This document shows, one piece after another, positions 1-64,000 of a DNA stretch of 64,000 bases. Below the pieces are notes generated by a model. That model worked only from the letters and a program-made list of their open reading frames with translations. It made no database searches and was not told where the DNA came from. The stretch lies in assembly GCA_029263395.1 (NCBI GenBank), contig JAJCXO010000229.1, positions 1-64,000 on the forward strand, written 5' to 3'. Source of the stretch: Acidobacteriota bacterium (GTDB taxonomy: Bacteria > Acidobacteriota > Thermoanaerobaculia > Multivoradales > J023). The position numbers were made by a program, and so were the translations under genes. Every line of letters begins with the position of its first letter. Positions within the stretch are counted from its first letter, which is position 1.

Positions 1-1
1 C

Positions 2-1333
2 TGGGTCGACCTGTGGTTCCTGGAGCCGGTGGCGTTGTCGATCGTCGGCACACCACTCGAGGTCAAGCCGCTCTCACTGTGGTACGGCGTCAATACGGCT
101 TTCCTACTCAGCGTCTCGATCGCCTCCTTCGGATACCTGGCCGATCGCCTGATGGGTCTGCGCTTCCTCGGCCCCCGTTCCGAGCCCTGGCCGAGCGGAC
201 CGGTGATGTTCGAGCGGCTCATGGCCGGCTTGCAACGGTTGGGGAACGTGATCGCGCGCACCCTGACGGCGGCGCCTCCTCGGGCCTATCTGGCTCTGGC
301 TCTGGCCTGCGGGCTGCTACCCGGGCTGTCGCTGATCCCGGGGAAGGATGCCGCGAGATGGGAAACCGCCTCTCTCGCCGGCTTGGTGGTGGTCGCCATC
401 CTGGCAGTGCTCCTCGCGGCGCTCCTCGCCGCACGGCGCCGGCTGCCGCGGGTGCTGCTACTCACCGCCGTCGGCTTTGCGGTAGCGATGCTTTTCCGCC
501 TGATGAACGGGCCCGATCTGATGCTGACCCAGTTGCTGGTCGAGATTCTGGTGACGATCTTCTTCGCCCTCGCTCTCGGAGCCCTTCCGCGTAGGCCGCG
601 GGTCACGGAACGCCGGGACCGATGGCGGTGGGGTCGCATCCTGCTCGCCGGCGGCTCGGCCCTAGCCGTCGGGGCATTGGTACCGACCGTGATCCATGCC
701 CCCCGATCAGATCACGTCGCAACGTTCGCGCGTGAGGTCGCGCCGGACATCGCCAAAGGCGACAATCTGGTCAACGTCGTACTGACCGACATGAGGTCTC
801 TCGACACGCTGATGGAGACCCTGGTGGTGGTGCTGGGTGCTCTGGGAGCGGTCGGCCTGCTGCGCGGACGGGAACGAGCCGATCGTGAGCGATCGACGCA
901 ACGCCACAGCGAGAGCGTCTCCGGCGGGCTGCTCCCCGGGATGGCGAAAGTGATCTTGCCGGTCGGCGTCGTGTTCGCGATCGTGCTCCTGGCCAAAGGC
1001 CACAACGAGCCCGGTGGCGGATTTGTCGCCGGGCTGAGCCTCGGCGTGACGGCGATGCTGGGTCTGGTCGCCTTTGGGTCGCGGTCGGTGCAGCGCCGAC
1101 TGCCGGCGTCGTTCACCGGCCTGGGGATCTTGGGCATACTCACGATGCTGGCCACCGGCACCGCCGGCCTGCTCGCTGGGCGGCCTTTTCTGACCCAGTT
1201 CCACGGCCAGCTACCGCTGCTTGGAAGCTCGGTCGCCTGGCACAGCACGCTGCTCTTCGACGTCGGCGTCATGTTGGCGGTGGCGGGCGCCATTGGTGGT
1301 GCCGGAGTCACGCTATGGACGGCGCGGCGATGA
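2..1333 (+). CDS. mrpA: Na+/H+ antiporter subunit MrpA, fused A-B type, 3' part only
   Basis: Membrane subunit of the multisubunit Mrp Na+/H+ antiporter. The frame is open to the window edge, so only the C-terminal third of the usual MrpA is present. What remains has repeated hydrophobic segments, then an MnhB-like domain (about residues 295-435) with the typical GHNEPGGGFVAGL stretch, preceded by NVVLTDMRSLDTLMET, the MrpA/MrpB junction region. An A-B fusion would explain why no separate mrpB follows and the next gene is mrpC. A 15-bp tandem duplication (1321-1350) spans the stop codon. Family and operon position are clear; the true start lies upstream. Confidence 0.93.
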   Translation, partial: WVDLWFLEPVALSIVGTPLEVKPLSLWYGVNTAFLLSVSIASFGYLADRLMGLRFLGPRSEPWPSGPVMFERLMAGLQRLGNVIARTLTAAPPRAYLALALACGLLPGLSLIPGKDAARWETASLAGLVVVAILAVLLAALLAARRRLPRVLLLTAVGFAVAMLFRLMNGPDLMLTQLLVEILVTIFFALALGALPRRPRVTERRDRWRWGRILLAGGSALAVGALVPTVIHAPRSDHVATFAREVAPDIAKGDNLVNVVLTDMRSLDTLMETLVVVLGALGAVGLLRGRERADRERSTQRHSESVSGGLLPGMAKVILPVGVVFAIVLLAKGHNEPGGGFVAGLSLGVTAMLGLVAFGSRSVQRRLPASFTGLGILGILTMLATGTAGLLAGRPFLTQFHGQLPLLGSSVAWHSTLLFDVGVMLAVAGAIGGAGVTLWTARR

Positions 1334-1370
1334 ACGGCGCGGCGATGAACGGCGCGCGGGCGGTGGGCCG

Positions 1371-1766
1371 ATGACTCTGACGCTGACGCTGGCCGTGGCC
1401 CTGCTGACCGGCGCCGGGGTCTACCTAGTGCTCGATCGTAAGATCTTCTCCGCGATCCTGGGCCTGTCGCTGCTGGCTCACGCCGCCAACCTGGTCATGC
1501 TGGCTGCCGGTGGCTGGGGGGCGAAAGCTCCGATCGTAACCGCGGGCACAGACCGGCAGCTGCTGGCGGATCCGGTGCCCCAGGCGTTTGTCCTCACCGC
1601 TATCGTGATCTCGATGACGCTCACCCTCTATCTGCTTGCGGTCCTGATCAAGAACAGTCGTCTGCTCGGCGACGACGTGATCGCGCAGCCCCTCGTCAAC
1701 GACGCCGATAGAGACGACGATGAGGTCGCGGCGGAGCTCCGCGGTGGCGAAGGACGTGTCGGATGA
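1371..1766 (+). CDS. mrpC: Na+/H+ antiporter subunit MrpC (NuoK-like)
   Basis: Small three-helix subunit of the Mrp antiporter, homologous to NuoK. The 131-residue product starts MTLTLTLAVALLTGAG and has three hydrophobic stretches (about 3-22, 28-45, 70-93). The frame is open further upstream, but that part encodes Arg/Gly/Asp-rich sequence from a duplicated 15-bp repeat, so I use the ATG at 1371, which opens directly into the first helix. The C-terminal tail is hydrophilic and acidic (DADRDDDEVAAEL). The stop overlaps the mrpD start by four bases (ATGA), indicating translational coupling. Confidence 0.92.
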   Translation: MTLTLTLAVALLTGAGVYLVLDRKIFSAILGLSLLAHAANLVMLAAGGWGAKAPIVTAGTDRQLLADPVPQAFVLTAIVISMTLTLYLLAVLIKNSRLLGDDVIAQPLVNDADRDDDEVAAELRGGEGRVG

Positions 1767-3277
1767 CCTGGCTTCCCGTCGCCATTTGGCTGCTGCCGGG
1801 GCTCGCCGGCCTGACCCTATGGCTAGTGCCCGGGCGCGCTCCCTGGTTTCGCACCCTGGCGCTGACCTTTGCCCTGATCGAGCTGGGACTGGCAACGATC
1901 CTGTTTCGCCTCGCAGCCACTGGGACCACCCTGGTACATGCCTTCGGCGACTGGCAGCCGCCCTTCGGCATCGTCTTCGTGGCCGATCGCTTGTCGGCGC
2001 TCTTGGTGTTGCTGTGCGCCCTCCTCCTACTGGTCACCGTCTGGGTGCTGCGACCGCGAGTTTACGGCCACAGCACCGTCGAGCGCGGCCTGCCACTACT
2101 CTTCCTCCTTTCCTGCGGCCTCGTCGGCGCGTTCCAGACCGGCGATCTATTCCATCTCTTCGTGGCTTTCGAGGTCGTGCTCCTGGCCTCTTATGCCCTG
2201 CTGCAGGTGCCAGGGAGCGACCGATCGACGCTCGGCGCCTTCCCCAACGTGGCGATCAACCTGCTGGCGTCGCTGTTCTTCTTCCTCGGCATCGGGCTGC
2301 TGTACGGACTGCTCGGTACGGTCAACCTGGCCGATCTGGCCGTCAGCATCAGCAGCGAGCCTTCGCCTGCGAAGATCTTCGCGGTCTACTTGCTGGCTGT
2401 CGCATTCGCCATCAAGGCCGGCCTGGTGCCGCTTCTTTTCTGGTTGCCTGCGACCTATCCCGCCACCTCCGGTCCGCTGGCGGCGTTCTTCGCCGGCATG
2501 ATGACTAAACTGGGAGTTTTCGCGCTGCTGCGGATGGCGCCTCTGTTGACGGCGGCGCCGGTGGTTGCCGAGACTCTGGTCTGGGTCGGTGCCGTCTCCG
2601 CTCTGCTCGGGGGCCTAGCGGCACTCTCCGAGGTCGAGCTACGACGGCTACTCGGCTTCCATATCGTGTCGCAGGTCGGATACATGGTGCTAGGGCTCGG
2701 ACTCCTGAGCATCGGCGCGCTGGCCGCGTCGATCTTCTACCTGGCGCACCACATCCTGGTCAAAGCGACGCTGTTCTTCGTTGCCGACGAGCTCGAGAGG
2801 CGCAACGGAACCCGCGACTTGCGACGCATGCGCGCCGTGCGAGGAGGGCTCGCCGTCGTCTTCCTGGCTGCGGCTTTCTCCCTCGCCGGGCTGCCGCCGC
2901 TATCGGGCTTCTTCGCCAAACTGGGGCTTCTTCGCGCTACCTTCGAGGCCGCAGCCTGGGCTCCGCTCGCAGCGCTGGCGGTGGCCTCTGTGTTGACCCT
3001 CGCCAGCATGCTCAAGATCTGGCGACTCGCCTTCTCGGGCACGGCTACTGTGCCATCGGAAAAACCGTCCCCGGAAAAACCGCCTTCGGAAAGACCGGAC
3101 GCCTCGATGTTGCTCCCCCTCTGGCTGCTAGTTGTGGTCTCTGTCCTTCTGGCAATCTACGCCGGGCCGTTTTTCCAATTCGCGGAAGCGACCGCCAGGC
3201 AGCTCCTCGACCTCGAAGGCTATCGCGGCGTGCTGCTCTCGCCGGGCACCGGGTCTCACGAGGGGGTGATGCGATGA
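1763..3277 (+). CDS. mrpD: Na+/H+ antiporter subunit MrpD (proton-translocating membrane subunit)
   Basis: Large NuoL/M/N-type subunit (504 residues) expected to carry ion translocation. Family signatures are visible: FEVVLLASYALL near residue 137 (conserved Glu in TM5), AIKAGLVPLLFWLP near 217 (conserved Lys), LSEVELRRLLGFHIVSQVGY near 290, and the His pair in YLAHHILVKATLFF near 328. About 14 helices are apparent. Before the last helix a short linker (about 430-447) consists of a 15-bp unit repeated three times (3057-3101; EKPSPEKPPSERP). Overlaps mrpC and mrpE by four bases on each side. Confidence 0.95.
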   Translation: MTWLPVAIWLLPGLAGLTLWLVPGRAPWFRTLALTFALIELGLATILFRLAATGTTLVHAFGDWQPPFGIVFVADRLSALLVLLCALLLLVTVWVLRPRVYGHSTVERGLPLLFLLSCGLVGAFQTGDLFHLFVAFEVVLLASYALLQVPGSDRSTLGAFPNVAINLLASLFFFLGIGLLYGLLGTVNLADLAVSISSEPSPAKIFAVYLLAVAFAIKAGLVPLLFWLPATYPATSGPLAAFFAGMMTKLGVFALLRMAPLLTAAPVVAETLVWVGAVSALLGGLAALSEVELRRLLGFHIVSQVGYMVLGLGLLSIGALAASIFYLAHHILVKATLFFVADELERRNGTRDLRRMRAVRGGLAVVFLAAAFSLAGLPPLSGFFAKLGLLRATFEAAAWAPLAALAVASVLTLASMLKIWRLAFSGTATVPSEKPSPEKPPSERPDASMLLPLWLLVVVSVLLAIYAGPFFQFAEATARQLLDLEGYRGVLLSPGTGSHEGVMR

Positions 3278-3639
3278 CCCTGTTGCGCCGCACTTCCAGG
3301 ATCCGTCGCTGGGCCATGTGGGTGGCGATCGGGGCGCGTCTGCTCAGCCGTTTCGCGATCGAGATGTTCGTATCCAATCTGGCCCAGGCGCGACTGGTGC
3401 TGAGCCAGCCCCTGCGGGTGCATCCACACCGTGTCGGCTTTCGGACCCGGCTTCACACGCCGACCGCCCGCACCATGCTGGGGGCCCTGGTCTCGATGAC
3501 TCCGGGCACCCTCACTTGCGACCTCGAAGACGACCGGTTGGAGATCCACGTGCTGGGCCTGGACTCGGACACCGATGTGGTCGAGCACATTCGGGAACGC
3601 TTTGAATCGCTCCTCGAGGCGATGGAGGCGGTCCGATGA
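3274..3639 (+). CDS. mrpE: Na+/H+ antiporter subunit MrpE, short form
   Basis: Subunit E of the Mrp complex. The 121 residues show the typical MrpE C-terminal half: LRVHPHRVGFRTRLHTPTARTMLGA followed by TPGTLTCDLEDDRLEIHVLGLD. The family is usually around 160 residues with N-terminal helices; here only one weakly hydrophobic segment (about 14-24) precedes the core, so the protein is N-terminally short. Start and stop overlap mrpD and mrpF by four bases, which fixes the start and argues against a missed longer N terminus. Confidence 0.88.
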   Translation: MTLLRRTSRIRRWAMWVAIGARLLSRFAIEMFVSNLAQARLVLSQPLRVHPHRVGFRTRLHTPTARTMLGALVSMTPGTLTCDLEDDRLEIHVLGLDSDTDVVEHIRERFESLLEAMEAVR

Positions 3640-3902
3640 GCGCCCTCGGTATGCTCAGTATCGTGACCATGATGCTGGCCCTGCTGTTGATTCTTATTCG
3701 TCTGGTGCAAGGCCCGAGCGATTTCGATCGCCTGCTCGCCGCGGAGACTCTAACCCTAGGCCTGATCGGGCTGCTCATGCTGCGGGCGAGCACTTCCGAC
3801 GATCGTTTCTATGTCGACGCCGCCCTCGGTCTGGCCCTGTTCTCCTTCGTCGGCGCGGTGGTCCTGGCCCGGTATCTCGGGCGTGGAGCCGACGATGAGT
3901 GA
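3636..3902 (+). CDS. mrpF: Na+/H+ antiporter subunit MrpF
   Basis: Small three-helix Mrp subunit (88 residues). It shows the family pattern: RLVQGPSDFDRLLAAE after helix 1, a second helix LTLGLIGLLMLRA, then DDRFYVDAALGLALFSFVGAVVLARYL. The D-R-x-x-A motif after helix 1 is typical. The start overlaps the mrpE stop (ATGA) and the end overlaps mrpG by eight bases, so it belongs to the tightly coupled operon. Confidence 0.92.
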   Translation: MSALGMLSIVTMMLALLLILIRLVQGPSDFDRLLAAETLTLGLIGLLMLRASTSDDRFYVDAALGLALFSFVGAVVLARYLGRGADDE

Positions 3903-4236
3903 GGTGGTGATCCAGGCTCTGGAAGTGAGCGCTGACGTTCTGGCACTGGCTGGCGCGGTTTTTTTCCTGATCTCTGCCATCGGTCTCCTGCGCCTGCCGG
4001 ACATTTTTTGCCGGATTCACGCACCGACCAAAGCGGCTACCCTGGGGGTAATCCTGCTGGGGCTCAGCTCAGTGCTACGCAGCCTAGGCGAGGGCAACCT
4101 GGTCTGGCTGGAGGACCTGGTGATCATCCTCTTTTTGTTCCTGACCGTCCCGGTCAGCTCACAGGAGCTGGCCAGCGCTGCGAGCCGGCGCCGGTCGCGC
4201 CAGACGGACGACGAGAACAGTCTGGAGAACCACTAG
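3895..4236 (+). CDS. mrpG: Na+/H+ antiporter subunit MrpG
   Basis: Last gene of the Mrp operon; 113 residues with three helices. The MrpG signature LPDIFCRIHAPTKAATLGV is present at about residues 34-52, followed by the third helix VIILFLFLTVPVSSQELASAA. I chose the ATG at 3895, which overlaps the end of mrpF, over an upstream open extension that lies inside mrpF. The C terminus is a short charged tail. No convincing intrinsic terminator is visible in the 107 bases downstream. Confidence 0.92.
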   Translation: MSEVVIQALEVSADVLALAGAVFFLISAIGLLRLPDIFCRIHAPTKAATLGVILLGLSSVLRSLGEGNLVWLEDLVIILFLFLTVPVSSQELASAASRRRSRQTDDENSLENH

Positions 4237-4343
4237 CGCCCCCGGCATGGCGCACGAGGTAGCCACAGCCGTTCTCGCCACATTGGAGACCGAAGACCAG
4301 CGTGCCAGTTCTAGGTATTAGATAGATCCTAGATGTGTAGGAT

Positions 4344-4904
4344 TCAGGCCGCAGCCGGCCACAATTGGGCAAAGATGGCAGCGGTGACGAGTGCGTAGAT
4401 CAAGCCGTCCAAGACGTGCTTCATCGTCATACCCCAGGGCTGAGCCTTCCAGATCGCAGCCACCGGCTCAGAGGCTCCATAGCCGAGAAACGCAACCGTG
4501 CTAGCCATCCGGAACACCGTCATATAGTCGGCTCCTGCGCCGAGGTGACGGCCAGTCAGATAAGCGACGAAGACGCTGATCACCAGGCAGAACACGAACC
4601 ACGTTCCGAGCAACTTGCCCATGTTCGGGGGTCCGTTGGGAGCCACTGTGACGAAGGCGATCGGCCCGTCCTTGTACTTCTTCATCATCTCGGGCGAGCC
4701 CATTTCCTTCATGTCGAGGCAATGCGGCATCGAGTAGTAGCCGGGAGCAGCACCGCGTATTGCATCAGCAGCTTTGTCTTCGTCGGGCAGCTTGCGGTAA
4801 TCGCTGTTGTGGTACTTGAGCACCATGTGGACAATCGAGCTGGCGACAAATACACCCACGGCGGACAGAACGATCGGCAGCCAAAGAGCCGTCAAAGAGA
4901 CCAT
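4344..4904 (-). CDS. Predicted four-helix membrane protein, function unknown
   Basis: A 186-residue integral membrane protein that I cannot assign to a named family. It has an N-terminal helix (about 8-30), a hydrophilic segment (33-88) containing YYSMPHCLDMKEMGSPEMMKKY, and helices at about 97-116, 128-147 and 163-183. A strong ribosome binding site (AAGGAGG) precedes the ATG at 4904. It is convergent with the mrp operon and separated from it by 107 bases. No sequence feature points to a substrate. The coding assignment is secure from the ribosome binding site and membrane topology. Confidence 0.75.
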   Translation of the reverse strand: MVSLTALWLPIVLSAVGVFVASSIVHMVLKYHNSDYRKLPDEDKAADAIRGAAPGYYSMPHCLDMKEMGSPEMMKKYKDGPIAFVTVAPNGPPNMGKLLGTWFVFCLVISVFVAYLTGRHLGAGADYMTVFRMASTVAFLGYGASEPVAAIWKAQPWGMTMKHVLDGLIYALVTAAIFAQLWPAAA

Positions 4905-5141
4905 TCCCTACCTCCTTCTAGAATGGTGAGCCGGCTCTCCTTCCGACAATCCGAGCACTGAGAGGCGAGCACGGCTAGGTTGGATCGAATTGCCCATAAT
5001 GTAACACGACTTCACTATGGAATGAATTAGCGCAGATTTTGTGACTCGACCCGAGATTTGCCACTAGATTCCGTCCCGTCTCTGCAGGCCGACCGCAGCC
5101 CACAGGGGGCGAACGGACAACCGGCTATAGTTTGAGTCTCA

Positions 5142-7835
5142 CTACAGACTGAGCCATTTGCTCACTTTCAGCAGCACGACATCTTGGGCTGGCGCCGAGA
5201 ACAGGCGATTGAGCTGATCGGTAAACCCGAGTCCGGCATGGTCACGGATCGACTCGTCCCGAAGCTGCGACCAGACGAGGAAAATTGAAGAGCCGGGCTG
5301 ATATTCCCAACGGATGACGAGGTTGGAGTTGAACTCACGGACATCGAAGTCGGGATTGTCGAAGCTGTAGTCGACCACGCCGTCACGGTTTTCGTCGATA
5401 CGGAAGAGATCGCCGCCGGAGTCGAAGGTGAGCTGTTCGGCGGAGAAGACCGCGAACCGATCACTGTAGGCAGCCGCTCGCGGCACGGTAATGCGTTTGT
5501 GCTCCCGATAACGTCCAGTGGACACGAACGGCGAGGCGTAAAGTTGGACGGTGAGGTCAGGCGTGATCGAATAATCGAGACGTAAGGTGAGATTGGTAGT
5601 CTCCTGCTCGATAGTGCCAAAAACAAATCGGTCGTCGGCGCCGAAGCCCTCAGTCGATATGTACTGCATCTCGCGCTCGCTGCGACGGAAGGACGGACTG
5701 AGCGATAGGCTGATGGCGTCGGATGGCCGCCATTGAATCGACCCGCGAGCGCTCCACTCACGCAAACTCCTAGAGTCACCTTCGATCCAGGAGGCTGAAA
5801 CCCTGCCGAACAGCCGTTTGCGGCGATCGGTGTTGCCCCAGACTTCGGTAAACCAGCTACCCGGCCACTTCGATGACGGGCCGCCGCGTAGTCGAGTGTT
5901 GGAGACTTGCTCGCCGTTACGCCCCAAGGCAAAACCGGCGCCGTATTTGTTCCGGAATTGGGCATTGCCATTGACGTTGAAACGAGCCCGCAGAAAATTA
6001 CCGCCATAGTCCCAATCGAGCCACTGGTTGCCGTTGATGTTGAAGCGATCGAAGATACTGAAGGGTTCACGTTTTTGATAGCCAACCCAGGTAAACTGGT
6101 TGATGCCGTCGGCTGCGCGCATGAAGCCGAGATCATTGATATCGAAGCCTGGGGACCGCCAAGCTACCCCGGTTTGGAACATCAGCTGGTGATTCCGCGT
6201 CCGGGTCAAGCGCACCGAACCGCCGTGGCCACTGAGCGACGAGCGGGATGGGTCCAGGGTGACATAGTTGTTATCGGGTCGCTGGTAGTAGCGTGCTGAC
6301 GACTCCTGAGCCTCCTGGATCGCCTCGGTACTACCTCGTATCTCGCTGCCGAAAACGCTGGCCTCGAGCCGGTAGTCCCGCTGATGGAAGTAGTGGCTGA
6401 GATCCAAGCCACCACTGGTAGCACCACTCCTCAGCCCGATGAGTCGGTCGTCGTCGAGCGGACGATCGATAGCTGTAACCATGCCACCAATCTGGGTGTC
6501 ACCGCCGCGAAAATCCTGCCGAAGTCGTCCGGCGAAGGCACGGGTTTCAGGTTCGACAACTTGGCGAGTACGCTCACCTAAGACGTCGATGATGGCGGCT
6601 TCTTCGTCGGTGACGGTGCCCAGCAGGCCGATCGACAGCCCGCCAGCAGTTTTGCCACTGAGCTTGAAGGCGCCCAGAATGGTGCTGTTGTCCGGCGCAT
6701 CGGCAAAACCATCCTCGGGAACGTCGGCATCGAGGCTCGGAGACCGACCGATACGCCGTGAGTAGAACAGCCGATCTCCGGCAAAAGCTCCCCCGGTCTG
6801 CGCCGGAGCGACCCGCAGATCGAAGATGTCGTTACCCTCGATGAAAAACGGACGCCCCTCGTCGAAGAAGACCTCGAAGGCAGTCAAGTTGACCTGCGAA
6901 GGGTCGGCTTCGACCTGCCCAAAGTCTGGGTTGATCGTAAAGTCGACGGTCAGATTGTTGGTGATACCGACCTTGCCGTCGAGCCCACCATCAAGAGTTG
7001 AGGCGCTGCCATCACGGAAGGGGTTCCTAGCCTCGGCCTTGAACTTCTCGGCACTGGCGACGGCATAAGGCACAAGCTCGATACGGCGCTTGGGGGAAAG
7101 GTTTTCGAGACCACGCAACTCACCGAAGTGGCTAACCCAGCCGGAAACGTCGTTCGGGATCCGTTGCCAACTGGAACGTTCCTCGAGTCGGTGAACACGA
7201 CGATTGATCTGCAACCCCCAGACCTGGGCAGACGCGGCACTGAAGCGCAATTGACTGAGCGGAATTCGCATCTCCGCAGTCCAGCCCTGGGGATCGAGCT
7301 GGGCTGCACCATCCCACACCGGATCCCAATTGGAGTCCCAGCGATCACCATCATTGGAGATCAGCTCATCACCTTGGGTACCTGAGCAACTCAGGGTAAA
7401 GGAGAACGCCGTTCGGCGATCGAAGTAGCTGTCGATGTTGACTTCGACCCAGTCGCCAGGAAACGCATCGCGCCGCGCCAGCTGCCGCGAGACCGCTTGC
7501 GGATCATCGGTCAACTGAAACGCAAAATAGAGCGCGTCGTCGTCATAAACGACCTTGAACCGGGTCTGCTGTGACGGTGCCAACCCCTCGGCAGGCTCGC
7601 GCTGTAAGAAGTCACCCGACCACCCCACCGTCTGCCACACCGGATCGTCCAACCGGCCATCGAGGACCGGCTCGTCGCCGACAACCCTGAGACTCTCGTA
7701 GACCCGCTTCGGGACGGGCTCGATCGTCGTGGGCTCGATCGTCGCGGGCTCGACCGACGGTGCAGCAGCAGACTGTGCAACCGCGGAGACAGGCTGAACC
7801 GCCAGCAACAGCATGCTGATTCCCATCCACCGCAT
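5142..7835 (-). CDS. Secreted CBM9-like / DUF5916 outer-membrane barrel protein
   Basis: An 897-residue exported protein. After a signal peptide (about 1-21, ending AVAQS) comes a CBM9-like beta-sandwich domain (about 45-210; DGRLDDPVWQTVGW and YDDDALYFAFQLTD are typical of CBM9-like heads in this family). A long DUF5916-type region follows (about 240-897), rich in alternating strands and probably an outer-membrane barrel; it contains the typical NPDFGQVEADPSQVNL and FFDEGRPFFIEG stretches. The function of DUF5916 proteins is unknown; the head suggests glycan binding. A 15-bp unit is tandemly repeated three times (7716-7760) after the signal peptide (ATIEPTTIEP). AAGGAG precedes the ATG. Confidence 0.87.
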   Translation of the reverse strand: MRWMGISMLLLAVQPVSAVAQSAAAPSVEPATIEPTTIEPVPKRVYESLRVVGDEPVLDGRLDDPVWQTVGWSGDFLQREPAEGLAPSQQTRFKVVYDDDALYFAFQLTDDPQAVSRQLARRDAFPGDWVEVNIDSYFDRRTAFSFTLSCSGTQGDELISNDGDRWDSNWDPVWDGAAQLDPQGWTAEMRIPLSQLRFSAASAQVWGLQINRRVHRLEERSSWQRIPNDVSGWVSHFGELRGLENLSPKRRIELVPYAVASAEKFKAEARNPFRDGSASTLDGGLDGKVGITNNLTVDFTINPDFGQVEADPSQVNLTAFEVFFDEGRPFFIEGNDIFDLRVAPAQTGGAFAGDRLFYSRRIGRSPSLDADVPEDGFADAPDNSTILGAFKLSGKTAGGLSIGLLGTVTDEEAAIIDVLGERTRQVVEPETRAFAGRLRQDFRGGDTQIGGMVTAIDRPLDDDRLIGLRSGATSGGLDLSHYFHQRDYRLEASVFGSEIRGSTEAIQEAQESSARYYQRPDNNYVTLDPSRSSLSGHGGSVRLTRTRNHQLMFQTGVAWRSPGFDINDLGFMRAADGINQFTWVGYQKREPFSIFDRFNINGNQWLDWDYGGNFLRARFNVNGNAQFRNKYGAGFALGRNGEQVSNTRLRGGPSSKWPGSWFTEVWGNTDRRKRLFGRVSASWIEGDSRSLREWSARGSIQWRPSDAISLSLSPSFRRSEREMQYISTEGFGADDRFVFGTIEQETTNLTLRLDYSITPDLTVQLYASPFVSTGRYREHKRITVPRAAAYSDRFAVFSAEQLTFDSGGDLFRIDENRDGVVDYSFDNPDFDVREFNSNLVIRWEYQPGSSIFLVWSQLRDESIRDHAGLGFTDQLNRLFSAPAQDVVLLKVSKWLSL

Positions 7836-7968
7836 CGATCATTCTCCTTGCTGTCGGTCACGTCGTTAGCCTATAAGCCCAAAGTACGCCCGGACCCGCA
7901 AAGAGGTTGCAGTTTCAACCTTCGACCGTCGCCTCGGCAGGCAATGCGACGCAGAACACTCGCGATGT

Positions 7969-8259
7969 TCAGCCGCCCTCGATGCCAACCAGAATCACCA
8001 GGGCCCAAAAAACCGCCACGGTAATCAAGACGCGGCCTCGCTGCTGCCGATAGGGATCGTCGGTGAGTTCAGCAGGCAGACACCAGTCCAACATCTGAAT
8101 GATTTGTTCCGGGCAACGTACCACTCCAGCCTCAAATATATCCATTGATGGCGCCAGGGCTTCTGTCGAGATCGGTTGGTCAGGAGACTCATGAGGGGAA
8201 CGTTGCGACGATCCCGCATTCTCTAACGACACCGCAGTCAGCGGACGAACCGTCCGCAT
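7969..8259 (-). CDS. Possible small protein with C-terminal membrane anchor
   Basis: A 96-codon frame with an AGGA six bases before its ATG. The N-terminal 75 residues are hydrophilic with two Cys; the C terminus has one helix (VLITVAVFWALVILVGI), which would make it a tail-anchored protein. It starts only 29 bases from the divergently oriented secreted-protein gene at 8289, so promoters would have to lie inside the two genes. The other copy of this module has no counterpart. It may be real or chance; I recognise no family. Confidence 0.35.
   Translation of the reverse strand: MRTVRPLTAVSLENAGSSQRSPHESPDQPISTEALAPSMDIFEAGVVRCPEQIIQMLDWCLPAELTDDPYRQQRGRVLITVAVFWALVILVGIEGG
8241..8257. promoter_or_regulatory. 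Perfect 7-bp inverted repeat upstream of secreted-protein gene A
   Basis: GCGGACG-AAC-CGTCCGC, ending 31 bases before the ATG at 8289. It could be an operator or a 5'-UTR hairpin for that gene. It also overlaps the first codons of the doubtful leftward gene starting at 8259. No matching repeat is seen upstream of the paralogue at 19554. Confidence 0.35.
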
Positions 8260-8288
8260 TTCGTTCCTGGTTCACCGAGGAGTTCATC

Positions 8289-9716
8289 ATGTTTTCCGTT
8301 CTGTTTAGAAACCTTTTCTGCTACCGCCCTTGCGCCAGCCTCTGTCTTGTCCTCATGGTCCTCTCAACCTTGTTCCTACCCACACCGGCTGCTGCCAATT
8401 GCCTACACATCAGACCACCGTACGGAGAGCAGGGTGACGTCGACCCGGGAGACGGCCTCGTACTGCGGATCGCGCCGGACCGCGAAGATCTGTGGGTGAC
8501 CGTCCAGTGGTCACTTGCGGCTCGCCGTCTAGCAACCTTCGTACTGTCGACTCCAACGGGGGAAGAGCTCATGTCGTGGATGGTCCCTAGAACCCCCGGC
8601 GAGGTCTCTGAACATCGGCTATCTAAAGCCCTGAGTCAGATCACCAACTTGGGCTTCCAATACCGGCTCCATCTCGCAAACCCGGACGGCACCACCTCGG
8701 GCGTCAGCTTCAGAGTTGCTGCCGACTGCCCGCCAGACGGACTCTGCACTTATCAGTTGTTACCTGGACTGGAGGGCAGCTTGACCGTCTCCCACGCCTT
8801 GTGGAGTGCTCTCGACGAAGCTAGAGTCGCCGGCTCGACAGATCTCCTCGCAGACGTTCAGGCACAACATCCAGAGCTCGCGCCGGAGGTCCCAGGTTTC
8901 GGTTGGCAGCTTCAGACCGCTGAGCCAGTAGCTAATGCAGACTGCCGCTGTCGGTGGCTGACCGTCGAAGGTTTGGCCCCCAAGAAGCCCCTCGAGATCG
9001 GCAACCTGAACACCACGCCACCCTTGCAGGACTATGGCGAAAACCTCGAGGGCGCCGCTTTTTACGGTTTGCTGCAAGGTACCGCTGGCACGGTCACGAT
9101 GTCCCGCCCGCAGCTTGTCGGTCAGACAACGTTTGGGCTCCAGCTACTGTGCACCCGTGACCTGGGCGAAAGCGCCGCTCGCTTCCCAACCTCCTGGCCT
9201 TCGCTACCTGAGCTCGAGATAGCTCAGCGTCAACTAGAAACCTGCCCCGCTCCCTGTACGCCGATGATCGAGTACACCTCCACGGTGTGGGGCTGCGCTC
9301 AAGCCACCGCTACCAGCCGCAATGGCAACGATGCCGAAGCTGCCGCTGAAATCGACGTCTCTCTGGCCCTGGGCTCTCAGTCTCTAATCGCCTGGGCGGC
9401 CCTGGTCGAAGCTGACGTTGCGAGCGGCCAAACCGTACGCGACCTCGAAAGCCTGTGGAAACAGTCTTCGGCCGAGCTCTACACGGAAGGTGCCGTTGCG
9501 ACAATGGTTGCAGGAGGTGAACAGTCGATCGCGGTCGAGGCTCTCGGTGGCGCCCGCACGAGCTACGCCCTGACCTCGATGTCGACCAAGTACAAGATGA
9601 AATTTGTAGGGTCAGCCAGCTGCGAAGGTATACCGCAGGATGAAGCCTCGGTCGGCAACCTGCATGACGGAACCCATGAAGGTGGCGTTGCCATCGAGCA
9701 ATGGGAGGATCCCTGA
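8289..9716 (+). CDS. Secreted Cys-motif protein A (module A), family unknown
   Basis: A 475-residue exported protein. The ATG at 8289 is chosen because GAGGAG lies six bases upstream and it opens a signal peptide (hydrophobic core about 17-32, cut after PTPAAA). It shares a Cys pattern with the protein at 19554: CPPDGLC about residue 147, CRCRW about 220, LQLLC about 285, CPAPC about 318. Between them are beta-rich segments resembling Ig-like folds (WVTVQWSLAARRLATFVLST). It ends two bases from the convergent kinase stop. No known family recognised. The shared neighbourhood suggests a periplasmic or surface partner of the kinase-sigma pair. Confidence 0.8.
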   Translation: MFSVLFRNLFCYRPCASLCLVLMVLSTLFLPTPAAANCLHIRPPYGEQGDVDPGDGLVLRIAPDREDLWVTVQWSLAARRLATFVLSTPTGEELMSWMVPRTPGEVSEHRLSKALSQITNLGFQYRLHLANPDGTTSGVSFRVAADCPPDGLCTYQLLPGLEGSLTVSHALWSALDEARVAGSTDLLADVQAQHPELAPEVPGFGWQLQTAEPVANADCRCRWLTVEGLAPKKPLEIGNLNTTPPLQDYGENLEGAAFYGLLQGTAGTVTMSRPQLVGQTTFGLQLLCTRDLGESAARFPTSWPSLPELEIAQRQLETCPAPCTPMIEYTSTVWGCAQATATSRNGNDAEAAAEIDVSLALGSQSLIAWAALVEADVASGQTVRDLESLWKQSSAELYTEGAVATMVAGGEQSIAVEALGGARTSYALTSMSTKYKMKFVGSASCEGIPQDEASVGNLHDGTHEGGVAIEQWEDP

Positions 9717-9718
9717 AA

Positions 9719-12340
9719 TCACGGGCAGGCGGCGTTCACGGTCACTTGCCGCGGTGCCAAGGACGGACTCTCAGCCAAACCGGGATAAAGCTCCAACGCT
9801 TCGCCCAAAACACGCCGCGCCGGACCGCAGTCGTTCAGGCGGGCGTGCTGCTCAGCCAGCAGCGTCAATGGGTACGCGAGCCTTTCTGGCGGCATGCCCT
9901 GAATAGTGCGCTGTGATTGGATCTGCTGCTCAAGCACCTCGATCGCTTGCCGGTGACGTTGACGTTTGGCCAAGATCCGAGCGACGGCATAACGGGTCAT
10001 CGCAACCGATGGATTGGACTCACCGAGGGTGCTCAACTCGAGATCCAAGGCTCGCCGAATAAAGGTCTCCGCCTCGCCGAGACGCCCCTGCCCTTCGAGG
10101 TTGTGGCTCAGAGCCCGTAATTCTCGCCCGACCTCGACCGGGTCATCTTGCTGGACTTCCTCCGCCATGCTCAATGCCTGGCGGAAATAGGCTTCAGCCT
10201 CGACTCGGCGACCCTGCTTACCTATCGCAATCGCCACATTGTGAAGTGTCTTCACCAAATCACGATGCGGCCCACGGTAGAGTTTTCGTCGCAGCTCCAA
10301 AACCTCGAGTCCAAGCATCTCCGCCTCAGCGGACCGATCTTGTTTCTGGGTAATTGCCGCTAGATTGTGCAGCGTCTCGGCGACCGCTGGGTGATTGTTG
10401 CCTAGGTTGAGCCGCCGAATGGCCAGGGCCTCGCGAAAGAGAGCCTCGGCGGCCGGATATTGGTCGCGATAGAACAACACCTCCGCTAGATCGTTGGCAC
10501 TTTCCGCGGTGTCGACATGCGATCGTCCGAGCTGCTCGCGACGGACTTCGAGGGCTCGGCGAAACAGGTCTTCCGCCTCCTGCCAGTCTCCACGGGAGAA
10601 ATGCACTTTGGCCAATCCATGGCGAGCTGCTGCGGTCTCGACATGCGGCTCGCCATAAAGATCGCGATTGCGCTCGAGGGTTTGCTGAGCCAGCTCCAGG
10701 GCTTCGTCAAAACGTCGCTCGTCGCGGCGGACACCGGCAAGCTCAAAGAGACCACGGGCAACCTCTGCGCTGTCTGAGCCGAAAGCCTCGCGCCGCAATT
10801 CGAGCGCGTTCTCCAACAACCGGCCAGCCGGCGCATAAAGTCCCAGCGCCTGGTGGACGAGGCCGAGGGTCGAGAGTAGTCGCGCCGCAACCGCTGGTCG
10901 ATTGCCGAGTTCCTTCGGAACCCGGTCCGTGGCGCGGTCGAGGACCTCGCGCACCGTGATGCTGTTGCCGCGAGCTTCCCCTGGATCCGCCAGCTCGAAC
11001 ATGCCGACATTGAAGTTCACCACTTCCTCGAGCTCCTGGAGATGCTGTTCGGCACGACGGCGTTCACCGTCGGCAATCTGCAGCGCCCGGAAGGTGCCTC
11101 CAAAACCGCTGAGCAACGACACCAGGACCAAAGACGCCGCTACTACCGCGATGCGGTTTCGGCGGGCAAACTTCCGCAACCGATACAACGCAGTATCCGG
11201 GCGGGCCATCAGGGGGCGCGACTCGAGATAACGGCGGATGTCATCTTCCAAAGCCTGCGCTGATGGATACCGCCGCTCAGGCTCTTTGTGCATGGCGACA
11301 CGCACGATAGTTCCGAGGTCGCCAGCCAGCCGGTTGCGCAGGCGCGACGGTGACTCACATCGCGCCGCGGCAATCTCCTCGACTGAGGGTTCTCCGACTG
11401 CCGGAATCGACAAACGATCAGCGAGTGTCGGCGGCTCGACTTCACAAACCAGCCGTTCGACTTCACGCTGGCTGCGGGTCTCGAAGCGGAACGCTCGACG
11501 ACCACATAACAACTCATACAGCAGCACACCGAGGGCATACACGTCGGCTGCGGTAGTCAACGGCTCACCGCGCACCTGTTCGGGGCTGGCAAACTCCGGC
11601 GTCATCCAACGCATCCCGGTAACCGTCCGGACTTCGGTCTGATCAACCGGTGTCGGCCCGAGTAACTTGGCGATGCCGAAGTCGAGCAGCTTCGGGTCCC
11701 CTCCCTTGGTTACCAAGATGTTGGAGGGTTTGAGATCACGGTGGATCACCAAACTGCGATGGGCAGCGTGGACGGCAGCACAGACCTTGCGGAACAACTC
11801 CAACCGCTGCCTGAGATCGAGCTGGTGACGATCACAATGGCTGTCGATCGCTTCGCCGTCGATCGCTTCCATGACAACGTAAGGCAGGCCATCGTCAGTT
11901 GAGCCACCATCGATCAGGCGGGCGATGTTCGGATGGTCCAGGCCGGCGAGGATCTGCCGCTCGAGCCGCAGCCGACGCAAAATTTCGGTGGTATCCATGC
12001 CGCGCTTGACGACCTTGATCGCAACCCGCACCCGCACCTGTGACTCGGCGCGCTCTGCCAGATACACCGTGGCCAGCCCGCCGTCGCCGAGGCGCTTCAG
12101 GACACGGTAAGGGCCAATCGCTTGCGGTATCGGCTCGTTGACCGCCAGCTTCAACGCTCCGGTCACCGCACGGTCCAGCTGCTCGTCCGCATCTTCACTG
12201 GCAGCCAACAGAGTGACTACTTCGCGCCGGATTTCAGGGTCGTCGCAAGCGGTTTCGAGAAAGGCCGCATAGTCGACGGGAGGCCGCTCCAACGCGGCAT
12301 GAAACAGCAACTCGACCTGTCGCCAACGCTCCGCGTCCAA
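9719..12340 (-). CDS. Membrane Ser/Thr protein kinase with periplasmic TPR domain (module A)
   Basis: An 873-residue PknB-type kinase. The cytoplasmic catalytic domain (about 75-375) has glycine loop GDGGLATV (85-92), VAIK Lys109, HRDLKPSN (200-207) and DFG (220-222), so it should be active. One transmembrane helix (about 397-415) follows, then a coiled linker and kinesin-light-chain-like TPR repeats of about 42 residues (about 490-850; AEDLFRRALEVRREQLG). The TPR part is predicted to be outside. The N-terminal RWRQVELLF segment is shared with the kinase at 20833. It starts with TTG one base after the sigma-factor stop, so the two are co-transcribed and coupled. Confidence 0.92.
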   Translation of the reverse strand: MDAERWRQVELLFHAALERPPVDYAAFLETACDDPEIRREVVTLLAASEDADEQLDRAVTGALKLAVNEPIPQAIGPYRVLKRLGDGGLATVYLAERAESQVRVRVAIKVVKRGMDTTEILRRLRLERQILAGLDHPNIARLIDGGSTDDGLPYVVMEAIDGEAIDSHCDRHQLDLRQRLELFRKVCAAVHAAHRSLVIHRDLKPSNILVTKGGDPKLLDFGIAKLLGPTPVDQTEVRTVTGMRWMTPEFASPEQVRGEPLTTAADVYALGVLLYELLCGRRAFRFETRSQREVERLVCEVEPPTLADRLSIPAVGEPSVEEIAAARCESPSRLRNRLAGDLGTIVRVAMHKEPERRYPSAQALEDDIRRYLESRPLMARPDTALYRLRKFARRNRIAVVAASLVLVSLLSGFGGTFRALQIADGERRRAEQHLQELEEVVNFNVGMFELADPGEARGNSITVREVLDRATDRVPKELGNRPAVAARLLSTLGLVHQALGLYAPAGRLLENALELRREAFGSDSAEVARGLFELAGVRRDERRFDEALELAQQTLERNRDLYGEPHVETAAARHGLAKVHFSRGDWQEAEDLFRRALEVRREQLGRSHVDTAESANDLAEVLFYRDQYPAAEALFREALAIRRLNLGNNHPAVAETLHNLAAITQKQDRSAEAEMLGLEVLELRRKLYRGPHRDLVKTLHNVAIAIGKQGRRVEAEAYFRQALSMAEEVQQDDPVEVGRELRALSHNLEGQGRLGEAETFIRRALDLELSTLGESNPSVAMTRYAVARILAKRQRHRQAIEVLEQQIQSQRTIQGMPPERLAYPLTLLAEQHARLNDCGPARRVLGEALELYPGLAESPSLAPRQVTVNAACP

Positions 12341-12341
12341 G

Positions 12342-12929
12342 TCAGCTGGCTCCAGCCGACAGACGACGGGCCAGCCAGGCCTTGGCCATCTTCAAGTCGC
12401 GCTCGACGGTAGCGTGCGAAACCTTGAGCACTTCTCCAGCTTCTTGAATCGTCAACCCACCGAACAGTCGCAGCTCCACCACCCGTGCCTTCCTTGGGTC
12501 GAATCCCGCCAGCTCTTCGAGCGCTAGATCCAGCGCAACGATGTCGCCACCCGCAACAAGGTCGCCACCCGCCGCAATCGCTGGCACCAACTCCTCGTCG
12601 AGAGACAACACCACCGCGTCTCCACCCCGCTTGGCAGCGTTGTGCTCCCGGGCCAAGTCGACCAGCACTCGACGCATCAAGCGAGCCGCCATCGCGAAGA
12701 AATGCACACGATCTTGGAAGCCTAATTCCAGCTCGACCATCCGCATGTAGGCTTCGTGCACCAGGGCTGTGGTCTGCAGCAGATGCCCAGCTCGTTCGCC
12801 ACGCATGTGGCGACGGGCCAAACGCCGTAACTCCTGATAGACCATCGGCGTCAAACGTTCGAGGGCAGCAGGATCCCCTTCTCGCCAGGCATGTAGGAGG
12901 CGAGTTACGTCGGAAGCAGGTTCAGCCAT
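12342..12929 (-). CDS. ECF sigma factor, STPK-associated type (module A)
   Basis: A 195-residue ECF-like sigma factor of the type often annotated TIGR02999 and linked to Ser/Thr kinases. Sigma2 covers about 5-95 (YQELRRLARRHM, then HFFAMAARLMRRVLVDLAR) and sigma4 about 135-190 (VVELRLFGGLTIQEAGEVL, SHATVERDLKMAKAWL). The usual acidic stretch before LVQE is replaced by LQTTALVHEAY (Thr53/Thr54). In the related EcfP-PknT system a Thr in this segment is phosphorylated to activate the sigma factor. No anti-sigma gene is adjacent; the downstream kinase is the likely regulator. An 18-bp tandem duplication lies at 12543-12578. Confidence 0.9.
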   Translation of the reverse strand: MAEPASDVTRLLHAWREGDPAALERLTPMVYQELRRLARRHMRGERAGHLLQTTALVHEAYMRMVELELGFQDRVHFFAMAARLMRRVLVDLAREHNAAKRGGDAVVLSLDEELVPAIAAGGDLVAGGDIVALDLALEELAGFDPRKARVVELRLFGGLTIQEAGEVLKVSHATVERDLKMAKAWLARRLSAGAS

Positions 12930-13055
12930 GGTTTGATTTTGTCACAATCACATGTTGGACGCGGGCAATCTTACTCCGAACGATCAAACGTTTAGTCGAC
13001 ACTGGCAAACAGAATACAATCGGACTTCGAGAACCGGCGAGTTTCTGGGAGAGTC

Positions 13056-13454
13056 ATGATGCCACGCATCCTCGTAATCGACGACGACGAGAATGTTCAA
13101 GACATCCTCAGTCGTATGCTGACCAAGAGGGGTTACGAAGTCCTCGTCGCCAACAATGGCAACGAGGGGATTCAGCGTTTTCGCCAAGAGTCCAACCTGG
13201 ACAACCCGGTGGATCTTGTTGTCACCGATCTCTTGATGCCGGAGAAAGAAGGGCTCGAGACGATCTTGGAGCTACGACGAGAATTTGCTGGTATCAAAAT
13301 CATCGTCATGTCCGGCGGCGGAGGCTTCGGAGAGCCTGGCAATATGTTGCACGCCGCCCGCAAGCTCGGTGCCCAATACAGCTTTCAGAAGCCCATTCCC
13401 CGAAGCGATTTTCTGGCTGCGGTCAAGACATTGGTAGGGTCAGGATCTCTGTGA
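13056..13454 (+). CDS. Single-domain response regulator (CheY-like receiver)
   Basis: A 132-residue stand-alone receiver domain. Acidic pocket DDDE at 9-12, phosphoacceptor Asp58 (VVTDLLMP), Ser86 in place of the usual Thr/Ser switch (MSGGG), and Lys112 (FQKPIP) are present. There is no output domain. A GGGAGAG ribosome binding site precedes paired ATG codons (13056 and 13059); either may be used. No partner kinase is adjacent; the upstream sigma-kinase module is divergent. The gene is followed by a permease in the same direction. Confidence 0.9.
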   Translation: MMPRILVIDDDENVQDILSRMLTKRGYEVLVANNGNEGIQRFRQESNLDNPVDLVVTDLLMPEKEGLETILELRREFAGIKIIVMSGGGGFGEPGNMLHAARKLGAQYSFQKPIPRSDFLAAVKTLVGSGSL

Positions 13455-13493
13455 TGAACTCGGATAAGGTTATGATCAATCTTGTGGTCCAGA

Positions 13494-14663
13494 ATGGATC
13501 CCAGAACAGAACAAGATGGCAGTCGAGAAGATGGCAGACGGAAAAATAGCAGTCGAGAGCGCCCCTTGAAGCCCCCAGCACCATCTGGCCCAGTCACGAT
13601 AGCGATTGTGATCTTGGCTATTGTGGCGGTTTTGTTCGCCATGCGGGAAGCTCAGACGATCGTCATTCCGACGCTATTCGCGGTGTTCATCGCAGTCGTT
13701 GCCGATTCGCCGGTGTCCTGGTTGCAGCGTAAGGGTCTTCATCGCATCTTGGCTATCGTGACTGTAATCACGGGCATCGTGCTGATGATGATGGCGTTTG
13801 GCGCTCTTGCTGGCTCCTCGATTCAGGAGCTTTCGGACCGCGCTCCAACCTATCAAGAACGGCTTCGCCAATGGCTGGACCAGACGGTTGGTCTCAACAG
13901 CGGCTCGCCCGTTCGGGTCGACACGTCCAGCTTCCTAGGCGATGTGTCGGCGGATGAGGCATGGGGACTTGCGGCTGGGCTGTTGAACGGGGTCAGCAAC
14001 GTCTTTCGTCGCGCCTTCCTCATTCTGTTCCTGGTGATTTTCATTCTCTTCGAAATCCCTAGTCTGGGCTCCAAGCTCGAGTATCTGGGAGGCTCGACCA
14101 GCGGTACCTGGAAGTCGATTGCAGAGAGTGTTCGCAGATACCTGGCGATCAAATCGATGACCAGTCTGGTCACCGGCTTGTTGGTCGGAACCTTCCTGGT
14201 GCTCATGGAGATCGATTTCGCCGTCCTGTGGGGACTACTGGCGTTCCTGCTCAATTACATCCCGAACATCGGCTCACTGATCGCCTCGGTGCCTGCCGTA
14301 CTGCTGGCGTTGTTGCAGCAAGGGCCGGGGTGGGCGTTGCTGGTTGCCGCGGGTTATCTGGCGATCAACGTTTCGATCGGCAACTTACTCGAGCCTCGCA
14401 TCATGGGCGAAGGCCTCGGGCTGTCGACCTTAGTCGTCTTCCTGTCGTTGATCCTGTGGGGCTGGCTCCTCGGTCCCGTCGGTATGTTGATCTCCGTACC
14501 CTTGACCGCCTCAATGAAGATCGCCCTGCAAGCCTACGAGTCCACCCGACCGATCGCGGTGCTGATGGGGGCTACCAGCAGCTTCGGGCCGTCACTCAAG
14601 ACGGCTCCAGTAGAGTCGACCCGATCGAGCCAGTCCCTGGCTACCGGCGCCGAATCAAGCTAG
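13494..14663 (+). CDS. AI-2E family (PerM/YdiK-type) membrane permease
   Basis: A 389-residue polytopic membrane protein of the AI-2E transporter (UPF0118) family, whose members export small molecules or ions; some act as Na+(Li+)/H+ antiporters. Hydrophobic segments start after a charged 25-residue N-terminal tail. The family signature is seen near the middle: VLWGLLAFLLNYIPNIGSLIASVPAVLLALLQ (shown as adjoining blocks VLWGLLAFLLNYIPNIG and SLIASVPAVLL), then LEPRIMGEGLGLSTLVVFLSL. I prefer the ATG at 13494; a TTG four codons upstream is an alternative. The C-terminal tail is Ser-rich. The stop overlaps the convergent MFS gene by four bases. Confidence 0.85.
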   Translation: MDPRTEQDGSREDGRRKNSSRERPLKPPAPSGPVTIAIVILAIVAVLFAMREAQTIVIPTLFAVFIAVVADSPVSWLQRKGLHRILAIVTVITGIVLMMMAFGALAGSSIQELSDRAPTYQERLRQWLDQTVGLNSGSPVRVDTSSFLGDVSADEAWGLAAGLLNGVSNVFRRAFLILFLVIFILFEIPSLGSKLEYLGGSTSGTWKSIAESVRRYLAIKSMTSLVTGLLVGTFLVLMEIDFAVLWGLLAFLLNYIPNIGSLIASVPAVLLALLQQGPGWALLVAAGYLAINVSIGNLLEPRIMGEGLGLSTLVVFLSLILWGWLLGPVGMLISVPLTASMKIALQAYESTRPIAVLMGATSSFGPSLKTAPVESTRSSQSLATGAESS

Positions 14664-15985
14664 CTATCAGCCTCGATCCCGGACGGGAAAGCCAGGAAGT
14701 CGCGGACGTGTTTCCTGAACCCCAGGATCAGCGTCGCGAGGCCAATCGAGGCACCGCACAGGCCATACAACAAGGGCAGATTCTTGTCGGTGGCATCCCC
14801 TAGGACACCCCCCAAGGCGATCCCCAAGGGGGCAACGGCCATGGCGACTGTCGTCACCACCCCCATGACCCGGCCACGCAACTCTTTTTTGGCACTCATC
14901 TGGAAGGCGGTCACTAGGACGATGTTGAAGAAACCGATGACCAGCCCAATCAAAATTGTCAGTCCCAGGGCGACCCAGGTGCTACTGACCGAGCCCAGGC
15001 TCCCCATCAAAAAACCCATGAGCAGCAGCGCGGTGAGCAAAACATGGCTCTTGGGTTTTGGCGACAGCTTGATGCTGCCGGCCAGTATGTAACCCATCAG
15101 CGCCCCGAAGCCCCAACCAGCGAGCAGAAAACCATACCAATCCGGACCCTTGCCAAGGTTCTTGGAGACGAGAAAGGGCAGCAGAACAAACATCGGCATC
15201 GCAAAAAAATTGACCATCGCAGCCAGGAAAAGAAAGCTGCGCATACCAAGGTTGCCCCAAACGTACCGCAACCCTTCGATCAGATCTTGGCGGTACCCTG
15301 TTCGCTGCGACGGCTGGTCTCCGGCACTCTTTTTCGTCTGCGGAAGACTGATGAAACTTTCGCTCAGCGCGGACAACAAATATGTCACACCGTCGATCAC
15401 GAACAGGACGGGAGCCCCGAGAACTCCATAAAGCACGCCGCTCAAGCTGAAACCCAACAAACCTGAAACCTGGAGCGAGCTCTGGTCCAACGAGTTGGCG
15501 GCGGCCACTTTCTCGCGGGGTACCAGGTCGGGAATTGCTGCCATCGCTGCAGGCTGAAAAAAAGCTTGTAAAACGCCGAGAATAAACGCCATCGCAGCGA
15601 CACAATAGATCAGCACTTGTTGGTCTACGTTCGGCACAAAAAACGGCAGCGCAAGACCCAAAATCGACAACCCACTGAGGGTGTCGCAGGCGACCAATAT
15701 CCACTTACGAGAGACTCGGTCGGCGAGGGTGCCAGCCACCGGGCCCAGCACAATCCCTGGCAGACTACTGGCTAACATCAATCCAGCCATGATGCTGGCC
15801 GAGCCAGTCACCTCCATCGTCCAAGACATCATCGCGACGGCAAAAGCTTGGTTGCCTATTCGGCTGACCATCTGCCCTTGCCACAAGAGCACAAAGTTTC
15901 GATTCAGCAGGCGTCCAACCGGCTTGCGCTCTTCGTGTCCAATAGTCGTCGACTCGGACGATGTTTCGTCATCAACCATGCTCAA
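14660..15985 (-). CDS. MFS exporter (EntS/MFS_3-like)
   Basis: A 441-residue major facilitator with about twelve helices. The N-terminal half carries LLWQGQMVSRIGNQAFAVAM, the loop GTLADRVSRKWIL (MFS motif A between helices 2 and 3), and FFQPAAMAAIPDLVPREKVAAAN, typical of the EntS / macrolide-efflux MFS_3 group. Substrate cannot be told. The N-terminal 28 residues are hydrophilic. It shares the strand of the VOC gene upstream (36-base gap) but no functional link is evident. Confidence 0.88.
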   Translation of the reverse strand: MSMVDDETSSESTTIGHEERKPVGRLLNRNFVLLWQGQMVSRIGNQAFAVAMMSWTMEVTGSASIMAGLMLASSLPGIVLGPVAGTLADRVSRKWILVACDTLSGLSILGLALPFFVPNVDQQVLIYCVAAMAFILGVLQAFFQPAAMAAIPDLVPREKVAAANSLDQSSLQVSGLLGFSLSGVLYGVLGAPVLFVIDGVTYLLSALSESFISLPQTKKSAGDQPSQRTGYRQDLIEGLRYVWGNLGMRSFLFLAAMVNFFAMPMFVLLPFLVSKNLGKGPDWYGFLLAGWGFGALMGYILAGSIKLSPKPKSHVLLTALLLMGFLMGSLGSVSSTWVALGLTILIGLVIGFFNIVLVTAFQMSAKKELRGRVMGVVTTVAMAVAPLGIALGGVLGDATDKNLPLLYGLCGASIGLATLILGFRKHVRDFLAFPSGIEADS

Positions 15986-16021
15986 ACAGCTTCTAGCGGC
16001 TGCAGGTAGCCGCCCGCAACG

Positions 16022-16432
16022 TCATTCCGACAAACCGGTAGAAATCGAAATCTTGAAACCGTCCGGATCAACGACCGCGAAGTCTCGGGCTCCCCACGGT
16101 TGATCTGTTGGCTCTTGGTCCAACTCGCCACCGCGCACCTGAATGCTACGGGCCAACTCGTCGATGTCCTGGGCCGTCGTGCAATAGAGACGGAATCCGA
16201 CACCCTTGGAGCGGTCTCGCCCCTGTTGAAAATCGTCCTGGGCGAGCAAAAAACGCTGCTGACCAGCCTGAATGACAGCTCCGTGGAGGTTGCCTTCTCG
16301 GCGCATCTCCTCGACCACCAAAAAGCCGAGGACGTCGCGGTACCAGGCGAGGCTCTTCGTTAGATCGTTGGCGGTCAGAGCGGGCATCACCGACCGTAGG
16401 CGCAGCGTCTCAGGTTGATTCCTCTGTTCCAT
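16022..16432 (-). CDS. VOC-superfamily (glyoxalase/bleomycin-resistance-like) protein
   Basis: A 136-residue vicinal-oxygen-chelate fold protein. The pattern PALTANDLTKSLAWYRDVLGF at the N terminus and ARDFAVVDPDGFKISIS near the C terminus is characteristic. The start at 16432 is chosen over an upstream in-frame codon because AAGGAG lies eight bases before it and it begins at the domain boundary. Metal-ligand positions typical of glyoxalase I are not all clear, so a specific reaction cannot be assigned. Confidence 0.85.
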   Translation of the reverse strand: MEQRNQPETLRLRSVMPALTANDLTKSLAWYRDVLGFLVVEEMRREGNLHGAVIQAGQQRFLLAQDDFQQGRDRSKGVGFRLYCTTAQDIDELARSIQVRGGELDQEPTDQPWGARDFAVVDPDGFKISISTGLSE

Positions 16433-16582
16433 CACTTGGCTCCTTGCAGGTAAATCGGCTCCTGGGCAAATCGGTTCCTCGCGGGCACGGCGTCTTGAAG
16501 AGATATTGTAATGCCAGCCTAACATGCACTCGACCCGCCACAGGTGATGCCTGCTGGCCGTGCCTGATAGCTGACTACTGAC

Positions 16583-17860
16583 CTACTGTGCCGCCACTTC
16601 GTCGGGCTTTTCCCACAACCTACGAGCTACTGTTTCCCCCAACGCGGCGAAGAAAGGAGTGGCCACTTCTTCGTACTCGTACCGATCATCGTTCAAGATC
16701 TCGTTGTTGTTGGTGTAGATCACAGCAGCGAGGAAAAAAACGCGCCCCGTCTCGGTATCGGTGACATAGGCATTCTCGGTACTGAAACCGTAAGCCTGGC
16801 CGATTTTATTGTAGATCCTCAACCTTTCTTTCGGTATGACTCTCTCCAGTCCAGGCAGCAGGAACTTGACCCAGTCATCGGGATATTGAGCACGGTCATA
16901 AACCGGATTACTGGACTCCCTGGGATATTGCCGCATCGGCGGTAATAGCAGCGAACGCTGCCGATCATCGAGACGAAAACCAGGTCCTCCCGAATCGATA
17001 TCAGGGCGCACAGCTTTAGCTAGGGCGCGCTGCAAGTCCGCCAATGCCATCCGGTTCTTGCGCTGGAAGTCGAAAGGTTTCTCAACCATCTCACCGTGAC
17101 GCAGGAAGCCCCGACCCAGAGTCAACCCACCGACCGTCATCGGTGGTAGATCCAGCACAACGTTGCGAGCTGGAAGCTCGTGCTCAAAATCAGCCCCTTG
17201 GAACACGATGCGCGGCGTCCTCCGGTTCTCCGCCGCGGATCGAGCCTCTGACAAACGATGCACGATACGACTGGAGGCCAGACCGGCACGCAGCATCGAA
17301 CGCTGGATCCCGTCTGGGCCCACCAACTCGTAGAGGCGATTGAAAGCAACGTTATCCGATACCAAAAACAGCTTGCGCAGCTCATGTGCAACCGTGATCT
17401 GCCCAGTCTCGACGTTTGACGGATCGCGAGACTCCACCACCTCGTCGGCGAATAGCGGGTGGTAAACCAGAGGTGTCGTCTCGTCGAGTTTCAAGCCAGC
17501 GCTAGCCGCCAGTTCGGCAAGCCCTTCGAGGGCCGCGATCGCGGCACACAATTTGATACTACTCGCCGGATAAAAGTACTCCGCTTCGAGGCGAAAACCA
17601 TGTTGCACAAGCCGCGGGCGGCCTTCTGACGGCGACTCGATCAACCCGAGCACAACTTGCAACCGGTAACGTTTGGCATCCGCCACAATCGGTGACAACC
17701 GCTCGTCGCTCCGCAGAATGTCCTCGATCGATGGCATCGTCTTCATCAACTCCTCAGCCCAGGATCGCGACGCCGCAACCAGGGCCAACATCAAACCAGC
17801 CAGCACAACGGCTCGGCCAGTCATCGGGCGGCGGTGACGGATCACCGCACAGCCGCTCAC
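16583..17860 (-). CDS. Class A beta-lactamase-like serine hydrolase, exported
   Basis: A 425-residue exported protein with a penicillin-recognising serine hydrolase fold. The N terminus has a hydrophobic signal (about 15-34). Catalytic motifs: SxxK at Ser100-Lys103 (PASSIKL), SDN at 168-170 (LFLVSDNVAFNRLYE), and KIG near 355 in place of KTG. It is longer than true class A beta-lactamases (about 290 residues), with an insert between SDN and KIG. It may be a beta-lactamase-related cell-wall hydrolase. The GTG start overlaps the lysA stop by four bases (GTGA), so it is translated after lysA; an ATG at 17824 is the alternative. Confidence 0.82.
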   Translation of the reverse strand: MSGCAVIRHRRPMTGRAVVLAGLMLALVAASRSWAEELMKTMPSIEDILRSDERLSPIVADAKRYRLQVVLGLIESPSEGRPRLVQHGFRLEAEYFYPASSIKLCAAIAALEGLAELAASAGLKLDETTPLVYHPLFADEVVESRDPSNVETGQITVAHELRKLFLVSDNVAFNRLYELVGPDGIQRSMLRAGLASSRIVHRLSEARSAAENRRTPRIVFQGADFEHELPARNVVLDLPPMTVGGLTLGRGFLRHGEMVEKPFDFQRKNRMALADLQRALAKAVRPDIDSGGPGFRLDDRQRSLLLPPMRQYPRESSNPVYDRAQYPDDWVKFLLPGLERVIPKERLRIYNKIGQAYGFSTENAYVTDTETGRVFFLAAVIYTNNNEILNDDRYEYEEVATPFFAALGETVARRLWEKPDEVAAQ

Positions 17861-19320
17861 TCGTCGCCGGCCTCAGGAGCGCCGACGGTCAACGCACGCG
17901 GTGAACGCTCGGTTTCGAGCAGGTCGGCGAGCAGTTGCCGTTCGGCGATCACCGTCGCGTTGGCGCCATCCACCAATACTTCCGCCGGCCGCCCATGGTC
18001 GTTGTAGTTCGATGCCATCGAGACGCCATAAGCACCGGCCGAGAACACTGCCAACAGGTCCCCCTGCGCCATTTCCGGCAACGGCCGACTGCGGGCCAAA
18101 AAATCACCAGTCTCGCAAATAGGTCCGACCACATCACACTCCACCAGCCCCGGCAAATCCGGGCGTTCGACCCGCGACGGAGCGAGGTGCTGAGCGGGCG
18201 GCCGCACCGGCCAGAGGAAGTGGAAGGCTCGATACAACGCCGGGCGGATCAACGTGTGCATGCCGGCATCACAAATCACGAAGCGCTTCTGACGCCCCTG
18301 TTTGAGGTATTGGACCCGGGTGACCAACACCCCAGCATTGCCGATGATCGAGCGCCCGGGCTCGAGCAGAATCTCGAGCCCACCGGCGGCGCGCTCAGCA
18401 AGCAACGGCACAATTTGTGCAGCGTAATCTTCCGGCGTCGACGACTCGTCCTGACGGTAGTCGACTCCCCAACCGCCCCCGAGATCGAGAACCGACGGTC
18501 GATGTCCACCAGCCTCCAAACGGTCGAGCAGCCCGAGCAAAACCCTCACCGTCTCGACGTAGGGCTGCACCTCGCGCACCGGTGAGCCGATGTGGACTTG
18601 AAGTCCCACCAACTCGACCGCGGGATGGTCGCGGTAGGCGTCGAACAACCCCGGTACTTGATCGGCGTAGACGCCAAACTTGTTCTCTTCGAGGCCTGTG
18701 GTCGTGTACTCATGGGTACGAGCGTCGACGTCTGGGTTGACCCGCAAGCAGGCTCGAGCCGGGACTCCGAGCTGGGCGGCGATAGCTGCGATGCGCTCGA
18801 GCTCGCTGGCAGATTCGACATTGAATAAACCGACCGGGCCACGGGTCAATAGATCATCGCGACCAAACGCCTCCGCTCGACCAGCGAGTGGACTGAAACG
18901 TCCGTCGAGGGCGGCCCGCACCTCGTCCTCGGTCTTGGCGACGCCGGCAAACACGATGTCGGCCATCGGGGTACCTGCCAGCCAGGCACGCTCGAGCTCA
19001 CCGATGGACACCACGTCCATTCGTCCACCGAGCTCACGAATCAAGCGGCAGATATGGAGATTCGGACTCGACTTGACCGCATAATGAAGCCGTGCGTCGA
19101 GCGGTGCAAAAGCCTTGCGCAGGCGTTCGAAGGCCCGGGTTGCCGCCGCTTTCGAGTAGATGTAGACCGGCGTGTCGACCGCATCCGCGATCACCTCGAC
19201 GGGAACATCCTCGGCAAACAATTGGCCCTCGTGGTAGCGAAAGCCGTCGAACCTGAGACCGGACTCGCGGTCGTCGGCTACAGTCCCCTCAGTCGGGGCA
19301 GTCGTCATTTGTACAGGCAT
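17857..19320 (-). CDS. lysA: Diaminopimelate decarboxylase
   Basis: PLP enzyme (fold type III) that decarboxylates meso-diaminopimelate to L-lysine, the last step of the DAP pathway. Seen: PVYIYSKAAATRAF, PLP Lys83 (LHYAVKSSPN), the phosphate loop LDLGGGWGVDY, EPGRSIIGNAG, and substrate residues CDAGMHTLIRPALY and CDVVGPICETGDFLA. Length 487 is somewhat above the usual 420-450; the extra is N-terminal, and the start is uncertain among 19368, 19320 and 19308, none with a good ribosome binding site. Coupled to the downstream serine hydrolase by a four-base overlap. Confidence 0.93.
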   Translation of the reverse strand: MPVQMTTAPTEGTVADDRESGLRFDGFRYHEGQLFAEDVPVEVIADAVDTPVYIYSKAAATRAFERLRKAFAPLDARLHYAVKSSPNLHICRLIRELGGRMDVVSIGELERAWLAGTPMADIVFAGVAKTEDEVRAALDGRFSPLAGRAEAFGRDDLLTRGPVGLFNVESASELERIAAIAAQLGVPARACLRVNPDVDARTHEYTTTGLEENKFGVYADQVPGLFDAYRDHPAVELVGLQVHIGSPVREVQPYVETVRVLLGLLDRLEAGGHRPSVLDLGGGWGVDYRQDESSTPEDYAAQIVPLLAERAAGGLEILLEPGRSIIGNAGVLVTRVQYLKQGRQKRFVICDAGMHTLIRPALYRAFHFLWPVRPPAQHLAPSRVERPDLPGLVECDVVGPICETGDFLARSRPLPEMAQGDLLAVFSAGAYGVSMASNYNDHGRPAEVLVDGANATVIAERQLLADLLETERSPRALTVGAPEAGDE

Positions 19321-19553
19321 GACGGAGGATACAACGCTTTCGACCCACAGCGTCAAGCGTTTCGACACCTACCCTGGCAATCCTTTCGAACTGCAATGTT
19401 TCGACCTGCAGCTCAAGCGTCGGCGAATCCTCTGACCTGTCACAAATCGCTTTGTCATCCTCCCCGATGAGGGAGTCTGGTGATGTTCTGCGCTCTAGTA
19501 TCGAGGGCCCGGTCAACAAAACGATTTTTCACCAATAGTGCGAGGAGCCTCCG

Positions 19554-20789
19554 ATGATTTTCCATTCTGCCCGACTCATCCTGTGTTTATTAGCTCTAGT
19601 GATCCTGTCGCCGACACTTGCCGCCGCCACAACCGTCCAGGTTGTCGGCCTCGAAGCCGCCGACGCTGACTTGCACGTAACCCTGGCTTGGTCCGAGATC
19701 CACGAAGTCACGGCGGCCCGGCTGGCGGTCCGTGATGCCAAGGGTACCGAACTCACCAGCCTGCCGATCGAGGCTCCGCTGGGTGAGACGGTCATGGTCG
19801 AAATACCCGATGTACTGTCGGCGGTGGCGGACGGCAATCTGCAATTCTCCTTGGCAATTCTCACGGATTCAGACAAGCTGGCGGCACCACTACCGTTTCG
19901 TATTCGGTTCGACTGTCCGAAACCGGATCTCTGTCACTTCGAAGTCCAGCCTGGCCTCCGACTGACGGATACCATCGATTTGGCGCCGGAACTCGCCGAA
20001 GCCATCGACGCCAACCCAGACCAGGCCGTCAACCTAATGGCACTCACCAAACAGCGGCCCGAGTTGCGTGGGGAAGCCTACAGTTATGCCTTTGACCTCG
20101 AACACAGCGGCACAACCGAAGCCAGTACTGCTGGCTGCACCTGTGCCTGGACCTCGGTGACCGACAGCTACGAAACCAGTTGTGGCGCCTACGCTACCCT
20201 GGAGGACAACGCTTGGAGTCGCTCGAGCATCGCCGATGCCGATCTCGACCTCAGACTCGAGTTACGCTGCAACCAGATCGAGATCCCGAACCGAATTGCG
20301 GTATCAACGCCTGCCGGTCGCATCGTCATCTCTCCCCCCAGCCTCGTGCCTTGTGCCGCACCTTGTATCGGCACCGTGGCCCATGGGTTGACCGGTGGTG
20401 CGAGGGTGATTGCTGAAGCTGGTTTCAACGCCTTGGCCGAGATCGACTTGACCCTCGATTGGGAGATCGATGGACAACTCACGGCAGCGGAACGGCTGAG
20501 CTTGGCAATCCCCTTGGCGGCCGTCGGCCAAGGCGACAACAGTGTTCAATTTTCTCCGCCGCTTGTTTACCGCCCTGCGCCCTCTAACGCTTCGGCAAAC
20601 ATCCATGCGGATGCCTTCGCCCAACGCCTCAACCTCTACACAAGTGCCATTGCTCTCGGCAGCTTCCATACGGTCGGGCTGGCCGCCTCCGGTTTCGCCG
20701 AATGTGCCCTGCAACAAACGGCTGACGTCCACACTTCCCTGTTCTGCCGAGACAAAGAGATCGGTTTACTGTCAGGTGACCGTCCCTGA
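19554..20789 (+). CDS. Secreted Cys-motif protein B (module B), paralogue of the 8289 gene
   Basis: A 411-residue exported protein. The ATG is preceded by GAGGAG; the signal peptide (about 1-24) ends LAAAT. It shares with the protein at 8289 the Cys motifs CPKPDLC (about 121), CTCAW (about 192), LELRC (about 230) and CAAPC (about 260), and the phrases KQRPELRG versus AQHPELAP, and AEIDLTL versus AEIDVSL. The paralogues are too divergent for recent duplication. It is convergent with a kinase gene 43 bases away, exactly as in module A. Family unknown; likely periplasmic or surface-located. Confidence 0.8.
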   Translation: MIFHSARLILCLLALVILSPTLAAATTVQVVGLEAADADLHVTLAWSEIHEVTAARLAVRDAKGTELTSLPIEAPLGETVMVEIPDVLSAVADGNLQFSLAILTDSDKLAAPLPFRIRFDCPKPDLCHFEVQPGLRLTDTIDLAPELAEAIDANPDQAVNLMALTKQRPELRGEAYSYAFDLEHSGTTEASTAGCTCAWTSVTDSYETSCGAYATLEDNAWSRSSIADADLDLRLELRCNQIEIPNRIAVSTPAGRIVISPPSLVPCAAPCIGTVAHGLTGGARVIAEAGFNALAEIDLTLDWEIDGQLTAAERLSLAIPLAAVGQGDNSVQFSPPLVYRPAPSNASANIHADAFAQRLNLYTSAIALGSFHTVGLAASGFAECALQQTADVHTSLFCRDKEIGLLSGDRP

Positions 20790-20832
20790 CAAATATCGGT
20801 CGGCTGTCCTCACCAAGACTGCAGGATCAATA

Positions 20833-23490
20833 TCAATCGGAGCTCGATGGCTGACGGTCCCAAATCCGGTAAAGCTGGTCCAGCCGGTCTTGCGTCACGG
20901 CTGTGATCTCGGCTGCATCCGGCTCGTTGTCCAAACTGGGAAGACTGTCCAAAGCCCGGAGGCTGTCCAACAAAACAGCCTCCGCTTGCTGGTACAACCC
21001 TAGGATCCCCAGACACTCTCCCAGAGCGCTCTGCGCCTCGGCGATACGCCAGTGCCCGGCAGCGTAACTTCCGCTCCGAATCTCCACTGCGTGCTCGAGG
21101 AATGGCCTCGCACCGGCACAGTCGCCGTTCCCAGCGACCCGTGAGCCGAGCCGCATCAAGGCATGGCCGGTTCGCCAATGTCCGTCGGGATAAGCAGCAC
21201 TGAAAACTGCCAGGGCTTCACGGTAGGTCGACTCGGCCTGCGCCCCGAGATCCGCTTCAACCAAGGTATCCCCGAGGTTCAACAACACAGCTCCCCGCCG
21301 CGGATGCTCAGAACCCAAGGCCTGAGCCAGGAGCGCGGCCGCTTGCTCAAAATCAGCGACCGCGGCCACATAGTCTCCGCGGGCACGAGCGACGTCCGCA
21401 AGGTTGTTGAGACTAAACGCGACGTCAGGATGGTCATCACCCAATAGTCGCTGGCGGGCCACCAACACCTGTCGATGTAGCGTTTCAGCAGCCTGTAAAT
21501 CGCCGCGAGCAAACAATACTGTCGCCAAGTTGGAGAGATTGTAGATCGTATCAGGATGCTCTTCACTCAGAAGTTCGCGACGGATCCCCGCCGCACGACG
21601 GAACAACGTTTCGGCCTCCTCCAGCTTGCCCTCCTGGAAGCGCACTGAAGCGAGGTTGTTGAGCGAACGGGCAGTTGCAACATCGCGGCTCCCAAGCAGT
21701 TCTTCTCGCATCTCGACCGCCTGCTCGAAAAGCGCCCCAGCGGCCTCGAGATCACCACGGCTGAACCTCACGACACCGAGAATATCCAAACTCATCGCAA
21801 CATCAGGATGGCGCTCGCCGAGCTCCCGTCGCTGCACCACCAGCGCTTGTTCGAGTTGTTCCTCGGCATCATCCAAGTCACCGAGCTCAATCAAAACATC
21901 GGCGTGTTCGGCCAGCCCTCGCGCCACTTCGACGTGTTCATCACCCAACGTCTCACGCCGCACTTCAACCGACCGCTCGTAAAGGTCCGCGGAGGGTTGA
22001 TACAGCCCCAAGTTCTTGTAGACCTGCCCCATCGTCGAAAGCAATTGGGACTGTACGGCTTCCTGCCCCGCGAGCTGCTCGATCTTGGTTGCGCCACGAT
22101 CGAGGATCTCGCGAGCTCGTACCTCGTTGCCGCGCGCCTCCCCCGGATCCGCCAAGCGAAACAGCTCGATCAAAAACGAGCTGACGGTCTCCGCCCGTAC
22201 CGTCTGCTCTTCGGCACGCTGGCGATGGCGGTCGGCAACCCGCGCCTGATGGGTGGTCGCGATCAATCCTCCCACCAGAGAAGCGGTCGCCAGGCCTCCC
22301 GCCACCACCACCGCCCGATACCGCCGGACCCATTTACTCATTCGATAGCCGAAGCTCGAAGGACGCGCCCGCACCGGCCGTAGCTCGAGGTGACGCCCAA
22401 GATCATCCGCCAACTGGCCGACCGTCGGATAACGACGCTCGGGCTCCTTGCGCATCGCCATCAACACAATGTTGTCGAGATCCCCTCGCAGCCGTCGGTG
22501 CAGAGACGATGGCCGGATGCCACGCTGAGCCGCGAGGTCGGCGGCGGACAGCAAGTCGGGACTTGCAACCACAGCGCTCGGACGGGTCGCTTCAGCGGTA
22601 CACACCAGCTGCTCCATCTCGCTGTAAGCCTTGTCGTCTAGACGATAGGGCGGTCTGCCCGTCAGCAGGCGATAGAGGATGACTCCCAGCGAGTAGACGT
22701 CCGTTGCGGTGGTCAACACTTGGCCACGGAGTTGCTCTGGGCTGGCGTATTCAGGGGTCAGCATCTGAACGCCGGTCATCGTTCGAGGGTGTTCACTCGG
22801 CGCCAGTAGCTTGGCGATACCGAAGTCCAAAAGTTTGGGCAGTCCATCCGCCGTGACCAGAATGTTCGACGGTTTGAGATCCCGATGGATGATCAGCTTT
22901 TGATGGGCGTATTGGACCGCGCCACAAACGCTCATGAAAAGCCGCAGGCGATCCTCGATCGAGAGCTGCCTGCGGTCGCAGTAGGCTTCGAGGGTTTCTC
23001 CCTCGACCAGCTCCATCGCAAAATAGGGACGTCCATCCTGGGTCGAGCCACCGTCGATCAAGCGAGCGATGTTGGGATGTTCGAGATCCGCCAAGATCTG
23101 GCGCTCACGTCGCAAGCGGTCGAGGATCTCATCCGTATCCATGCCGCGTTTGATGACCTTGACCGCAACTCTCTGGCGAACCTCCCCTTCTCGCTCCGCC
23201 AGATACACAACTCCAGTGCCACCGCGTCCAACCTCGCGCACGACTCGATACGGGCCGATATTCACCACCGCCTCTTCCCGCGGTGCCGAAGCCGCAAGCT
23301 CGAATCCACCGCGGACCACACGCTCTACCCGGTGACTGCGTTCTCCCGCGGACAACAACGATTCAACTTCCAGCTGCAGCTCAGCATCGCCTTCACAGGC
23401 GGTCGTGAGCCACTCATCTCGGGTGGCCAGGGACTGTTCGAGGGCATCGTGAAACAGCTCCTCGACCTGTCGCCAGCGCGCTGAATCCAT
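20833..23490 (-). CDS. Membrane Ser/Thr protein kinase with periplasmic TPR domain (module B)
   Basis: An 885-residue PknB-type kinase. The ATG at 23490 is chosen because it overlaps the sigma-factor stop (TGATG) and starts the conserved RWRQVEELF segment. Catalytic features: GRGGTGVV loop (88-95), VAVK Lys111, HRDLKPSN (202-209), DFG (222-224). A transmembrane helix (about 393-412) is followed by a coiled linker and at least seven TPR units of about 42 residues (about 470-860). The C-terminal domain is predicted to be outside. It matches the kinase at 9719 in domain order throughout, with the highest similarity in the kinase domain. Confidence 0.92.
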   Translation of the reverse strand: MDSARWRQVEELFHDALEQSLATRDEWLTTACEGDAELQLEVESLLSAGERSHRVERVVRGGFELAASAPREEAVVNIGPYRVVREVGRGGTGVVYLAEREGEVRQRVAVKVIKRGMDTDEILDRLRRERQILADLEHPNIARLIDGGSTQDGRPYFAMELVEGETLEAYCDRRQLSIEDRLRLFMSVCGAVQYAHQKLIIHRDLKPSNILVTADGLPKLLDFGIAKLLAPSEHPRTMTGVQMLTPEYASPEQLRGQVLTTATDVYSLGVILYRLLTGRPPYRLDDKAYSEMEQLVCTAEATRPSAVVASPDLLSAADLAAQRGIRPSSLHRRLRGDLDNIVLMAMRKEPERRYPTVGQLADDLGRHLELRPVRARPSSFGYRMSKWVRRYRAVVVAGGLATASLVGGLIATTHQARVADRHRQRAEEQTVRAETVSSFLIELFRLADPGEARGNEVRAREILDRGATKIEQLAGQEAVQSQLLSTMGQVYKNLGLYQPSADLYERSVEVRRETLGDEHVEVARGLAEHADVLIELGDLDDAEEQLEQALVVQRRELGERHPDVAMSLDILGVVRFSRGDLEAAGALFEQAVEMREELLGSRDVATARSLNNLASVRFQEGKLEEAETLFRRAAGIRRELLSEEHPDTIYNLSNLATVLFARGDLQAAETLHRQVLVARQRLLGDDHPDVAFSLNNLADVARARGDYVAAVADFEQAAALLAQALGSEHPRRGAVLLNLGDTLVEADLGAQAESTYREALAVFSAAYPDGHWRTGHALMRLGSRVAGNGDCAGARPFLEHAVEIRSGSYAAGHWRIAEAQSALGECLGILGLYQQAEAVLLDSLRALDSLPSLDNEPDAAEITAVTQDRLDQLYRIWDRQPSSSD

Positions 23491-24071
23491 CAGTCGTCCA
23501 TCTCCCGAGCCAGCCAAGCTTTGGCCAGCTTGAGATCGCGCTCGACGGTAGCATGGGACAACGTCAACACCTCGGCCGTTTCGTCGATGGTCAAACCCGC
23601 AAAAAACCGCAGCTCCACCACTCTCGCCTTGCGTTCATCCATTGCTGCCAACCGCTTCAGGGCATCGTCCAGCGCCAGCAGATCGGTGGCCTGCTCGATG
23701 GCGATCTCCAAACCGTCCAACGCGATCGGACGCTCCGGACCACCACGCTTGGCGGCCGCCTGCTGACGAGCAAAATCGATCAAGATCCGGCGCATCAAAC
23801 GCGCTGCCACGGCAAAAAAGTGCTGCCGACCATGCCATCGCACATCGAGGCCGACAAGCCGTAGATAGGCCTCGTGCACCAGCGCCGTCGGTTGCAGTAC
23901 ATGGTCCGGGCCTTCCCGGCTCATGTAGCTATGGGCCAGCCGCCGCAGCTCACTGTAAACCATCGGCGTCAACTGATCGAGAGCCTCCGGATTGCCGGAT
24001 TGCCATGAGATCAGCAAACGTGTCACCGGAGATTCCGGCGGGGCGTCGGGGCCAGGAAGCGATTCGTTCAT
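23490..24071 (-). CDS. ECF sigma factor, STPK-associated type (module B)
   Basis: A 193-residue ECF-like sigma factor paralogous to the one at 12342. Sigma2 (about 15-105) has LDQLTPMVYSELRRLAHSYM and HFFAVAARLMRRILIDFAR; sigma4 (about 130-188) has VVELRFFAGLTIDETAEVL and SHATVERDLKLAKAWLA. The segment VLQPTALVHEAYLRLV places Thr62 where other ECF factors carry acidic residues. The stop overlaps the kinase start by one base. The N-terminal tail is Pro-rich. No anti-sigma factor nearby; the kinase is the expected regulator. Confidence 0.9.
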   Translation of the reverse strand: MNESLPGPDAPPESPVTRLLISWQSGNPEALDQLTPMVYSELRRLAHSYMSREGPDHVLQPTALVHEAYLRLVGLDVRWHGRQHFFAVAARLMRRILIDFARQQAAAKRGGPERPIALDGLEIAIEQATDLLALDDALKRLAAMDERKARVVELRFFAGLTIDETAEVLTLSHATVERDLKLAKAWLAREMDD

Positions 24072-24092
24072 GGCGCGACCATCAACCGATCT

Positions 24093-25109
24093 TCAGGACG
24101 AAGCGCTTTCGAGCTGGTCGAGTGCTTCCCAGCTTGCTGCCACATTGGCCCCGACATAGGTGTTCTGGGGATCTCGCCGGCCAAAGTACGTACCGAAGGC
24201 GGCGCTGGTTGCGAGTCTGCAGCACGCCAGATGAAACACAATCTCCCGCTCGGCGGCCGTCAGAGGGGTGACTTCTTCGTAGCCCGCCAAAACCAAGTTG
24301 CCGACCCTCAACGGATCGTCGCTGCCCAGCAGGCCATAAGCCATGGCGATCGCGATCTCGAATACTCTGGTGCTGTAAACAACATCTCCAAAATCGATCA
24401 GCCCGACAACCCTGTCACCGTCGACCAACACGTTGTCGTTGTTGATGTCGCCGTGAATCACCGCTTTGGGCAGGGCTCCGAGTTGGGGGATCACCGTGTG
24501 TTCGAATCGATCGAGCAAGGCCAGCACTCTCTGCTGACGTTCAGGGGTTCGAATCGCATCCAGATAACAACGAACCCGCGGAAAGTTCTTCAAATCCCAA
24601 TCATCGTCGCAATACATCGCAGGGTGAGAAAAACCCTCGAGGGCACACTCGAACTCACCAACTGCACGCCCTAGACTGCGCAGTAGCTCGACGGACCGGT
24701 TGGCGGCAGCGGACCAGGGTGTGCCTTCGACATAGGTCAGTAGCCGGACTTGATGGTGCCCGTCACATCGATCGGAAACGGTGGCCATGGGGTCGCCGTT
24801 CAAGGTCGGCCAAATGCTGGAGACGGCAAACATCTCGACGCGGCTGCCAACCTCTGACATGACGCGGTTCTGCATATCCAGAACCCCCGAGTCAGCACCC
24901 GTTCGAGAGATCTTCAGCACCCACCTCTGCCCCGCCTGCTCGAGCCGGAAGTTCTGATCGTAATAGCTCGGCAAAACACTCGCGGTGACGTCGAGGCCAA
25001 AAAGACGCCATGCCATCGCCTCTGCCTCAGTCACAGAAAAGACAGGTGGGCTGCGCCGGGCCGGCGGGTCACTGACTGCTGTTTGCAAGGGAGAATCTGT
25101 GGTTAGCAC
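24093..25109 (-). CDS. APH-family small-molecule kinase (hydroxylysine/homoserine kinase-like)
   Basis: A 338-residue aminoglycoside-phosphotransferase-fold kinase. Seen: SYYDQNFRL near 48-56 (nucleotide loop, as in hydroxylysine-kinase-like proteins), WVLKIS Lys66, catalytic HGD (219-221) with Asn226 (NNDNVLV), and metal-binding DFGD (239-242). It resembles the kinase part of proteins acting on hydroxylysine or phosphoethanolamine-type amines, but the substrate cannot be told. It lies 21 bases upstream-side of the module B sigma factor on the same strand, so it may share its transcript. The GTG start has no clear ribosome binding site. Confidence 0.82.
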   Translation of the reverse strand: MLTTDSPLQTAVSDPPARRSPPVFSVTEAEAMAWRLFGLDVTASVLPSYYDQNFRLEQAGQRWVLKISRTGADSGVLDMQNRVMSEVGSRVEMFAVSSIWPTLNGDPMATVSDRCDGHHQVRLLTYVEGTPWSAAANRSVELLRSLGRAVGEFECALEGFSHPAMYCDDDWDLKNFPRVRCYLDAIRTPERQQRVLALLDRFEHTVIPQLGALPKAVIHGDINNDNVLVDGDRVVGLIDFGDVVYSTRVFEIAIAMAYGLLGSDDPLRVGNLVLAGYEEVTPLTAAEREIVFHLACCRLATSAAFGTYFGRRDPQNTYVGANVAASWEALDQLESASS

Positions 25110-25154
25110 CCGGCCAAATTAACATCTTTTACCCAGTCTTAACAAATCTCCGGG

Positions 25155-25230
25155 CTAGCTAGATCCCGTCCGAAAACGCATCGAGGTCGGTCCGTCCGTC
25201 AACGACAAAACGGGACGATGACGGGCTAAG
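25155..25230 (-). repeat. Truncated or internally deleted copy of the MITE-like element
   Basis: Begins CTAGCTAGATCCCGTC (25155-25170), the same terminal sequence as the element at 59920-60143, then about 25 further bases match its interior (AAAACGCATCGAGGTCGGTC versus the equivalent interior). The middle is missing; a possible remnant of the other end (AAAACGGGACGATGACGGG) follows. It directly abuts the 15-bp tandem repeat at 25224. Strand is given relative to the 59920 copy. Confidence 0.5.
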
Positions 25231-25283
25231 ACAGGACCGGCTAAGGCAGGACCGGCTAAGACAGGGCCGGCTAAGACAGGACC
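25224..25283. repeat. 15-bp tandem repeat (four units) covering the stop codon of the receiver-LpxC gene
   Basis: Units GGCTAAGACAGGACC, with one or two substitutions, at 25224, 25239, 25254 and 25269. Read on the gene's strand they give (E)PVLS-stop, P-A-L-S-stop, P-V-L-P-stop, P-V-L-S-stop: the stop codon is repeated four times in frame. Most likely replication slippage. Confidence 0.9.
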
Positions 25284-26587
25284 GGCTCAGCCACCCGACT
25301 CAATCGCTGGATCTCTTTGAGCAGATCGATGTTGTCGCGATGGCCGGTGAGACGCGCTGTCACTTTGCCACGGATCGCAAAACCCAGCAGATATAGATCG
25401 CCGATGATGTCCAAAATCTTGTGGCGTACAAACTCATCCTCGAACCGCAATTCGGTGTTGACGACATTGTCCTCGCCCACCATGATGCAGTTGTCGAGAC
25501 GACCGCCAGAACCCAGACCAAGTTCGGCCATCATTTTGAGATCGCGCATGAAACCGAAGGTCCGGGCCGGTGCAATTTCGGTCTTATAGGCCTCGAACGA
25601 GCTCAGTTCGAATTCGTAATACTGCTCACCGATCGGCGCCGGATAACGCAGCAAATAGGAAATACAGAAGCCATCGTAGGGTTCGATCGAAAGACTCTCG
25701 TCGCCGTCCTTGACCACTTCGTACTTGCGATCGATCACCAGCTCTTTGCGCGCCACACGCTGGCTCTCGAGGCCAGCCTCTTCAATCACCTTGCACAACT
25801 CCAAAGCCGAACCATCGAGCACTGGAATCTCGCCATGGACTTTGATGAAGAGATTGGTGATGCCTCGCGCATGCAAGGCCGAAAGTAAATGCTCGACGGT
25901 ACGAATGCTCTCGCCGTCGCGTGACAACGTCGTGGCGTATTCGGTGTCCTCAACCTGCCCGACATGGGCGGCGATGACTTTCTCCGCCGGCAGGGTCAGG
26001 AAGTGGATGCCGCTGTTGGGCGGCAACGGTTGCATGACCATTCCGGTGCGCGTGCCCGAATGGAGACCCAATCCATAAATAACTGTGCTGCGTTTGATCG
26101 TCTTCTGATGTTTGCGGGCGTTCTTGACGATCGGCAGCAGCGGCGGGGCGACAATTTCTTTCTCGATCTCGATCCGGTTGCGGCGCCCTTCGACTGGCGT
26201 CTGATGTGACCGTCGCCGGACTTTCTTCTGCTCCAAGGCGTCCGCCACCGCTTCTAGCACCTGATTGTAAGACAGCGGCTTCTCGAGATAGTCGTAAGCT
26301 CCCATCCGAATCGCCTTGACCGCCGTTGATACCGTGCCGTGACCAGAAATCATGATGACTGCGGCATTCGGATCGAGCTCGCGTAATGCATGGAGCACCT
26401 CCAGCCCATCCCGATCTGCCAACCAGATGTCGAGAAACACCACGTCGGGCCTTTTCTCCTCGAATAGTGCCAATCCCTCGAGACCACTGCTGGCGAGCAG
26501 CGGCTCATAACCTTCGTCGGACAGCACAGCAGCGACGGTGCCGAGAATCGCCGGCTCATCGTCAATAATCAGGACAGTGTTAGGCAT
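25271..26587 (-). CDS. lpxC: Response-regulator receiver fused to UDP-3-O-acyl-GlcNAc deacetylase LpxC
   Basis: LpxC is the Zn2+ hydrolase committing lipid A synthesis. Here an NtrC-type receiver domain precedes it. Numbered from the upstream TTG at 26605: receiver 8-125 with DD15-16, phosphoacceptor Asp59, Ser87, Lys109; linker 126-168; LpxC 169-440 with GLGLHSG, catalytic Glu238, zinc ligands His239, His395 and Asp399, and His422. All key residues of both domains are present, so phosphorylation-dependent control of the enzyme is plausible. The ATG at 26587 is chosen (GAGG 9 bases upstream, directly before the receiver). No histidine kinase is adjacent. Confidence 0.93.
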   Translation of the reverse strand: MPNTVLIIDDEPAILGTVAAVLSDEGYEPLLASSGLEGLALFEEKRPDVVFLDIWLADRDGLEVLHALRELDPNAAVIMISGHGTVSTAVKAIRMGAYDYLEKPLSYNQVLEAVADALEQKKVRRRSHQTPVEGRRNRIEIEKEIVAPPLLPIVKNARKHQKTIKRSTVIYGLGLHSGTRTGMVMQPLPPNSGIHFLTLPAEKVIAAHVGQVEDTEYATTLSRDGESIRTVEHLLSALHARGITNLFIKVHGEIPVLDGSALELCKVIEEAGLESQRVARKELVIDRKYEVVKDGDESLSIEPYDGFCISYLLRYPAPIGEQYYEFELSSFEAYKTEIAPARTFGFMRDLKMMAELGLGSGGRLDNCIMVGEDNVVNTELRFEDEFVRHKILDIIGDLYLLGFAIRGKVTARLTGHRDNIDLLKEIQRLSRVAEPVLS

Positions 26588-26850
26588 GCTTTGCGGCCTC
26601 GCCAATTTGTTATCTCAGGCTGTCACCTTGCACGGACGAACCTTGCGTGCCCTCGAAGGGTCTCTCAGGTGATCAAACTTTCCGATGTAGCGATGATACC
26701 GCACTGGCAAGGTCACGAGATGCCCTACAGCACACGGTCCCAGCGCTGGAGCGTCATCGCGGCACCTGAGGAGCATTGCGACCCCTCGACCAAACAGTTA
26801 TGCTGAGCCCACACAACGAGAGCCTAGCTGCTGACGATTGAGAGCCCAAG

Positions 26851-27411
26851 GTGACCGACCTCACGACGCCGCCTACGTATCCGACGAGCCTGAGGCTCGG
26901 TGATATTGATTTGCAGTTTCGGCTGATGGATGCCGACGATCGTGATCGTATGCTGGCGTTCACACGCTCGCTGCCGGAACGCGATCTGCTGTTTCTGCGA
27001 CTCGACATTACGCAAGAAAGCGTCGTTGACTTTTGGCTCAGCAATATCAAAAGTGGCAAAACGGTCTCCGTTCTCGCCGAGTATGACGGCAAGTTGGTGG
27101 GATACTGCAGCCTGCATCAAAGCGCCAGCCTTTGGACCCGCCATCTCGGAGAAATCCGCTTGCTGGTCAACTCGGATCACCGAGGCAAGGGCATAGGTGG
27201 CGAGTTGGCCCGGCAGGTTTTCGAGTTGGCCAAACCTCGTGGGTTGCTGAAGCTAGTGGTCCGCATGATGTCTTCGCAAAAAGACGCCCAAGCCTTGTTC
27301 CACGGCCTCGGCTTCATCCCGGAAGCCCTGCTCAACGATTGGACAATCGACCGCAACGGTCGCACCCACGATCTCATCGTCATGTCACGTGAGATCGAAG
27401 AGAATCTCTGA
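26851..27411 (+). CDS. GNAT-family N-acetyltransferase
   Basis: A 186-residue acetyl-CoA-dependent acetyltransferase. The acetyl-CoA loop is visible in EIRLLVNSDHRGKGIGGELA (R-G-K-G-I-G, about 110-130), followed by LLKLVVRMMSSQKDAQALFHGLGFIPEA. Substrate unknown. The GTG start at 26851 has only a weak ribosome binding site. It is divergent from the receiver-LpxC gene with about 260 bases between, which must hold both promoters. Confidence 0.85.
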   Translation: MTDLTTPPTYPTSLRLGDIDLQFRLMDADDRDRMLAFTRSLPERDLLFLRLDITQESVVDFWLSNIKSGKTVSVLAEYDGKLVGYCSLHQSASLWTRHLGEIRLLVNSDHRGKGIGGELARQVFELAKPRGLLKLVVRMMSSQKDAQALFHGLGFIPEALLNDWTIDRNGRTHDLIVMSREIEENL

Positions 27412-27973
27412 GCGTTCGCCGCAAAGCGGCACTCAGCCGCTGCTCTTGCCGCAGTGTGCCATTTGGACCTCTCGCCGTGGAAATGTGCCTAATCTGCACC
27501 TAGCGGATCGGGTGAGGAATTAGCGCCTAGAGCCGGTTCGGCGCCGCAACACTCGCTGGATCGGGGTCCTGCATTACGGTTCGCCAAAGCTCTCGGCTCC
27601 GAATGCCGTTCAGAGGCAAGTGGTTAAACCCTTCTTCTACAGGGTTTACGGATCAATGAAGGGCGCTCCGGAGAGGACTTCCACAACTTCTAGACCTCGC
27701 TAGCAACCCTCAAACCATGCCCACAGAAGAAGCTGGCACAGGCTTTGCTTATAGCTTCAGAGTAATGTGGTCGGAAACGATCGCGGGCCTCACGGCCCAA
27801 AATCCTGCCAACTAAAGATGGCGGCACAGTTGCCATCCTTCAATACGGCCTACCTTAATTGCCCACCCACACTAGCTAACCTATACGGCCACCCTGGAGT
27901 CAGGGGGTGGCCCCGCCGTGCGTTCAAACAGTGTTCGCGGCAACCTAGCAGCAGGGCGCACAGCCGCGCGCCC
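27412..27973. other. Non-coding stretch with short hairpins
   Basis: No convincing gene. Contains inverted repeats: AAACCC/GGGTTT at 27626-27647 and GGCCACCC/GGGTGGCC at 27887-27912, and a GC-rich GGGCGC...GCGCCCC motif at about 27955-27974 resembling the short palindromes at 40562. No tRNA-like or open coding pattern seen. Confidence 0.6.
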
Positions 27974-28191
27974 CTACCTAGATCTCATCCAAGAGCACCT
28001 CGAGAACTCGGTCGGTCTTGTGGGCTGCGCAGCAGCTCCAGAACTCGCCGGCTCTCCTGCAGTACGCCTAAGTCATTGTGGTGCCATCGGATACGAGATG
28101 CCAACGGGTGCGAAGCTCAAACATGCTCGCTGCTTGCTCGCTCCACAAGACCTCCCTCACTGAGCCGAAAAACTGGACGGGAACTACCCAG
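27974..28191 (-). mobile_element. MITE-like element, copy 1 (218 bp)
   Basis: Homologous over its whole length, in opposite orientation, to 59920-60143. Ends CTACCTAGATCTCATC and GACGGGAACTACCCAG are degenerate forms of the terminal inverted repeats of the other copy. Interior blocks are shared, for example CTTGTGGGCTGCGCAGCAGC and GCTCGCTGCTTGCTCGCTCC. It encodes no transposase. Short frames inside (GGLVERASSEHV on the minus strand) are shared only because the DNA is shared. Confidence 0.7.
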
Positions 28192-28229
28192 AGTCTCGCC
28201 GATCCGGCTGTCATTTTGGCGCAGGCCGC

Positions 28230-28436
28230 TCACACCACCGGCAAAGAGGCACGGGCGGTCTCTTTCCGCTTCTTGCGGTTCGGGCAGGTGGCACAACTCA
28301 ACGACTCTCCGCCAGCCGTCATCACCTCGGGCCCGCCACAGGAGCCACGAAGGCAAGGACGACGCATGATGACGCCAATCGCCATCACCAGCATCGCGAT
28401 CGCAAATACGGCGACTGTGAGTAGCACTATTCCCAT
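28230..28436 (-). CDS. nqrM: Na+-NQR maturation protein NqrM
   Basis: A 68-residue membrane protein with an N-terminal helix (about 3-24) and four Cys: Cys28, Cys33 (LRGSCGG), Cys48 and Cys51 (CATC), followed by basic NRKKRK. This matches NqrM, required for assembly of Na+-NQR, probably by delivering iron for the membrane-embedded centre. It lies 19 bases downstream of apbE on the same strand, the usual partner. The main nqr operon is 6 kb away on the same strand. Confidence 0.88.
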   Translation of the reverse strand: MGIVLLTVAVFAIAMLVMAIGVIMRRPCLRGSCGGPEVMTAGGESLSCATCPNRKKRKETARASLPVV

Positions 28437-28455
28437 CGCTAGGCTCCCTGCCTGG

Positions 28456-29541
28456 TCAAACTTTGATCAGCGCTTCGAATTTCGGCGTCATACGTTCGAT
28501 GAAGTTGCTGCCGTCTCGAATCAAGAACAACACTGCTAAGTCTTCACGCAGTGCCAATTCCCAACCTTCCTCCGGCCCCATCACCATCAAGGCGGTCGCA
28601 AGCGCATCAGCCACCATGCAGCGCGGGTGAACAACGCTCACCGACGCCAACCGATGACGGATCGGCCAACCTGTCCGTGGGTCGATGATATGCGAGAATC
28701 GTGCCCCGTCGCGCTCGCGATAGTTCCGGTAGTCGCCCGACGTCGCCACCGACGCGTCGCCTAGGGGCACGATCCGCTGCAACGCACCCGGTTCCAACTC
28801 CGGACGCTCGATACCCAACCGCCAGCTCCGACCCTCGCCACCGTGTCCAGTGGCCCGTACTTCGCCGCCCACTTCGACCCAGAGGTTGGCCAGCTGCTCG
28901 GCAGCCAACGCGTCGGTGATGCGATCCACCGCGTAACCTTTGGCGATCGACGACAGATCACAATAGAGATCGGGTTGCTGTTTCTGCAACGTCTGCTGGT
29001 CCGCATCGATCTCGATCTTGGCGAACCCAACCTGATCCAGCAGCCCACGGACAACCGCCGGGTCGAGATCGGGACGGCTGCCCTCAGAACCGAATCCCCA
29101 GGCATTCACCAACGGCCCGACCGTAATGTCATAAGCCCCGCTGGTTGTTTGCCAAACCGCTCGGGCCTCGGTCATGACTTCGATGACGGACGGCGAGATC
29201 GAAAACGGCGAGGTCTCTCGGTGACGATTGAACAGACTGAGTTCAGACTCTTCGATGTAGGTCGACATCTTGGCGTTGACATCGGCCAGCTCCCCTTCAA
29301 TCAGGTCTTGCAGCGCCTCCAGACGGTCCGAGGACAGCCCCTCCGCCACCACCTTCACCATGAAGTAGGTGCCCATCGTAGGGCCACGGAAAGTATAAGT
29401 GGAGGGCCCCTGGTCTTCGGTCGCGGGACTGCAAGCGCTAAACGCTAGAGCGCAACCGATCCCAAGCGTCGCCCAAGACTTGGCCATCACCGAGCGGTGA
29501 CTCCGCCAAAGGCCGCGTCTCGAACGACTCGTGGGTTGCAT
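28456..29541 (-). CDS. apbE: FAD:protein FMN transferase (lipoprotein)
   Basis: ApbE attaches FMN to Thr in NqrB and NqrC. About 361 residues. A lipobox (FSAC) follows a hydrophobic stretch (KSWATLGIGCALAF), so it is anchored in the envelope. Motifs: GPTMGTYF, YDITVGPLVNAWGFG, SSIAKGYAVDRI, VATSGDYRNY, IDPRTGWP and the metal-site ADALATALMV. The start is uncertain: the ATG at 29541 has AGGA five bases upstream, while 29487 would give a more typical 19-residue lipoprotein signal. Upstream of nqrM in a likely two-gene operon. Confidence 0.9.
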   Translation of the reverse strand: MQPTSRSRRGLWRSHRSVMAKSWATLGIGCALAFSACSPATEDQGPSTYTFRGPTMGTYFMVKVVAEGLSSDRLEALQDLIEGELADVNAKMSTYIEESELSLFNRHRETSPFSISPSVIEVMTEARAVWQTTSGAYDITVGPLVNAWGFGSEGSRPDLDPAVVRGLLDQVGFAKIEIDADQQTLQKQQPDLYCDLSSIAKGYAVDRITDALAAEQLANLWVEVGGEVRATGHGGEGRSWRLGIERPELEPGALQRIVPLGDASVATSGDYRNYRERDGARFSHIIDPRTGWPIRHRLASVSVVHPRCMVADALATALMVMGPEEGWELALREDLAVLFLIRDGSNFIERMTPKFEALIKV

Positions 29542-29558
29542 AAACATCCTGCCAAACA

Positions 29559-29599
29559 GACGATAACGATATTGACACCTACTGTCGCATGTTATCGTC
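29559..29599. promoter_or_regulatory. 9-bp perfect inverted repeat in the apbE / fadL-like divergent region
   Basis: GACGATAAC (29559-29567) and GTTATCGTC (29591-29599) are exact inverse complements separated by 23 bases; arm centres are 32 bp apart, about three helical turns. A TTGACA hexamer (29572-29577) lies between the arms. The position between divergent genes suggests an operator for a dimeric regulator controlling one or both. No regulator gene is adjacent. Confidence 0.5.
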
Positions 29600-29659
29600 C
29601 AAAGCCAAGCGAAGGGAATCGGAATCGTCATGAATCAGGTCCAGCTAGTAGGGGACACA

Positions 29660-31096
29660 ATGGTCCGCCGAGTTGCCGCAGCCGCGTTGGTCATCGTCTG
29701 GTCGTTGGCCGGTCTGCCAGTTGTCGCCCAGGACCCACAACCGGGAACAGGACCCGGACCGATGGCCCCCGATCGCGAACTGCCGCCGCTCAGTGGATTT
29801 CCGGGCATTCCCTTCAACTTCGGTCCCCCCGGCGCCCGCTCGTTGGGCATGGGTGGCACCTTCATCGCGATCGCCGACGACGCCACCGCGGCGGAAGCCA
29901 ACCCGGCGGGTCTGATCAAACTCTCACGGCCGGAGATCTCGGTGCACGGCCGGTCCTCGTCGATCGATGGCGAAATCCTCGATCTCAATGCGGTGGTCAA
30001 TCTCGACACGCTGAATCGCTTTCGTCAGTTCCAACCCAGACTCGAACCGAACACTCGGATCGGCAACGCGTTTGCCAATGACAACAAAGCGAAAATTGAT
30101 CATTCGGTCGACGAGGTTGCCTTCGCCAGCTTCGTCAAGCCTATGGGAGAGTCTACCTACTCGATCTACTTCCAACGGTCGGCGGACTTCTCCAGTACCA
30201 ACACCTTCGTCGCCTTCGACGACTCGTTGCTCGACCTCTACCAGGCCCGACAGCGGGTCGACCTATCGCTCGAGAATCTAGGCGTTTCCGCCGCCTTCAA
30301 AGCCAGCACCAACGTCTCGGTGGGCTTTTCGCTGCGGTACAGCCTGTTGCAGTTGGATGCGTTGCAGGAGACGCGACTCGACTATCTGAGCGATCTCGAA
30401 CTCGACCACTTGAGCCCCGGTGCCAGCCTCGAAGAAGTCCAGGCGCTCGGCATCATCGACCAACGCATCACCGCTGAAATTTTCGATAGCGAGGCCCACG
30501 AACTGACCTTCAACGTCGGCCTACTCTACAACCCCCAGGGCAAATGGTCCCTCGGGCTGGTCTACAAAGACGGCGGAGACTACGAGCTCAAAGGCCGCGA
30601 AGAGCAAACCGATTGCCTGTTTGCGATGCCGATGGGGGTCACCTCCTGCGAACCGCAGGATCGTAACGCGGCGACCACCCGCATCAAAGTCCCAGACTTC
30701 CTAGGCCTGGGTTTCGCTTGGCGCCCCACGGACCGCTTCAAAGCAGCACTCGACATCAACCACATCACCTACTCCGACCTGACGCTCGCACCGGCCAACA
30801 ATCCGGACGTCACCCAGGCGGTGCGTGATCAATTCGAGGACGTCGAAGATGCCGTGGAGATCCACTTTGGACTCGAATACATTTTCCTCGTGGGATCCAA
30901 ACGCCAACCCCTCACCGTCCGCGCCGGGGTTTACACAGACCCCGACCATGACGGCTTCCGCGAGCTCGGCGAAGACGAAACCATCACCACCGCCGGACTC
31001 GGCACCGTGTTGATGGAGAACTTCCAGATCGATCTGGCGGCACAGTGGGGCGGCTCGGTTGACGCCGGGATCCTATCCCTGGTGTATCGCTTCTGA
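29660..31096 (+). CDS. FadL/OMPP1-type outer-membrane transport protein
   Basis: A 478-residue outer-membrane protein. The ATG at 29660 is chosen for its GGGG six bases upstream and because it opens a signal peptide (MVRRVAAAALVIVW, cut after VVAQ). The N-terminal signature ARSLGMGGTFIAIADDATAAEANPAG (given as ARSLGMGGTFIAIADD then ATAAEANPAG) is typical of FadL/TodX-type barrels importing hydrophobic compounds. Alternating-strand segments run to the C-terminal ILSLVYRF, ending in Phe as barrel proteins do. Divergent from apbE; the substrate is unknown. Confidence 0.8.
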   Translation: MVRRVAAAALVIVWSLAGLPVVAQDPQPGTGPGPMAPDRELPPLSGFPGIPFNFGPPGARSLGMGGTFIAIADDATAAEANPAGLIKLSRPEISVHGRSSSIDGEILDLNAVVNLDTLNRFRQFQPRLEPNTRIGNAFANDNKAKIDHSVDEVAFASFVKPMGESTYSIYFQRSADFSSTNTFVAFDDSLLDLYQARQRVDLSLENLGVSAAFKASTNVSVGFSLRYSLLQLDALQETRLDYLSDLELDHLSPGASLEEVQALGIIDQRITAEIFDSEAHELTFNVGLLYNPQGKWSLGLVYKDGGDYELKGREEQTDCLFAMPMGVTSCEPQDRNAATTRIKVPDFLGLGFAWRPTDRFKAALDINHITYSDLTLAPANNPDVTQAVRDQFEDVEDAVEIHFGLEYIFLVGSKRQPLTVRAGVYTDPDHDGFRELGEDETITTAGLGTVLMENFQIDLAAQWGGSVDAGILSLVYRF

Positions 31097-31097
31097 G

Positions 31098-32690
31098 CTA
31101 GATCGAGCCATCAGTCTCGAAGAAGGCTCGGAAGAGCGGCGAGAAGATCCGGGGATCTGGGGCCAGCTCGGGAGCGAGGGTCCGACACTCGCGCACCGCG
31201 GCGCTAGCTCGGGCACCGAGGCTGTTGTCAACTTCACCGCCGATGCGATGTAAGGCATGGAACGCGGCGGCGACGAAAAGATTTGCTTGGGCAGCCAAAC
31301 CTGGGTCGGTCTGCTGGGTGCCGTCGAGAATATCGATCGTCTGCTGGGGATCACCGCCCAGGAAAGCCCGCGCACCAGCGATCAGCTGTAGCGCAGCCAG
31401 CGACGATGCCAACCGTGATCGCAGGTTGTCGAGCCCTGCCGCGTCAGCGCCTGTGCTGCGCTCGCGGGCTTCCAGAATCAACAAAGTCAAGCGCGACTTC
31501 TGGGTCTCGAGTAGCTCACTGGCGGTCTCTTCGGTACCAAGCGAGCTCAAGAGCTGGCTACCGGCGGTCCGCAAACGCAGGATCTCGCTCACCAGTGCTC
31601 GCTGGTCAGCGTTCGGTACGTCCGAACGAGACGCTCCAGGGCGAGCCGAGGCCGGATTAGACGCCGACAGCCTGGTCTCTGTACCCACCACCGCCGGCGG
31701 CCGCACGCTCGCTGCGGCGACGCCGTCCTCCGCTTGCCGTTCTAAGCCTTTCACATAACGACGATAGGCTTGTTCGGCTCGAGTTTGCATCCGTTCGAAG
31801 CTCGACGACGCCTCCTCGGCGTCGGCCCTCGCCTGCTCTATCTCAGCCAGAGTGGAGCGTTCACTTTGCATCGCTCGCGCCGATTTGAGCAGCGCCAACG
31901 CATCGGCCGGTACCACCAGTCCGTCTTCGTCGCTCCAAGCTGCCACTCGCCCGGGATCGGCCAACATCCGTTCGAGATCCTGCTGCGCGTTGACCGCCCC
32001 TGCGATCGCTTGCCGTGCACTGGCCTTGGCCAGGGCCAAGCGTTCGGAAGTTGCCGCGGAGGTGCGGCTTGTGATGGTGCCAAACAAGGTTGCAGCATCA
32101 GCAGCCGTACGTTCAGCAGCTTGCAGATCGCTGAGCTGGAGGGTCTGTCGGTCACTCGCCAGGCTTGCTCGTGACGCGGCGAGCTTGTCGAACGCGGCGC
32201 GCCTATCGCGTTCGAGCGCCACATCGGCCAACGGTTCTTCGAGCCCCTCCGCAAGTTGCGTCGCACGCTCGAGCTCGGCGGTTGCAGCCGCCAGCGCATC
32301 AGGCAAAACCACCTCATTACAACGATCCCGGGCGGTCAGCAAGTTCTGATACTGGCGTTTGAAACTCTTGACGACCGCCTGTTGTTCCGACGCCTCGAAG
32401 GCCTTCAACGCCTCACGACAGTTGGTCAATCCGCCGTTGAAAAGAGCCCAGCCGAGATAGTACTGAGGCAAGTATGGGCGCGAGAACACCCCGGAAAGGA
32501 ACACCCGGTCCTCGGACTCCTGCGGATTCTCAGTCACCGCTGCCCGGAGATGGCTGGCGGACTCTCCCCACTTTTCGAGATCCAGCGCCGCGATGCCCTT
32601 CTTGAAAGACTCCTCGGGATCCGCCGCGGCCGGCAGCGCCAGCCAGGTCATCATCGCCCCGACGGCGATCGATCGAGCCCCACGCCTCAC
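31098..32690 (-). CDS. Exported coiled-coil/TPR-like protein, partner of upstream kinase
   Basis: A 530-residue protein of unknown function. The GTG at 32690 lies two bases after the kinase stop and opens a signal peptide (RRGARSIAVGAMMTWLALPA, cut after AAA). Residues about 27-110 look TPR-like (AALDLEKWGESASHLRAAV, LGWALFNGGLTNCREAL). The middle (about 140-340) is Ala/Glu/Arg-rich, predicted coiled coil. The C-terminal part has another repeat-like region (LIAGARAFLGGDPQQTIDIL). Co-transcription with the kinase suggests a periplasmic accessory role. No family recognised. Confidence 0.78.
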   Translation of the reverse strand: MRRGARSIAVGAMMTWLALPAAADPEESFKKGIAALDLEKWGESASHLRAAVTENPQESEDRVFLSGVFSRPYLPQYYLGWALFNGGLTNCREALKAFEASEQQAVVKSFKRQYQNLLTARDRCNEVVLPDALAAATAELERATQLAEGLEEPLADVALERDRRAAFDKLAASRASLASDRQTLQLSDLQAAERTAADAATLFGTITSRTSAATSERLALAKASARQAIAGAVNAQQDLERMLADPGRVAAWSDEDGLVVPADALALLKSARAMQSERSTLAEIEQARADAEEASSSFERMQTRAEQAYRRYVKGLERQAEDGVAAASVRPPAVVGTETRLSASNPASARPGASRSDVPNADQRALVSEILRLRTAGSQLLSSLGTEETASELLETQKSRLTLLILEARERSTGADAAGLDNLRSRLASSLAALQLIAGARAFLGGDPQQTIDILDGTQQTDPGLAAQANLFVAAAFHALHRIGGEVDNSLGARASAAVRECRTLAPELAPDPRIFSPLFRAFFETDGSI

Positions 32691-32691
32691 T

Positions 32692-34194
32692 TCAGGTCCC
32701 TGCCTGTTCCAAGACCGCCGCCAAGCCAATCTCGGTGAAATATTCGTCGGTTGAGACGGTTCCAAAGTCGACTCTCATCGGTCGCGAAGCCGGCACCTCC
32801 AAAACCATTGACCGTGGTTCCGGAGCCCCTGGATGTGCCACCGTCAGCTGGTAGGTTCCCGGCACCAACGACAACACTGTCGGGGTGAACGTTCCCACCG
32901 CTGCCGATACCGACAAACCGTCAGCATCCGTCAACGACTGGACCTCAGCCCAAGGCACAGCCTCGATGACAACCGGTACCGGCGTCGCTGGCCCCGGACT
33001 CTGCCAACCCGTCAGACTCTGCCAACCCGTCAGACCGAGCCATGCCACCGCCGCGGTCACCAGCCCTGCGGCGACCCAACGCCAAACCCGCGGGCGGGAC
33101 GGTTTCGCATCAGGAGTCGTGCCCTCCGGTTCCGCCACTTCCAGGCGCCGATTGTGCTCCTCCAGAGGCATCGTGCTGACGAAGGTCTCCGGAACTTCAT
33201 GGAGTTGCACGGTGGGGGCAGACTCTTCCAGTTCATCCAGGACCGATCGATAAAGCACCGCCAACTCGTCGAAGGACGGTACTGCGTCGCCTCGAAACGG
33301 CATCAACGACGACGCGTAATCAGCCGCGGTGGCCACGCGCTGGTTCGGATCCTTAGCCAGGGCCGCCATCACCACCAACCTGAGATCCTCGGGCACCCGG
33401 CTGCCGATACCCGTCCCTGAAAGGTCTGGCACCGGTCGGATCAAGTGGGACGCCACTATCTCCTCGAAGCTTGCACCTTCGATCGGGCATTCGCCGCTCA
33501 ACAACTCATACAGCACCACGCTGAAGGAATAAAGATCACTCCGCGCATCCGGTTCCTTCGAAGCGCCGCTGAACTGCTCTGGACTGGCATACCGCACCTT
33601 ACCCATGAACATCCCGGAAGACGTCAGATCGAGGTCACCAGCCAGGCGCTTGGCCAACCCCAGATCGATCAACTTGACCAGTAGACCGCCGTCAAAATTA
33701 CGGCTGAGCATCAGGTTGTCGGGGGAGATATCCCGGTGCAGATACCCCTGTTGATGGAGGTAGCTCAAAGCGCCTAAAGCCTGCATCGCAATCTCGACCG
33801 CCAAGTCCACCGTCGGCGGGCCACCGTGGGCCAGCAGCTGCTTCAGGGTCAACCCTTCGATGTACTCCATCACGGTGTAGGCCGTGCCCTGGTCGTCGAT
33901 CGAGAAGTCGTGAACCTGTGCGATGTTGGGGTGTCGCAGCCGAATCGCCGCCTGCGCCTCACGCTGGAAGCGTTCACGTAGATTCGAGCTGCGGGCATGC
34001 TGCGGCTGAATGACCTTGATCACCCGCAACTCGTCGAGCAGCCGGTGACGGACCTTGTAGACCGCTCCCATACCGCCTTCACCAATCTTGTGAAGGACCT
34101 CGTATTTGTCCCCGATATCCGGCAGTAGAAGGCTCAACGGACTCCTCGCTGCGCCCGACGTCATCGCGATGGGAGACCGCCCGATCGCTGCCAA
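32692..34194 (-). CDS. Ser/Thr protein kinase with single TM helix and PEGA-like tail
   Basis: A 500-residue kinase. Catalytic domain about 30-300: glycine loop GEGGMGAV (38-45), VIK Lys60, HRDISPDN (153-160; the Lys of HRDLKP is Ser) and DLG (177-179) instead of DFG. These variants occur in other bacterial kinases, so activity is likely but not certain. A TM helix (about 371-390) precedes a short external PEGA-like beta domain (about 408-475; GTFTPTVLSLVPGTYQLTVA). An 18-bp tandem duplication (32997-33032) encodes LTGWQSLTGWQS next to the helix. The TTG at 34194 or the ATG at 34164 may be the start. Different from the TPR kinases. Confidence 0.88.
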   Translation of the reverse strand: MAAIGRSPIAMTSGAARSPLSLLLPDIGDKYEVLHKIGEGGMGAVYKVRHRLLDELRVIKVIQPQHARSSNLRERFQREAQAAIRLRHPNIAQVHDFSIDDQGTAYTVMEYIEGLTLKQLLAHGGPPTVDLAVEIAMQALGALSYLHQQGYLHRDISPDNLMLSRNFDGGLLVKLIDLGLAKRLAGDLDLTSSGMFMGKVRYASPEQFSGASKEPDARSDLYSFSVVLYELLSGECPIEGASFEEIVASHLIRPVPDLSGTGIGSRVPEDLRLVVMAALAKDPNQRVATAADYASSLMPFRGDAVPSFDELAVLYRSVLDELEESAPTVQLHEVPETFVSTMPLEEHNRRLEVAEPEGTTPDAKPSRPRVWRWVAAGLVTAAVAWLGLTGWQSLTGWQSPGPATPVPVVIEAVPWAEVQSLTDADGLSVSAAVGTFTPTVLSLVPGTYQLTVAHPGAPEPRSMVLEVPASRPMRVDFGTVSTDEYFTEIGLAAVLEQAGT

Positions 34195-34270
34195 TCGGTT
34201 TCTCTTTCACCTACCGCTGTTTTGGCGCTGGGTTCGAGTTTAACAGGCCAGAGCCACCGCCGCCGCAACG

Positions 34271-34301
34271 CAAAAACGCGGTCGAACCACCGTTCGACCG
34301 C
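34271..34301 (-). terminator. Intrinsic terminator of the nqr operon
   Basis: On the minus strand GCGGTCGAA-CGGTGG-TTCGACCGC forms a perfect 9-bp stem (34278-34301) followed by G and five T. It lies 28 bases downstream of the nqrF stop and separates the nqr operon from the kinase gene. Confidence 0.9.
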
Positions 34302-34329
34302 GCTCTCGACCTCACCGTTGTTCAGGCGA

Positions 34330-35562
34330 CTATCCGAAGTCGTCGAACAGGATGTTCTCGGGCTCTACGCCGAGATCATCGAGCATCTTCATGCAGGCCT
34401 GCAACATCATCGGCGGGCCACACAGGTAGTACTCGACATCCTCCGGCGCCGGATGATCTTTCAGGTAGTTGTCGTAGACCACCTGATGGATGAAGCCGGT
34501 GTAACCTTCCCAATTGTCCTCAGGCTGAGGCTCGGACAGCGCCAAGTACCACTTGAAGTTGTCGAATTCGTCCTGGATGCCGTCGAAGTCTTCTTGGTAG
34601 AAGGCTTCACGCATGCTGCGAGCGCCATACCAGAAACTCACTTTCCGTTCCGACGACAACCGCCGGAATTGATCGAAAATATGCGACCGCATCGGCGCCA
34701 TGCCGGCACCACCGCCGATGAACAACATCTCGTTTTGGGTCTCGCGGGCGAAGAATTCGCCAAACGGTCCAGAGATCGTCACCTCGTCGCCCGGCTTCAG
34801 ATTGAAGATGTAGGACGACATCTTGCCCGGGGGTGTACCTTCGGGGGCACGCGGTGGCGGCGACGCGATCCGCACGTTGAGCATGATGATGCCAGCTTCT
34901 TCGGGATAGTTCGCCATCGAGTAGGCGCGGGAGACCTCCTCGTCGACCTTCGACACGTAGCGCCACACCTTGAATTTGTCCCAGTCTTCGCGGTACTCCT
35001 CTTCGATGTCGAAGTCTTCGTACTTGGCGACGTGGGGCGGGCACTCGATCTGGATGTAGCCACCCGCCCGAAAAGGCACGGCGTCACCTTCCGGCAACTC
35101 GAGCACCAATTCTTTGATGAAGGTGGCCACGTTGTGGTTCGAGCGCACCTTGCACTTCCATTGTCGGACGTCGAAGATCTCCGCTGGGACCTCGATTTTG
35201 AGGTCGTCCTTGACCTTCACCTGGCACGACAGGCGGCAGCCTTCACGGGCTTCGCCGCGACTGATGAAGCCCACCTCGGTCGGTAACATCGCACCGCCGC
35301 CTTCGGTGACGTTGACCTTACACACCCCACAGCTGCCTTTGCCGCCACAGGCGGAAGGTATGAAGATGTTGTTGGCCGCCAACGTGCCGAGGAGTGTACT
35401 GCCGGAAGCCACCTTCAACGCCTTGTCCGGGTCGTCGTTGATGGTCACCGTCACTTCGCCGGAAGCGACAAGGAAATTCCGCGCCACCATCAGCAGGCTG
35501 ACCAGCGACAACATCATGACCAGGAACATGATCACGCCGAGCAGGATCGTTGCACCCATCAT
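34330..35562 (-). CDS. nqrF: Na+-translocating NADH:quinone reductase subunit F
   Basis: Entry point for electrons: oxidises NADH through FAD and a [2Fe-2S] cluster. 410 residues. N-terminal TM helix (about 4-30); ferredoxin domain with Cys72, Cys78, Cys81 and Cys113 ([23 protein letters not shown]); FAD site [12 protein letters not shown]-binding [13 protein letters not shown]-terminal YYLCGPPMM and DDFG. AGGAGA precedes the ATG. Last gene of nqrABCDEF, followed by an intrinsic terminator. Confidence 0.97.
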
Positions 35563-35568
35563 ATTCTC

Positions 35569-36186
35569 CTAGAGTTGGATGCCGGAGAAGGCCATGAAGC
35601 CAATCGCCATCAGGCCGGTCAAGATGAAGGTCATGCCCAGACCGCGCAGCCCGAGAGGCACATTCGAATACCGCAGACGCTCGCGAATCGCCGCCAGAGC
35701 AACAATCGCCAACAGCCAGCCGATACCCGAGCCGAAGCCGAAAACGACGCTCTCGCCGAAGTTGTATTCGCGCTCGACCATGAACAGCGAGGCTCCGAGG
35801 ATCGCGCAGTTGACCGCGATCAAGGGAAGAAACACGCCGAGGGCCGAGTACAGCTTGGGGACAAATCGATCGAGGGTCATCTCGACAATCTGCACCATCG
35901 CAGCAATGGTCCCGATGTAGCTCAAGAATCCGACAAACGACAGATCGTACTGCCCCATGCTCGGATGGATCCAGGCCATCGCTCCATCCCGCAGGAAGTA
36001 GAAGTAGAGCAAGTTGTTGACCGGCACCGTGACCGTCAACACAAACACCACCGCCATGCCGAGACCGATAGCGGTTTCGACTTTCTTCGAACAAGCGAGG
36101 AACGAACACATACCCAGGAAGTAGGCCAGCGCCATATTTTCGACGAAAATCGCCTTGACGCCGAGACTCATGTAATGCTCGAGCAT
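35569..36186 (-). CDS. nqrE: Na+-translocating NADH:quinone reductase subunit E
   Basis: Six-helix membrane subunit (205 residues) that with NqrD holds the membrane-embedded iron-sulfur centre and part of the Na+ path. Conserved Cys27 ([11 protein letters not shown]) and Cys127 ([10 protein letters not shown]) are present. The NqrE signature [16 protein letters not shown] lies near 58-73. Six bases separate it from nqrF and one from nqrD. Confidence 0.96.
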
Positions 36187-36187
36187 C

Positions 36188-36811
36188 TCAACCCTCCTCT
36201 TCGACTTGCTCAGGCTTCCAAGCCCGGAGCATCCAAATGAAGATCCCGATGATGAAGAACGCTCCAGGCGACAACACCATCAGGCCATTCGGGTTGTACC
36301 AGCCACCTTCGGTGACGAGGGGCAAAACCTCGACACCGAACAATTTGCCAGAGCCAAACAGCTCGCGGATGAAGGCGGTCGCCATCAGGATGATGCTGTA
36401 ACCGGTGGCATTACCCATCGCGTCGATGGCACTCAGGCCGGGCGCATTCTGCATGGCGAAGGCTTCCGCCCGCCCCATGATGATGCAATTGGTAATGATC
36501 AACCCGACGAACACCGACAACTGCTTCGAAACATCGAAGAGGTAGGCCTTCATCACCTGGTCGGCGATGATCACCAAGGAAGCGATGATCGTCAGCTGCA
36601 CGATGATTCGAATGTTCGGTGGAATTTTATTCCGCAGCAGGCTGACAGAAAAGTTTGAGCCCAACAGCACAAAAATCACCGCCAGACACATCACGCCCGA
36701 AGTCTCGAGCTTGGTGGTTACGGCCAGCGCCGAACAAATCCCGAGGACCTGCAAGGCGATCGGATTGTTGTTGAACAGAGGGTCTAGAAGAACGTCCTTC
36801 TTGTCTGACAT
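36188..36811 (-). CDS. nqrD: Na+-translocating NADH:quinone reductase subunit D
   Basis: Membrane subunit (207 residues, six helices) related to NqrE and RnfE. Conserved Cys26 ([10 protein letters not shown]) and Cys109 ([12 protein letters not shown]) are the expected iron-sulfur ligands. Typical sequence [20 protein letters not shown] at the N terminus. The start overlaps the nqrC stop by one base. Confidence 0.96.
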
Positions 36812-37599
36812 CAGGCAGCTCCCTTCCTCTGACGAACTCTCTCGAGATACGGGCCGAGGCCCTCATCTCCGAGCCAAAAATGCATCATGTTGGTAACCCC
36901 TCGACTGGTGATCGTGGCGCCGGAGAGACCGTCCACCCGATAAGGATCGTCATTGGCCGGTCCAGCGGAGCCTTTGATCACTTCGATTTTGGGCTCGAAG
37001 CTTTCGTCCAACGCCTTGCGGCCTGGCCACAGTGCCTTCCAGCGTGCGTTGTCCACCTCACCGCCGAGCCCCGGCGTCTCTTTATGATCGTAATAGGCCA
37101 GGCCAACCACGCTGCGGGTGTCGGCCTCAAGTGCCAGAAAACCCAGCAGAGTCGACCACAGGCCATACCCTTCGACCGGTACCACCACCATCTCGAGGTT
37201 ACCGGCCTCGTCTTCGACCTCATACACCAGCGCATGGTCCGGCAAGCGCTTGACCAAGGACGAGTTCTTTGGCGCGACGCTGCTCCGTGCCGGATCCTTT
37301 TTCGCCTTTTGTTGGTCGAAGGTGTCGGGATCAACGTCCGGTGCTTCTTCGCCGGTCTTCAGGTCGATGACCACCGGCCGAAAACGCGAAAAACGTTCTT
37401 CGACTTCGGCGGCCGCAATCTTCTCGTCCGGCTGCATCAGTCCGGCTGCCTGCAGCACGTTTTTCTTCTTGTCCAACAGCTTGTTGACGTCCTGGCGCTC
37501 GGCCAGGGTCACTGCAGACGAAGACACGAAAATCGCGCAGACGCCACATACGGCAGCCGAGAAGAGGAAGTTGTACGAGACGCTAAACTGTCGCGACAT
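36811..37599 (-). CDS. nqrC: Na+-translocating NADH:quinone reductase subunit C
   Basis: Carries covalently bound FMN on the periplasmic side. 262 residues from the ATG at 37599, chosen because GGAAGG precedes it and it begins [20 protein letters not shown], the single TM helix. The flavinylation motif is SGAT at 226-229 (Thr229 is the attachment residue expected to be modified by ApbE). [11 protein letters not shown] near 178 is typical. The first 17 bases overlap nqrB. Confidence 0.96.
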
Positions 37600-38809
37600 A
37601 ACGTGCCTTCCTTCTGCGGATATTGGCTTGGACGACGAAATGATCGATCGTCGCAGCAAAAACGTTCATGAACAGAATGGCCAGCATCATGCCCTCTGGG
37701 AACGCCGGGTTGAGCACCCGGATGAAGATGGCCAACACGCCGATCAGGAAGCCGTAGATCAACTGGCCTCGTTGCGAGTGCGCCGAGGTCACCGGTTCCG
37801 TCGCCATGTACACCGCGCCGAAAGCCCAGCCACCGAGCACGATCTGCCAGTGAAACGGTACGTTGAGCAACAGGTTGGTTTCCGACCCGATCGCGTTCAA
37901 CAGCTGGGTCGCAACAAAGGACCCAGCCACCAGGCTCAGCAGGACGCGCCAAGAGCCGATGCCGGTCAGCAACAAGATGGCGGCGCCGATCAGGCAGGCC
38001 AGGGCCGAGGTTTCACCCATCGATCCTGGCATCAACCCGAGAAAGGCATCCATCCAGGTGATGTTGTCGGTGAAGGCCTGAGGACCGGAGACGGCGGCCT
38101 CGGACAGCCAGGTTGCGCCGCTGACTCCGTCTGGTGAAGTCTGAGCCGCTGTCCACACCATGTCGCCGGAAATTTGGGCGGGATAGGCGAAGAACAGGAA
38201 GGCGCGGGCGGTTAGCGCCGGATTGAGGATGTTCATCCCGGTGCCGCCGAAGATCTCCTTACCGAAGACCACGCCAAAGATTGTACCCACCGCCACCTGC
38301 CAGAGAGGAATGGTCGGCGGCAACACCAGCGGCATCAGCATCCAGGTAACTAGAAACCCCTCGTTGATGTCGTGTTTCCGGGTGATGGCAAACACGGCCT
38401 CGATACCACCGCCCGCTGCCAACGTGACGATCAAGACCGGCAGATAATAGAGCGAACCGTGAACGATGCAGGCCCACAGGTTGGCAGGATCAAACGCCAG
38501 CCCCAACCATTGCATGGCATCGGTCTGCCAGTTCTCTAACGGCAGCGCCCCTTTGGCGATCGCACGGTGGGCTTGCAGCCCGGTGTTGTACATCGCCATG
38601 TAGATACAGGGGATCAGTGCCACCACCACCGTGATCATGATGCGTTTGAGATCGGCGGCATCGCGCACATGGGAAGCGGCGCGGGTTACCGCGCCGGGGG
38701 TGTAGAGAAACGTATCTTGCGCTTCCCACAACGGAAACAACTTCTCGAGCTTGCCGCCCTTCTCGAAGTGCTCGGCCTGGCGGTCGAGAATCTTTCGCAG
38801 GAACTTCAT
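37583..38809 (-). CDS. nqrB: Na+-translocating NADH:quinone reductase subunit B
   Basis: Largest membrane subunit (408 residues, about ten helices), the main Na+ channel, with riboflavin and a covalent FMN. The SGAT motif is at 230-233 (Thr233). RKHDINEGFLVTWMLMPLVLP and FGGTGMNILNPALTARAFLFFAYP blocks (each family-typical) are present around 145-210. One base separates it from nqrA. Confidence 0.97.
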   Translation of the reverse strand: MKFLRKILDRQAEHFEKGGKLEKLFPLWEAQDTFLYTPGAVTRAASHVRDAADLKRIMITVVVALIPCIYMAMYNTGLQAHRAIAKGALPLENWQTDAMQWLGLAFDPANLWACIVHGSLYYLPVLIVTLAAGGGIEAVFAITRKHDINEGFLVTWMLMPLVLPPTIPLWQVAVGTIFGVVFGKEIFGGTGMNILNPALTARAFLFFAYPAQISGDMVWTAAQTSPDGVSGATWLSEAAVSGPQAFTDNITWMDAFLGLMPGSMGETSALACLIGAAILLLTGIGSWRVLLSLVAGSFVATQLLNAIGSETNLLLNVPFHWQIVLGGWAFGAVYMATEPVTSAHSQRGQLIYGFLIGVLAIFIRVLNPAFPEGMMLAILFMNVFAATIDHFVVQANIRRRKARYVATV

Positions 38810-38810
38810 C

Positions 38811-40181
38811 TCAACCTTCCTTCTCGATCGTGGTCAGGACGTCCCGCAGCTGGACTCCATAGTCGCTTTTGCTGGGGCACACAAAGCTGAGCAGCGCCAC
38901 ATCTTCCTCGTCGAGCTCGAGTGCTCCCAACGCCTGGGCCTGCTCGAGGTCACCCATCGCCAGCGCCCGTAACAAGAACGAGGGCAGGATATCCAGCGGA
39001 AACACCTGCTCGTACAACCCGATCGGCACAATCGCACGGTCGGAGCCGTTGGTGGAAGTGGTGAACGCCAGCTTCTTACTCGGCAAAAAGCCCGAGAGAA
39101 ACGTACGGGTCAACGAAAACCGATCGGTACCGGGAGCCAGCCAGCCCAGGAACTCTCGCTCCCGGCCTTCGGCCAGCACCGAGATCTGCTGGTGGTAGCG
39201 ACCGAGGTAACCCTCGAGGTCACCCTGAGCGATGCGACCGGAGAACACCGAACCCGAGATCAACCGTACGTCATCACCGTTGATCTCACCGGCGGTCAGC
39301 GACTCGGTGGTAGCGCCCAGACGGGTCCGCAGCAACCGCGGACGTTTGACCGGTGGTCCCGCCAACGAAACCACACGACTGACATCGAGCTCACCACGAT
39401 GGAACAGCTTGCCGATCGCGATGACGTCTTGCAGCCCGACGTACCAAACCCGCTTGTTGCCATCTACCGGATCGAGCGTATGAATATGCAGACCCGGGGT
39501 GCCGGCGGGGTGCGGACCAGCAAATTCTTCGACGCGGATGTCGCCATCGGCCTGGAGCGATAGTCCAGCACCCGGCGCGGTGCAAACGTAGACTTTACCC
39601 TCGGTCAGCCTGGAGAGCGCCGTCAGGCCACGCTGAAACGGGTCCTCGTTGCCACGCAAGATCACCGATAGGTCGGGAGCCAGCGGGTTGCTGTCGATCG
39701 CCGTGACAAAAATTGAGGATGGTCGGGTCGCCGGATCGGCGACTTTGCTGAACGGACGCACCCGCAGGGCGGTCCACAGGCCAGATTCCACCAACAGCTC
39801 CTGGACTTGATCGCCCGAGAGCTCGGTGGGATGTTTGCCGGTGTAGGCGTCAAACGAGACCGTCTCGGCTTTGCCGGCACGTTCGTCGTCACCGAGCTCG
39901 ATGACCACCGACTGCAGCGCCCGCCGGGCGCCGCGGTTGATCGCCGAGACCTTGCCACTGGCGAGTGCCGTATAACGCACTCCCGGTGTCTTCTTGTCGT
40001 CGAACAGGAGTTGACCTCGACGAACATCGTCACCGACGTTGACCTGCATGGTCGGCTTCATGCCGTGGTAATCCGCGGCAATCAAAGCGACATGCGACGG
40101 TGGCCTGGCATCGTCGATGGTCTGCTCCGGCTCGCCATCGATGGGCAGCCTCAGCCCCTTCTTGATCTTGTGAACAGCCAT
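38811..40181 (-). CDS. nqrA: Na+-translocating NADH:quinone reductase subunit A
   Basis: Cytoplasmic subunit (456 residues). The N terminus has a barrel-sandwich/biotinyl-like region ([39 protein letters not shown]) followed by the NqrA core with [20 protein letters not shown] and the C-terminal [21 protein letters not shown], then [17 protein letters not shown]. First gene of the operon; AAGGAT lies upstream of the ATG with long spacing. A CRP/FNR-like palindrome sits about 335 bases upstream. Confidence 0.96.
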
Positions 40182-40513
40182 TGTCTGAGTTGGATCCTTC
40201 CCTCGTGCCCGCAGGGCAGCTCCGTGGTTTGCCCGCTCTTTTTGATCTACGAGCTGATACCGGTCGGAGCGACGTGGGGCGCTATCGTGGGTACGCGGTG
40301 CCTTTGCGCGGCCAAGTTAGCCACCGGCGTGGCTCGCTGGACGCAAAAATGGAGGTTTGATCAGATTGTAGACCAAATCGTCCTCCGCCAGCCAATTCCG
40401 GGCCACGTCATTCAGCGGGGCCCGTCCTTCACCCGATCCTTGGGTTGACTTGACGACCCCTTCAAGCATCGGCTTTCGCATTCTTGCACCCTTGGCGGCC
40501 AGTGCCAAGACCC

Positions 40514-40533
40514 CTTGTGAAATTTTTCACAAG
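40514..40533. promoter_or_regulatory. CRP/FNR-type palindrome upstream of nqrA
   Basis: CTTGTGAAATTTTTCACAAG is a perfect 20-bp palindrome containing TGTGA-N6-TCACA, the consensus spacing of CRP-family operators. It lies about 335 bases before nqrA and 130 bases past the mscS stop. It may control nqr transcription if the promoter is distant, or act only as a hairpin. Confidence 0.5.
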
Positions 40534-40561
40534 CTCCCCGAAGATGTGCCGGATGTGGGGA

Positions 40562-40624
40562 GGGCGGACACAAGGCCCGCCCCTACAAAATCATCCTGCC
40601 GTAGGGGCCGCCTTGTGGCGGCCC
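40562..40624. repeat. REP-like double palindrome
   Basis: Two GC-rich hairpins: GGGCGG...CCGCCC (40562-40582) and GGGCCGCC-TTGT-GGCGGCCC (40605-40624), with outer arms CCCCTAC/GTAGGGG. Similar GTAGGGGCG-type palindromes occur near 27955. The rest of the 40182-40661 interval shows no gene. Confidence 0.6.
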
Positions 40625-40661
40625 TGGTTTGGCAGCAAACCAGCAGGCGCCCCGCCAGGCG

Positions 40662-41732
40662 TTAGCCTTGCCCAGCATCAATGTTGTAGATCGTCCGCGT
40701 CGGGTAGGCGAAGTTGAGCCCTTCGGCGCCGAAACGCGTCAACACGTCCATGTTGACGTTGGACTGTACGCCCCGGAAGCTGGCATCAGGGTTGACGAAG
40801 TAGGCACAGCGGATGACCATCGCCGAATCACCGTAACTCGAGAAGCTGATGTTGATGTCGTCGCCAACACCTGCGGTACCGCTCGTGATCTCGCGCAAGA
40901 TGTCGATCCCGCGCTGCATCTGTTCGACGGTGGTGTCGTAGGTCAAGCCCAGGTTTAGCACGACCCGCCGCCCCTTCTCACCAGTGGTGACGTTCTCCAC
41001 CGGCGAGCCGGTGAAAATCGAGTTGGGAATCGTCACCATCGGACCGTCGCGGGTTTCGAGTCGGGTGCTGCGCAGACCGATGTCGCGAATCACGCCGTCG
41101 TAGCCCTGGATCCGGATGCGATCGTTGATGGTAAACGGCCGGTCAGCAAAAATGGTCGCGCTGCCGAAGATATTGGCCACCGTATCTTGCGCCGCAATCG
41201 CCAGTGCCAAACCACCCACGCCGAGGCCGGCGAGCACCGCGCCAACATCGTAGCCGGCATTCTTGAGGGAAACGATGATGGCAAGCACCCAAATCGCCAT
41301 CTTGGCGCCTTTGCGCAGAATCGGCAGGAGCTGATCGTCGAGATCTGTTTCGCTCTTCTCGGTCAACGGAACCAAGTATTCTTGGATCAACGAATCGATC
41401 AACCGCGCTAACAACCAGGCGACGCTCAACGTGATCGCCGCTTGCATGGCGTTGGCTACAAACCCGAAGACTCGTTCGCTGTCGACGGTCAGGGTGTTGA
41501 AACCGGCCCAAAAGCCCATCACCGTCACGATGACCACAATCGGCTCTTCGATCATGTCGAGAACGATGTCGTCCAGTTTGGTCTCGGTTTTCGCCGTCAG
41601 CCGACGGGCCACATTCTGAAAGATCCAATACACCGTTTTACCGATGATCAATGCGCCAACCATCATGCTGAGGGCGGTTAACCACTCGAGAATGGTGTTG
41701 CCGTAATACGTCGCCTCGAGAAACGCTTCCAT
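40662..41732 (-). CDS. MscS-family mechanosensitive channel
   Basis: A 356-residue small-conductance mechanosensitive channel protein. Four or five helices in the first 190 residues; the pore-lining helix and beta domain show NAGYDVGAVLAGLGVGGLAL (about 162-182), AIAAQDTVANIFGSATIF, then DRIRIQGYDGVIRDIGLRST and TIPNSIFTGSPVENVT. AGGAGG precedes the ATG. The C-terminal alpha/beta domain is complete. Releases solutes on hypoosmotic shock. Transcribed toward nqrA on the same strand. Confidence 0.93.
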   Translation of the reverse strand: MEAFLEATYYGNTILEWLTALSMMVGALIIGKTVYWIFQNVARRLTAKTETKLDDIVLDMIEEPIVVIVTVMGFWAGFNTLTVDSERVFGFVANAMQAAITLSVAWLLARLIDSLIQEYLVPLTEKSETDLDDQLLPILRKGAKMAIWVLAIIVSLKNAGYDVGAVLAGLGVGGLALAIAAQDTVANIFGSATIFADRPFTINDRIRIQGYDGVIRDIGLRSTRLETRDGPMVTIPNSIFTGSPVENVTTGEKGRRVVLNLGLTYDTTVEQMQRGIDILREITSGTAGVGDDINISFSSYGDSAMVIRCAYFVNPDASFRGVQSNVNMDVLTRFGAEGLNFAYPTRTIYNIDAGQG

Positions 41733-41747
41733 ACTTCTACTCCTCCT

Positions 41748-41779
41748 GTCTGGCTCGAGATCCGTCTGGCTCGAGATAC
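41748..41779. repeat. 16-bp tandem duplication upstream of mscS
   Basis: GTCTGGCTCGAGATCC followed by GTCTGGCTCGAGATAC, with further degenerate copies (GTCTAGTTCGTGATGC) downstream. It lies in the 5' region of the mscS gene and may be slippage-derived. Confidence 0.7.
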
Positions 41780-41866
41780 CAGCTGCCCTGAGATACCGTC
41801 TAGTTCGTGATGCCTGAGATTATGGCTTGTTTAGGAACAGGATCAAAACGTCGAGCTTGCGCAGCA

Positions 41867-41958
41867 AGCCCGGGGATAAATCCCCGGGCTATAAGCGACG
41901 CCGGCTGAAGCCGGCTTTAGCCGGCGTATTTCGTAGCACGGGCCTTAAGGCCCGTGCT
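41867..41958. repeat. Cluster of three REP-like hairpins
   Basis: AGCCCGGGGA-TAAA-TCCCCGGGCT (41867-41890), a CGCCGGCTGAAGCCGGC / AGCCGGCG palindrome (about 41899-41925), and AGCACGGGCC-TTAA-GGCCCGTGCT (41935-41958). All stems are perfect or nearly so. They lie just past the stop of the large secreted protein and may stabilise its mRNA 3' end; no T-tract follows. Confidence 0.75.
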
Positions 41959-41976
41959 GTTTCTTGAAAAGCCGGC

Positions 41977-44900
41977 TCAGTCGACCACCAGGCCAACTTT
42001 GCGCAGCACCGACACCGTGCCGTCGCTGACGCCGATCACCGATTCGGCCCCGGTATCCCGCAGGACGCCGTAGACGAAGTAGTCGCCGACATTAACGCCC
42101 CGAGTGTCCCAGGTATAAGCCCCTTCGCCAGCCGCTAAGCCTTCGACCAGTAGCTCGCCTTCACGACCGTCCCGATCCAAGTCGATGTAGAGATCGACGG
42201 TGGCCTCATCACTGACGTTCTGAGCCCACCACAGGAGGGTCACTTCACCGGCCGAGGTGGCGCCAAAAACGTCAGGGCTGACGAATTCGAGGCTCGCTGT
42301 CGCTGCAGGCTTGGGGAACCCGGCACGGATGGTCGGATTGTAGGTGCAGCCGTTGCCAGTGACCTGACAGGTCGGCAGACCACCAGCCGGTCCAACATAA
42401 AGCTGCAGGCTGGGACTGTTGACCGCACTGACGGTGAAACAACTGCTGTTGCCCAGGGTCACTGCCGCGGTCACATTTGGGTTACCGATGGCATTGATGC
42501 TAGCGACAAACGCCGCCGCCAGCGCCGCGGCACTGCCGCCAGGCGTCACTCCGGGGGCATTCGGCTGGCTGAGGTTGACGCCGTTGCCAAGTAGTTGCCA
42601 GACGTAATCGTTTCCGGTGGCGGTGCCGGTGATGCAATACGCACTACCCTCGTTGAACCAAACCTTGTTGGGCTGGTTGTAGTTGACGACGAAGGCGTCG
42701 AGGTCGCCATCACCATCGAGATCGCCGAGTTGGACGTCACGACTGTTCGAGCTGCCCAGGCTCTGGCCACTGTCGGTGAAGGTCAAATTGCCGGCACCAT
42801 CGTTGAGCAACACCCGGTTGCCGCCGGGATGGGCGAAGAAGGAGTCCTCATCACCATCACCATCCACGTCACCGAGATCGAGGGCGTTACCGGCAAAGCC
42901 CAGGGTTTGCCCAACCGGAGCAAAGACGGCATTACCGAGATTTTCCCACGCGTTGTTGGGCTGACCCGGGATCGACCGGACAACGGCGTCGAGATCGTTG
43001 TCGCCGTCGAGATCGGCCAACACCACCTTGCGACTCGCCTGGCTGCCCAGACTCTGGCCGGTGTTGAAGAACGTCGTGGCATTGGTGTGCCGCCACACCG
43101 TGTCGCCGACGCTGTTCATGCCGCTGCCGGCATTGGCGAACAACGCATCCGGCCAGGCGTCACCATCGAGGTCGCCAAGAGCCATGCCCCAGCTGGACAC
43201 GCTGCCCAGACTTTGGCCCAAAGAGAAGTTGCCACCGGTGTTGAACCACACGGTGTTGCCACCGTTGTTGGCGATGACGGCATCGAGGTCGCCATCGTTG
43301 TCGATATCGGCAATGGCAGCGTCGAGGCTATTGGAGGAGCCCCCCAGGCTCTGGTTGGCACTCGGTCCAAAAGTGTTGACCGCCGTGCCATTGCCGAACC
43401 ACACGGTTGCCGGCCCGGTGTTGTCGGCCAGGAACAAGTCCAGGGTGTTGTTGCCATTGAAGTCACCGAGCCGCACCGCAACGTCTTCCCAGGTTGAGGT
43501 CATACTCTGCCCGGCACTGAAGACGCCGCTGCCGTTGTTGATCCACAGCTGCGTCGGCTGCCGGAAGTTGCCGACCACCGCGTCGAGATCACCGTCGTTG
43601 TCGATATCTCCGAGATCGACGGTGATGCTGGCAGCACCCCCTAGGGTCTGGCCGCTGTCGACGAACAGCCCGCTGCCACCACCACTCGTGATGCAAGGGG
43701 CAAACGTCGCCGAGTCTTGGTTGTTGGTGAGGTTGAGGTCGGTCTGGTCAACCGCGGTGAGGGTTGCGACGTTGACGGCGCCACATCCGTTCGCCCCAAC
43801 CAGCACATCAATATCGAGGGTGACGGTTGCCCCGACTGGCAATGACGGGATATCGAGATCTCCCGACACGTTGCTGTAGCTGGCGACGCCACCGCTGATG
43901 GCGTGGTTTTGGTAGGTGACTCCCCCGGGCAGCAGATCGTTGACCACCACGCCGGTAGCATCGGTTGGGCCGAAGTTGCTGACGGTGATGGTGTACGTCA
44001 CCACGGTACCCGTCGTCGGGTTGCTGTTCGACACCGTTTTGGTGACGCCGAGATCCGTCGCCTCGATCACGATGTCCGTACATTGGCTGTTGCTGCCCAA
44101 GCTGGAACACATGCTGCCAGCGCTGGACAAGAAGGCACAGTTGGTGATCGGTGTATTGACCGGCGCCGACAGGTCGACCGTCGCCTGGACGTTGACCGTA
44201 TTACAGGTCTGGCCGGCAATCGACGCGAAGGTGTGCTGCGGGTAGGCGCTGAAACCACTGACATACGTCACCCCGTTCGGCAACACGTCTTGGATCGTGA
44301 CATTGGTAATTGGCGTCGTATCCAGGTTGCACACCGCGATGGTGTAGGTGATCGCCTGCCCGAGTTGTGGCGTCGGGTCGTTGACCCACTTGATGATGTC
44401 GACATTAACCGCCGAAATCTCCCGCAACGACACATCGTCGGCGTAGAGGTAGGTGTTGCTCGAGGACGGCGCTGGATCGGCCGCACGGATCACCAGGAAT
44501 TCGTAGTTGGTGTTGGTTGTGAACTGCGGCATCGTGATGTGGGTCCACTGATCCTGCGGAAACGTGAAGCTACCGAGTTGCAGGGCGTTGGCGCTCGGAT
44601 TGGACCCATTGAGCGGTGCCACATCGTCAAGGTAAACCTCGAACACCCCATCAATTGGTGTGCAGAAGGAACAGTTGTTGATCGCAAAAGCCCAAAAGTC
44701 GAGCTCGTAGGTGGTCCCGCCAGAGCCGTCCAAAGGCTGGATCGTCTGGGTGAAGATACCTTCGTAATTTCCTCCGTTGAACGACGTCCGCATCATGCCG
44801 ACGTAGCGGTCGTTGGGAGTTCCATTGTGGGTCTCCACCTGCCCACCGGTGGCATAGGTGGAAAAGAAATTGGTTGGTAGGCTCCAATTCGCCTGAGCCG

Positions 44901-46875
44901 TGCCGCGGATGAAATAGTCCGCCGTATCGCGTTGCCCACACCAGCCCGTCGTCGGGCTGCTGCAAGGTGGCAATGGCCAAGTTGTGGCGAGAGGCGTGAA
45001 CGTCGAGAAGCCGGACTGAGGTATGGCTGCAATGCCATCCTCAAAACCGCCGTTACACACCAAGTTGCAGGCGTCGCCGGGACAGGTCAGACATTGCACG
45101 TCGACCCACAGTTCGGTGACGTTGCCCGCACGCTGGCCATCGTAGGGTTGGTATTGGATGACCGCGGTGCCGCAGAAACCGAATGACGGTGTGTAGCAGA
45201 TGTTGCTGCCATTCGCCGTCGCGCTGCCGCCGCCGTTGGCCACCAGCACCGAGCCCGACGCAATCGACAGCGGGTCCAAGTCAGGATCACTGTCGTTGGC
45301 CAACACATTGACGCAGATCTGGTTGCCGGGGTTGGTGACGTTGACCGCAAGATTGGTGTCGTCGACGCCGATCGGCCACTGATTGCTGCAGGTGGTGCCG
45401 AAGAGGGTGTAGCCAAGATCACACAACACATCGAGCTCCGGCTGAGTGAGCTGACGATCGGCGCCACCGCTGGTCGACCAACGCATGACGTAAGGCAGCT
45501 GGCTCCTAATGTCGTCAAAATGGCTGAGGCTCGAACCGGAGTTGTAGGGATTTGGTGAATAGGCCGGTTGCGGCAGGCTGTTGTGCGTTGCCGGGGTGTT
45601 GTAAAGCACTGCATCGGTCACCAGGTCAGCAGCGGTCGCCTGAAACGCACAGAGGTTGCTGATCAGCTTGGAGCTGGACGTTCCATTGTCGACCAGGAAT
45701 TCGTCGTAGAGACTGTAGGCACCGCTGGCGAGATTGCTGGCACCGGTTGGCCCGATCAGCGAGAAGAATCCCAGCGCATGGGTGGCTTCGTGCAGGATCA
45801 CCGAGTAGAGGTCGAGATCGTTGATCGGCACGATCAGCCAATCGTCGTTGACGTTGACCGTGGTCCCGCCAATCACCCGCGAGCCGAAATCCACTTGGCG
45901 AATTTCAGCATCATAAACCCCCGCTCCCGGGGTGGGATCGATGGCCGTGGTGATGTGCTCGTGCAACGAACCGCCAACACAGCCGCTGGCATTGTTGGGA
46001 ATCCTCGGCGAGGCGCTCGCTAGCGGCCCTTGGCCATCAAATTCGGCCTCGCGGATCAGGATATCGGGGCTGCTCGAGCCGAGATTGATCACCGCCGCCA
46101 GGTCGATGAACACCTGACAGGCGGTGCCGCGACGGGTGGCGCCGGAGGTTTGATCGTCGAAACCGGTGCCGGTGTTGTTGAGCTCATCCTCAAAATCGAG
46201 AATAAAACCACCGCAGTTCATGGTCTTCAACATTGGTTGTAGCCCTTTGTCGGGCAGGCCGTCGCGCCCCACCGGCTTCATCGGGCAATTGAAACGGTCG
46301 ACCCACTCGGCTCGAGACGTGCCACACGTCTCCTCGGGTAGCTCGTAGGGGATGGTGTCGATCGTCGAACCTGCTGGCAGAAATTCGTCGACTGTCGAAC
46401 CGGTGGGGACCAGATGGGTCAATTCACCGGTCTCGGGATACACCGTCGCGATCCAGGCTTCACCCTCGACGGATACAACCGCCAGCAACTCCGCTGCGAC
46501 GGCGTCGTAGGTGAGCGCCACCAAGGGTTTTTCGGGCTGCACGCGGGTCATGTCACCTGCCGGCAGGAGGGTGAGCAACTCGCCGTTTGCATCCAGCAGG
46601 AAGAAACGTTCACCGATCGGGTCGTAGGCCTCGCTCCCGGCAAACGCTTCGGAAGTCATCGTGCTCGAGCTGATGGAAGTCCAAGTGCTGCTGGCTTCGA
46701 CGCGCACGCTCTCAGCACGGTCGGCGGCACGGTCGGCGGCACGGTCGTCGGACATCACAACGGGCCGGCCGTCGTCGGCCAGAGCAGAGCCTGCCATCCA
46801 GCAGCAGGCCACCACGCCCAGCACGGCACGGCGGTTGATATAACAGGTGCGGAACAATGAGTCGAACTTAGACAT
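41977..46875 (-). CDS. Large secreted multidomain protein: metalloprotease-like, DUF11 and FG-GAP propeller
   Basis: A 1632-residue exported protein. The ATG at 46875 has GGAGG five bases upstream. Order: signal peptide (to about 34, SALA); Ser/Thr- and Asp-rich region with a 12-bp unit repeated three times (46716-46751); a zinc-protease-like domain with HEATHALGF (about 361-369, HExxHxxG, but the third His of metzincins is Ser); an Ig/cadherin-like domain (about 500-600); a sandwich domain (about 625-815); two DUF11 domains (about 825-1050); seven FG-GAP repeats with Ca-binding DxDxDGDxD (about 1065-1412), enough for one seven-bladed propeller; a C-terminal domain. Probably a cell-surface or released protein. 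Confidence 0.87.
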   Translation of the reverse strand: MSKFDSLFRTCYINRRAVLGVVACCWMAGSALADDGRPVVMSDDRAADRAADRAESVRVEASSTWTSISSSTMTSEAFAGSEAYDPIGERFFLLDANGELLTLLPAGDMTRVQPEKPLVALTYDAVAAELLAVVSVEGEAWIATVYPETGELTHLVPTGSTVDEFLPAGSTIDTIPYELPEETCGTSRAEWVDRFNCPMKPVGRDGLPDKGLQPMLKTMNCGGFILDFEDELNNTGTGFDDQTSGATRRGTACQVFIDLAAVINLGSSSPDILIREAEFDGQGPLASASPRIPNNASGCVGGSLHEHITTAIDPTPGAGVYDAEIRQVDFGSRVIGGTTVNVNDDWLIVPINDLDLYSVILHEATHALGFFSLIGPTGASNLASGAYSLYDEFLVDNGTSSSKLISNLCAFQATAADLVTDAVLYNTPATHNSLPQPAYSPNPYNSGSSLSHFDDIRSQLPYVMRWSTSGGADRQLTQPELDVLCDLGYTLFGTTCSNQWPIGVDDTNLAVNVTNPGNQICVNVLANDSDPDLDPLSIASGSVLVANGGGSATANGSNICYTPSFGFCGTAVIQYQPYDGQRAGNVTELWVDVQCLTCPGDACNLVCNGGFEDGIAAIPQSGFSTFTPLATTWPLPPCSSPTTGWCGQRDTADYFIRGTAQANWSLPTNFFSTYATGGQVETHNGTPNDRYVGMMRTSFNGGNYEGIFTQTIQPLDGSGGTTYELDFWAFAINNCSFCTPIDGVFEVYLDDVAPLNGSNPSANALQLGSFTFPQDQWTHITMPQFTTNTNYEFLVIRAADPAPSSSNTYLYADDVSLREISAVNVDIIKWVNDPTPQLGQAITYTIAVCNLDTTPITNVTIQDVLPNGVTYVSGFSAYPQHTFASIAGQTCNTVNVQATVDLSAPVNTPITNCAFLSSAGSMCSSLGSNSQCTDIVIEATDLGVTKTVSNSNPTTGTVVTYTITVSNFGPTDATGVVVNDLLPGGVTYQNHAISGGVASYSNVSGDLDIPSLPVGATVTLDIDVLVGANGCGAVNVATLTAVDQTDLNLTNNQDSATFAPCITSGGGSGLFVDSGQTLGGAASITVDLGDIDNDGDLDAVVGNFRQPTQLWINNGSGVFSAGQSMTSTWEDVAVRLGDFNGNNTLDLFLADNTGPATVWFGNGTAVNTFGPSANQSLGGSSNSLDAAIADIDNDGDLDAVIANNGGNTVWFNTGGNFSLGQSLGSVSSWGMALGDLDGDAWPDALFANAGSGMNSVGDTVWRHTNATTFFNTGQSLGSQASRKVVLADLDGDNDLDAVVRSIPGQPNNAWENLGNAVFAPVGQTLGFAGNALDLGDVDGDGDEDSFFAHPGGNRVLLNDGAGNLTFTDSGQSLGSSNSRDVQLGDLDGDGDLDAFVVNYNQPNKVWFNEGSAYCITGTATGNDYVWQLLGNGVNLSQPNAPGVTPGGSAAALAAAFVASINAIGNPNVTAAVTLGNSSCFTVSAVNSPSLQLYVGPAGGLPTCQVTGNGCTYNPTIRAGFPKPAATASLEFVSPDVFGATSAGEVTLLWWAQNVSDEATVDLYIDLDRDGREGELLVEGLAAGEGAYTWDTRGVNVGDYFVYGVLRDTGAESVIGVSDGTVSVLRKVGLVVD

Positions 46876-47089
46876 AAAAGCCTCCAAGGTTGGATGTCGA
46901 ACGAAGGGCAGGATCCGTTCCAAGGGCTAGATAGCGTGTGTCACTCAAAACTCAGCGCCCAAGTCACCCTGAAATCGCGATCACCCTGATTGGCGGCAAG
47001 TGACGCTCGACTCCCTCAAAGGAATCGCAACAATGTCGCGAGATCCGACGCTGCCAGACGTCAGGACCGAACAAGAGCCCAGAAAATCC

Positions 47090-47487
47090 GGTCCACAGAG
47101 TCCATGACCGTGATCCACGAGCGGTAAATACGGGTCACTCGGCCTGTGACCGTGATCTATTAGGTAAAAATACGGGTCATCCGATCCGTGACCGTTATCT
47201 ACAGGTGAAAATACGGGTCACGGGGTCTGTGACCGTTATCTACAGATCAAGAATAACGGCCACGGAGATTGTGGCCGTTATTTTCAGAACGAAATACTGG
47301 CCACTTATCTTATGACCGTTATTCCTTGATACATAACACTGGCCACGTGACCTGTAACCGTGACTGTTGAATTAAACATCACGGTCATACTGTCTTTGCC
47401 CGTGACCACTAGATGTATTTCTTGATCCCATGCCTATAACAGTGATCTCACCAGCTCCCATCCTGGTCATATCATCCGTGACCAGGA
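47090..47487. repeat. Array of about ten 42-bp tandem repeats, each with a GGTCAC-N7-GTGACC dyad
   Basis: Left half-sites (TGACCGTKAT) start at 47105, 47147, 47189, 47230, 47272, 47313, 47355, 47397, 47437 and 47479: steps of 42,42,41,42,41,42,42,40,42. Right half-sites (ATACGGGTCA) precede the next unit. The dyad GGTCAC-N7-GTGACC is exact at 47133 and 47216, near-exact (GGTCAT) at 47175 and 47465, and changed on both arms to GGCCAC-N7-GTGGCC at 47258. The step is about four helical turns, so all sites face one side of the DNA. It fills the region between the large secreted-protein gene and the zf-CGNR gene; 46876-47089 shows nothing else. Confidence 0.93.
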
Positions 47488-47577
47488 CAACTGGCCAACA
47501 ATCCTAGCCGCATGGCTAGCGGCCATGATTGATCCAGGTGTCTTGCCACCTCACCCCACATCCGGTACCTTCGCAGG

Positions 47578-48192
47578 ATGCAAGACTTCAGGATTCGCGA
47601 AGCCAAACGTTCGCGCCAGCGCAAAGCAGCACGGAAGAAGGTGAAGCAGGCGCCGGGAGCGCTCGAAACGGTCCGGAAGTTCGTCAACACGATGCGGGGA
47701 AAAGCCGTGGTCCGGGGTAAACATGTCGACGAACTAGCCACTCCGGCACAGCTCGGACGCTGGTTCGAGCACCAAGGATTACTCGCCACCGGAACCACTC
47801 TCAATGCGGTGGAACAACAACGTGGACTCGATCTGCGCCAAGGGCTGCGCGCTCTGATCCTCGCCAACACCGGTCTCGAGCCCAACCCGGAAACGCTCCA
47901 ACGGCTGGCGGTTGCCACAGCGGCCGGCCGGTTTGTGCTGCGCTTCGAAGCTGGCGTCCCGGCCGGCTTCGGCCCCGCTTCCAACAGCTTCGACGACGCC
48001 CTCGCGGCTCTCGCCGCAGTCGTCGTCACGGCTCAGCTCGAAGGCCACTGGTCACGGCTCAAGGTCTGTCAAGAGCAAAACTGTGGGCAAGTTTTCTTCG
48101 ACAGCGCGCAGAGCTTGACCGGCAGGTGGTGTTCTCCCCAATGTGGTGACCGGGCGCGGGCGGCGATCTATCGCCGCCGCCGTCGTCGGTGA
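47578..48192 (+). CDS. zf-CGNR / ABATE-domain putative transcription regulator
   Basis: A 204-residue protein. Very basic N terminus (REAKRSRQRKAARKKVK), then an ABATE-like helical domain (about 25-150), then a CGNR-type zinc finger: CQEQNCGQVFFD, then RWCSPQCGDRARAAIYRRR, with four Cys. CGNR proteins are predicted DNA-binding regulators of unknown ligand. The 42-bp array ends about 90 bases upstream, so it is the natural candidate to bind it. The histidine kinase starts 28 bases downstream, suggesting co-transcription. Confidence 0.87.
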   Translation: MQDFRIREAKRSRQRKAARKKVKQAPGALETVRKFVNTMRGKAVVRGKHVDELATPAQLGRWFEHQGLLATGTTLNAVEQQRGLDLRQGLRALILANTGLEPNPETLQRLAVATAAGRFVLRFEAGVPAGFGPASNSFDDALAALAAVVVTAQLEGHWSRLKVCQEQNCGQVFFDSAQSLTGRWCSPQCGDRARAAIYRRRRRR

Positions 48193-48220
48193 GCCGCCGC
48201 CGGCTGGAGAAAGGAACGAC

Positions 48221-49321
48221 GTGAGCCGAGACTTGGAAAGTGCCTTCCACGCCATCCCGGATCCGATCGTGATTGTCGGCGTCGACGGCTTGGTTCGACG
48301 GGTCAATCAAGCGTTCTGCCAACGGTTCGAGAGCACCCAAGAGGACGTCCTTGGCGTCGATGCTGCGAGCCTGATCTTCGACTCGGAGATGGACAGCAAC
48401 TCGGTGCCGAACAGCAACACGGTGCAGAACAGCAACACGGTGCAGAACTGCTTACCGTCCGCCGAGGGTCCGTTTGTCGACGAGTGGCGAAATCTTGCAA
48501 TTCCGGGCGTCTTCGAGGTGATCTGCCAGCCGGTCGAGCTCGACGGCGAGTCCGGCACGATCTACATCCTACGCGACGTCACCGACCGCGACATCGCCGA
48601 GGCGGAGCGTGAGGCCTTGCTTCGGCAGATGGAAGACAAGAACGCCGAGCTCGAACGTTACACCTACACTGTCTCCCATGATCTCAAGAGCCCATTGGTG
48701 ACCATCAAGGGTTTCCTCGGGTTGGTCGAGAGGGATCTTCTGACTGGCGATATGGAACAGCTGAAGTCGGACATGGCTCGCATCGCCGCCGCCGCCGATC
48801 AGATGGCACTGCTACTCGACGAGCTGCTGGCCCTGTCGCGGGTCGGACGTATGGTCAACCCGCCGGAGGACGTCGCTCTGCGGACGCTGGCTCAGGAAGT
48901 GGTCGAGCTGTTGTCGCACACACTCCAGGAAAAGGTTGTGGAAGTGCGGATCGCCGATGACTTACCCACCGTGCGCGGCGACCGTCTACGCCTACTCGAG
49001 GTGCTCCAGAACCTGATCGAGAACGCCGCCAAGTTCATGGGAGATCAGGGCACACCCAGGATCGAGGTCGGTACTTGTCGACGTCACGACGAAACGTTGT
49101 GGTACGTCCGTGACAACGGCATCGGTATCGCGCCCGAATACCACGATCGAGTGTTCGGACTGTTCGACCAGCTCGATCCGACCCGCGGCGGTACCGGGGT
49201 TGGCCTGACCCTGGTGAAACGGATCGTCGAGGTCCACCGCGGACGCGTCTGGGTCGAGTCCGACGGGCTGGGGCAAGGCTCGAGCTTCTACGTTCAGATG
49301 CCCAACCTGGCGATTCATTAG
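48221..49321 (+). CDS. Cytoplasmic PAS-domain sensor histidine kinase
   Basis: A 366-residue histidine kinase with no membrane segment. The GTG at 48221 is preceded by AAGGA. PAS domain (about 5-120; AFHAIPDPIVIVG, then IYILRDVTDRD), HisKA with His153 (YTVSHDLKSP), and HATPase with N box (NLIENAAKF), G1 (DNGIGI) and G2 (GGTGVGLTLVKRI). An 18-bp unit occurs three times in the PAS (48391-48444; DSNSVP, NSNTVQ, NSNTVQ). It may phosphorylate the response regulator at 49546, 224 bases downstream. Confidence 0.92.
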   Translation: MSRDLESAFHAIPDPIVIVGVDGLVRRVNQAFCQRFESTQEDVLGVDAASLIFDSEMDSNSVPNSNTVQNSNTVQNCLPSAEGPFVDEWRNLAIPGVFEVICQPVELDGESGTIYILRDVTDRDIAEAEREALLRQMEDKNAELERYTYTVSHDLKSPLVTIKGFLGLVERDLLTGDMEQLKSDMARIAAAADQMALLLDELLALSRVGRMVNPPEDVALRTLAQEVVELLSHTLQEKVVEVRIADDLPTVRGDRLRLLEVLQNLIENAAKFMGDQGTPRIEVGTCRRHDETLWYVRDNGIGIAPEYHDRVFGLFDQLDPTRGGTGVGLTLVKRIVEVHRGRVWVESDGLGQGSSFYVQMPNLAIH

Positions 49322-49382
49322 GCCAATCCAGCTTCGGCCTCGGTCAAGGCATCGATAAAGCGGAGAGATCACGTCTTTCTCA

Positions 49383-49402
49383 CAGAGATAATGTCATCTC
49401 TG
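49383..49402. promoter_or_regulatory. Palindrome between histidine kinase and response regulator
   Basis: CAGAGAT-AATGTC-ATCTCTG, a perfect 7-bp inverted repeat about 144 bases before the response-regulator ATG. No T-tract follows, so it is more likely an operator or mRNA hairpin than a terminator. Confidence 0.4.
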
Positions 49403-49545
49403 CGAAAGATTCGTAATACTGAGTGTTATCCTTGGGGTCTACTATTGGCTCATCCTGAGGTGAATGTTCACCGCCAAGATGTGACCCGGGGGCCGCGTCG
49501 ATATCCCAATCGACACTTAACAACTGCGCCGCCGGAGGAGAAATC

Positions 49546-49917
49546 ATGGAGCCCAAGAAAATCTTGCTCGTCGACGATTCCGCGACAACGTTGATGATGG
49601 AAAAGATGATCCTCAAGGCTGAGCCTTACAAGCTAGTCATCGCCAAAAACGGACAACAAGCCGTTGAGCTGGCGCGCAAAGAACGGCCGGATCTTGTCCT
49701 ACTCGACGTCATCATGCCGGTGATGGACGGCTTCGAAGCCTGCAAACAACTGCGAGCCAGCGAAGAGACGCGTTCCACGCCGATCATCATGGTGACAACC
49801 CGCGGCGAGCAACGACACGTCGAGGTCGGCTTCGAGAACGGCTGTACCGACTACGTCACCAAACCGATCAACGGCTTGGAACTGCTGGCCAAAGTCCGCA
49901 ACTATCTCGCCGCCTGA
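49546..49917 (+). CDS. CheY-like single-domain response regulator
   Basis: A 123-residue receiver. DD10-11, phosphoacceptor Asp54 (LVLLDVIMPVMDG), Thr84/Thr85 (IMVTT) and Lys106 (VTKPINGL) are present. GGAGGAG precedes the ATG. It heads the run of chemosensory genes and is the only stand-alone receiver there, so it is the likely CheA target, though the histidine kinase upstream is another candidate. No output domain. Confidence 0.92.
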   Translation: MEPKKILLVDDSATTLMMEKMILKAEPYKLVIAKNGQQAVELARKERPDLVLLDVIMPVMDGFEACKQLRASEETRSTPIIMVTTRGEQRHVEVGFENGCTDYVTKPINGLELLAKVRNYLAA

Positions 49918-49955
49918 GCGGGGAGCTGTTACGTCAATAGAGAGGGGGACGACCC

Positions 49956-50750
49956 ATGAAACATGAGGTCAAGGGTCCGGGTGCGTACGTCGAGACAGTC
50001 CGTCAGAACACCCAACGATATTTCGAAGACTTGCTGGCAGAGAACGAGAAGCTGCGCCGCCTGAGCGCCGGCCTCGAAGACGAAATAGCAGCCCTGAAAC
50101 GGACCGCGGCACGCTCTGAGGACGCCGTTCAGGTGCTGCATGAGGAGCTTCGCAACGAGCAGCAAGAGCACGCCGCGCTGCGCCGCCGATTAGAAGAGAT
50201 CGAGGGTGAAAACCGCACCTTTTCCGAGCGTTACGTCCACGTCGAACAGCAGAATACGGACCTGGCGAATCTCTACGTAGCGACCTATCGCCTACACGCC
50301 ACGCTGGACCGGCATGAGGTGCTGGATGCTATCCAGGAGATCATCATCAACCTATTGGGTTGCGAGGAGCTGGCGGTGTTCGAGCTCGACCCCGAGGCCG
50401 CGGAGCTGCGGTTGGCAGCTTCGTTTGGTGTCGACACCGACACCTACCGTCAGCTGGCGGTTGGCGAGGGCTTGATCGGCGACGTCGCCAAAAGCGGCGA
50501 GGCATATTACGCTGAGACGTCCGACGACGCTGGCAGCATGCCGTTGGACGAGCATCTCACGGCTTGTATTCCGCTCAAGGTGGAAGATCGGGTCACTGGC
50601 GCGATATCGATCTTCAGACTGCTGCCGCAAAAGGAAGATGGCCTCGGCGCTCTCGACCACGAGTTGCTCGATCTGCTGTCCGCCCAGGCCGGCGCGGCGC
50701 TGTACTGCTCCGCACTCCACACTCGCTCCGAATCTAAGACCGCTCCTTAG
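49956..50750 (+). CDS. Coiled-coil GAF-domain protein
   Basis: A 264-residue cytoplasmic protein. A long coiled coil (about 15-110; LLAENEKLRRLSAGLEDEIA) is followed by a GAF domain (about 120-255; VLDAIQEIIINLLGCEELAVFE, GEGLIGDVAKSGEAYYAE, IPLKVEDRVTGAISIFR). No enzymatic domain follows, so it may be a soluble sensor or adaptor in the chemosensory cluster. It lies between the receiver and cheD, with 38 and 7 bases between genes. Confidence 0.85.
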   Translation: MKHEVKGPGAYVETVRQNTQRYFEDLLAENEKLRRLSAGLEDEIAALKRTAARSEDAVQVLHEELRNEQQEHAALRRRLEEIEGENRTFSERYVHVEQQNTDLANLYVATYRLHATLDRHEVLDAIQEIIINLLGCEELAVFELDPEAAELRLAASFGVDTDTYRQLAVGEGLIGDVAKSGEAYYAETSDDAGSMPLDEHLTACIPLKVEDRVTGAISIFRLLPQKEDGLGALDHELLDLLSAQAGAALYCSALHTRSESKTAP

Positions 50751-50757
50751 GCACCGT

Positions 50758-51297
50758 ATGAAGGGCAATCTTGCGACCCCACCCGCGGGTGGGGACGATG
50801 GCGCTGGTGAGGCTGCAAAACCGATTGAGGCCAAAAAACGCGTTGAGCCGCGGAAGGTTTATCTCTTTCCCGGCCGCCTCGTAGTTGCAGCTGAGCCCTG
50901 TGCCGTGACCACCATTCTGGGATCCTGTGTTGCCGTGTGTTTGTGGAACCCGATCCTGCGAACGGGAGGAGTCAACCACTATCTTCTCCCCCACCGGGCC
51001 GGATCGCACCAAGCCTCGGCCCGCTTCGGCAACCTCGCTATCGAACGACTGATTGCGGAAATGTTGGCATTGGGAGGCCATCGCCGCGACCTCCAGGCCA
51101 AAATTTTTGGTGGTGCTCACATCCTCGCAGCAGCGCCCGACGAGTCCACTCACCTCGGCGCCCGCAATGTGCGGGTCGCCCGCGAACTGTTGCAGCGCGA
51201 GAACATCCCGCTCGTCGCCGAGGATGTTGGAGGTCAGGGGGGTCGCAAGCTGATTTTCCACACCCACGACGGCTCGGTCTGGGTGAGGAAACTCTGA
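50758..51297 (+). CDS. cheD: Chemoreceptor glutamine deamidase CheD
   Basis: CheD deamidates Gln residues of chemoreceptors. 179 residues from the ATG at 50758, the first start after the GAF gene stop. The catalytic Cys57 lies in TTILGSCVAVCLWNP and His74 in GGVNHYLLPH; both match the family pattern. KIFGGAHIL and DVGGQGGRKLIFHTHDG are also typical. The Pro/Ala-rich N-terminal 30 residues exceed the usual length. cheA starts four bases after its stop. Confidence 0.93.
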   Translation: MKGNLATPPAGGDDGAGEAAKPIEAKKRVEPRKVYLFPGRLVVAAEPCAVTTILGSCVAVCLWNPILRTGGVNHYLLPHRAGSHQASARFGNLAIERLIAEMLALGGHRRDLQAKIFGGAHILAAAPDESTHLGARNVRVARELLQRENIPLVAEDVGGQGGRKLIFHTHDGSVWVRKL

Positions 51298-51301
51298 CTT
51301 C

Positions 51302-53488
51302 ATGGACATTGACTACGAAGCCCTGCTTCAGTCCTTCCTGACCGAGTCGGAGGAAGGGCTGGTGCTGATGGAAGAAGCCTTGATGGTGCTCGAGCGCCAG
51401 CCGCACGACGCCGAGGCCCTGGGCACGGTGTTTCGCGTCGCCCACACCATCAAGGGAACGGCCGCGATGTTCGACTTCGCCACCGTCGAACAGCTCGCCC
51501 ACGGCCTGGAAGAGCTGTTGGATCGGCTGCGGGACGGCTCCCTGCCGGTCACTAGTGATCTCGTTTCCCTACTGCTTCGAGCGGTGGACGCCCTGCGGGA
51601 GTTGATTCCCGCCGCCGCCGCTGGCCGCGAGGCGATGGGGGCAACCAGCCAATCGGTCCTCGATCAGCTGCACCACCACGCCTCGCCGGCTACAACTGCA
51701 CCCGAGACCGACTCGGCTGGCACCACCGAGCCCGTCACTGATCCCATCACCGATGGTGCGCTCGCCAGCACAGAGCTCGCCACAGCATCACCGGGTCAGG
51801 CCCCTGCTCTGACGGTGAATGCCAAAGACACCACAGACGTCGAGATCGCAGCGCTGCTGCCCTTGTTCCAGGCTGAATCGGAGGAAAGCCTCGCTCGGAT
51901 GGAGGAGGCGCTGATCGTTCTCGAACGCCAACCTCAAGACCAGGAGGCCGTCGCCGCTAGCCTGCGGATCGCCCACACGATCAAGGGTAACTCGGCCTTC
52001 TTCAGACTCGCTGACATCGAGCACTACGCTCACGCAATCGAGGAGGTGCTGGCGCAACTGCGGACCGGCTCCATCGAGGTGACCGGCGAGCTCGTCTCAC
52101 TGCTCTTGCGCGCCGTTGATGGTCTGAAGGAGAACATCTCCGAGGCCAGCGTCGGTGATCAACCGATGATGCCGGCGCCCGCTATCCTCGAGCAGTTGCG
52201 GCACGCAGCGAACGGAGACGTCGCAGCCGACACGGTCGTCAATCGACTCCCCGCAGGTGCTGACGCCAAAAGCAGCGAGTCTGCCGCTAGGTTCACAACC
52301 CGGGCCTCAACCAGCCTGCGGGTTGATCTTGAGAGGCTCGACCGGTTGCTCAACTTGACCGGCGAGATCGGTATCGCCCGCAGCCAGCTGGCTCAGAAAC
52401 TGGAAGAGCCCGAACACAGCCGAGCAGCCGTCCTCGAGACCTTGCACGAGGCCGATTTCATCCATCTGGAGCTGCAAGAGCTGGTGATGAAACTGCGCAT
52501 GGTACCGGTCGGCCCAGCGTTCCGGCGTTACCGGCGGACGGTCCGCGATCTCGCACGAGCCCACGGCAAGGTGGCCCGTTTGGTGACCGAAGGCGAGGAG
52601 GTCGAAGTTGACGCCACCGTGATCGAGCATCTGCGCGACCCCCTCACCCACATGGTACGCAACGCCCTCGATCATGGGATCGAGCCGCCGGCCGTGCGCA
52701 CCGCTGCTGGCAAGGACCCCTGCGGAGTGCTGACCCTGCGGGCCTGGCACGAGGCCGGATCGATTGTCATCGAGCTGGCGGACGATGGCGCGGGGCTCGA
52801 CCGGGAGCGAGTTCTGCAGCGTGCCCGCAGCGCTGGCATCGTGCCGGATGGCGGGTCGTTGACCGACCAACAAATCGAACAACTCATCTTCGAACCCGGT
52901 TTCACCACCGCCGAGACGGTGACCGACCTCTCAGGGCGCGGCGTCGGGATGGACGTCGTGCGACGCAACATCGAGACCCTCCGTGGCTCGGTCGCAGTCA
53001 CCAGCCAACGCGGCAAAGGCACCGCCATTACCCTCAGGCTTCCTCTGACCCTGGCGATCATCGATGGGCTGACCGTTCGGGTTGCCAGCGAGATCTTTTT
53101 TATTCCCCTGGAAACGGTGGTCGAGTCGGTAGAGCTGCCCGCGGACGAGCCACAGCGGGCCGACGGACGCGGCGTGCTCAGCCTGCGGGACACCGCCTTA
53201 CCCTACGTTCGCTTACGACACCTCTTCGGTCTCGAAGGGGCACCGCCAGCCCGTGAAAACGTGATCGTCGTCGAACGGCCGCGCCAGCAGCTCGCCGGTC
53301 TGGTGGTCGACGCTCTGCTCGGTCAGAGCCAAGCGGTGATCAAACCCTTAGCCAGGCTGTTCCGCGGCCTGCCCGGGATCTCCGGTTCGACCATCCTGGG
53401 CAGCGGGCGTGTGGCCTTGATCCTCGATTTGCCGAGCCTGTTGCAACTGGCCGAAAGCACGCCAACCGCCACCCTCGAGCTCAGGTGA
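51302..53488 (+). CDS. cheA: Chemotaxis histidine kinase CheA with two HPt domains
   Basis: A 728-residue CheA. Two tandem, clearly duplicated HPt (P1) domains: phosphorylatable His48 (RVAHTIKGTAAMF) and His225 (RIAHTIKGNSAFF), separated by a Thr/Pro-rich linker. No P2 domain is apparent. Dimerisation region about 335-400 (VDLERLDRLLNLTGEIGIAR); HATPase about 400-565 with HMVRNALDHGIE, DDGAGLDRERV and GRGVGMDVVRRNI; CheW-like P5 domain about 590-720. No C-terminal receiver. Coupled to cheD. Confidence 0.95.
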   Translation: MDIDYEALLQSFLTESEEGLVLMEEALMVLERQPHDAEALGTVFRVAHTIKGTAAMFDFATVEQLAHGLEELLDRLRDGSLPVTSDLVSLLLRAVDALRELIPAAAAGREAMGATSQSVLDQLHHHASPATTAPETDSAGTTEPVTDPITDGALASTELATASPGQAPALTVNAKDTTDVEIAALLPLFQAESEESLARMEEALIVLERQPQDQEAVAASLRIAHTIKGNSAFFRLADIEHYAHAIEEVLAQLRTGSIEVTGELVSLLLRAVDGLKENISEASVGDQPMMPAPAILEQLRHAANGDVAADTVVNRLPAGADAKSSESAARFTTRASTSLRVDLERLDRLLNLTGEIGIARSQLAQKLEEPEHSRAAVLETLHEADFIHLELQELVMKLRMVPVGPAFRRYRRTVRDLARAHGKVARLVTEGEEVEVDATVIEHLRDPLTHMVRNALDHGIEPPAVRTAAGKDPCGVLTLRAWHEAGSIVIELADDGAGLDRERVLQRARSAGIVPDGGSLTDQQIEQLIFEPGFTTAETVTDLSGRGVGMDVVRRNIETLRGSVAVTSQRGKGTAITLRLPLTLAIIDGLTVRVASEIFFIPLETVVESVELPADEPQRADGRGVLSLRDTALPYVRLRHLFGLEGAPPARENVIVVERPRQQLAGLVVDALLGQSQAVIKPLARLFRGLPGISGSTILGSGRVALILDLPSLLQLAESTPTATLELR

Positions 53489-53516
53489 CCCCCGTCGACT
53501 CGGCCCAAGACCCTCT

Positions 53517-53587
53517 TTCAACCCACCGTCTTCAACCCACCGTCTTCAACCTACCTTCTTCAACCTACCTTTCTTCAACCCAACGTC
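53517..53587. repeat. 14-bp pyrimidine-rich tandem repeat (five units) between cheA and porin gene
   Basis: Units TTCAACCCACCGTC (53517, 53531), TTCAACCTACCTTC (53545), a 15-base variant (53559) and TTCAACCCAACGTC (53574). It fills most of the gap between cheA and the porin ribosome binding site, so it would lie in the untranslated mRNA or promoter of the porin gene. Not multiple of three and not coding. Confidence 0.9.
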
Positions 53588-53621
53588 AATCATCGAGCCC
53601 CGTGTGGCCGAGGAGATACCC

Positions 53622-54830
53622 ATGATTCCACTAGACAACCACCGTCAAGGCAGGGCTGCCTTCCGATCCACGCTGATGCACCTGCTGGCCGTAGCCGCCT
53701 TCCTGACGGGCGCCTTCTTGATGGCCACCAACCCGGCAGCGGCTCAAACCCTCGGCGACCGCGTTCAACTCCATGGTTTTGGCGGTTGGGCTGCCGGGGA
53801 CACCGATGGCAACAGTTACCTCGGGGGTGAAGAAGGACGGGAATACGACACCATCACCTTCGCGCTGGCGGCGACGGCGCAGGTCAGTGAGCAACTCACC
53901 ATCAGCGCCCAGATCTTTTCGGAAGGTGAGGACGAGGAGATCAAGACCGAACTCGAGTACGCCTTTGCCGAATGGACGTTTTCGGACCAACTCAAGTTAC
54001 GAGCAGGCCTGGTCAAACAGCCGTTCGGCATCTACACCGAAGTCTTCGACGTCGGCACCATCCGCCCATTCTTTGACTTGCCGCAAGGCATCTACGGCCC
54101 GACGGAATTCCAGGCCCAGGCCTATCAAGGGCTCGGCCTGACCGGACGCAAAGAGCTCGGCGGTGGTTGGGGACTGCAGTACGACGTGTATGGTGGGGAG
54201 ATTGGCTTGGACTCCACCGAGGCATCCAACCCCTTCCTGGACTTCGAAGACGAAGCGGGGGAAGAGGACGAAGATGAGGACGAAGGTGGAGCCAAAGAGA
54301 AGCTGAAAGATGTCCTTGGCGGCCGCTTGAAGTTCACCGTCCCGGGAGACAAGCTGAGCTTCGGCGTCTCGGCCTACTTCGGCACGCCCGAGGAAGAAGA
54401 AGAAGCAGGCGAGGGCGACGAGGATGAAGTTGGGCCCACCCATGAGACCTACGCCCTCAACCTCGAATACCTGACCTCTGATTGGGTGATGCGATTGGAA
54501 TACGCCCACCGCGAAGGTGGCGACGAAAACGTCGAAGGCAGAGGCGCCTACCTGGAGGTAGCGCGTTATTTCAAAGACAAATGGCAGATCGCCGCCCGTT
54601 ACGACTGGGCCGAGCTGGAAGCTGACAACAGCGACATCATCGACTCGCTGCTCGAGCATGAGGACCGGGCGATCAGCTTGAACTATTGGTTCAACGCCAA
54701 TCTGGTCTTCAAGCTTTCGTACCACTTGGTGGAGGGTAACCTCTTCGCCGTCCCCGAAGACCTCGACGAGGGCGACGAGCTCGAAACCGAGACCCAGCTG
54801 ATCCAACTCGGCGTCCAATTCAGCTTCTAG
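53622..54830 (+). CDS. Outer-membrane porin-like barrel with acidic loops
   Basis: A 402-residue outer-membrane protein. The ATG at 53622 has GAGGAG seven bases upstream; signal peptide to about 43 (NPAAAQ). The body alternates strands typical of 16-strand porins (LGDRVQLHGFGGWAAGDTD, LKLRAGLVKQPFGIYTEVFD, WQIAARYDWAELEAD) and ends GVQFSF with a terminal Phe. RAGLVKQPFGIYTE resembles phosphate-selective-type (OprO/P) porins. Two strongly acidic loops (about 206-225 and 257-272; EDEDEDEGG, PEEEEEAGEGDED) suggest cation attraction, not anion selectivity. It sits inside the che cluster. Confidence 0.83.
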   Translation: MIPLDNHRQGRAAFRSTLMHLLAVAAFLTGAFLMATNPAAAQTLGDRVQLHGFGGWAAGDTDGNSYLGGEEGREYDTITFALAATAQVSEQLTISAQIFSEGEDEEIKTELEYAFAEWTFSDQLKLRAGLVKQPFGIYTEVFDVGTIRPFFDLPQGIYGPTEFQAQAYQGLGLTGRKELGGGWGLQYDVYGGEIGLDSTEASNPFLDFEDEAGEEDEDEDEGGAKEKLKDVLGGRLKFTVPGDKLSFGVSAYFGTPEEEEEAGEGDEDEVGPTHETYALNLEYLTSDWVMRLEYAHREGGDENVEGRGAYLEVARYFKDKWQIAARYDWAELEADNSDIIDSLLEHEDRAISLNYWFNANLVFKLSYHLVEGNLFAVPEDLDEGDELETETQLIQLGVQFSF

Positions 54831-54842
54831 GAACGGCACACG

Positions 54843-55280
54843 ATGAAACAACTCACCATCCTGCTCGCCGCAGGTTTCCTGCTCCTGGCCGACACTGGCC
54901 AGGCCCAAGCAGCCGACTCGTTCAAGTTGGTGGTCCACTCGACGAACTCCGTCTCGTCGCTGACCCAGGACAAAACGTCACGCCTGTTCCTCAAGAAGAC
55001 AACGCGCTGGGACTCTGGCGACAAAGTGCTGCCGGTGGACCAACTGAAAAAATCTTCGCTGCGTGAAACGTTCTCGCAAGCGGTTCACGGCAAGGACGTG
55101 CGGTCGATCGAGAGTTATTGGCAGACCCAGATCTTCGCGGGTCGCGCCACGCCGCCGCCGGAACTTGCATCCGACGCCGAAGTGCTGGACTACGTCCGCT
55201 CCAACGCCGGCGCGATCGGCTACGTTTCGCAAAACGCCACGGTCGGCGACGGCGTCAAGGTCGTAAAAATTTCCGGCTAG
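54843..55280 (+). CDS. Small exported PBP-like (PstS-like) protein
   Basis: A 145-residue exported protein with signal peptide (about 1-23, QAQAA). The remainder resembles a shortened PstS-like domain: [23 protein letters not shown] and [13 protein letters not shown] are typical. It is about half the length of full PstS, like other PBP-like small proteins. Thirteen bases after the porin stop and 31 before the MCP start, so all three are probably co-expressed. It may bind a ligand sensed by the receptor; phosphate is only one possibility. Confidence 0.78.
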
Positions 55281-55311
55281 GCCAATCGCCTTCGACGCCG
55301 CGGAGAACGCC

Positions 55312-56940
55312 ATGTTCGAAAATCTGAGTTTTTCACGCAAGATCATCCTGATGCCGATTGTCGCGGCAATTGCCCTCGGCCTCATCGTCTGGGCGACTGT
55401 TTCGACGATGCAGAGCACAGAAACCCTCACCTCACGCATCGAGACCGGCCACTTCCCGGCTTCGGAGCTCAATCGGGACCTCAGCGAGACGTTGACGGCG
55501 GTCCAGAAAGGACTGCAAAACGCGGTGGCTGCCAGCGACCTCGAGATGTTGCAGGAGACCGAGCAGCTGCGCGATACCTTCCTTGAGAAGCTCGAGTCCG
55601 CTAGGGTCAACCCGATCCTCGATCAGGCCGAGCTCGAGAGCCTCGGAGCCAGCTTCGAGACCTACTATGACCGGGCGACAGAGGTCAGCTCGCGAATGAT
55701 CTCGCAAGATGCCGGATTAGACTTCGCCACCGCGATCGAGTCGATGACCGAAAGTCTCAAGGCCATCCAAGAGACGCTCGCCGCCTCCACGGCCCGGGAC
55801 CAGGCCAACATGGCGGCGGCGTTTGGCGCAGTTCGGACCAAACACCGCGCCTCGATTCGTAACATCGTGCTGATCAGCATCTTCTGTTCCGTTTTGCTCA
55901 TCGGGCTCTCGACTTTTGTGATTCGAACCTTGACCAAGCCGTTGCGACGGGCGGTCGAAGTCGCCGACCAATTGGCGGGCGGTGATCTAACGGCGGTGGT
56001 CAACGTCGACTCTACAGATGAGATCGGCCAGTTGTTGCACTCCATGCAACGGATGGTCGAACGGCTTTCGCAGACCATCGGCGAGGTCTTGTCCGGCGTC
56101 ACCACCTTGTCGTCAGCCTCGAGCCAGGTCTCGTCAACCGCCCAAAGCGTCTCCCGCGGCACCAGCGAACAGGCGGCGTCGGTGGAAGAGACAACCTCGA
56201 GTCTCGAGGAAATGACCGCCTCGATCACCCAGAATGCGTCCAACAGCCGTGAGATGGAACGCATGGCGGTACAAGGGGCGTCCGAAGCCGAAGAGAGTAG
56301 CCAGGCGGTTGGCGAAACGACAGTAGCGATGAAAGCGATCGCCGAAAAGATCACCATCATCGAAGAAATCGCCTACCAGACCAATCTGCTGGCGCTCAAC
56401 GCCGCCATCGAGGCCGCACGAGCCGGCGACCATGGTCGCGGGTTTGCGGTGGTTGCTACCGAGGTGCGCAAGCTGGCGGAACGCAGCCAGCAGGCGGCGA
56501 AGGAGATCGGTAGTCTGGCGGCGACCAGCGTCCAGGTTGCCGAACGTTCAGCCCGTGCCCTCACCGATCTGGTACCGGCGATCCGCAAAACCGCCGAGCT
56601 GGTGCAAGAGGTGGCAGCCGCCTCGGACGAACAAGCCTCGGGGGTGTCACAGATCAACCGTGCGATCGCTCGGGTCGATCAGGTGACGCAACAGAACGCC
56701 TCGGCTGCCGAAGAGCTCTCCGGCACCGCCGAGCAGCTCGCAGCGCAAGCCAATCAGCTGCAACAGCGTATGGCCTTCTTCCGAATTGCGAGCCAATTCA
56801 TCGAACAAGACGACGCAACAAGCGGCAGCCCAAAGCCGCGGGCCAGCGCCGAGACCTTTGCGCCGCAACCTGCGCAGTATGCGGCCTCGGAAGACTACGC
56901 AGCATCGTATGTCTCGGATCCGGACTTCAAGAGGTTTTGA
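55312..56940 (+). CDS. Methyl-accepting chemotaxis protein
   Basis: A 542-residue transmembrane receptor. TM1 about 10-30, a 4-helix-bundle-like periplasmic region (about 31-183), TM2 about 184-204, HAMP about 206-258 ([20 protein letters not shown]), and a signalling domain to about 500 with hairpin tip [20 protein letters not shown] (351-370). The methylation helices contain Gln/Glu pairs suited to CheD/CheB/CheR, whose genes are nearby. No terminal CheR-binding pentapeptide; it ends DPDFKRF. The receptor is the only one in the cluster. Confidence 0.94.
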
Positions 56941-56943
56941 GCG

Positions 56944-57789
56944 GTGGCCAACGCCAAACCAGAACCACCGGAGAAGGTAGCGCCGGAAGAGCCGGCGTCC
57001 GAAGAGCCAACGTCCGAAACCGCGGCGTCTGAAAGCACGGCGTCCGAAGACACGGCGTCCGAAGACACGGCGCCCGAAGACACGGCGTCCGAAGACACGG
57101 CGCCCGAGGAGACGGCGCCCGAGGAGACCGTGCCAGCCGAGACCGTGCCAGCCCAAGTGAAGGCGCCCGCAAACAACAAACCAGCTCGAGCCGTCGCGCC
57201 GAGGCACAACATGGCAGTGCCCGAACAATGCCTCACCTTCACTCTGGGCGGTGACGAGTATGGCGTCGGTATCCTGCAGCTCCGAGAGATCGTCGAATAC
57301 GAAACCCTCACCAAGGTGCCGTCCACCCCGCCGTGGATTCGCGGCGTAATGAACTTACGCGGCACCGTGGTACCGGTGGTCGACCTCGCCGCCAAGTTCG
57401 GCTTACCCGAAACCGAAATCGCGGCACGCACCTGCATCGTCATCGTCGAGGCTGATCTCGACGGCGAGTCGACACCGATGGGAGTGATGGTCGACACCGT
57501 CGTGCGGGTGCTCGACCTGTCACCCGAAAACATCGAGGAGCCCCCTACCTTCGGCACCCGGGTCCACGTCGACTACCTGCTGGGAGTCGGTAAAGTTGAT
57601 GACCAACTCGTGCTGGTACTCGACATCAACCGCGTTTTGTCGATCGACGAGTTGTTGGAAGTGGCCGCAACACCCGACGCCGCGGCGGCCGACACTGCGA
57701 CTGACGACACTGCGGCTGACGACACTGCGGCTGACGATGCTGCCGGAAGCAAAACCTCCCCAGGCACCGAGCACGAGTCGATGTCGTGA
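56944..57789 (+). CDS. cheW: CheW adaptor with repetitive N- and C-terminal tails
   Basis: CheW couples receptor to CheA. Core domain about 95-235: CLTFTLGGDEYGVGILQLRE, VPSTPPWIRGVMNLRGTVVP, VMVDTVVRVLDLSPENIE, DDQLVLVLDINRVL. The 281 residues are well above the usual 150-170: the N-terminal ~75 residues are Glu/Pro/Ser/Thr-rich from a 15-bp unit repeated about ten times (GAAGACACGGCGTCC type, about 57021-57150), and the C-terminal tail carries three 15-bp units (57691-57735; DTATD, DTAAD, DTAAD). GTG start four bases after the MCP stop; the end overlaps cheR by four bases. Confidence 0.93.
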   Translation: MANAKPEPPEKVAPEEPASEEPTSETAASESTASEDTASEDTAPEDTASEDTAPEETAPEETVPAETVPAQVKAPANNKPARAVAPRHNMAVPEQCLTFTLGGDEYGVGILQLREIVEYETLTKVPSTPPWIRGVMNLRGTVVPVVDLAAKFGLPETEIAARTCIVIVEADLDGESTPMGVMVDTVVRVLDLSPENIEEPPTFGTRVHVDYLLGVGKVDDQLVLVLDINRVLSIDELLEVAATPDAAAADTATDDTAADDTAADDAAGSKTSPGTEHESMS

Positions 57790-58670
57790 AGGCGGCACCC
57801 ATCCTCGATCCGGCCAGAGCGCTGCCCGAAGTACGGCCACTCAGTGGGGATGAGTTCCGCCTATTCCAGCGCCTGATCCATCAAGAAGCCGGAATCTTCC
57901 TCGGCCCGTCGAAGCAAGAGTTGCTGGTCGCACGACTGCGACGGCGGCTGCGGGCACTGCAGTTGCACTCTTTCTTAGCCTACTACCGACTGGTGAAGTG
58001 CGATCCCGAGGAACGGGTAAAGATGCTCGACTGCATCTCCACCAACGAGACCCACTTCTTCCGCGAACCGCGCCAATTCGAATTTCTCGAGCACCGAATA
58101 TTTCCCGACGTGCAACACAATCGACGTCCCGGGCTGCGCTTGTGGAGCGCCGGCTGCTCCACCGGTGAAGAGCCCTACTCCCTGGCGATGACGTTGCTTG
58201 ACCACTTCCCGGGCTGGCCGATCGAGATTCTCGCCACCGACCTGTCCACCCGAGTCCTCGCCAAGGCGCGGGCCGCGGTATGGCCGATCGAGAAGGCTGA
58301 GGAGATTCCCACCGTCTACCGCAAACGGTTCATGCTGAAGGGCACCCGTCAGCAAGACGGCAAGATGAAGGCCGGGCCCGAGATCCGTTCTGTGGTGCAT
58401 TTCGCGCGTCTCAACCTCAACGACGAGACCTACCCACAACTCGGGCTGTTCGATCTGATCTTCTGCCGCAACGTGTTGATCTACTTCAACGCCGAGTCCA
58501 GGGAGCGGGTGATCCGCCGGCTGCTCAGTCATCTGACTCCGGGTGGCACACTGTTCCTGGGCCACGCCGAAAGCTTGAGCGGCTTGACCACCCTGGTACG
58601 CAGTGTCGGGCCCAACATTTACACCCATTCGACTAACCTCGGATCAACAGCGAGGACGGACATCCCATGA
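57786..58670 (+). CDS. cheR: Chemotaxis protein methyltransferase CheR
   Basis: SAM-dependent methyltransferase that methylates receptor glutamates. 294 residues: N-terminal helical domain (about 20-85; LIHQEAGIFLGPSKQELL), then the Rossmann domain with SAM loop LWSAGCSTGEEPYSLAM, LATDLSTRVLAKAR and FDLIFCRNVLIYF, all family signatures. The start overlaps the cheW stop (GTGA) and the stop overlaps the cheB start (ATGA). Confidence 0.95.
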   Translation: MKAAPILDPARALPEVRPLSGDEFRLFQRLIHQEAGIFLGPSKQELLVARLRRRLRALQLHSFLAYYRLVKCDPEERVKMLDCISTNETHFFREPRQFEFLEHRIFPDVQHNRRPGLRLWSAGCSTGEEPYSLAMTLLDHFPGWPIEILATDLSTRVLAKARAAVWPIEKAEEIPTVYRKRFMLKGTRQQDGKMKAGPEIRSVVHFARLNLNDETYPQLGLFDLIFCRNVLIYFNAESRERVIRRLLSHLTPGGTLFLGHAESLSGLTTLVRSVGPNIYTHSTNLGSTARTDIP

Positions 58671-59767
58671 TGCCCCGACGGCAATCGGTCGACACTCCGC
58701 CCATCCATGTCATGGTGGTCGACGACTCCGCAGTCGTCCGGCAGTTCATGTCCGGCTTGTTGTCGCAACAACCAGGTATGTCGGTCACGGTAGCGGCGGA
58801 TCCGCTGATCGCGCTGCGAAAAATGAACCAGCAGCGGCCCGACGTCATCCTGCTCGATCTCGAAATGCCGCGTATGGATGGCATGACCTTCCTGCGACGG
58901 GTCATGCGGGAGAGTCCGCTGCCGGTTGTGGTCTGCTCAGGGTATGCCGGGGCCGGGACAGAAACCGCCTTGCGAGCCCTCGACGAAGGTGCGGTGGAAG
59001 TTTTGGCCAAACCCAAACTGGGGGTGCGCGACTTCCTTCAAGAAACCTCCGTCATCCTGCTCGACACCATCCGAGCAGCCGCTTTGGCCCGCCCGCACCG
59101 CCGTCGCCGCCTGGTGTCCGCGCCAAGGCTCACCGCCGACGCCGTGTTGCCCCGTCGGTCAGGCCAGCCACGACGGCAGCCATCCGACCGCATCGTAGCG
59201 ATCGGTGCCTCAACCGGCGGTACCGACGCGTTGGCGCAAATTCTAGAAGCGCTGCCGATCGATGCTCCGGGGATTGTGGTCGTTCAGCACATGCCCGAGT
59301 TGTTCACCGCCGCCTTCGCCCAGCGGCTAAACAAGAGTTGTCGGATATCGGTCAGGGAGGCCGTTGATGGTGACCCGATCGTCGAGGGCCAGGCGTTGAT
59401 TGCACCCGGCAACAAGCACCTCATGGTGGACCGCAACGGTAATGACCACACGGTGCGGGTGGCTGATGGACCGCTGGTCTCTCGCCACCGACCGAGCGTG
59501 GACGTTCTCTTTCGCTCGGTCGCTCAAACGGTTGGCCCCTATGCTGTCGGCGTGATCCTGACCGGGATGGGTGACGACGGTGCTCGCGGCCTCGAAGAGA
59601 TGAAACAGACCGGGGCGGCAACCATTGCTCAAGACGAAGCCAGCTGTGTCGTCTTCGGCATGCCAAAAGAGGCGATTGCCCGCGGCGCCGTCGACGAGGT
59701 TGTCAACCTGTCGCAAATTTCGGCAGCGGTGCTTCGCAAGACCGCCACAGCGCCGCTCGCTGACTGA
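58667..59767 (+). CDS. cheB: Chemotaxis protein-glutamate methylesterase CheB
   Basis: Response-regulated methylesterase/deamidase. 366 residues: receiver about 13-130 with DD19-20 and phosphoacceptor Asp64 (VILLDLEMPRMDG), then linker and the esterase domain (about 175-360) with Ser in IGASTGGTDAL, His in VVQHMPELFT and Asp in LTGMGDDGARG, the complete catalytic triad. MAKPKL-type VLAKPKLG at the receiver end is typical of CheB. Last gene of the cluster; the stop is followed by a structured inverted repeat. Confidence 0.96.
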   Translation: MMPRRQSVDTPPIHVMVVDDSAVVRQFMSGLLSQQPGMSVTVAADPLIALRKMNQQRPDVILLDLEMPRMDGMTFLRRVMRESPLPVVVCSGYAGAGTETALRALDEGAVEVLAKPKLGVRDFLQETSVILLDTIRAAALARPHRRRRLVSAPRLTADAVLPRRSGQPRRQPSDRIVAIGASTGGTDALAQILEALPIDAPGIVVVQHMPELFTAAFAQRLNKSCRISVREAVDGDPIVEGQALIAPGNKHLMVDRNGNDHTVRVADGPLVSRHRPSVDVLFRSVAQTVGPYAVGVILTGMGDDGARGLEEMKQTGAATIAQDEASCVVFGMPKEAIARGAVDEVVNLSQISAAVLRKTATAPLAD

Positions 59768-59841
59768 CGCAGTCCATAACCCGTGGGGCTCTTCAGGGCA
59801 GGCGCAACGCCCGGTTGCCCGGTCGCCCCCTGTGGACTGCG
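59768..59841. terminator. Long inverted repeat after cheB, possible operon end
   Basis: CGCAGTCCA (59768-59776) pairs exactly with TGGACTGCG (59833-59841), and the 56 bases between contain further GC-rich hairpin potential (GGGCAGG, GCCCGG). There is no T-tract, so it is at best a rho-independent-like or mRNA-stabilising element. Confidence 0.4.
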
Positions 59842-59919
59842 CGCGCGGCTGCGTACCTCGCCTCGGTGCTTTATTATCCGTCAACCCTATTGGTTACAAT
59901 AAATAGTCAAGCAGGGGCA

Positions 59920-60143
59920 CTAACCAGATCCCGTCCAGTTTTGCCATTTCGGCTCGGTGAGGGAGGTCTTGTGGAGCGAGCAAGCAGCGAGCGTGTTTGA
60001 GCTTCGCACCTGATCGCATCTCGTATCCGTTGGCACCAAAAGAGCTTAGGCAACTGCAAGAGATCCGGCGAGTTCCCGGAGCTGCTGCGCAGCCCACAAG
60101 GCCGACCGAGCTCTTGATGCGTTCTTAGACGGGATCTAGCTAG
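59920..60143 (+). mobile_element. MITE-like element, copy 2 (224 bp) with terminal inverted repeats
   Basis: Ends CTAACCAGATCCCGTC (59920-59935) and GACGGGATCTAGCTAG (60128-60143) are inverted repeats matching at 14 of 16 positions. The interior matches 27974-28191 in opposite orientation. It lies between cheB and the araC-type gene, with no transposase. The outer ends resemble CTAG-rich sequence, so a target duplication cannot be separated from the repeat by eye. Confidence 0.75.
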
Positions 60144-60155
60144 CTAGTCCGAACC

Positions 60156-61220
60156 GTGACTTTCCCCACGGATTCCGGCTATCCTTCGGCCTTGACGGCG
60201 CATGGCATGGGACAAATCACGTCACTCTTTGTAAGGAAAGTGGTCGGCGAGGCCGACGAGCACGTCGACAAGGCTGCCTTGTTGAGTTCGCTGGGCATCG
60301 AGCCGGATAGTCCGGTGGATCCCTCGTTCATGGTATCGGCCACCGAGTATTACGCCTTCCTCGAGAGACTTGCCGCAGTTGACGGGAATCCCACGACAAT
60401 TCCACTGCGAGCCGGCGCCGCGATGTGTTGCGATGACTACGGTGCTTTTGGTCTCGCCTGGAAGTCGGCGACCAATCTCAGGGGTTCTTACGAACGGGCG
60501 GAGCGTTATGGGCGCGTTCTGACCAGCGTCTCGACCTACGAAGTCGAGTGGGACGAAGGCGGTGCGTTCATGCTCTTGCATCGGGAGGGCGAGCGACGCC
60601 TCGGCATGCGGCTCTCCAACGAAGCCACTATCGCCAGTATCGTTTCGATCAGTCGACAGGTTTCGACCGAAGAGGTCACTCCGCTTGCCGTGCACTTCAA
60701 GCACGCGGCACCGGATTCCTTGGTGGACCACGAGGCTTTTTTCGGCTGTCGACTGCACTTCGAATCGGACCGAGACGCGGTCTATCTCTCCAATAAGACC
60801 CTCCAGACGCCGAACAAGCTAGGCGACGAGAGCATTTCCAGATTCTTCGACACGCATCTCGAGCAGGAGCTGTCGAAGCTGGAAGACGACAGCTCGCTGC
60901 AGCGTAGGGTTCAGATCCGGATCTCACAGTCCCTGAGCGAGGGCGTGCCGGCCGTCTCCGAGGTGGCGAGGCACTTCGCCATGAGCGGCCGAACGCTACA
61001 ACGTAGGCTGTCGGATCGAGGTTTTTCCTATCAGGCGCTGGTCGACGAGTCTCGGCGCCAACTGTCCAAGCGTCTCCTCCAGCAGACAGACTATGAGCTG
61101 GCCGAGGTTGCATTCATGACGGGCTTCTCCGAGCAGAGCTCGTTCTCCCGTGCCTTCAAGCGCTGGGCCGGACAGACGCCGCGCTCCTACCGCATCAACT
61201 CGCAGTCCTCCTCGGCCTGA
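60156..61220 (+). CDS. AraC-family transcription regulator
   Basis: A 354-residue regulator with an arabinose-binding-like N-terminal domain of the AraC 'Arabinose_bd' type (about 30-225; AGAAMCCDDYGAFGLAWKSA, RLGMRLSNEATIASIVSISR) and a C-terminal AraC HTH (about 255-345; GVPAVSEVARHFAMSGRTLQ, FSYQALVDESRRQLSKRLL, YELAEVAFMTGFSEQSSFSR, AFKRWAGQTPRSYR). GTG start at 60156, 13 bases after the MITE-like element; no strong ribosome binding site. The target may be the following DUF1772 gene. Confidence 0.9.
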   Translation: MTFPTDSGYPSALTAHGMGQITSLFVRKVVGEADEHVDKAALLSSLGIEPDSPVDPSFMVSATEYYAFLERLAAVDGNPTTIPLRAGAAMCCDDYGAFGLAWKSATNLRGSYERAERYGRVLTSVSTYEVEWDEGGAFMLLHREGERRLGMRLSNEATIASIVSISRQVSTEEVTPLAVHFKHAAPDSLVDHEAFFGCRLHFESDRDAVYLSNKTLQTPNKLGDESISRFFDTHLEQELSKLEDDSSLQRRVQIRISQSLSEGVPAVSEVARHFAMSGRTLQRRLSDRGFSYQALVDESRRQLSKRLLQQTDYELAEVAFMTGFSEQSSFSRAFKRWAGQTPRSYRINSQSSSA

Positions 61221-61376
61221 GCGTCACGCGGCCCTTCGATTCGTCGCGGTGAATCGTGCGGCTTCGCGGTTTGGCGCGTCGCGTCAAATTTTTGGCGGCT
61301 CCGGCCAAGACGCTTCCTGATGCGACCGATAGTTTCACCATGCAATCACGCAAGCACCACTGGGAAGGAACAAACC

Positions 61377-61442
61377 ATGCATAAACCTCAACACGAAGCA
61401 CCTGCGCTTGGGGGACTGCATCATGACGCGCCAAGTGTTTGA
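61377..61442 (+). CDS. Possible 21-residue leader peptide
   Basis: A 21-codon frame (MHKPQHEAPALGGLHHDAPSV) with GGAAGGAA seven bases before the ATG, a better ribosome binding site than many genes here. It ends 40 bases before the DUF1772 gene. It may be a real short peptide or an upstream regulatory reading frame; no homology known to me. Confidence 0.35.
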   Translation: MHKPQHEAPALGGLHHDAPSV

Positions 61443-61482
61443 TTCGGGCACTAACCGATTCGACAGATCAGGAGATCTCTGA
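61423..61482 (+). CDS. Possible 19-residue overlapping upstream frame
   Basis: A 19-codon frame whose stop overlaps the DUF1772 start (TGATG). The arrangement would allow translational coupling. Its own ribosome binding site is poor, so it may be incidental. Confidence 0.2.
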   Translation: MTRQVFDSGTNRFDRSGDL

Positions 61483-61976
61483 TGGATACTTTTCAAACCG
61501 GACTAACCCTGACCACATTGTTGTGCTCCCTGGTGGCCGGCTTCGTCTTCGCATTCGCCGCCGTCGTCATGCCAGGCATCGGCGAGCTCAACGACCGCGA
61601 GTTTCTCCAGGCCTTCCAAGCCATAGATCGGGTGATTCAGAACAATCAGCCCGCCTTCATGCTGGTGTGGGTCGGTTCCATCGTCACCCTCGTACTGTCC
61701 GGCCTGATCGGAGTCCGACAGTTGGCTGGAGCCGAGCAGAAGATCCTCATCGCCGCGGCTGTCGTTTATCTTGTGGGCGTCCAGTTGCCGACCCTCGCTG
61801 TGAACGTACCCTTGAACAACCAGTTGCAGACTCTGGACCTCTCAGCGCTTGACGGGCAGGCACTGGTTGACGCCAGAAGCAACTTCGAAACACGCTGGAC
61901 TCGGTGGAATACGATCAGGACGGCCTTCGCATGCCTGACCGCTACGCTGCTGGTCCTTCTGGTATTGCGACTTTGA
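61482..61976 (+). CDS. DUF1772 (anthrone-oxygenase-like) membrane protein
   Basis: A 164-residue four-helix membrane protein. TM segments at about 8-31, 62-80, 86-105 and 143-163; the family motif VNVPLNNQLQTLD lies near 108-120, and FETRWTRWNTIRTAFA near 136-150. DUF1772 includes anthrone oxygenase homologues, but most bacterial members are of unknown function. AGGAG precedes the ATG. It lies 260 bases after the AraC gene on the same strand. Confidence 0.85.
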   Translation: MDTFQTGLTLTTLLCSLVAGFVFAFAAVVMPGIGELNDREFLQAFQAIDRVIQNNQPAFMLVWVGSIVTLVLSGLIGVRQLAGAEQKILIAAAVVYLVGVQLPTLAVNVPLNNQLQTLDLSALDGQALVDARSNFETRWTRWNTIRTAFACLTATLLVLLVLRL

Positions 61977-62195
61977 CAGGAGCACCCGAACCTCCCACGA
62001 CCGGCTGTCGAAGGCAATTCGTCACCTCGACGATTCGTCGAGACGAACACCATCATTCAGTCCTTAAAACTCTGATTCCACAACAGATGCGAGTAAGTGC
62101 GAGTACTTTCTCAGCGCTCTCGATAGGTCTTCGTTGACTTCGGTATCCTAGACTCGTACTACTGAAGAGGTCGACGATGCGCGTTCAACTCAAAA

Positions 62196-62345
62196 CTCAT
62201 CGGCTGGTTACCGATCGGGGCGTTCGAGCCCATCGCCCTCGGCACCGCCGTCCTGCTGCTGGTGTTGGTGGCACTCCCGGCCCTGCTACTGCCCGCCCGT
62301 CGCGCCGCTGCCGTCGACCCGGCGTCGAGCTTGCGGGCGGATTAG
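62196..62345 (+). pseudogene. C-terminal remnant of an FtsX/MacB-type ABC permease
   Basis: Fifty codons without a start encode LIGWLPIGAFEPIALG, then a helix AVLLLVLVALPALLLPA, then RRAAAVDPASSLRAD and a stop. This is the conserved end of MacB/FtsX permeases (PARRAAxVDPxxxLR), common in acidobacterial orphan permeases. Everything upstream of the last helix is missing, so it is a decayed or deletion-truncated gene. Confidence 0.7.
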
Positions 62346-62372
62346 GCTGAGACTGGTCGAGGCGAGGCCAAC

Positions 62373-63680
62373 CTACGGCGCCACGCTCCACTCCAAGAGG
62401 TTGCCCGACTCGAAGCCGTCGGCAAAAATTTTACTCACCCGTGTTCTCTGGATGCTCGAGCTAGAAACATCGGTACCGCCCGAGCCATAACTGGACCACA
62501 CAGCAACAAACTCGCCGTCACCATCCATCCCGATGGCGGGTAAGCGCTGCCCATCCGTCGTATAGGTGTTGATCTGGAAGTCGTCTCCCAAGGGGGAGGC
62601 GTCCGAGGCGAAACGCCGGCCCTGGATACTGCTACTCGACGAGTCCGACCCGTTCGAAGCCAGGCCCTGCCATACGACGACAAAACTGCCGTCTACCTGC
62701 ATCCCGATCGCAGCCCTGTACTGGGAGTTCGTAGTGTACGAGTTGACCTGGAATTCACCCCCAACAAGAGAGCCATCCGTGGCGAAACGCTGGCCGTGGA
62801 CACCGGAACTCGAAGTGTCGTCCCCACCGCCCATACCAGACCACACAGCGACAAAATTATCATCGCCGTCGAATCCCACCGAGGGCCCAGACTGGCCGCC
62901 TGTAGTGTAGGTATTGATCTCGAACTCTCCTCCCAGGGGAGAGCCGTCCGCAGCATAACGCTGTGCACGGGCGCTGGTGTCGTAATACTCACCGTAGTCT
63001 CTGCTGCTCCACGCGACCACAAAATTGCCGCTCGCGGCAACCGCCACCGACGGAAAGGTCTGGTAACCCGAGGCAAAAGTGTTGGCCTGGATCTCACCCC
63101 CCAATAGACTGCCATCCGAAGCGAAACGCTGCAGTTGGATGTCGGGGTAACCACCACTCTCCCAAGCCACGACAAATCCGCCATCGGGTGCAAGACCCAC
63201 AGAAGGGGAACTCTGGACGTCATAAGTGGCCGTGTTGACTTGGAACTCTCCGCCCAGAGTGGACCCATCCGATGCGTAGCGCTGGCCTTGGATACTCAAG
63301 CTCGAGGTGTCCGTGCCGTTCGAGCCCGCACTCGACCATACGACGATGAAGCTGCCGTCAACGTCAACGGCCACGGATGCAGAGCGCTGAGCACCCGTGG
63401 TGTAGCTGTTGACTTGGAATTCTCCGCCGATCGCGGATCCAGTCGGCGCATACCGCTGGCCTTGAACGCTGACGCTCGACGAGTCTGTACCACTCGAGCC
63501 GTCACTAGCCCAGACGACAACAAAGTCGCCCGCGGCGTTCATCCCGATCGAGGGAACACTTTGATTGTCGGTGGTGTAGGTGTTGACCTGGACGTCATCG
63601 GCTTTCGCCGTTCCGCCCCAGACGATCCAAAAGACTGCGATGACAACTGTTTGCCCGAAGGCGCGGCGCATACTCAGCAT
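62373..63680 (-). CDS. Secreted protein made of about 60-residue repeats
   Basis: A 435-residue exported protein. The ATG at 63680 has GGAGGAG six bases upstream; signal peptide to about 25 (GTAKA). About seven tandem repeats follow, each with VNTYTT, then PSVGxDxxGxFVVVWxS, GSxGTDxSS and QGQRYASDGSxLGGEFQ. The repeats resemble propeller-like units but lack Ca-binding DxDxDG. The C-terminal SKIFADGFESGNLLEWSVAP resembles end motifs of other secreted proteins in these lineages. Function unknown; possibly surface adhesion. Confidence 0.82.
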   Translation of the reverse strand: MLSMRRAFGQTVVIAVFWIVWGGTAKADDVQVNTYTTDNQSVPSIGMNAAGDFVVVWASDGSSGTDSSSVSVQGQRYAPTGSAIGGEFQVNSYTTGAQRSASVAVDVDGSFIVVWSSAGSNGTDTSSLSIQGQRYASDGSTLGGEFQVNTATYDVQSSPSVGLAPDGGFVVAWESGGYPDIQLQRFASDGSLLGGEIQANTFASGYQTFPSVAVAASGNFVVAWSSRDYGEYYDTSARAQRYAADGSPLGGEFEINTYTTGGQSGPSVGFDGDDNFVAVWSGMGGGDDTSSSGVHGQRFATDGSLVGGEFQVNSYTTNSQYRAAIGMQVDGSFVVVWQGLASNGSDSSSSSIQGRRFASDASPLGDDFQINTYTTDGQRLPAIGMDGDGEFVAVWSSYGSGGTDVSSSSIQRTRVSKIFADGFESGNLLEWSVAP

Positions 63681-63826
63681 AGATTCTCCTCCATAGGTCA
63701 TCTTACCGCAGTTAACCGACGGGCTTGGTGCTAGCCACCTCGGTCACGATGGTTCTACAAGCCACCTCCGAAGACGCCCGGTGCCAGCCAACTCGGTCAT
63801 GTGCGGTCATGTGACCCGGCCACGTG

Positions 63827-64000
63827 CTATCCAGCCAACACCACTACCAGATGACGGCGCAAGTCGATAACAGCTCCTACTTGCTCCAGGAAATCCATCC
63901 CGACGATCCCGTCGAGTTCGAATCGAAAACCACAGTCCATCGCGCCGACCTCGATCTCGAAATTGGCGACTGTCAGATCTCCGAGAGAAAGTCGATCAAT
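63827..64000 (-). CDS. Retropepsin-like aspartyl protease family protein, C-terminal part
   Basis: The last 57 codons of a leftward gene running in from beyond the window edge. The sequence has LSLGDLTVANFEIEVGAMD, LDGIVGMDFLEQVGAVIDL and RRHLVVV, the pattern of the second half of bacterial retropepsin-like (clan AA) domains, where DGIIGMDFL follows the flap. The catalytic DTG motif would lie outside the window. No other gene is seen between 63681 and 63826. Confidence 0.72.
   Translation of the reverse strand: MDRLSLGDLTVANFEIEVGAMDCGFRFELDGIVGMDFLEQVGAVIDLRRHLVVVLAG

Follow-up and report, generated by a model that had tools for sequence, protein, structure and literature searches.

Predicted Exported Cysteine-Rich Proteins Linked to ECF43 Sigma Factor and TPR Kinase Genes in One Order of Acidobacteriota, and Their Putative Role as Module-Specific Outputs

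Organization of the two loci

The window, that is, the whole stretch of 64,000 nucleotides that was analysed, contains two loci, A and B, with the same three-gene architecture. In locus A, the gene for SecA, a predicted exported protein of 475 aa with eight conserved cysteines and no match in Pfam or NCBIfam (8289..9716, plus strand), runs tail-to-tail into the gene for KinA, a Hanks-type Ser/Thr kinase of 873 aa with a transmembrane (TM) helix and a C-terminal TPR domain (9719..12340, minus strand). The latter is preceded by the gene for EcfA, an ECF sigma factor (PF07638) with a QTTA motif of the ECF43 type (12342..12929, minus strand). Locus B consists of the genes for SecB, a predicted exported protein of 411 aa from the SecA family (19554..20789, plus strand), KinB, again a Hanks-type Ser/Thr kinase with a TM helix and a TPR domain (20833..23490, minus strand), and EcfB, an ECF sigma factor (PF07638) with the ECF43-type motif QPTA (23490..24071, minus strand). 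The convergent genes are separated by 2 bases in locus A and by 43 bases in locus B. An earlier note on this DNA had claimed the same architecture for both loci, and its coordinates, strands, and gaps all proved correct; the cysteine pattern that it had described (C-x5-C, C-x-C-x-W, L-x-L-x-C, C-x-x-P-C) was likewise found in both SecA and SecB.

Pfam searches identified Pkinase and TPR_12/TPR_10 domains in KinA and KinB, separated by a single TM helix predicted from the sequence, which is the PknS-type receptor layout (kinase domain, one TM helix, TPR). Both kinases contain the HRDLKPSN and DFG motifs, and they share 43% identity over their full length. The two sigma factors matched PF07638 with scores of 186 and 191 bits, against a cut-off of 21.1. 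The likely start of KinB is the ATG at 23490 (the longest frame begins with TTG at 23517), which overlaps the stop codon of EcfB (TGATG), while KinA starts one base past EcfA. Since the kinase starts abut or overlap the ECF ends, the sigma factor and the kinase of each locus are probably translated together. Judged by their sequences, loci A and B are paralogous modules.

The genome to which the window belongs (G000; 10.7 Mb, 291 contigs) encodes about 57 strong PF07638 genes, and most of those checked adjoin a TPR kinase. Given this number and the paralogy of the modules, the kinase–ECF pair by itself is unremarkable, and the Sec gene is the distinctive part. A third Sec copy was detected in the same genome outside the window, on contig C90 (locus L060). 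The set of ECF/TPR-kinase circuits in this genome is unusually large. Another observation in the window concerns a 444-aa ORF (25271-26605, minus strand), in which a response-regulator receiver domain (residues 11-120) is fused to LpxC (167-432). The fusion suggests that lipid A synthesis is under signal control, and a partial copy is present at the same place in the relative G001 (L021).

The Sec family and its linkage to kinase–sigma factor loci

The profile-similarity check between the two secreted proteins detected similarity, and SecA and SecB are homologous (30% identity over 169 aa; E 3e-13 in the pairwise comparison and E 4e-10 in the whole-genome search). Searches with SecB and with a 16-row profile, made without any use of the kinase, revealed at least 22 Sec loci in at least 11 of 149 genomes of the class, all from one order; these are loci among the candidates scored per genome, and very divergent members may escape such a search. 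No credible Sec homologue was found outside the order in a phylum sample of 396 genomes. Two candidates were rejected: a match in G220 from the phylum-wide search (E 9e-4), with the kinase absent nearby, and a weak match in the own genome (C185, E 0.54), where a convergent Sec gene was absent. The 16-row alignment itself contains no conserved run of 7-10 columns, and a scan with the SecB pair matched only a MAG of the same genus. G001, a relative from this genus, could be equated with contig JAJCXQ010000052.1 in the Acidobacteriota MAG OFTM268.

Eight cysteine columns were recognized in Sec, each of them kept in at least 17 of 20 family members, and an N-terminal hydrophobic export signal was present in the members whose starts were examined. 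From this, we infer that Sec is an exported, disulfide-rich protein working outside the cytoplasm. No significant match to Sec was obtained in Pfam, NCBIfam, or the PDB sequences. Sec thus appears to be a family without a name, known so far only in this Acidobacteriota order. The N-terminal domain of SecB (residues 26-136) was modeled as an eight-stranded, possibly Ig-like beta sandwich (pLDDT 79, pTM 0.71). The model resembles Ig-like, SKICH, and GH2 sandwich domains, with many of them at Z 8-9.6, and the best Foldseek E value was only 3e-3. The full-length AlphaFold2 model of Sec, built from a three-sequence input, had a pLDDT of 42; therefore, only the N-terminal domain was interpreted.

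All 20 Sec loci with readable flanks (among the at least 22 found), which share a common ancestry and are not 20 independent events, are located in an ECF/TPR-kinase locus. Sec is tail-to-tail with the kinase in 18 of the 20, with gaps from -21 to 180 bases. In the two exceptions, Sec is placed between the ECF gene and the kinase gene (L025) or about 3 kb downstream (L060), and both keep the Sec–kinase–ECF partnership. The wider flanks of the modules differ outside the genus. The proposal of the earlier note that the conserved order implies a functional link is strongly supported by this linkage, and the check for Sec homologues occurring mostly without the kinase–sigma pair revealed the opposite.

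The phylogenetic trees of Sec, the kinase, and the ECF sigma factor agree, with the groups A/L020, B/L021, L109/L110, L025/L026, L031/L060/L108, L024/L027, and L029/L033 common to all three. When 35 other kinases from the own genome were included in a tree, those linked to Sec clustered strongly (5 changes vs 16.4 in shuffles): 15 of the 20 formed one supported group, and five were located elsewhere on weakly supported branches. In genome G012, a sister of a Sec-linked kinase–ECF pair is without Sec (L200); thus, Sec has been dispensable at least once. The place of Sec at L200 (8286-9793, G012:C1) is taken by overlapping genes for a small unannotated protein and an unrelated ordinary ECF sigma factor. 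At another locus (L112, 8820-11342, G027:C95), the Sec-adjacent kinase is split into two frames, one for the kinase and one for the TPR domain, which reflects either a frameshift or an assembly error.

Putative promoters of Sec and of a second secreted family

A bipartite element, TGA[GT]GG[GA]-N16-CGC, was found within 260 nt upstream of 10 of the 16 non-redundant Sec genes. Its spacing is fixed: within 200 nt, 9 of 16 genes have the two parts at 16 nt, and none at 10-15 or 17-22. When upstream regions were drawn at random in sets of 16, the best comparable motif occurred in 3-4 sequences, vs 9 for the Sec set, and the true background of the element was 1 in 277 upstream regions; as the motif was derived from the same loci in which it was counted, these controls lessen the resulting bias and do not abolish it. 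At three further loci (L023, L025, and L110), the element heads an apparent operon ending in Sec, and it is absent upstream of Sec at L026, L030, and L112. A -35 and a -10 element separated by 16 nt represent the geometry of ECF promoters. Sigma-70-like sites in the region occurred only at chance level.

In the window, the predicted ECF-type promoter of SecA (8192..8220, plus strand) consists of -35 TGAGGGG, N16, and -10 CGCATT and is kept in the same-genus orthologue L020. That of SecB (19468..19496, plus strand), with -35 TGAGGGA, N16, and -10 CGCTCT, is kept in the orthologue L021. The motif was not found upstream of EcfA and EcfB, and most ECF genes of the modules are likewise without it; autoregulation is therefore not general. 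At L109, the element precedes the ECF gene itself, and CGCCTAC is present at both the Sec and the ECF promoters. The only other match to the pattern in the window (46991-47018, minus strand) lies 67 nt before a 1648-aa ORF and is probably due to chance. Divergent from SecA is the gene for a DUF5916 protein with a CBM9-like N-terminal domain (5142-7835, minus strand), and the SecA-type promoter element is absent before it.

The element also precedes genes for beta-helix proteins (L024, L027), a trypsin-like protein (L031), and an SBBP protein (L108). Where it occurs more than once at a locus, the bases flanking CGC are specific to that locus: agreement was 4.7 of 5 positions within a locus vs 2.28 between loci (permutation p 5e-5), and the promoter spacers differ where the -10 flanks agree. 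Thus, CGCATAAG is present twice at L022, and CGCCCTGT twice at L028. The -10 elements of the window are CGCATTCT in locus A and CGCTCTAG in locus B. Because the -10 flanks of paralogous modules differ, little cross-talk is to be expected between copies A and B, which should be mutually insulated. An exact-match search of the own genome with either -10 element revealed no other intergenic match before a gene, the remaining matches being intragenic or having no gene within reach. Within the sensitivity of exact matching, Sec is therefore the only target found for each module. Four further intergenic TGAGGGA-N16-CGCCT sites were detected in the own genome (L126, L130, L135, and L143), of which at least three precede secreted genes. 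Located far from the window, before genes of large secreted or repeat proteins, they possibly belong to a regulon under a different ECF43-type factor.

The Sec profile did not recover a second family of secreted proteins, the L083/L036 type. Its genes are tail-to-tail with a TPR kinase at each of the six loci initially identified and at a seventh in G003 (L201). A different promoter, TGA[TG]CC-N18-ACG, is present at 6/6 loci of this family (4/4 non-redundant), vs at most 3 in random sets. Its stricter form with ACGTT was also found before the ECF gene at L083, before divergent genes beside the ECF gene at L036 and L156, and before two remote secreted genes. In other genomes, different secreted proteins are encoded at this position (L203, L207, and L210), and other convergent secreted genes are present in the own genome (L063, L064, L071, and L077). 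Signal-peptide genes are enriched tail-to-tail with kinases, at 7/11 by script and 8/11 once the SecA start was corrected, vs 9/42 (Fisher p values of 0.011 and 0.0025, respectively); this enrichment is suggestive only.

Proposed model and comparison with known systems

An uncharged ECF43-type motif with a putative phospho-acceptor Thr, replacing the DAED motif, is present in all 20 sigma factors of the modules. Together with the PF07638 profile and the adjacent Hanks-type kinase, this motif marks the module factors as probable members of ECF43. In EcfP and EcfK, the neighbouring kinase phosphorylates the Thr of the motif, and it was proposed that the negative charge gained in this way permits binding to core RNA polymerase (PMC8999054, PMC13147305). 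By analogy with EcfK/PknS and EcfP/PknT, and given the QTTA-type motif, the ECFs of the modules are presumably phosphorylated by the module kinases. In PknS, the kinase domain is inside and the TPRs are in the periplasm (PMC13147305). The single TM helix of KinA and KinB and their PknS-like layout are compatible with a periplasmic TPR domain.

We consider it likely that each locus is a self-contained module, with Sec as the dedicated output of its own kinase–ECF43 pair. The TPR domain of the receptor kinase would lie outside the membrane, with the kinase domain on the inner side. When stimulated, the receptor would phosphorylate its co-transcribed ECF43 at the Thr conserved in the QTTA-type motif, and the phosphorylated ECF43 would join RNA polymerase. 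This holoenzyme would then transcribe the tail-to-tail Sec gene from the TGA[GT]GG[GA]-N16-CGC promoter with its module-specific -10 flank and, at some loci, other secreted genes as well. The exported, disulfide-rich Sec would act as the output outside the cytoplasm, and it may in addition signal back to the TPR domain. The linkage at 20/20 loci, the congruent trees, the nearly optimal pairing of Sec and kinase among paralogues within a genome, and the locus-specific promoter suggest that the phospho-activated ECF43 of each module most likely has Sec as its dedicated target. The motif is presumably recognized directly by the cognate ECF; in principle, it could belong to another sigma factor. 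We also infer the role of Sec as an output. The earlier note had listed the secreted protein as a ligand, brake, or regulated target; the locus-specific ECF-type promoter sequence supports the last of these, and the putative role as a ligand or brake of the TPR domain is based on co-evolution and the knowledge of other systems.

A tentative reading, compatible with the target model and additional to it, is that Sec is mainly a periplasmic regulator, which binds the TPR domain as a brake or co-sensor in a CpxP-like manner, so that a feedback loop is closed when the ECF induces Sec. It is favoured by the co-variation of Sec, which is best with the TPR domain: the partial rank correlation was 0.33, vs 0.19 for the ECF and 0.13 for the kinase domain, and the true Sec-TPR pairing was matched or beaten by 2 of 1728 within-genome re-pairings of paralogues in rank correlation (9/1728 for the kinase domain and 12/1728 for the ECF). 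Such co-variation is compatible with contact and does not prove it, because Sec and the TPR domain also evolve faster than the rest. In addition, Sec is the only candidate target retained at essentially all loci, and precedents exist in the action of CpxP on CpxA (PMC4160245) and in the periplasmic domain of PknS, which seems to restrain auto-activation (PMC13147305). However, the quality of the full-length model of Sec does not suffice for docking, one sister kinase (L200) is without Sec, and the fast evolution of Sec, with 27-31% identity where the TPR domain keeps 48-57%, would equally suit an outward-facing effector.

It is improbable that the tail-to-tail order is itself functional, with Sec transcription proceeding into the 3' end of the kinase gene and exerting negative feedback on the kinase–ECF operon by antisense or collision. 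The gaps are indeed short or overlapping at most loci, no terminator-like site was found between the convergent genes of the window, and the orientation is kept in 18/20 loci and in the second family; nevertheless, the orientation may simply be inherited, the genes stay together at L025 and L060 although they do not converge tightly there, and the second family has a gap of 212 nt at L155. Ordinary proximity, in which a rapidly evolving secreted gene with no functional relation to an often-duplicated signalling operon hitch-hikes with it, is highly implausible: the modules are paralogous by common ancestry and the genome is rich in kinase–ECF pairs and secreted genes (83/373 genes SP-like), but the linkage persists at all readable loci though the flanks beyond the module differ outside the genus, a promoter with a locus-specific -10 is not expected, and the arrangement recurs with another secreted family that is unrelated to Sec.

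A more general design, still doubtful, would be that each ECF43-linked receptor kinase in this order is paired tail-to-tail with a module-specific secreted protein, which is both its main transcriptional target and the extracytoplasmic partner of its TPR domain. If true, insulated sigma circuits with one output each would form a family represented by many copies within one genome. In the ECF43 field, little is known about the signals of the periplasmic domains and the promoters read by the sigma factors, and the outputs named in the literature, as far as it is accessible, are type VI secretion and polymyxin resistance only. For a single lineage, there are now a conserved family of candidate targets, explicit putative promoters with a module-specific -10, and paralogous module pairs in one genome. 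Thus, cognate recognition, insulation, and a possible TPR ligand can be addressed directly with a small number of reporters.

CpxP is induced by its own Cpx system. As a periplasmic accessory protein that binds the receptor kinase CpxA and shuts it off (PMC4160245), it parallels the putative role of Sec at its receptor kinase, whereas CpxA belongs to a histidine-kinase two-component system and feedback by Sec is hypothetical. EcfP-PknT of Vibrio parahaemolyticus is also an ECF43 system; the sigma factor is inactive until the Thr replacing the DAED acidic motif is phosphorylated (PMC8999054), but the regulon confers polymyxin resistance, and its targets differ from those of the Sec modules. In EcfK-PknS from Xanthomonas citri, an ECF43 adjoins a Hanks-type kinase whose kinase domain is cytoplasmic and whose TPRs are periplasmic, with a single TM helix, and direct phosphorylation was shown, including that of T51 in the QATE/QTTA-type motif (PMC13147305); however, the known target is a type VI secretion system, and a tail-to-tail Sec-like partner is unmentioned in the available text. 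Likewise, no Sec-like secreted partner is described in the openly accessible reviews and papers on ECF43. The kinase–sigma core is already known, whereas the family of Sec proteins, the code in their promoters, and the tail-to-tail arrangement are new as far as the accessible sources allowed checking.

Follow-up and report, generated by a model that had tools for sequence, protein, structure and literature searches.

A 42-bp-phased dyad array beside an ABATE-CGNR gene as a candidate cognate platform in a proposed genus-wide system of paired proteins and sites

An array of about ten dyad units phased at 42 bp (positions 47078 to 47490, no strand assigned) lies beside an ABATE-CGNR gene in the window, the 64,000-nucleotide stretch of an Acidobacteriota genome analyzed here. 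We regard it as probable (roughly 0.6) that this array is the cis-linked cognate platform of the adjoining protein, which is predicted to bind it, and that the locus is one of a genus-wide system of CGNR proteins and 42-bp arrays. Nearly every zf-CGNR gene found in two genomes lay beside an array of its own, which looks like an undescribed paired protein-site system; no account of such arrays was found among the open-access papers listed for CGNR/ABATE proteins and for repeats in Acidobacteria.

Results

The preliminary description of this DNA had reported a phased array of ten dyad units next to a CGNR gene. The array is real: between 47076 and 47495, the autocorrelation at period 42 was 0.46, while 1,000 dinucleotide shuffles, scored at any period from 20 to 80, reached 0.35 at most. 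Left half-sites were located at 47090, 47133, 47175, 47216, 47258, 47299, 47341, 47383, 47424, and 47465. These ten positions keep the 42-bp phase, with steps of 43, 42, 41, 42, 41, 42, 42, 41, and 41 bp, i.e., a range of 41 to 43 instead of the 40 to 42 given earlier. The dyad GGTCAC-N7-GTGACC, which had been ascribed to each unit, is exact only in the units at 47133 and 47216. The unit at 47258 reads GGCCAC-N7-GTGGCC, the units at 47175, 47299, and 47465 fit the dyad with small deviations, and those at 47090, 47341, 47383, and 47424 show a poorer fit. Eight units were accepted in a PWM walk of the array. Its best-conserved core comprises six units (47120 to 47369, no strand assigned) with the consensus ATACGGGTCAC-N7-GTGACCGTTAT and half-site centers about 17 bp apart. 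The pattern GGYCAY-N7-RTGRCC matched six times in the 64-kb window, each time inside the array, and a BLAST search of the window's own genome for a second copy, which the preliminary description had looked to, returned none. Two units (window 47193 to 47245) contain TTATCTACA, one base off the DnaA box consensus; a DnaA-box function was rejected because the units of the ortholog described below lack this sequence. Further tandem repeats in the window have 18-bp units (48393 to 48448, within a histidine kinase frame) and 15-bp units (56993 to 57122).

The array sits between divergent genes and is separated from the CGNR start codon by a leader of about 90 bp (47491 to 47577, plus strand), in which a simple scan detected no sigma-70-like promoter. 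The proposed array binder is a protein of 204 amino acids (47578 to 48192, plus strand) with an ABATE domain (PF07336, residues 34 to 150; 46.8 bits, cut-off 24.4) and a zf-CGNR domain (PF11706, residues 160 to 202; 51 bits, cut-off 24). The zinc finger and a basic C-terminal tail are encoded at 48055 to 48183 (plus strand), and the family motif reads CGDR here. Across the zinc finger, the protein matches PDB 3h0n. Pfam revealed only ABATE and zf-CGNR, with no nuclease, transposase, or ParB domain, and neither PADLOC nor NCBIfam gave a match; a defense-system reading was rejected given zero PADLOC matches. The 3h0n protein, one solved member of the CGNR family, is a dimer whose putative DNA site is built by both monomers, and in the cited sections the structure paper proposes DNA binding with the target unnamed (PMC2954205). 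Jann_2411 and related ABATE-CGNR regulators (PDB 3h0n) share the domain pair PF07336 and PF11706 with the window protein. They differ in that no site array is described for them in those sections, and 42 CGNR loci of other genera lack one.

Absence of the array beside orthologous CGNR genes in close relatives had been named beforehand as a refuting outcome; the opposite was observed. G001, the single congener compared with the window's genome (G000), is 86% complete and encodes an ortholog with 69% amino acid identity. As in the window, an array lies directly upstream of this gene; it has eight units with steps of 41 to 43 bp, and in both genomes the array is found about 90 to 100 bp 5′ of the gene. 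The ortholog's units retain the window core but read CTGGCCAC-N7-GTGGCCGTGAT. The surroundings are collinear in the two genomes and comprise an FG-GAP gene, GAF, CheD, and then matches as far as CheB. In G000, the array and the CGNR gene have the FG-GAP gene on one side and GAF on the other; in G001, both lie past CheB and adjoin sequence equivalent to window 62062 to 62208. Gene and array are thus shifted by about 14 kb relative to the neighbors common to G000 and G001, and this different place amid collinear surroundings indicates that they travel as a unit. Two short dispersed repeats lie beside the ortholog's array (L033:3698-3750 and L033:4110-4160). One of them has the stems GAGGGG..CCCCTC and GTCCC..GGGAC. 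G000 contains roughly twelve or more copies of each, and they form a REP-like class distinct from the 42-bp arrays.

We then counted arrays at the other zf-CGNR genes, which were collected by PF11706 (at least 14 in G000, with 150 of 292 candidates scored, and at least 12 in G001, with 150 of 274). An array was called at a period of 40 to 44 within an 84-base window, at most 900 bp from the gene and with a score of at least 0.53. Such dyad arrays were found near 24 of the 26 zf-CGNR genes compared to 12 of 128 control genes, and raising the cut-off to 0.65 left 19 of 26 and 11 of 128; both comparisons treat genes as independent, though the CGNR genes are paralogues. Since linkage is partly inherited through duplication of the module, these genes do not represent independent trials. 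The controls were genes of 150 to 300 amino acids from two G000 samples subjected to the identical procedure. Sample A is non-random, as most of its contigs were matched by a dispersed repeat, and sample B was picked by contig number; genes were called as the longest open frame. Because arrays were common in these samples, the reading that 42-bp arrays mark CGNR genes alone was rejected and the linkage was recounted as the above case-control comparison; with arrays near 12 of 128 control genes, one adjacency by itself says little. The tie between a phased multi-site array and the CGNR gene, as suggested by the preliminary description, is supported.

The same numbers bear on a neutral minisatellite that came to lie near the gene by chance. 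The high variability of the units and the abundance of 42-bp arrays, including those near control genes, would agree with such an origin. Neutral repeats do not, however, fit a dyad geometry with a period of 41 to 43 that is maintained across unrelated sequences, the 24/26 linkage, and the presence of the array at the ortholog, and we consider this origin highly improbable. In one of the two array-less cases (G000_C156), a 42-bp dyad array lies about 6 kb downstream on the contig (L037:16200-16380); the reading frame of the other (G001_C160) contains a stop. The L037 array is made up of four 42-bp units, all of them near-perfect; their arms are long and the spacer is short. Downstream of each of three further CGNR genes (C49, C536, and C38), two arrays with different dyads lie in succession (L084:5227-5640, L089:5414-5790, and L090:351-728). 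Elsewhere in the phylum, none of the 42 CGNR loci examined outside the genus (11 from one search, 30 out of a longer list of matches from another, plus G008) carried a 41- to 43-bp array; L020 and G008 gave weak periodic signals of coding type. An all-against-all comparison of neighbors revealed no partner gene shared by the majority of CGNR loci; the matches were confined to blocks of orthologous genes and some common families.

The position of the arrays was informative with respect to an ordinary multi-operator, in which the CGNR protein would sense a ligand and repress or activate transcription, with the array only its promoter-proximal operator. The location about 90 to 100 bp upstream of the gene in the window and at the ortholog, between divergent genes in the window, would suit an operator, and in the cited sections the family is proposed to act as a signal-dependent regulator (PMC2954205). 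However, 21 of the 24 linked arrays are located 3′ of the stop codon of the CGNR gene (by a sign test that treats the paralogous genes as independent), and about two thirds of these downstream arrays have a convergent gene beyond them, as judged by simple ORF calls. The three upstream arrays belong to the window gene, its ortholog, and C799, which are neighbors in the protein tree. Single sites were not enriched either: a slightly longer version of the window dyad pattern matched once outside the array in the whole genome, compared to five matches for the reversed control pattern, so that stray window-type operators were not above control level. With most arrays downstream, an operator alone seems a poor fit, and we judge this explanation unlikely.

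Next, we considered whether the dyads are duplex sites or hairpins. From one unit in which both arms had changed together, the preliminary description concluded that the dyad is maintained as a pair. The joint change is present in the unit at 47258, but the units at 47299 and 47341 carry GGCCAC without a matching right arm, and the arms of the arrays proved to vary independently. In 36 of 45 arrays, namely, those with at least four units, the within-unit arm complementarity was 79.4% of 1,680 cells compared to 77.9% with right arms shuffled between units. The pooled complementarity was not attained in any of 500 shuffles; the excess amounts to 1.5 points and was obtained with the dyad axis picked to maximize pairing, which biases the comparison towards pairing. 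Arm changes were compensated in 28 cells and one-sided in 273, and the one-sided changes yielded G.T (72) and A.C (80) about equally. One-sided changes with equal G.T and A.C fit independently read half-sites, unlike a transcribed hairpin; the arm variation is therefore of the duplex type and not of the hairpin type. This leaves little credit for an array of RNA hairpins, i.e., a type III toxin-antitoxin-like element or tandem terminators, even though the units can be drawn as stem-loops and a terminator scan returned six minus-strand sites (three of them array units) compared to 0.8 in shuffles. Type III toxin-antitoxin arrays are RNA antitoxins that act with a nuclease, and they resemble the window locus in that short units are repeated in tandem next to a gene. 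They differ from it in that the variation found here does not fit RNA pairing. No RNA-type covariation was seen, no Rfam family was detected near the window array, and the protein has no nuclease domain and no PADLOC or NCBIfam match.

Half-site sequences differ between paralogues (they include GGTTAAGC, GGTCAAGC, GGTCGAGC, GATCAAGC, ACCGGAAG, GACGATTC, ATGAAC, and GGTCAC), while their spacing is constant at about 17 and 25 bp. For the best dyad of each array, half-site centers were 15 to 19 or 23 to 25 bp apart in 33 of 45 arrays, and dyad axes follow each other at 21-bp steps. The sister pair C143/C189 has a period of 43 and a longer inner spacer. In a maximum likelihood tree of 66 CGNR proteins, the array-bearing ones fell into two separate clades (19 of 19 and 5 of 7 members with arrays), and the array-less CGNR proteins of other genera were placed between them. 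A supported 10-gene clade shares half-sites of the type NNT(C/T)(A/G)AGC; C80 and C622 have GGCAAAGC variants of it. Protein and half-site distances were correlated (Mantel r = 0.71, p = 0.0006; 12 G000 paralogues with half-sites chosen by eye); C134 was omitted because its protein is truncated. Half-sites thus follow the protein tree, i.e., both co-diverge.

Arrays of this geometry were also found without a CGNR gene. In 716 kb of G000, 12 non-coding arrays had a period of 41 to 44 compared to 3 with any other period in the range of 20 to 80. They are located in L137, L139, L140, L145, L151 (twice), L184, L191, L193, L194, L195, and L199; the L145 array lies within a long open frame but is common to L195. 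From these 716 kb, we estimate about 180 arrays per genome in many sequence families, most of them without an adjacent CGNR gene. Five of the 12 (one of L151 and those of L184, L191, L194, and L199) belong to a CGNR-linked family, six (L137, L139, L140, L145, L193, and L195) match no CGNR-linked array found, and the remaining one has a 44-bp period. Either CGNR genes were missed at such arrays or this geometry also serves other proteins. The idea that orphan arrays mark another regulator was rejected, since ten neighboring proteins that were scanned are miscellaneous. In 231 kb of G002, G004, and G006, where about four would be expected, no non-coding 41- to 44-bp array was found, which is weak evidence for their absence; the single 42-bp match in this set (L214) is irregular and lies in a long frame.

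The preliminary description had likened the window array to the sopC centromere of the F plasmid. SopB, the cognate DNA-binding protein, is encoded near sopC. F parS, with twelve 43-bp tandem repeats that carry inverted-repeat motifs in the cited sections (PMC6238139), may be regarded as the nearest analogue in layout. However, about 180 arrays of the same geometry and with many unrelated sequences, as estimated for one genome, do not fit partition in number or variety. Moreover, the genes flanking the array include no ParA ATPase and no ParB-type protein on either side, as the preliminary description had correctly noted, and the CGNR protein has no ParB domain by Pfam. Of all readings, we give a partition site the least credence.

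At unrelated loci, the likeness of array copies is mostly confined to the array. The arrays of L184, L191, and C30 are 87 to 93% alike, and their homology ends near the array ends. The site GGTYAAGC-N9-GCTTRACC (at most one mismatch) was present 36 times in G000 and 17 times in G001, compared to 1 and 0 for control patterns, and was found at CGNR genes as well as in arrays without one. The C143-type site GATMAAGC-N10-GCTTKATC occurred 12 times in G000: beside the CGNR gene C143, in arrays in C130 and C36, and once as a single site; no CGNR gene was found beside the C130 and C36 arrays (for C36, within 3 kb). G001, at 86% completeness, contained no C143-type site and no detectable C143 ortholog, a case of co-absence. 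The orphan array of L193 is kept at the orthologous place in G001 (C448), and that of L194 is absent from G001 together with about 1.9 kb around it.

This dispersal resembles that of a selfish RAYT/REP-like system, in which the arrays would be non-autonomous dispersed repeats and the CGNR protein the element's own protein. Near-identical array families at unrelated loci with homology ending near the array ends, gene-linked and orphan copies, and the joint appearance of gene and array at a new place would all be expected of such elements. Co-divergence and co-absence likewise match the signature reported in the cited sections for RAYT genes and REP repeats, which co-diverge and occur together (PMC2817692). 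By analogy, RAYT/REP may be the nearest known system in logic, as it likewise links a gene to its own palindromic extragenic repeat with scattered copies and several families per genome. The differences are that the protein here is ABATE-CGNR, with no HUH tyrosine transposase-like protein and no nuclease or transposase domain, and that the dyads vary as duplex half-sites with independent arms, in tandem arrays of a single direction with a fixed 42-bp period, instead of forming hairpins. In addition, the L193 orphan stayed at its orthologous place, and the combination of a gene beside its repeat and dispersed copies was found for several paralogues but not for the window array. We therefore consider a RAYT/REP-like origin doubtful. 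The system has the defining protein feature of neither RAYT/REP nor ParB/parS.

Discussion

For a cis-linked platform bound by the adjoining CGNR protein, we infer binding, cooperativity, and a function of the arrays along the following lines. A CGNR dimer would read two inverted 8-bp half-sites about 17 bp apart via its zinc fingers, with one dimer per dyad. As 42 bp corresponds to four helical turns, all dimers would be placed on one face of the DNA, where they could load cooperatively and cover some 400 bp as a nucleoprotein structure. The half-site would have drifted separately in each paralogue, with the spacing preserved. At the window locus, the upstream array would also set the expression of the protein itself (autoregulation). 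At most other loci, where the array is found at the 3′ end of the gene, the loaded array might act as a border or roadblock; alternatively, it could serve there to bring dispersed arrays of the same family together in a hub.

A more far-reaching model, which we put forward only tentatively, is a private-address chromatin within one genus. At least a dozen paralogous zinc-finger proteins would each read their own 42-bp array family at their own and other loci, with about 180 arrays marking gene borders and perhaps tethering loci, and protein and address would co-evolve in cis. For ABATE-CGNR proteins, the platform reading predicts a concrete target and comes with a ready-made specificity series. 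As the half-sites of a dozen paralogues are legible next to the genes, the recognition code of the zinc finger can be tested directly. Binding of the arrays, if it occurs, would make them a bacterial nucleoprotein geometry (42 bp, four turns) fixed across unrelated sequences, which a growing protein family maintains for the most part at the ends of genes.

Other proteins may be linked to such arrays as well. One family of 41- to 42-bp arrays terminates with a block resembling TAGTTAGTCCATTYGACTC and was found at L242:6490-6720, L243:4426-4630, L244:4961-5140, L245:1883-2110, L248:2150-2290, and L193:3579-3870. The L244 array is closely followed by a small gene (MDQKAIRSKLTRRVMTLLRQEMKTAGHG...), and a relative of this gene lies about 2 kb from the L242 array; besides CGNR, its product is a possible second partner protein of arrays of this kind.
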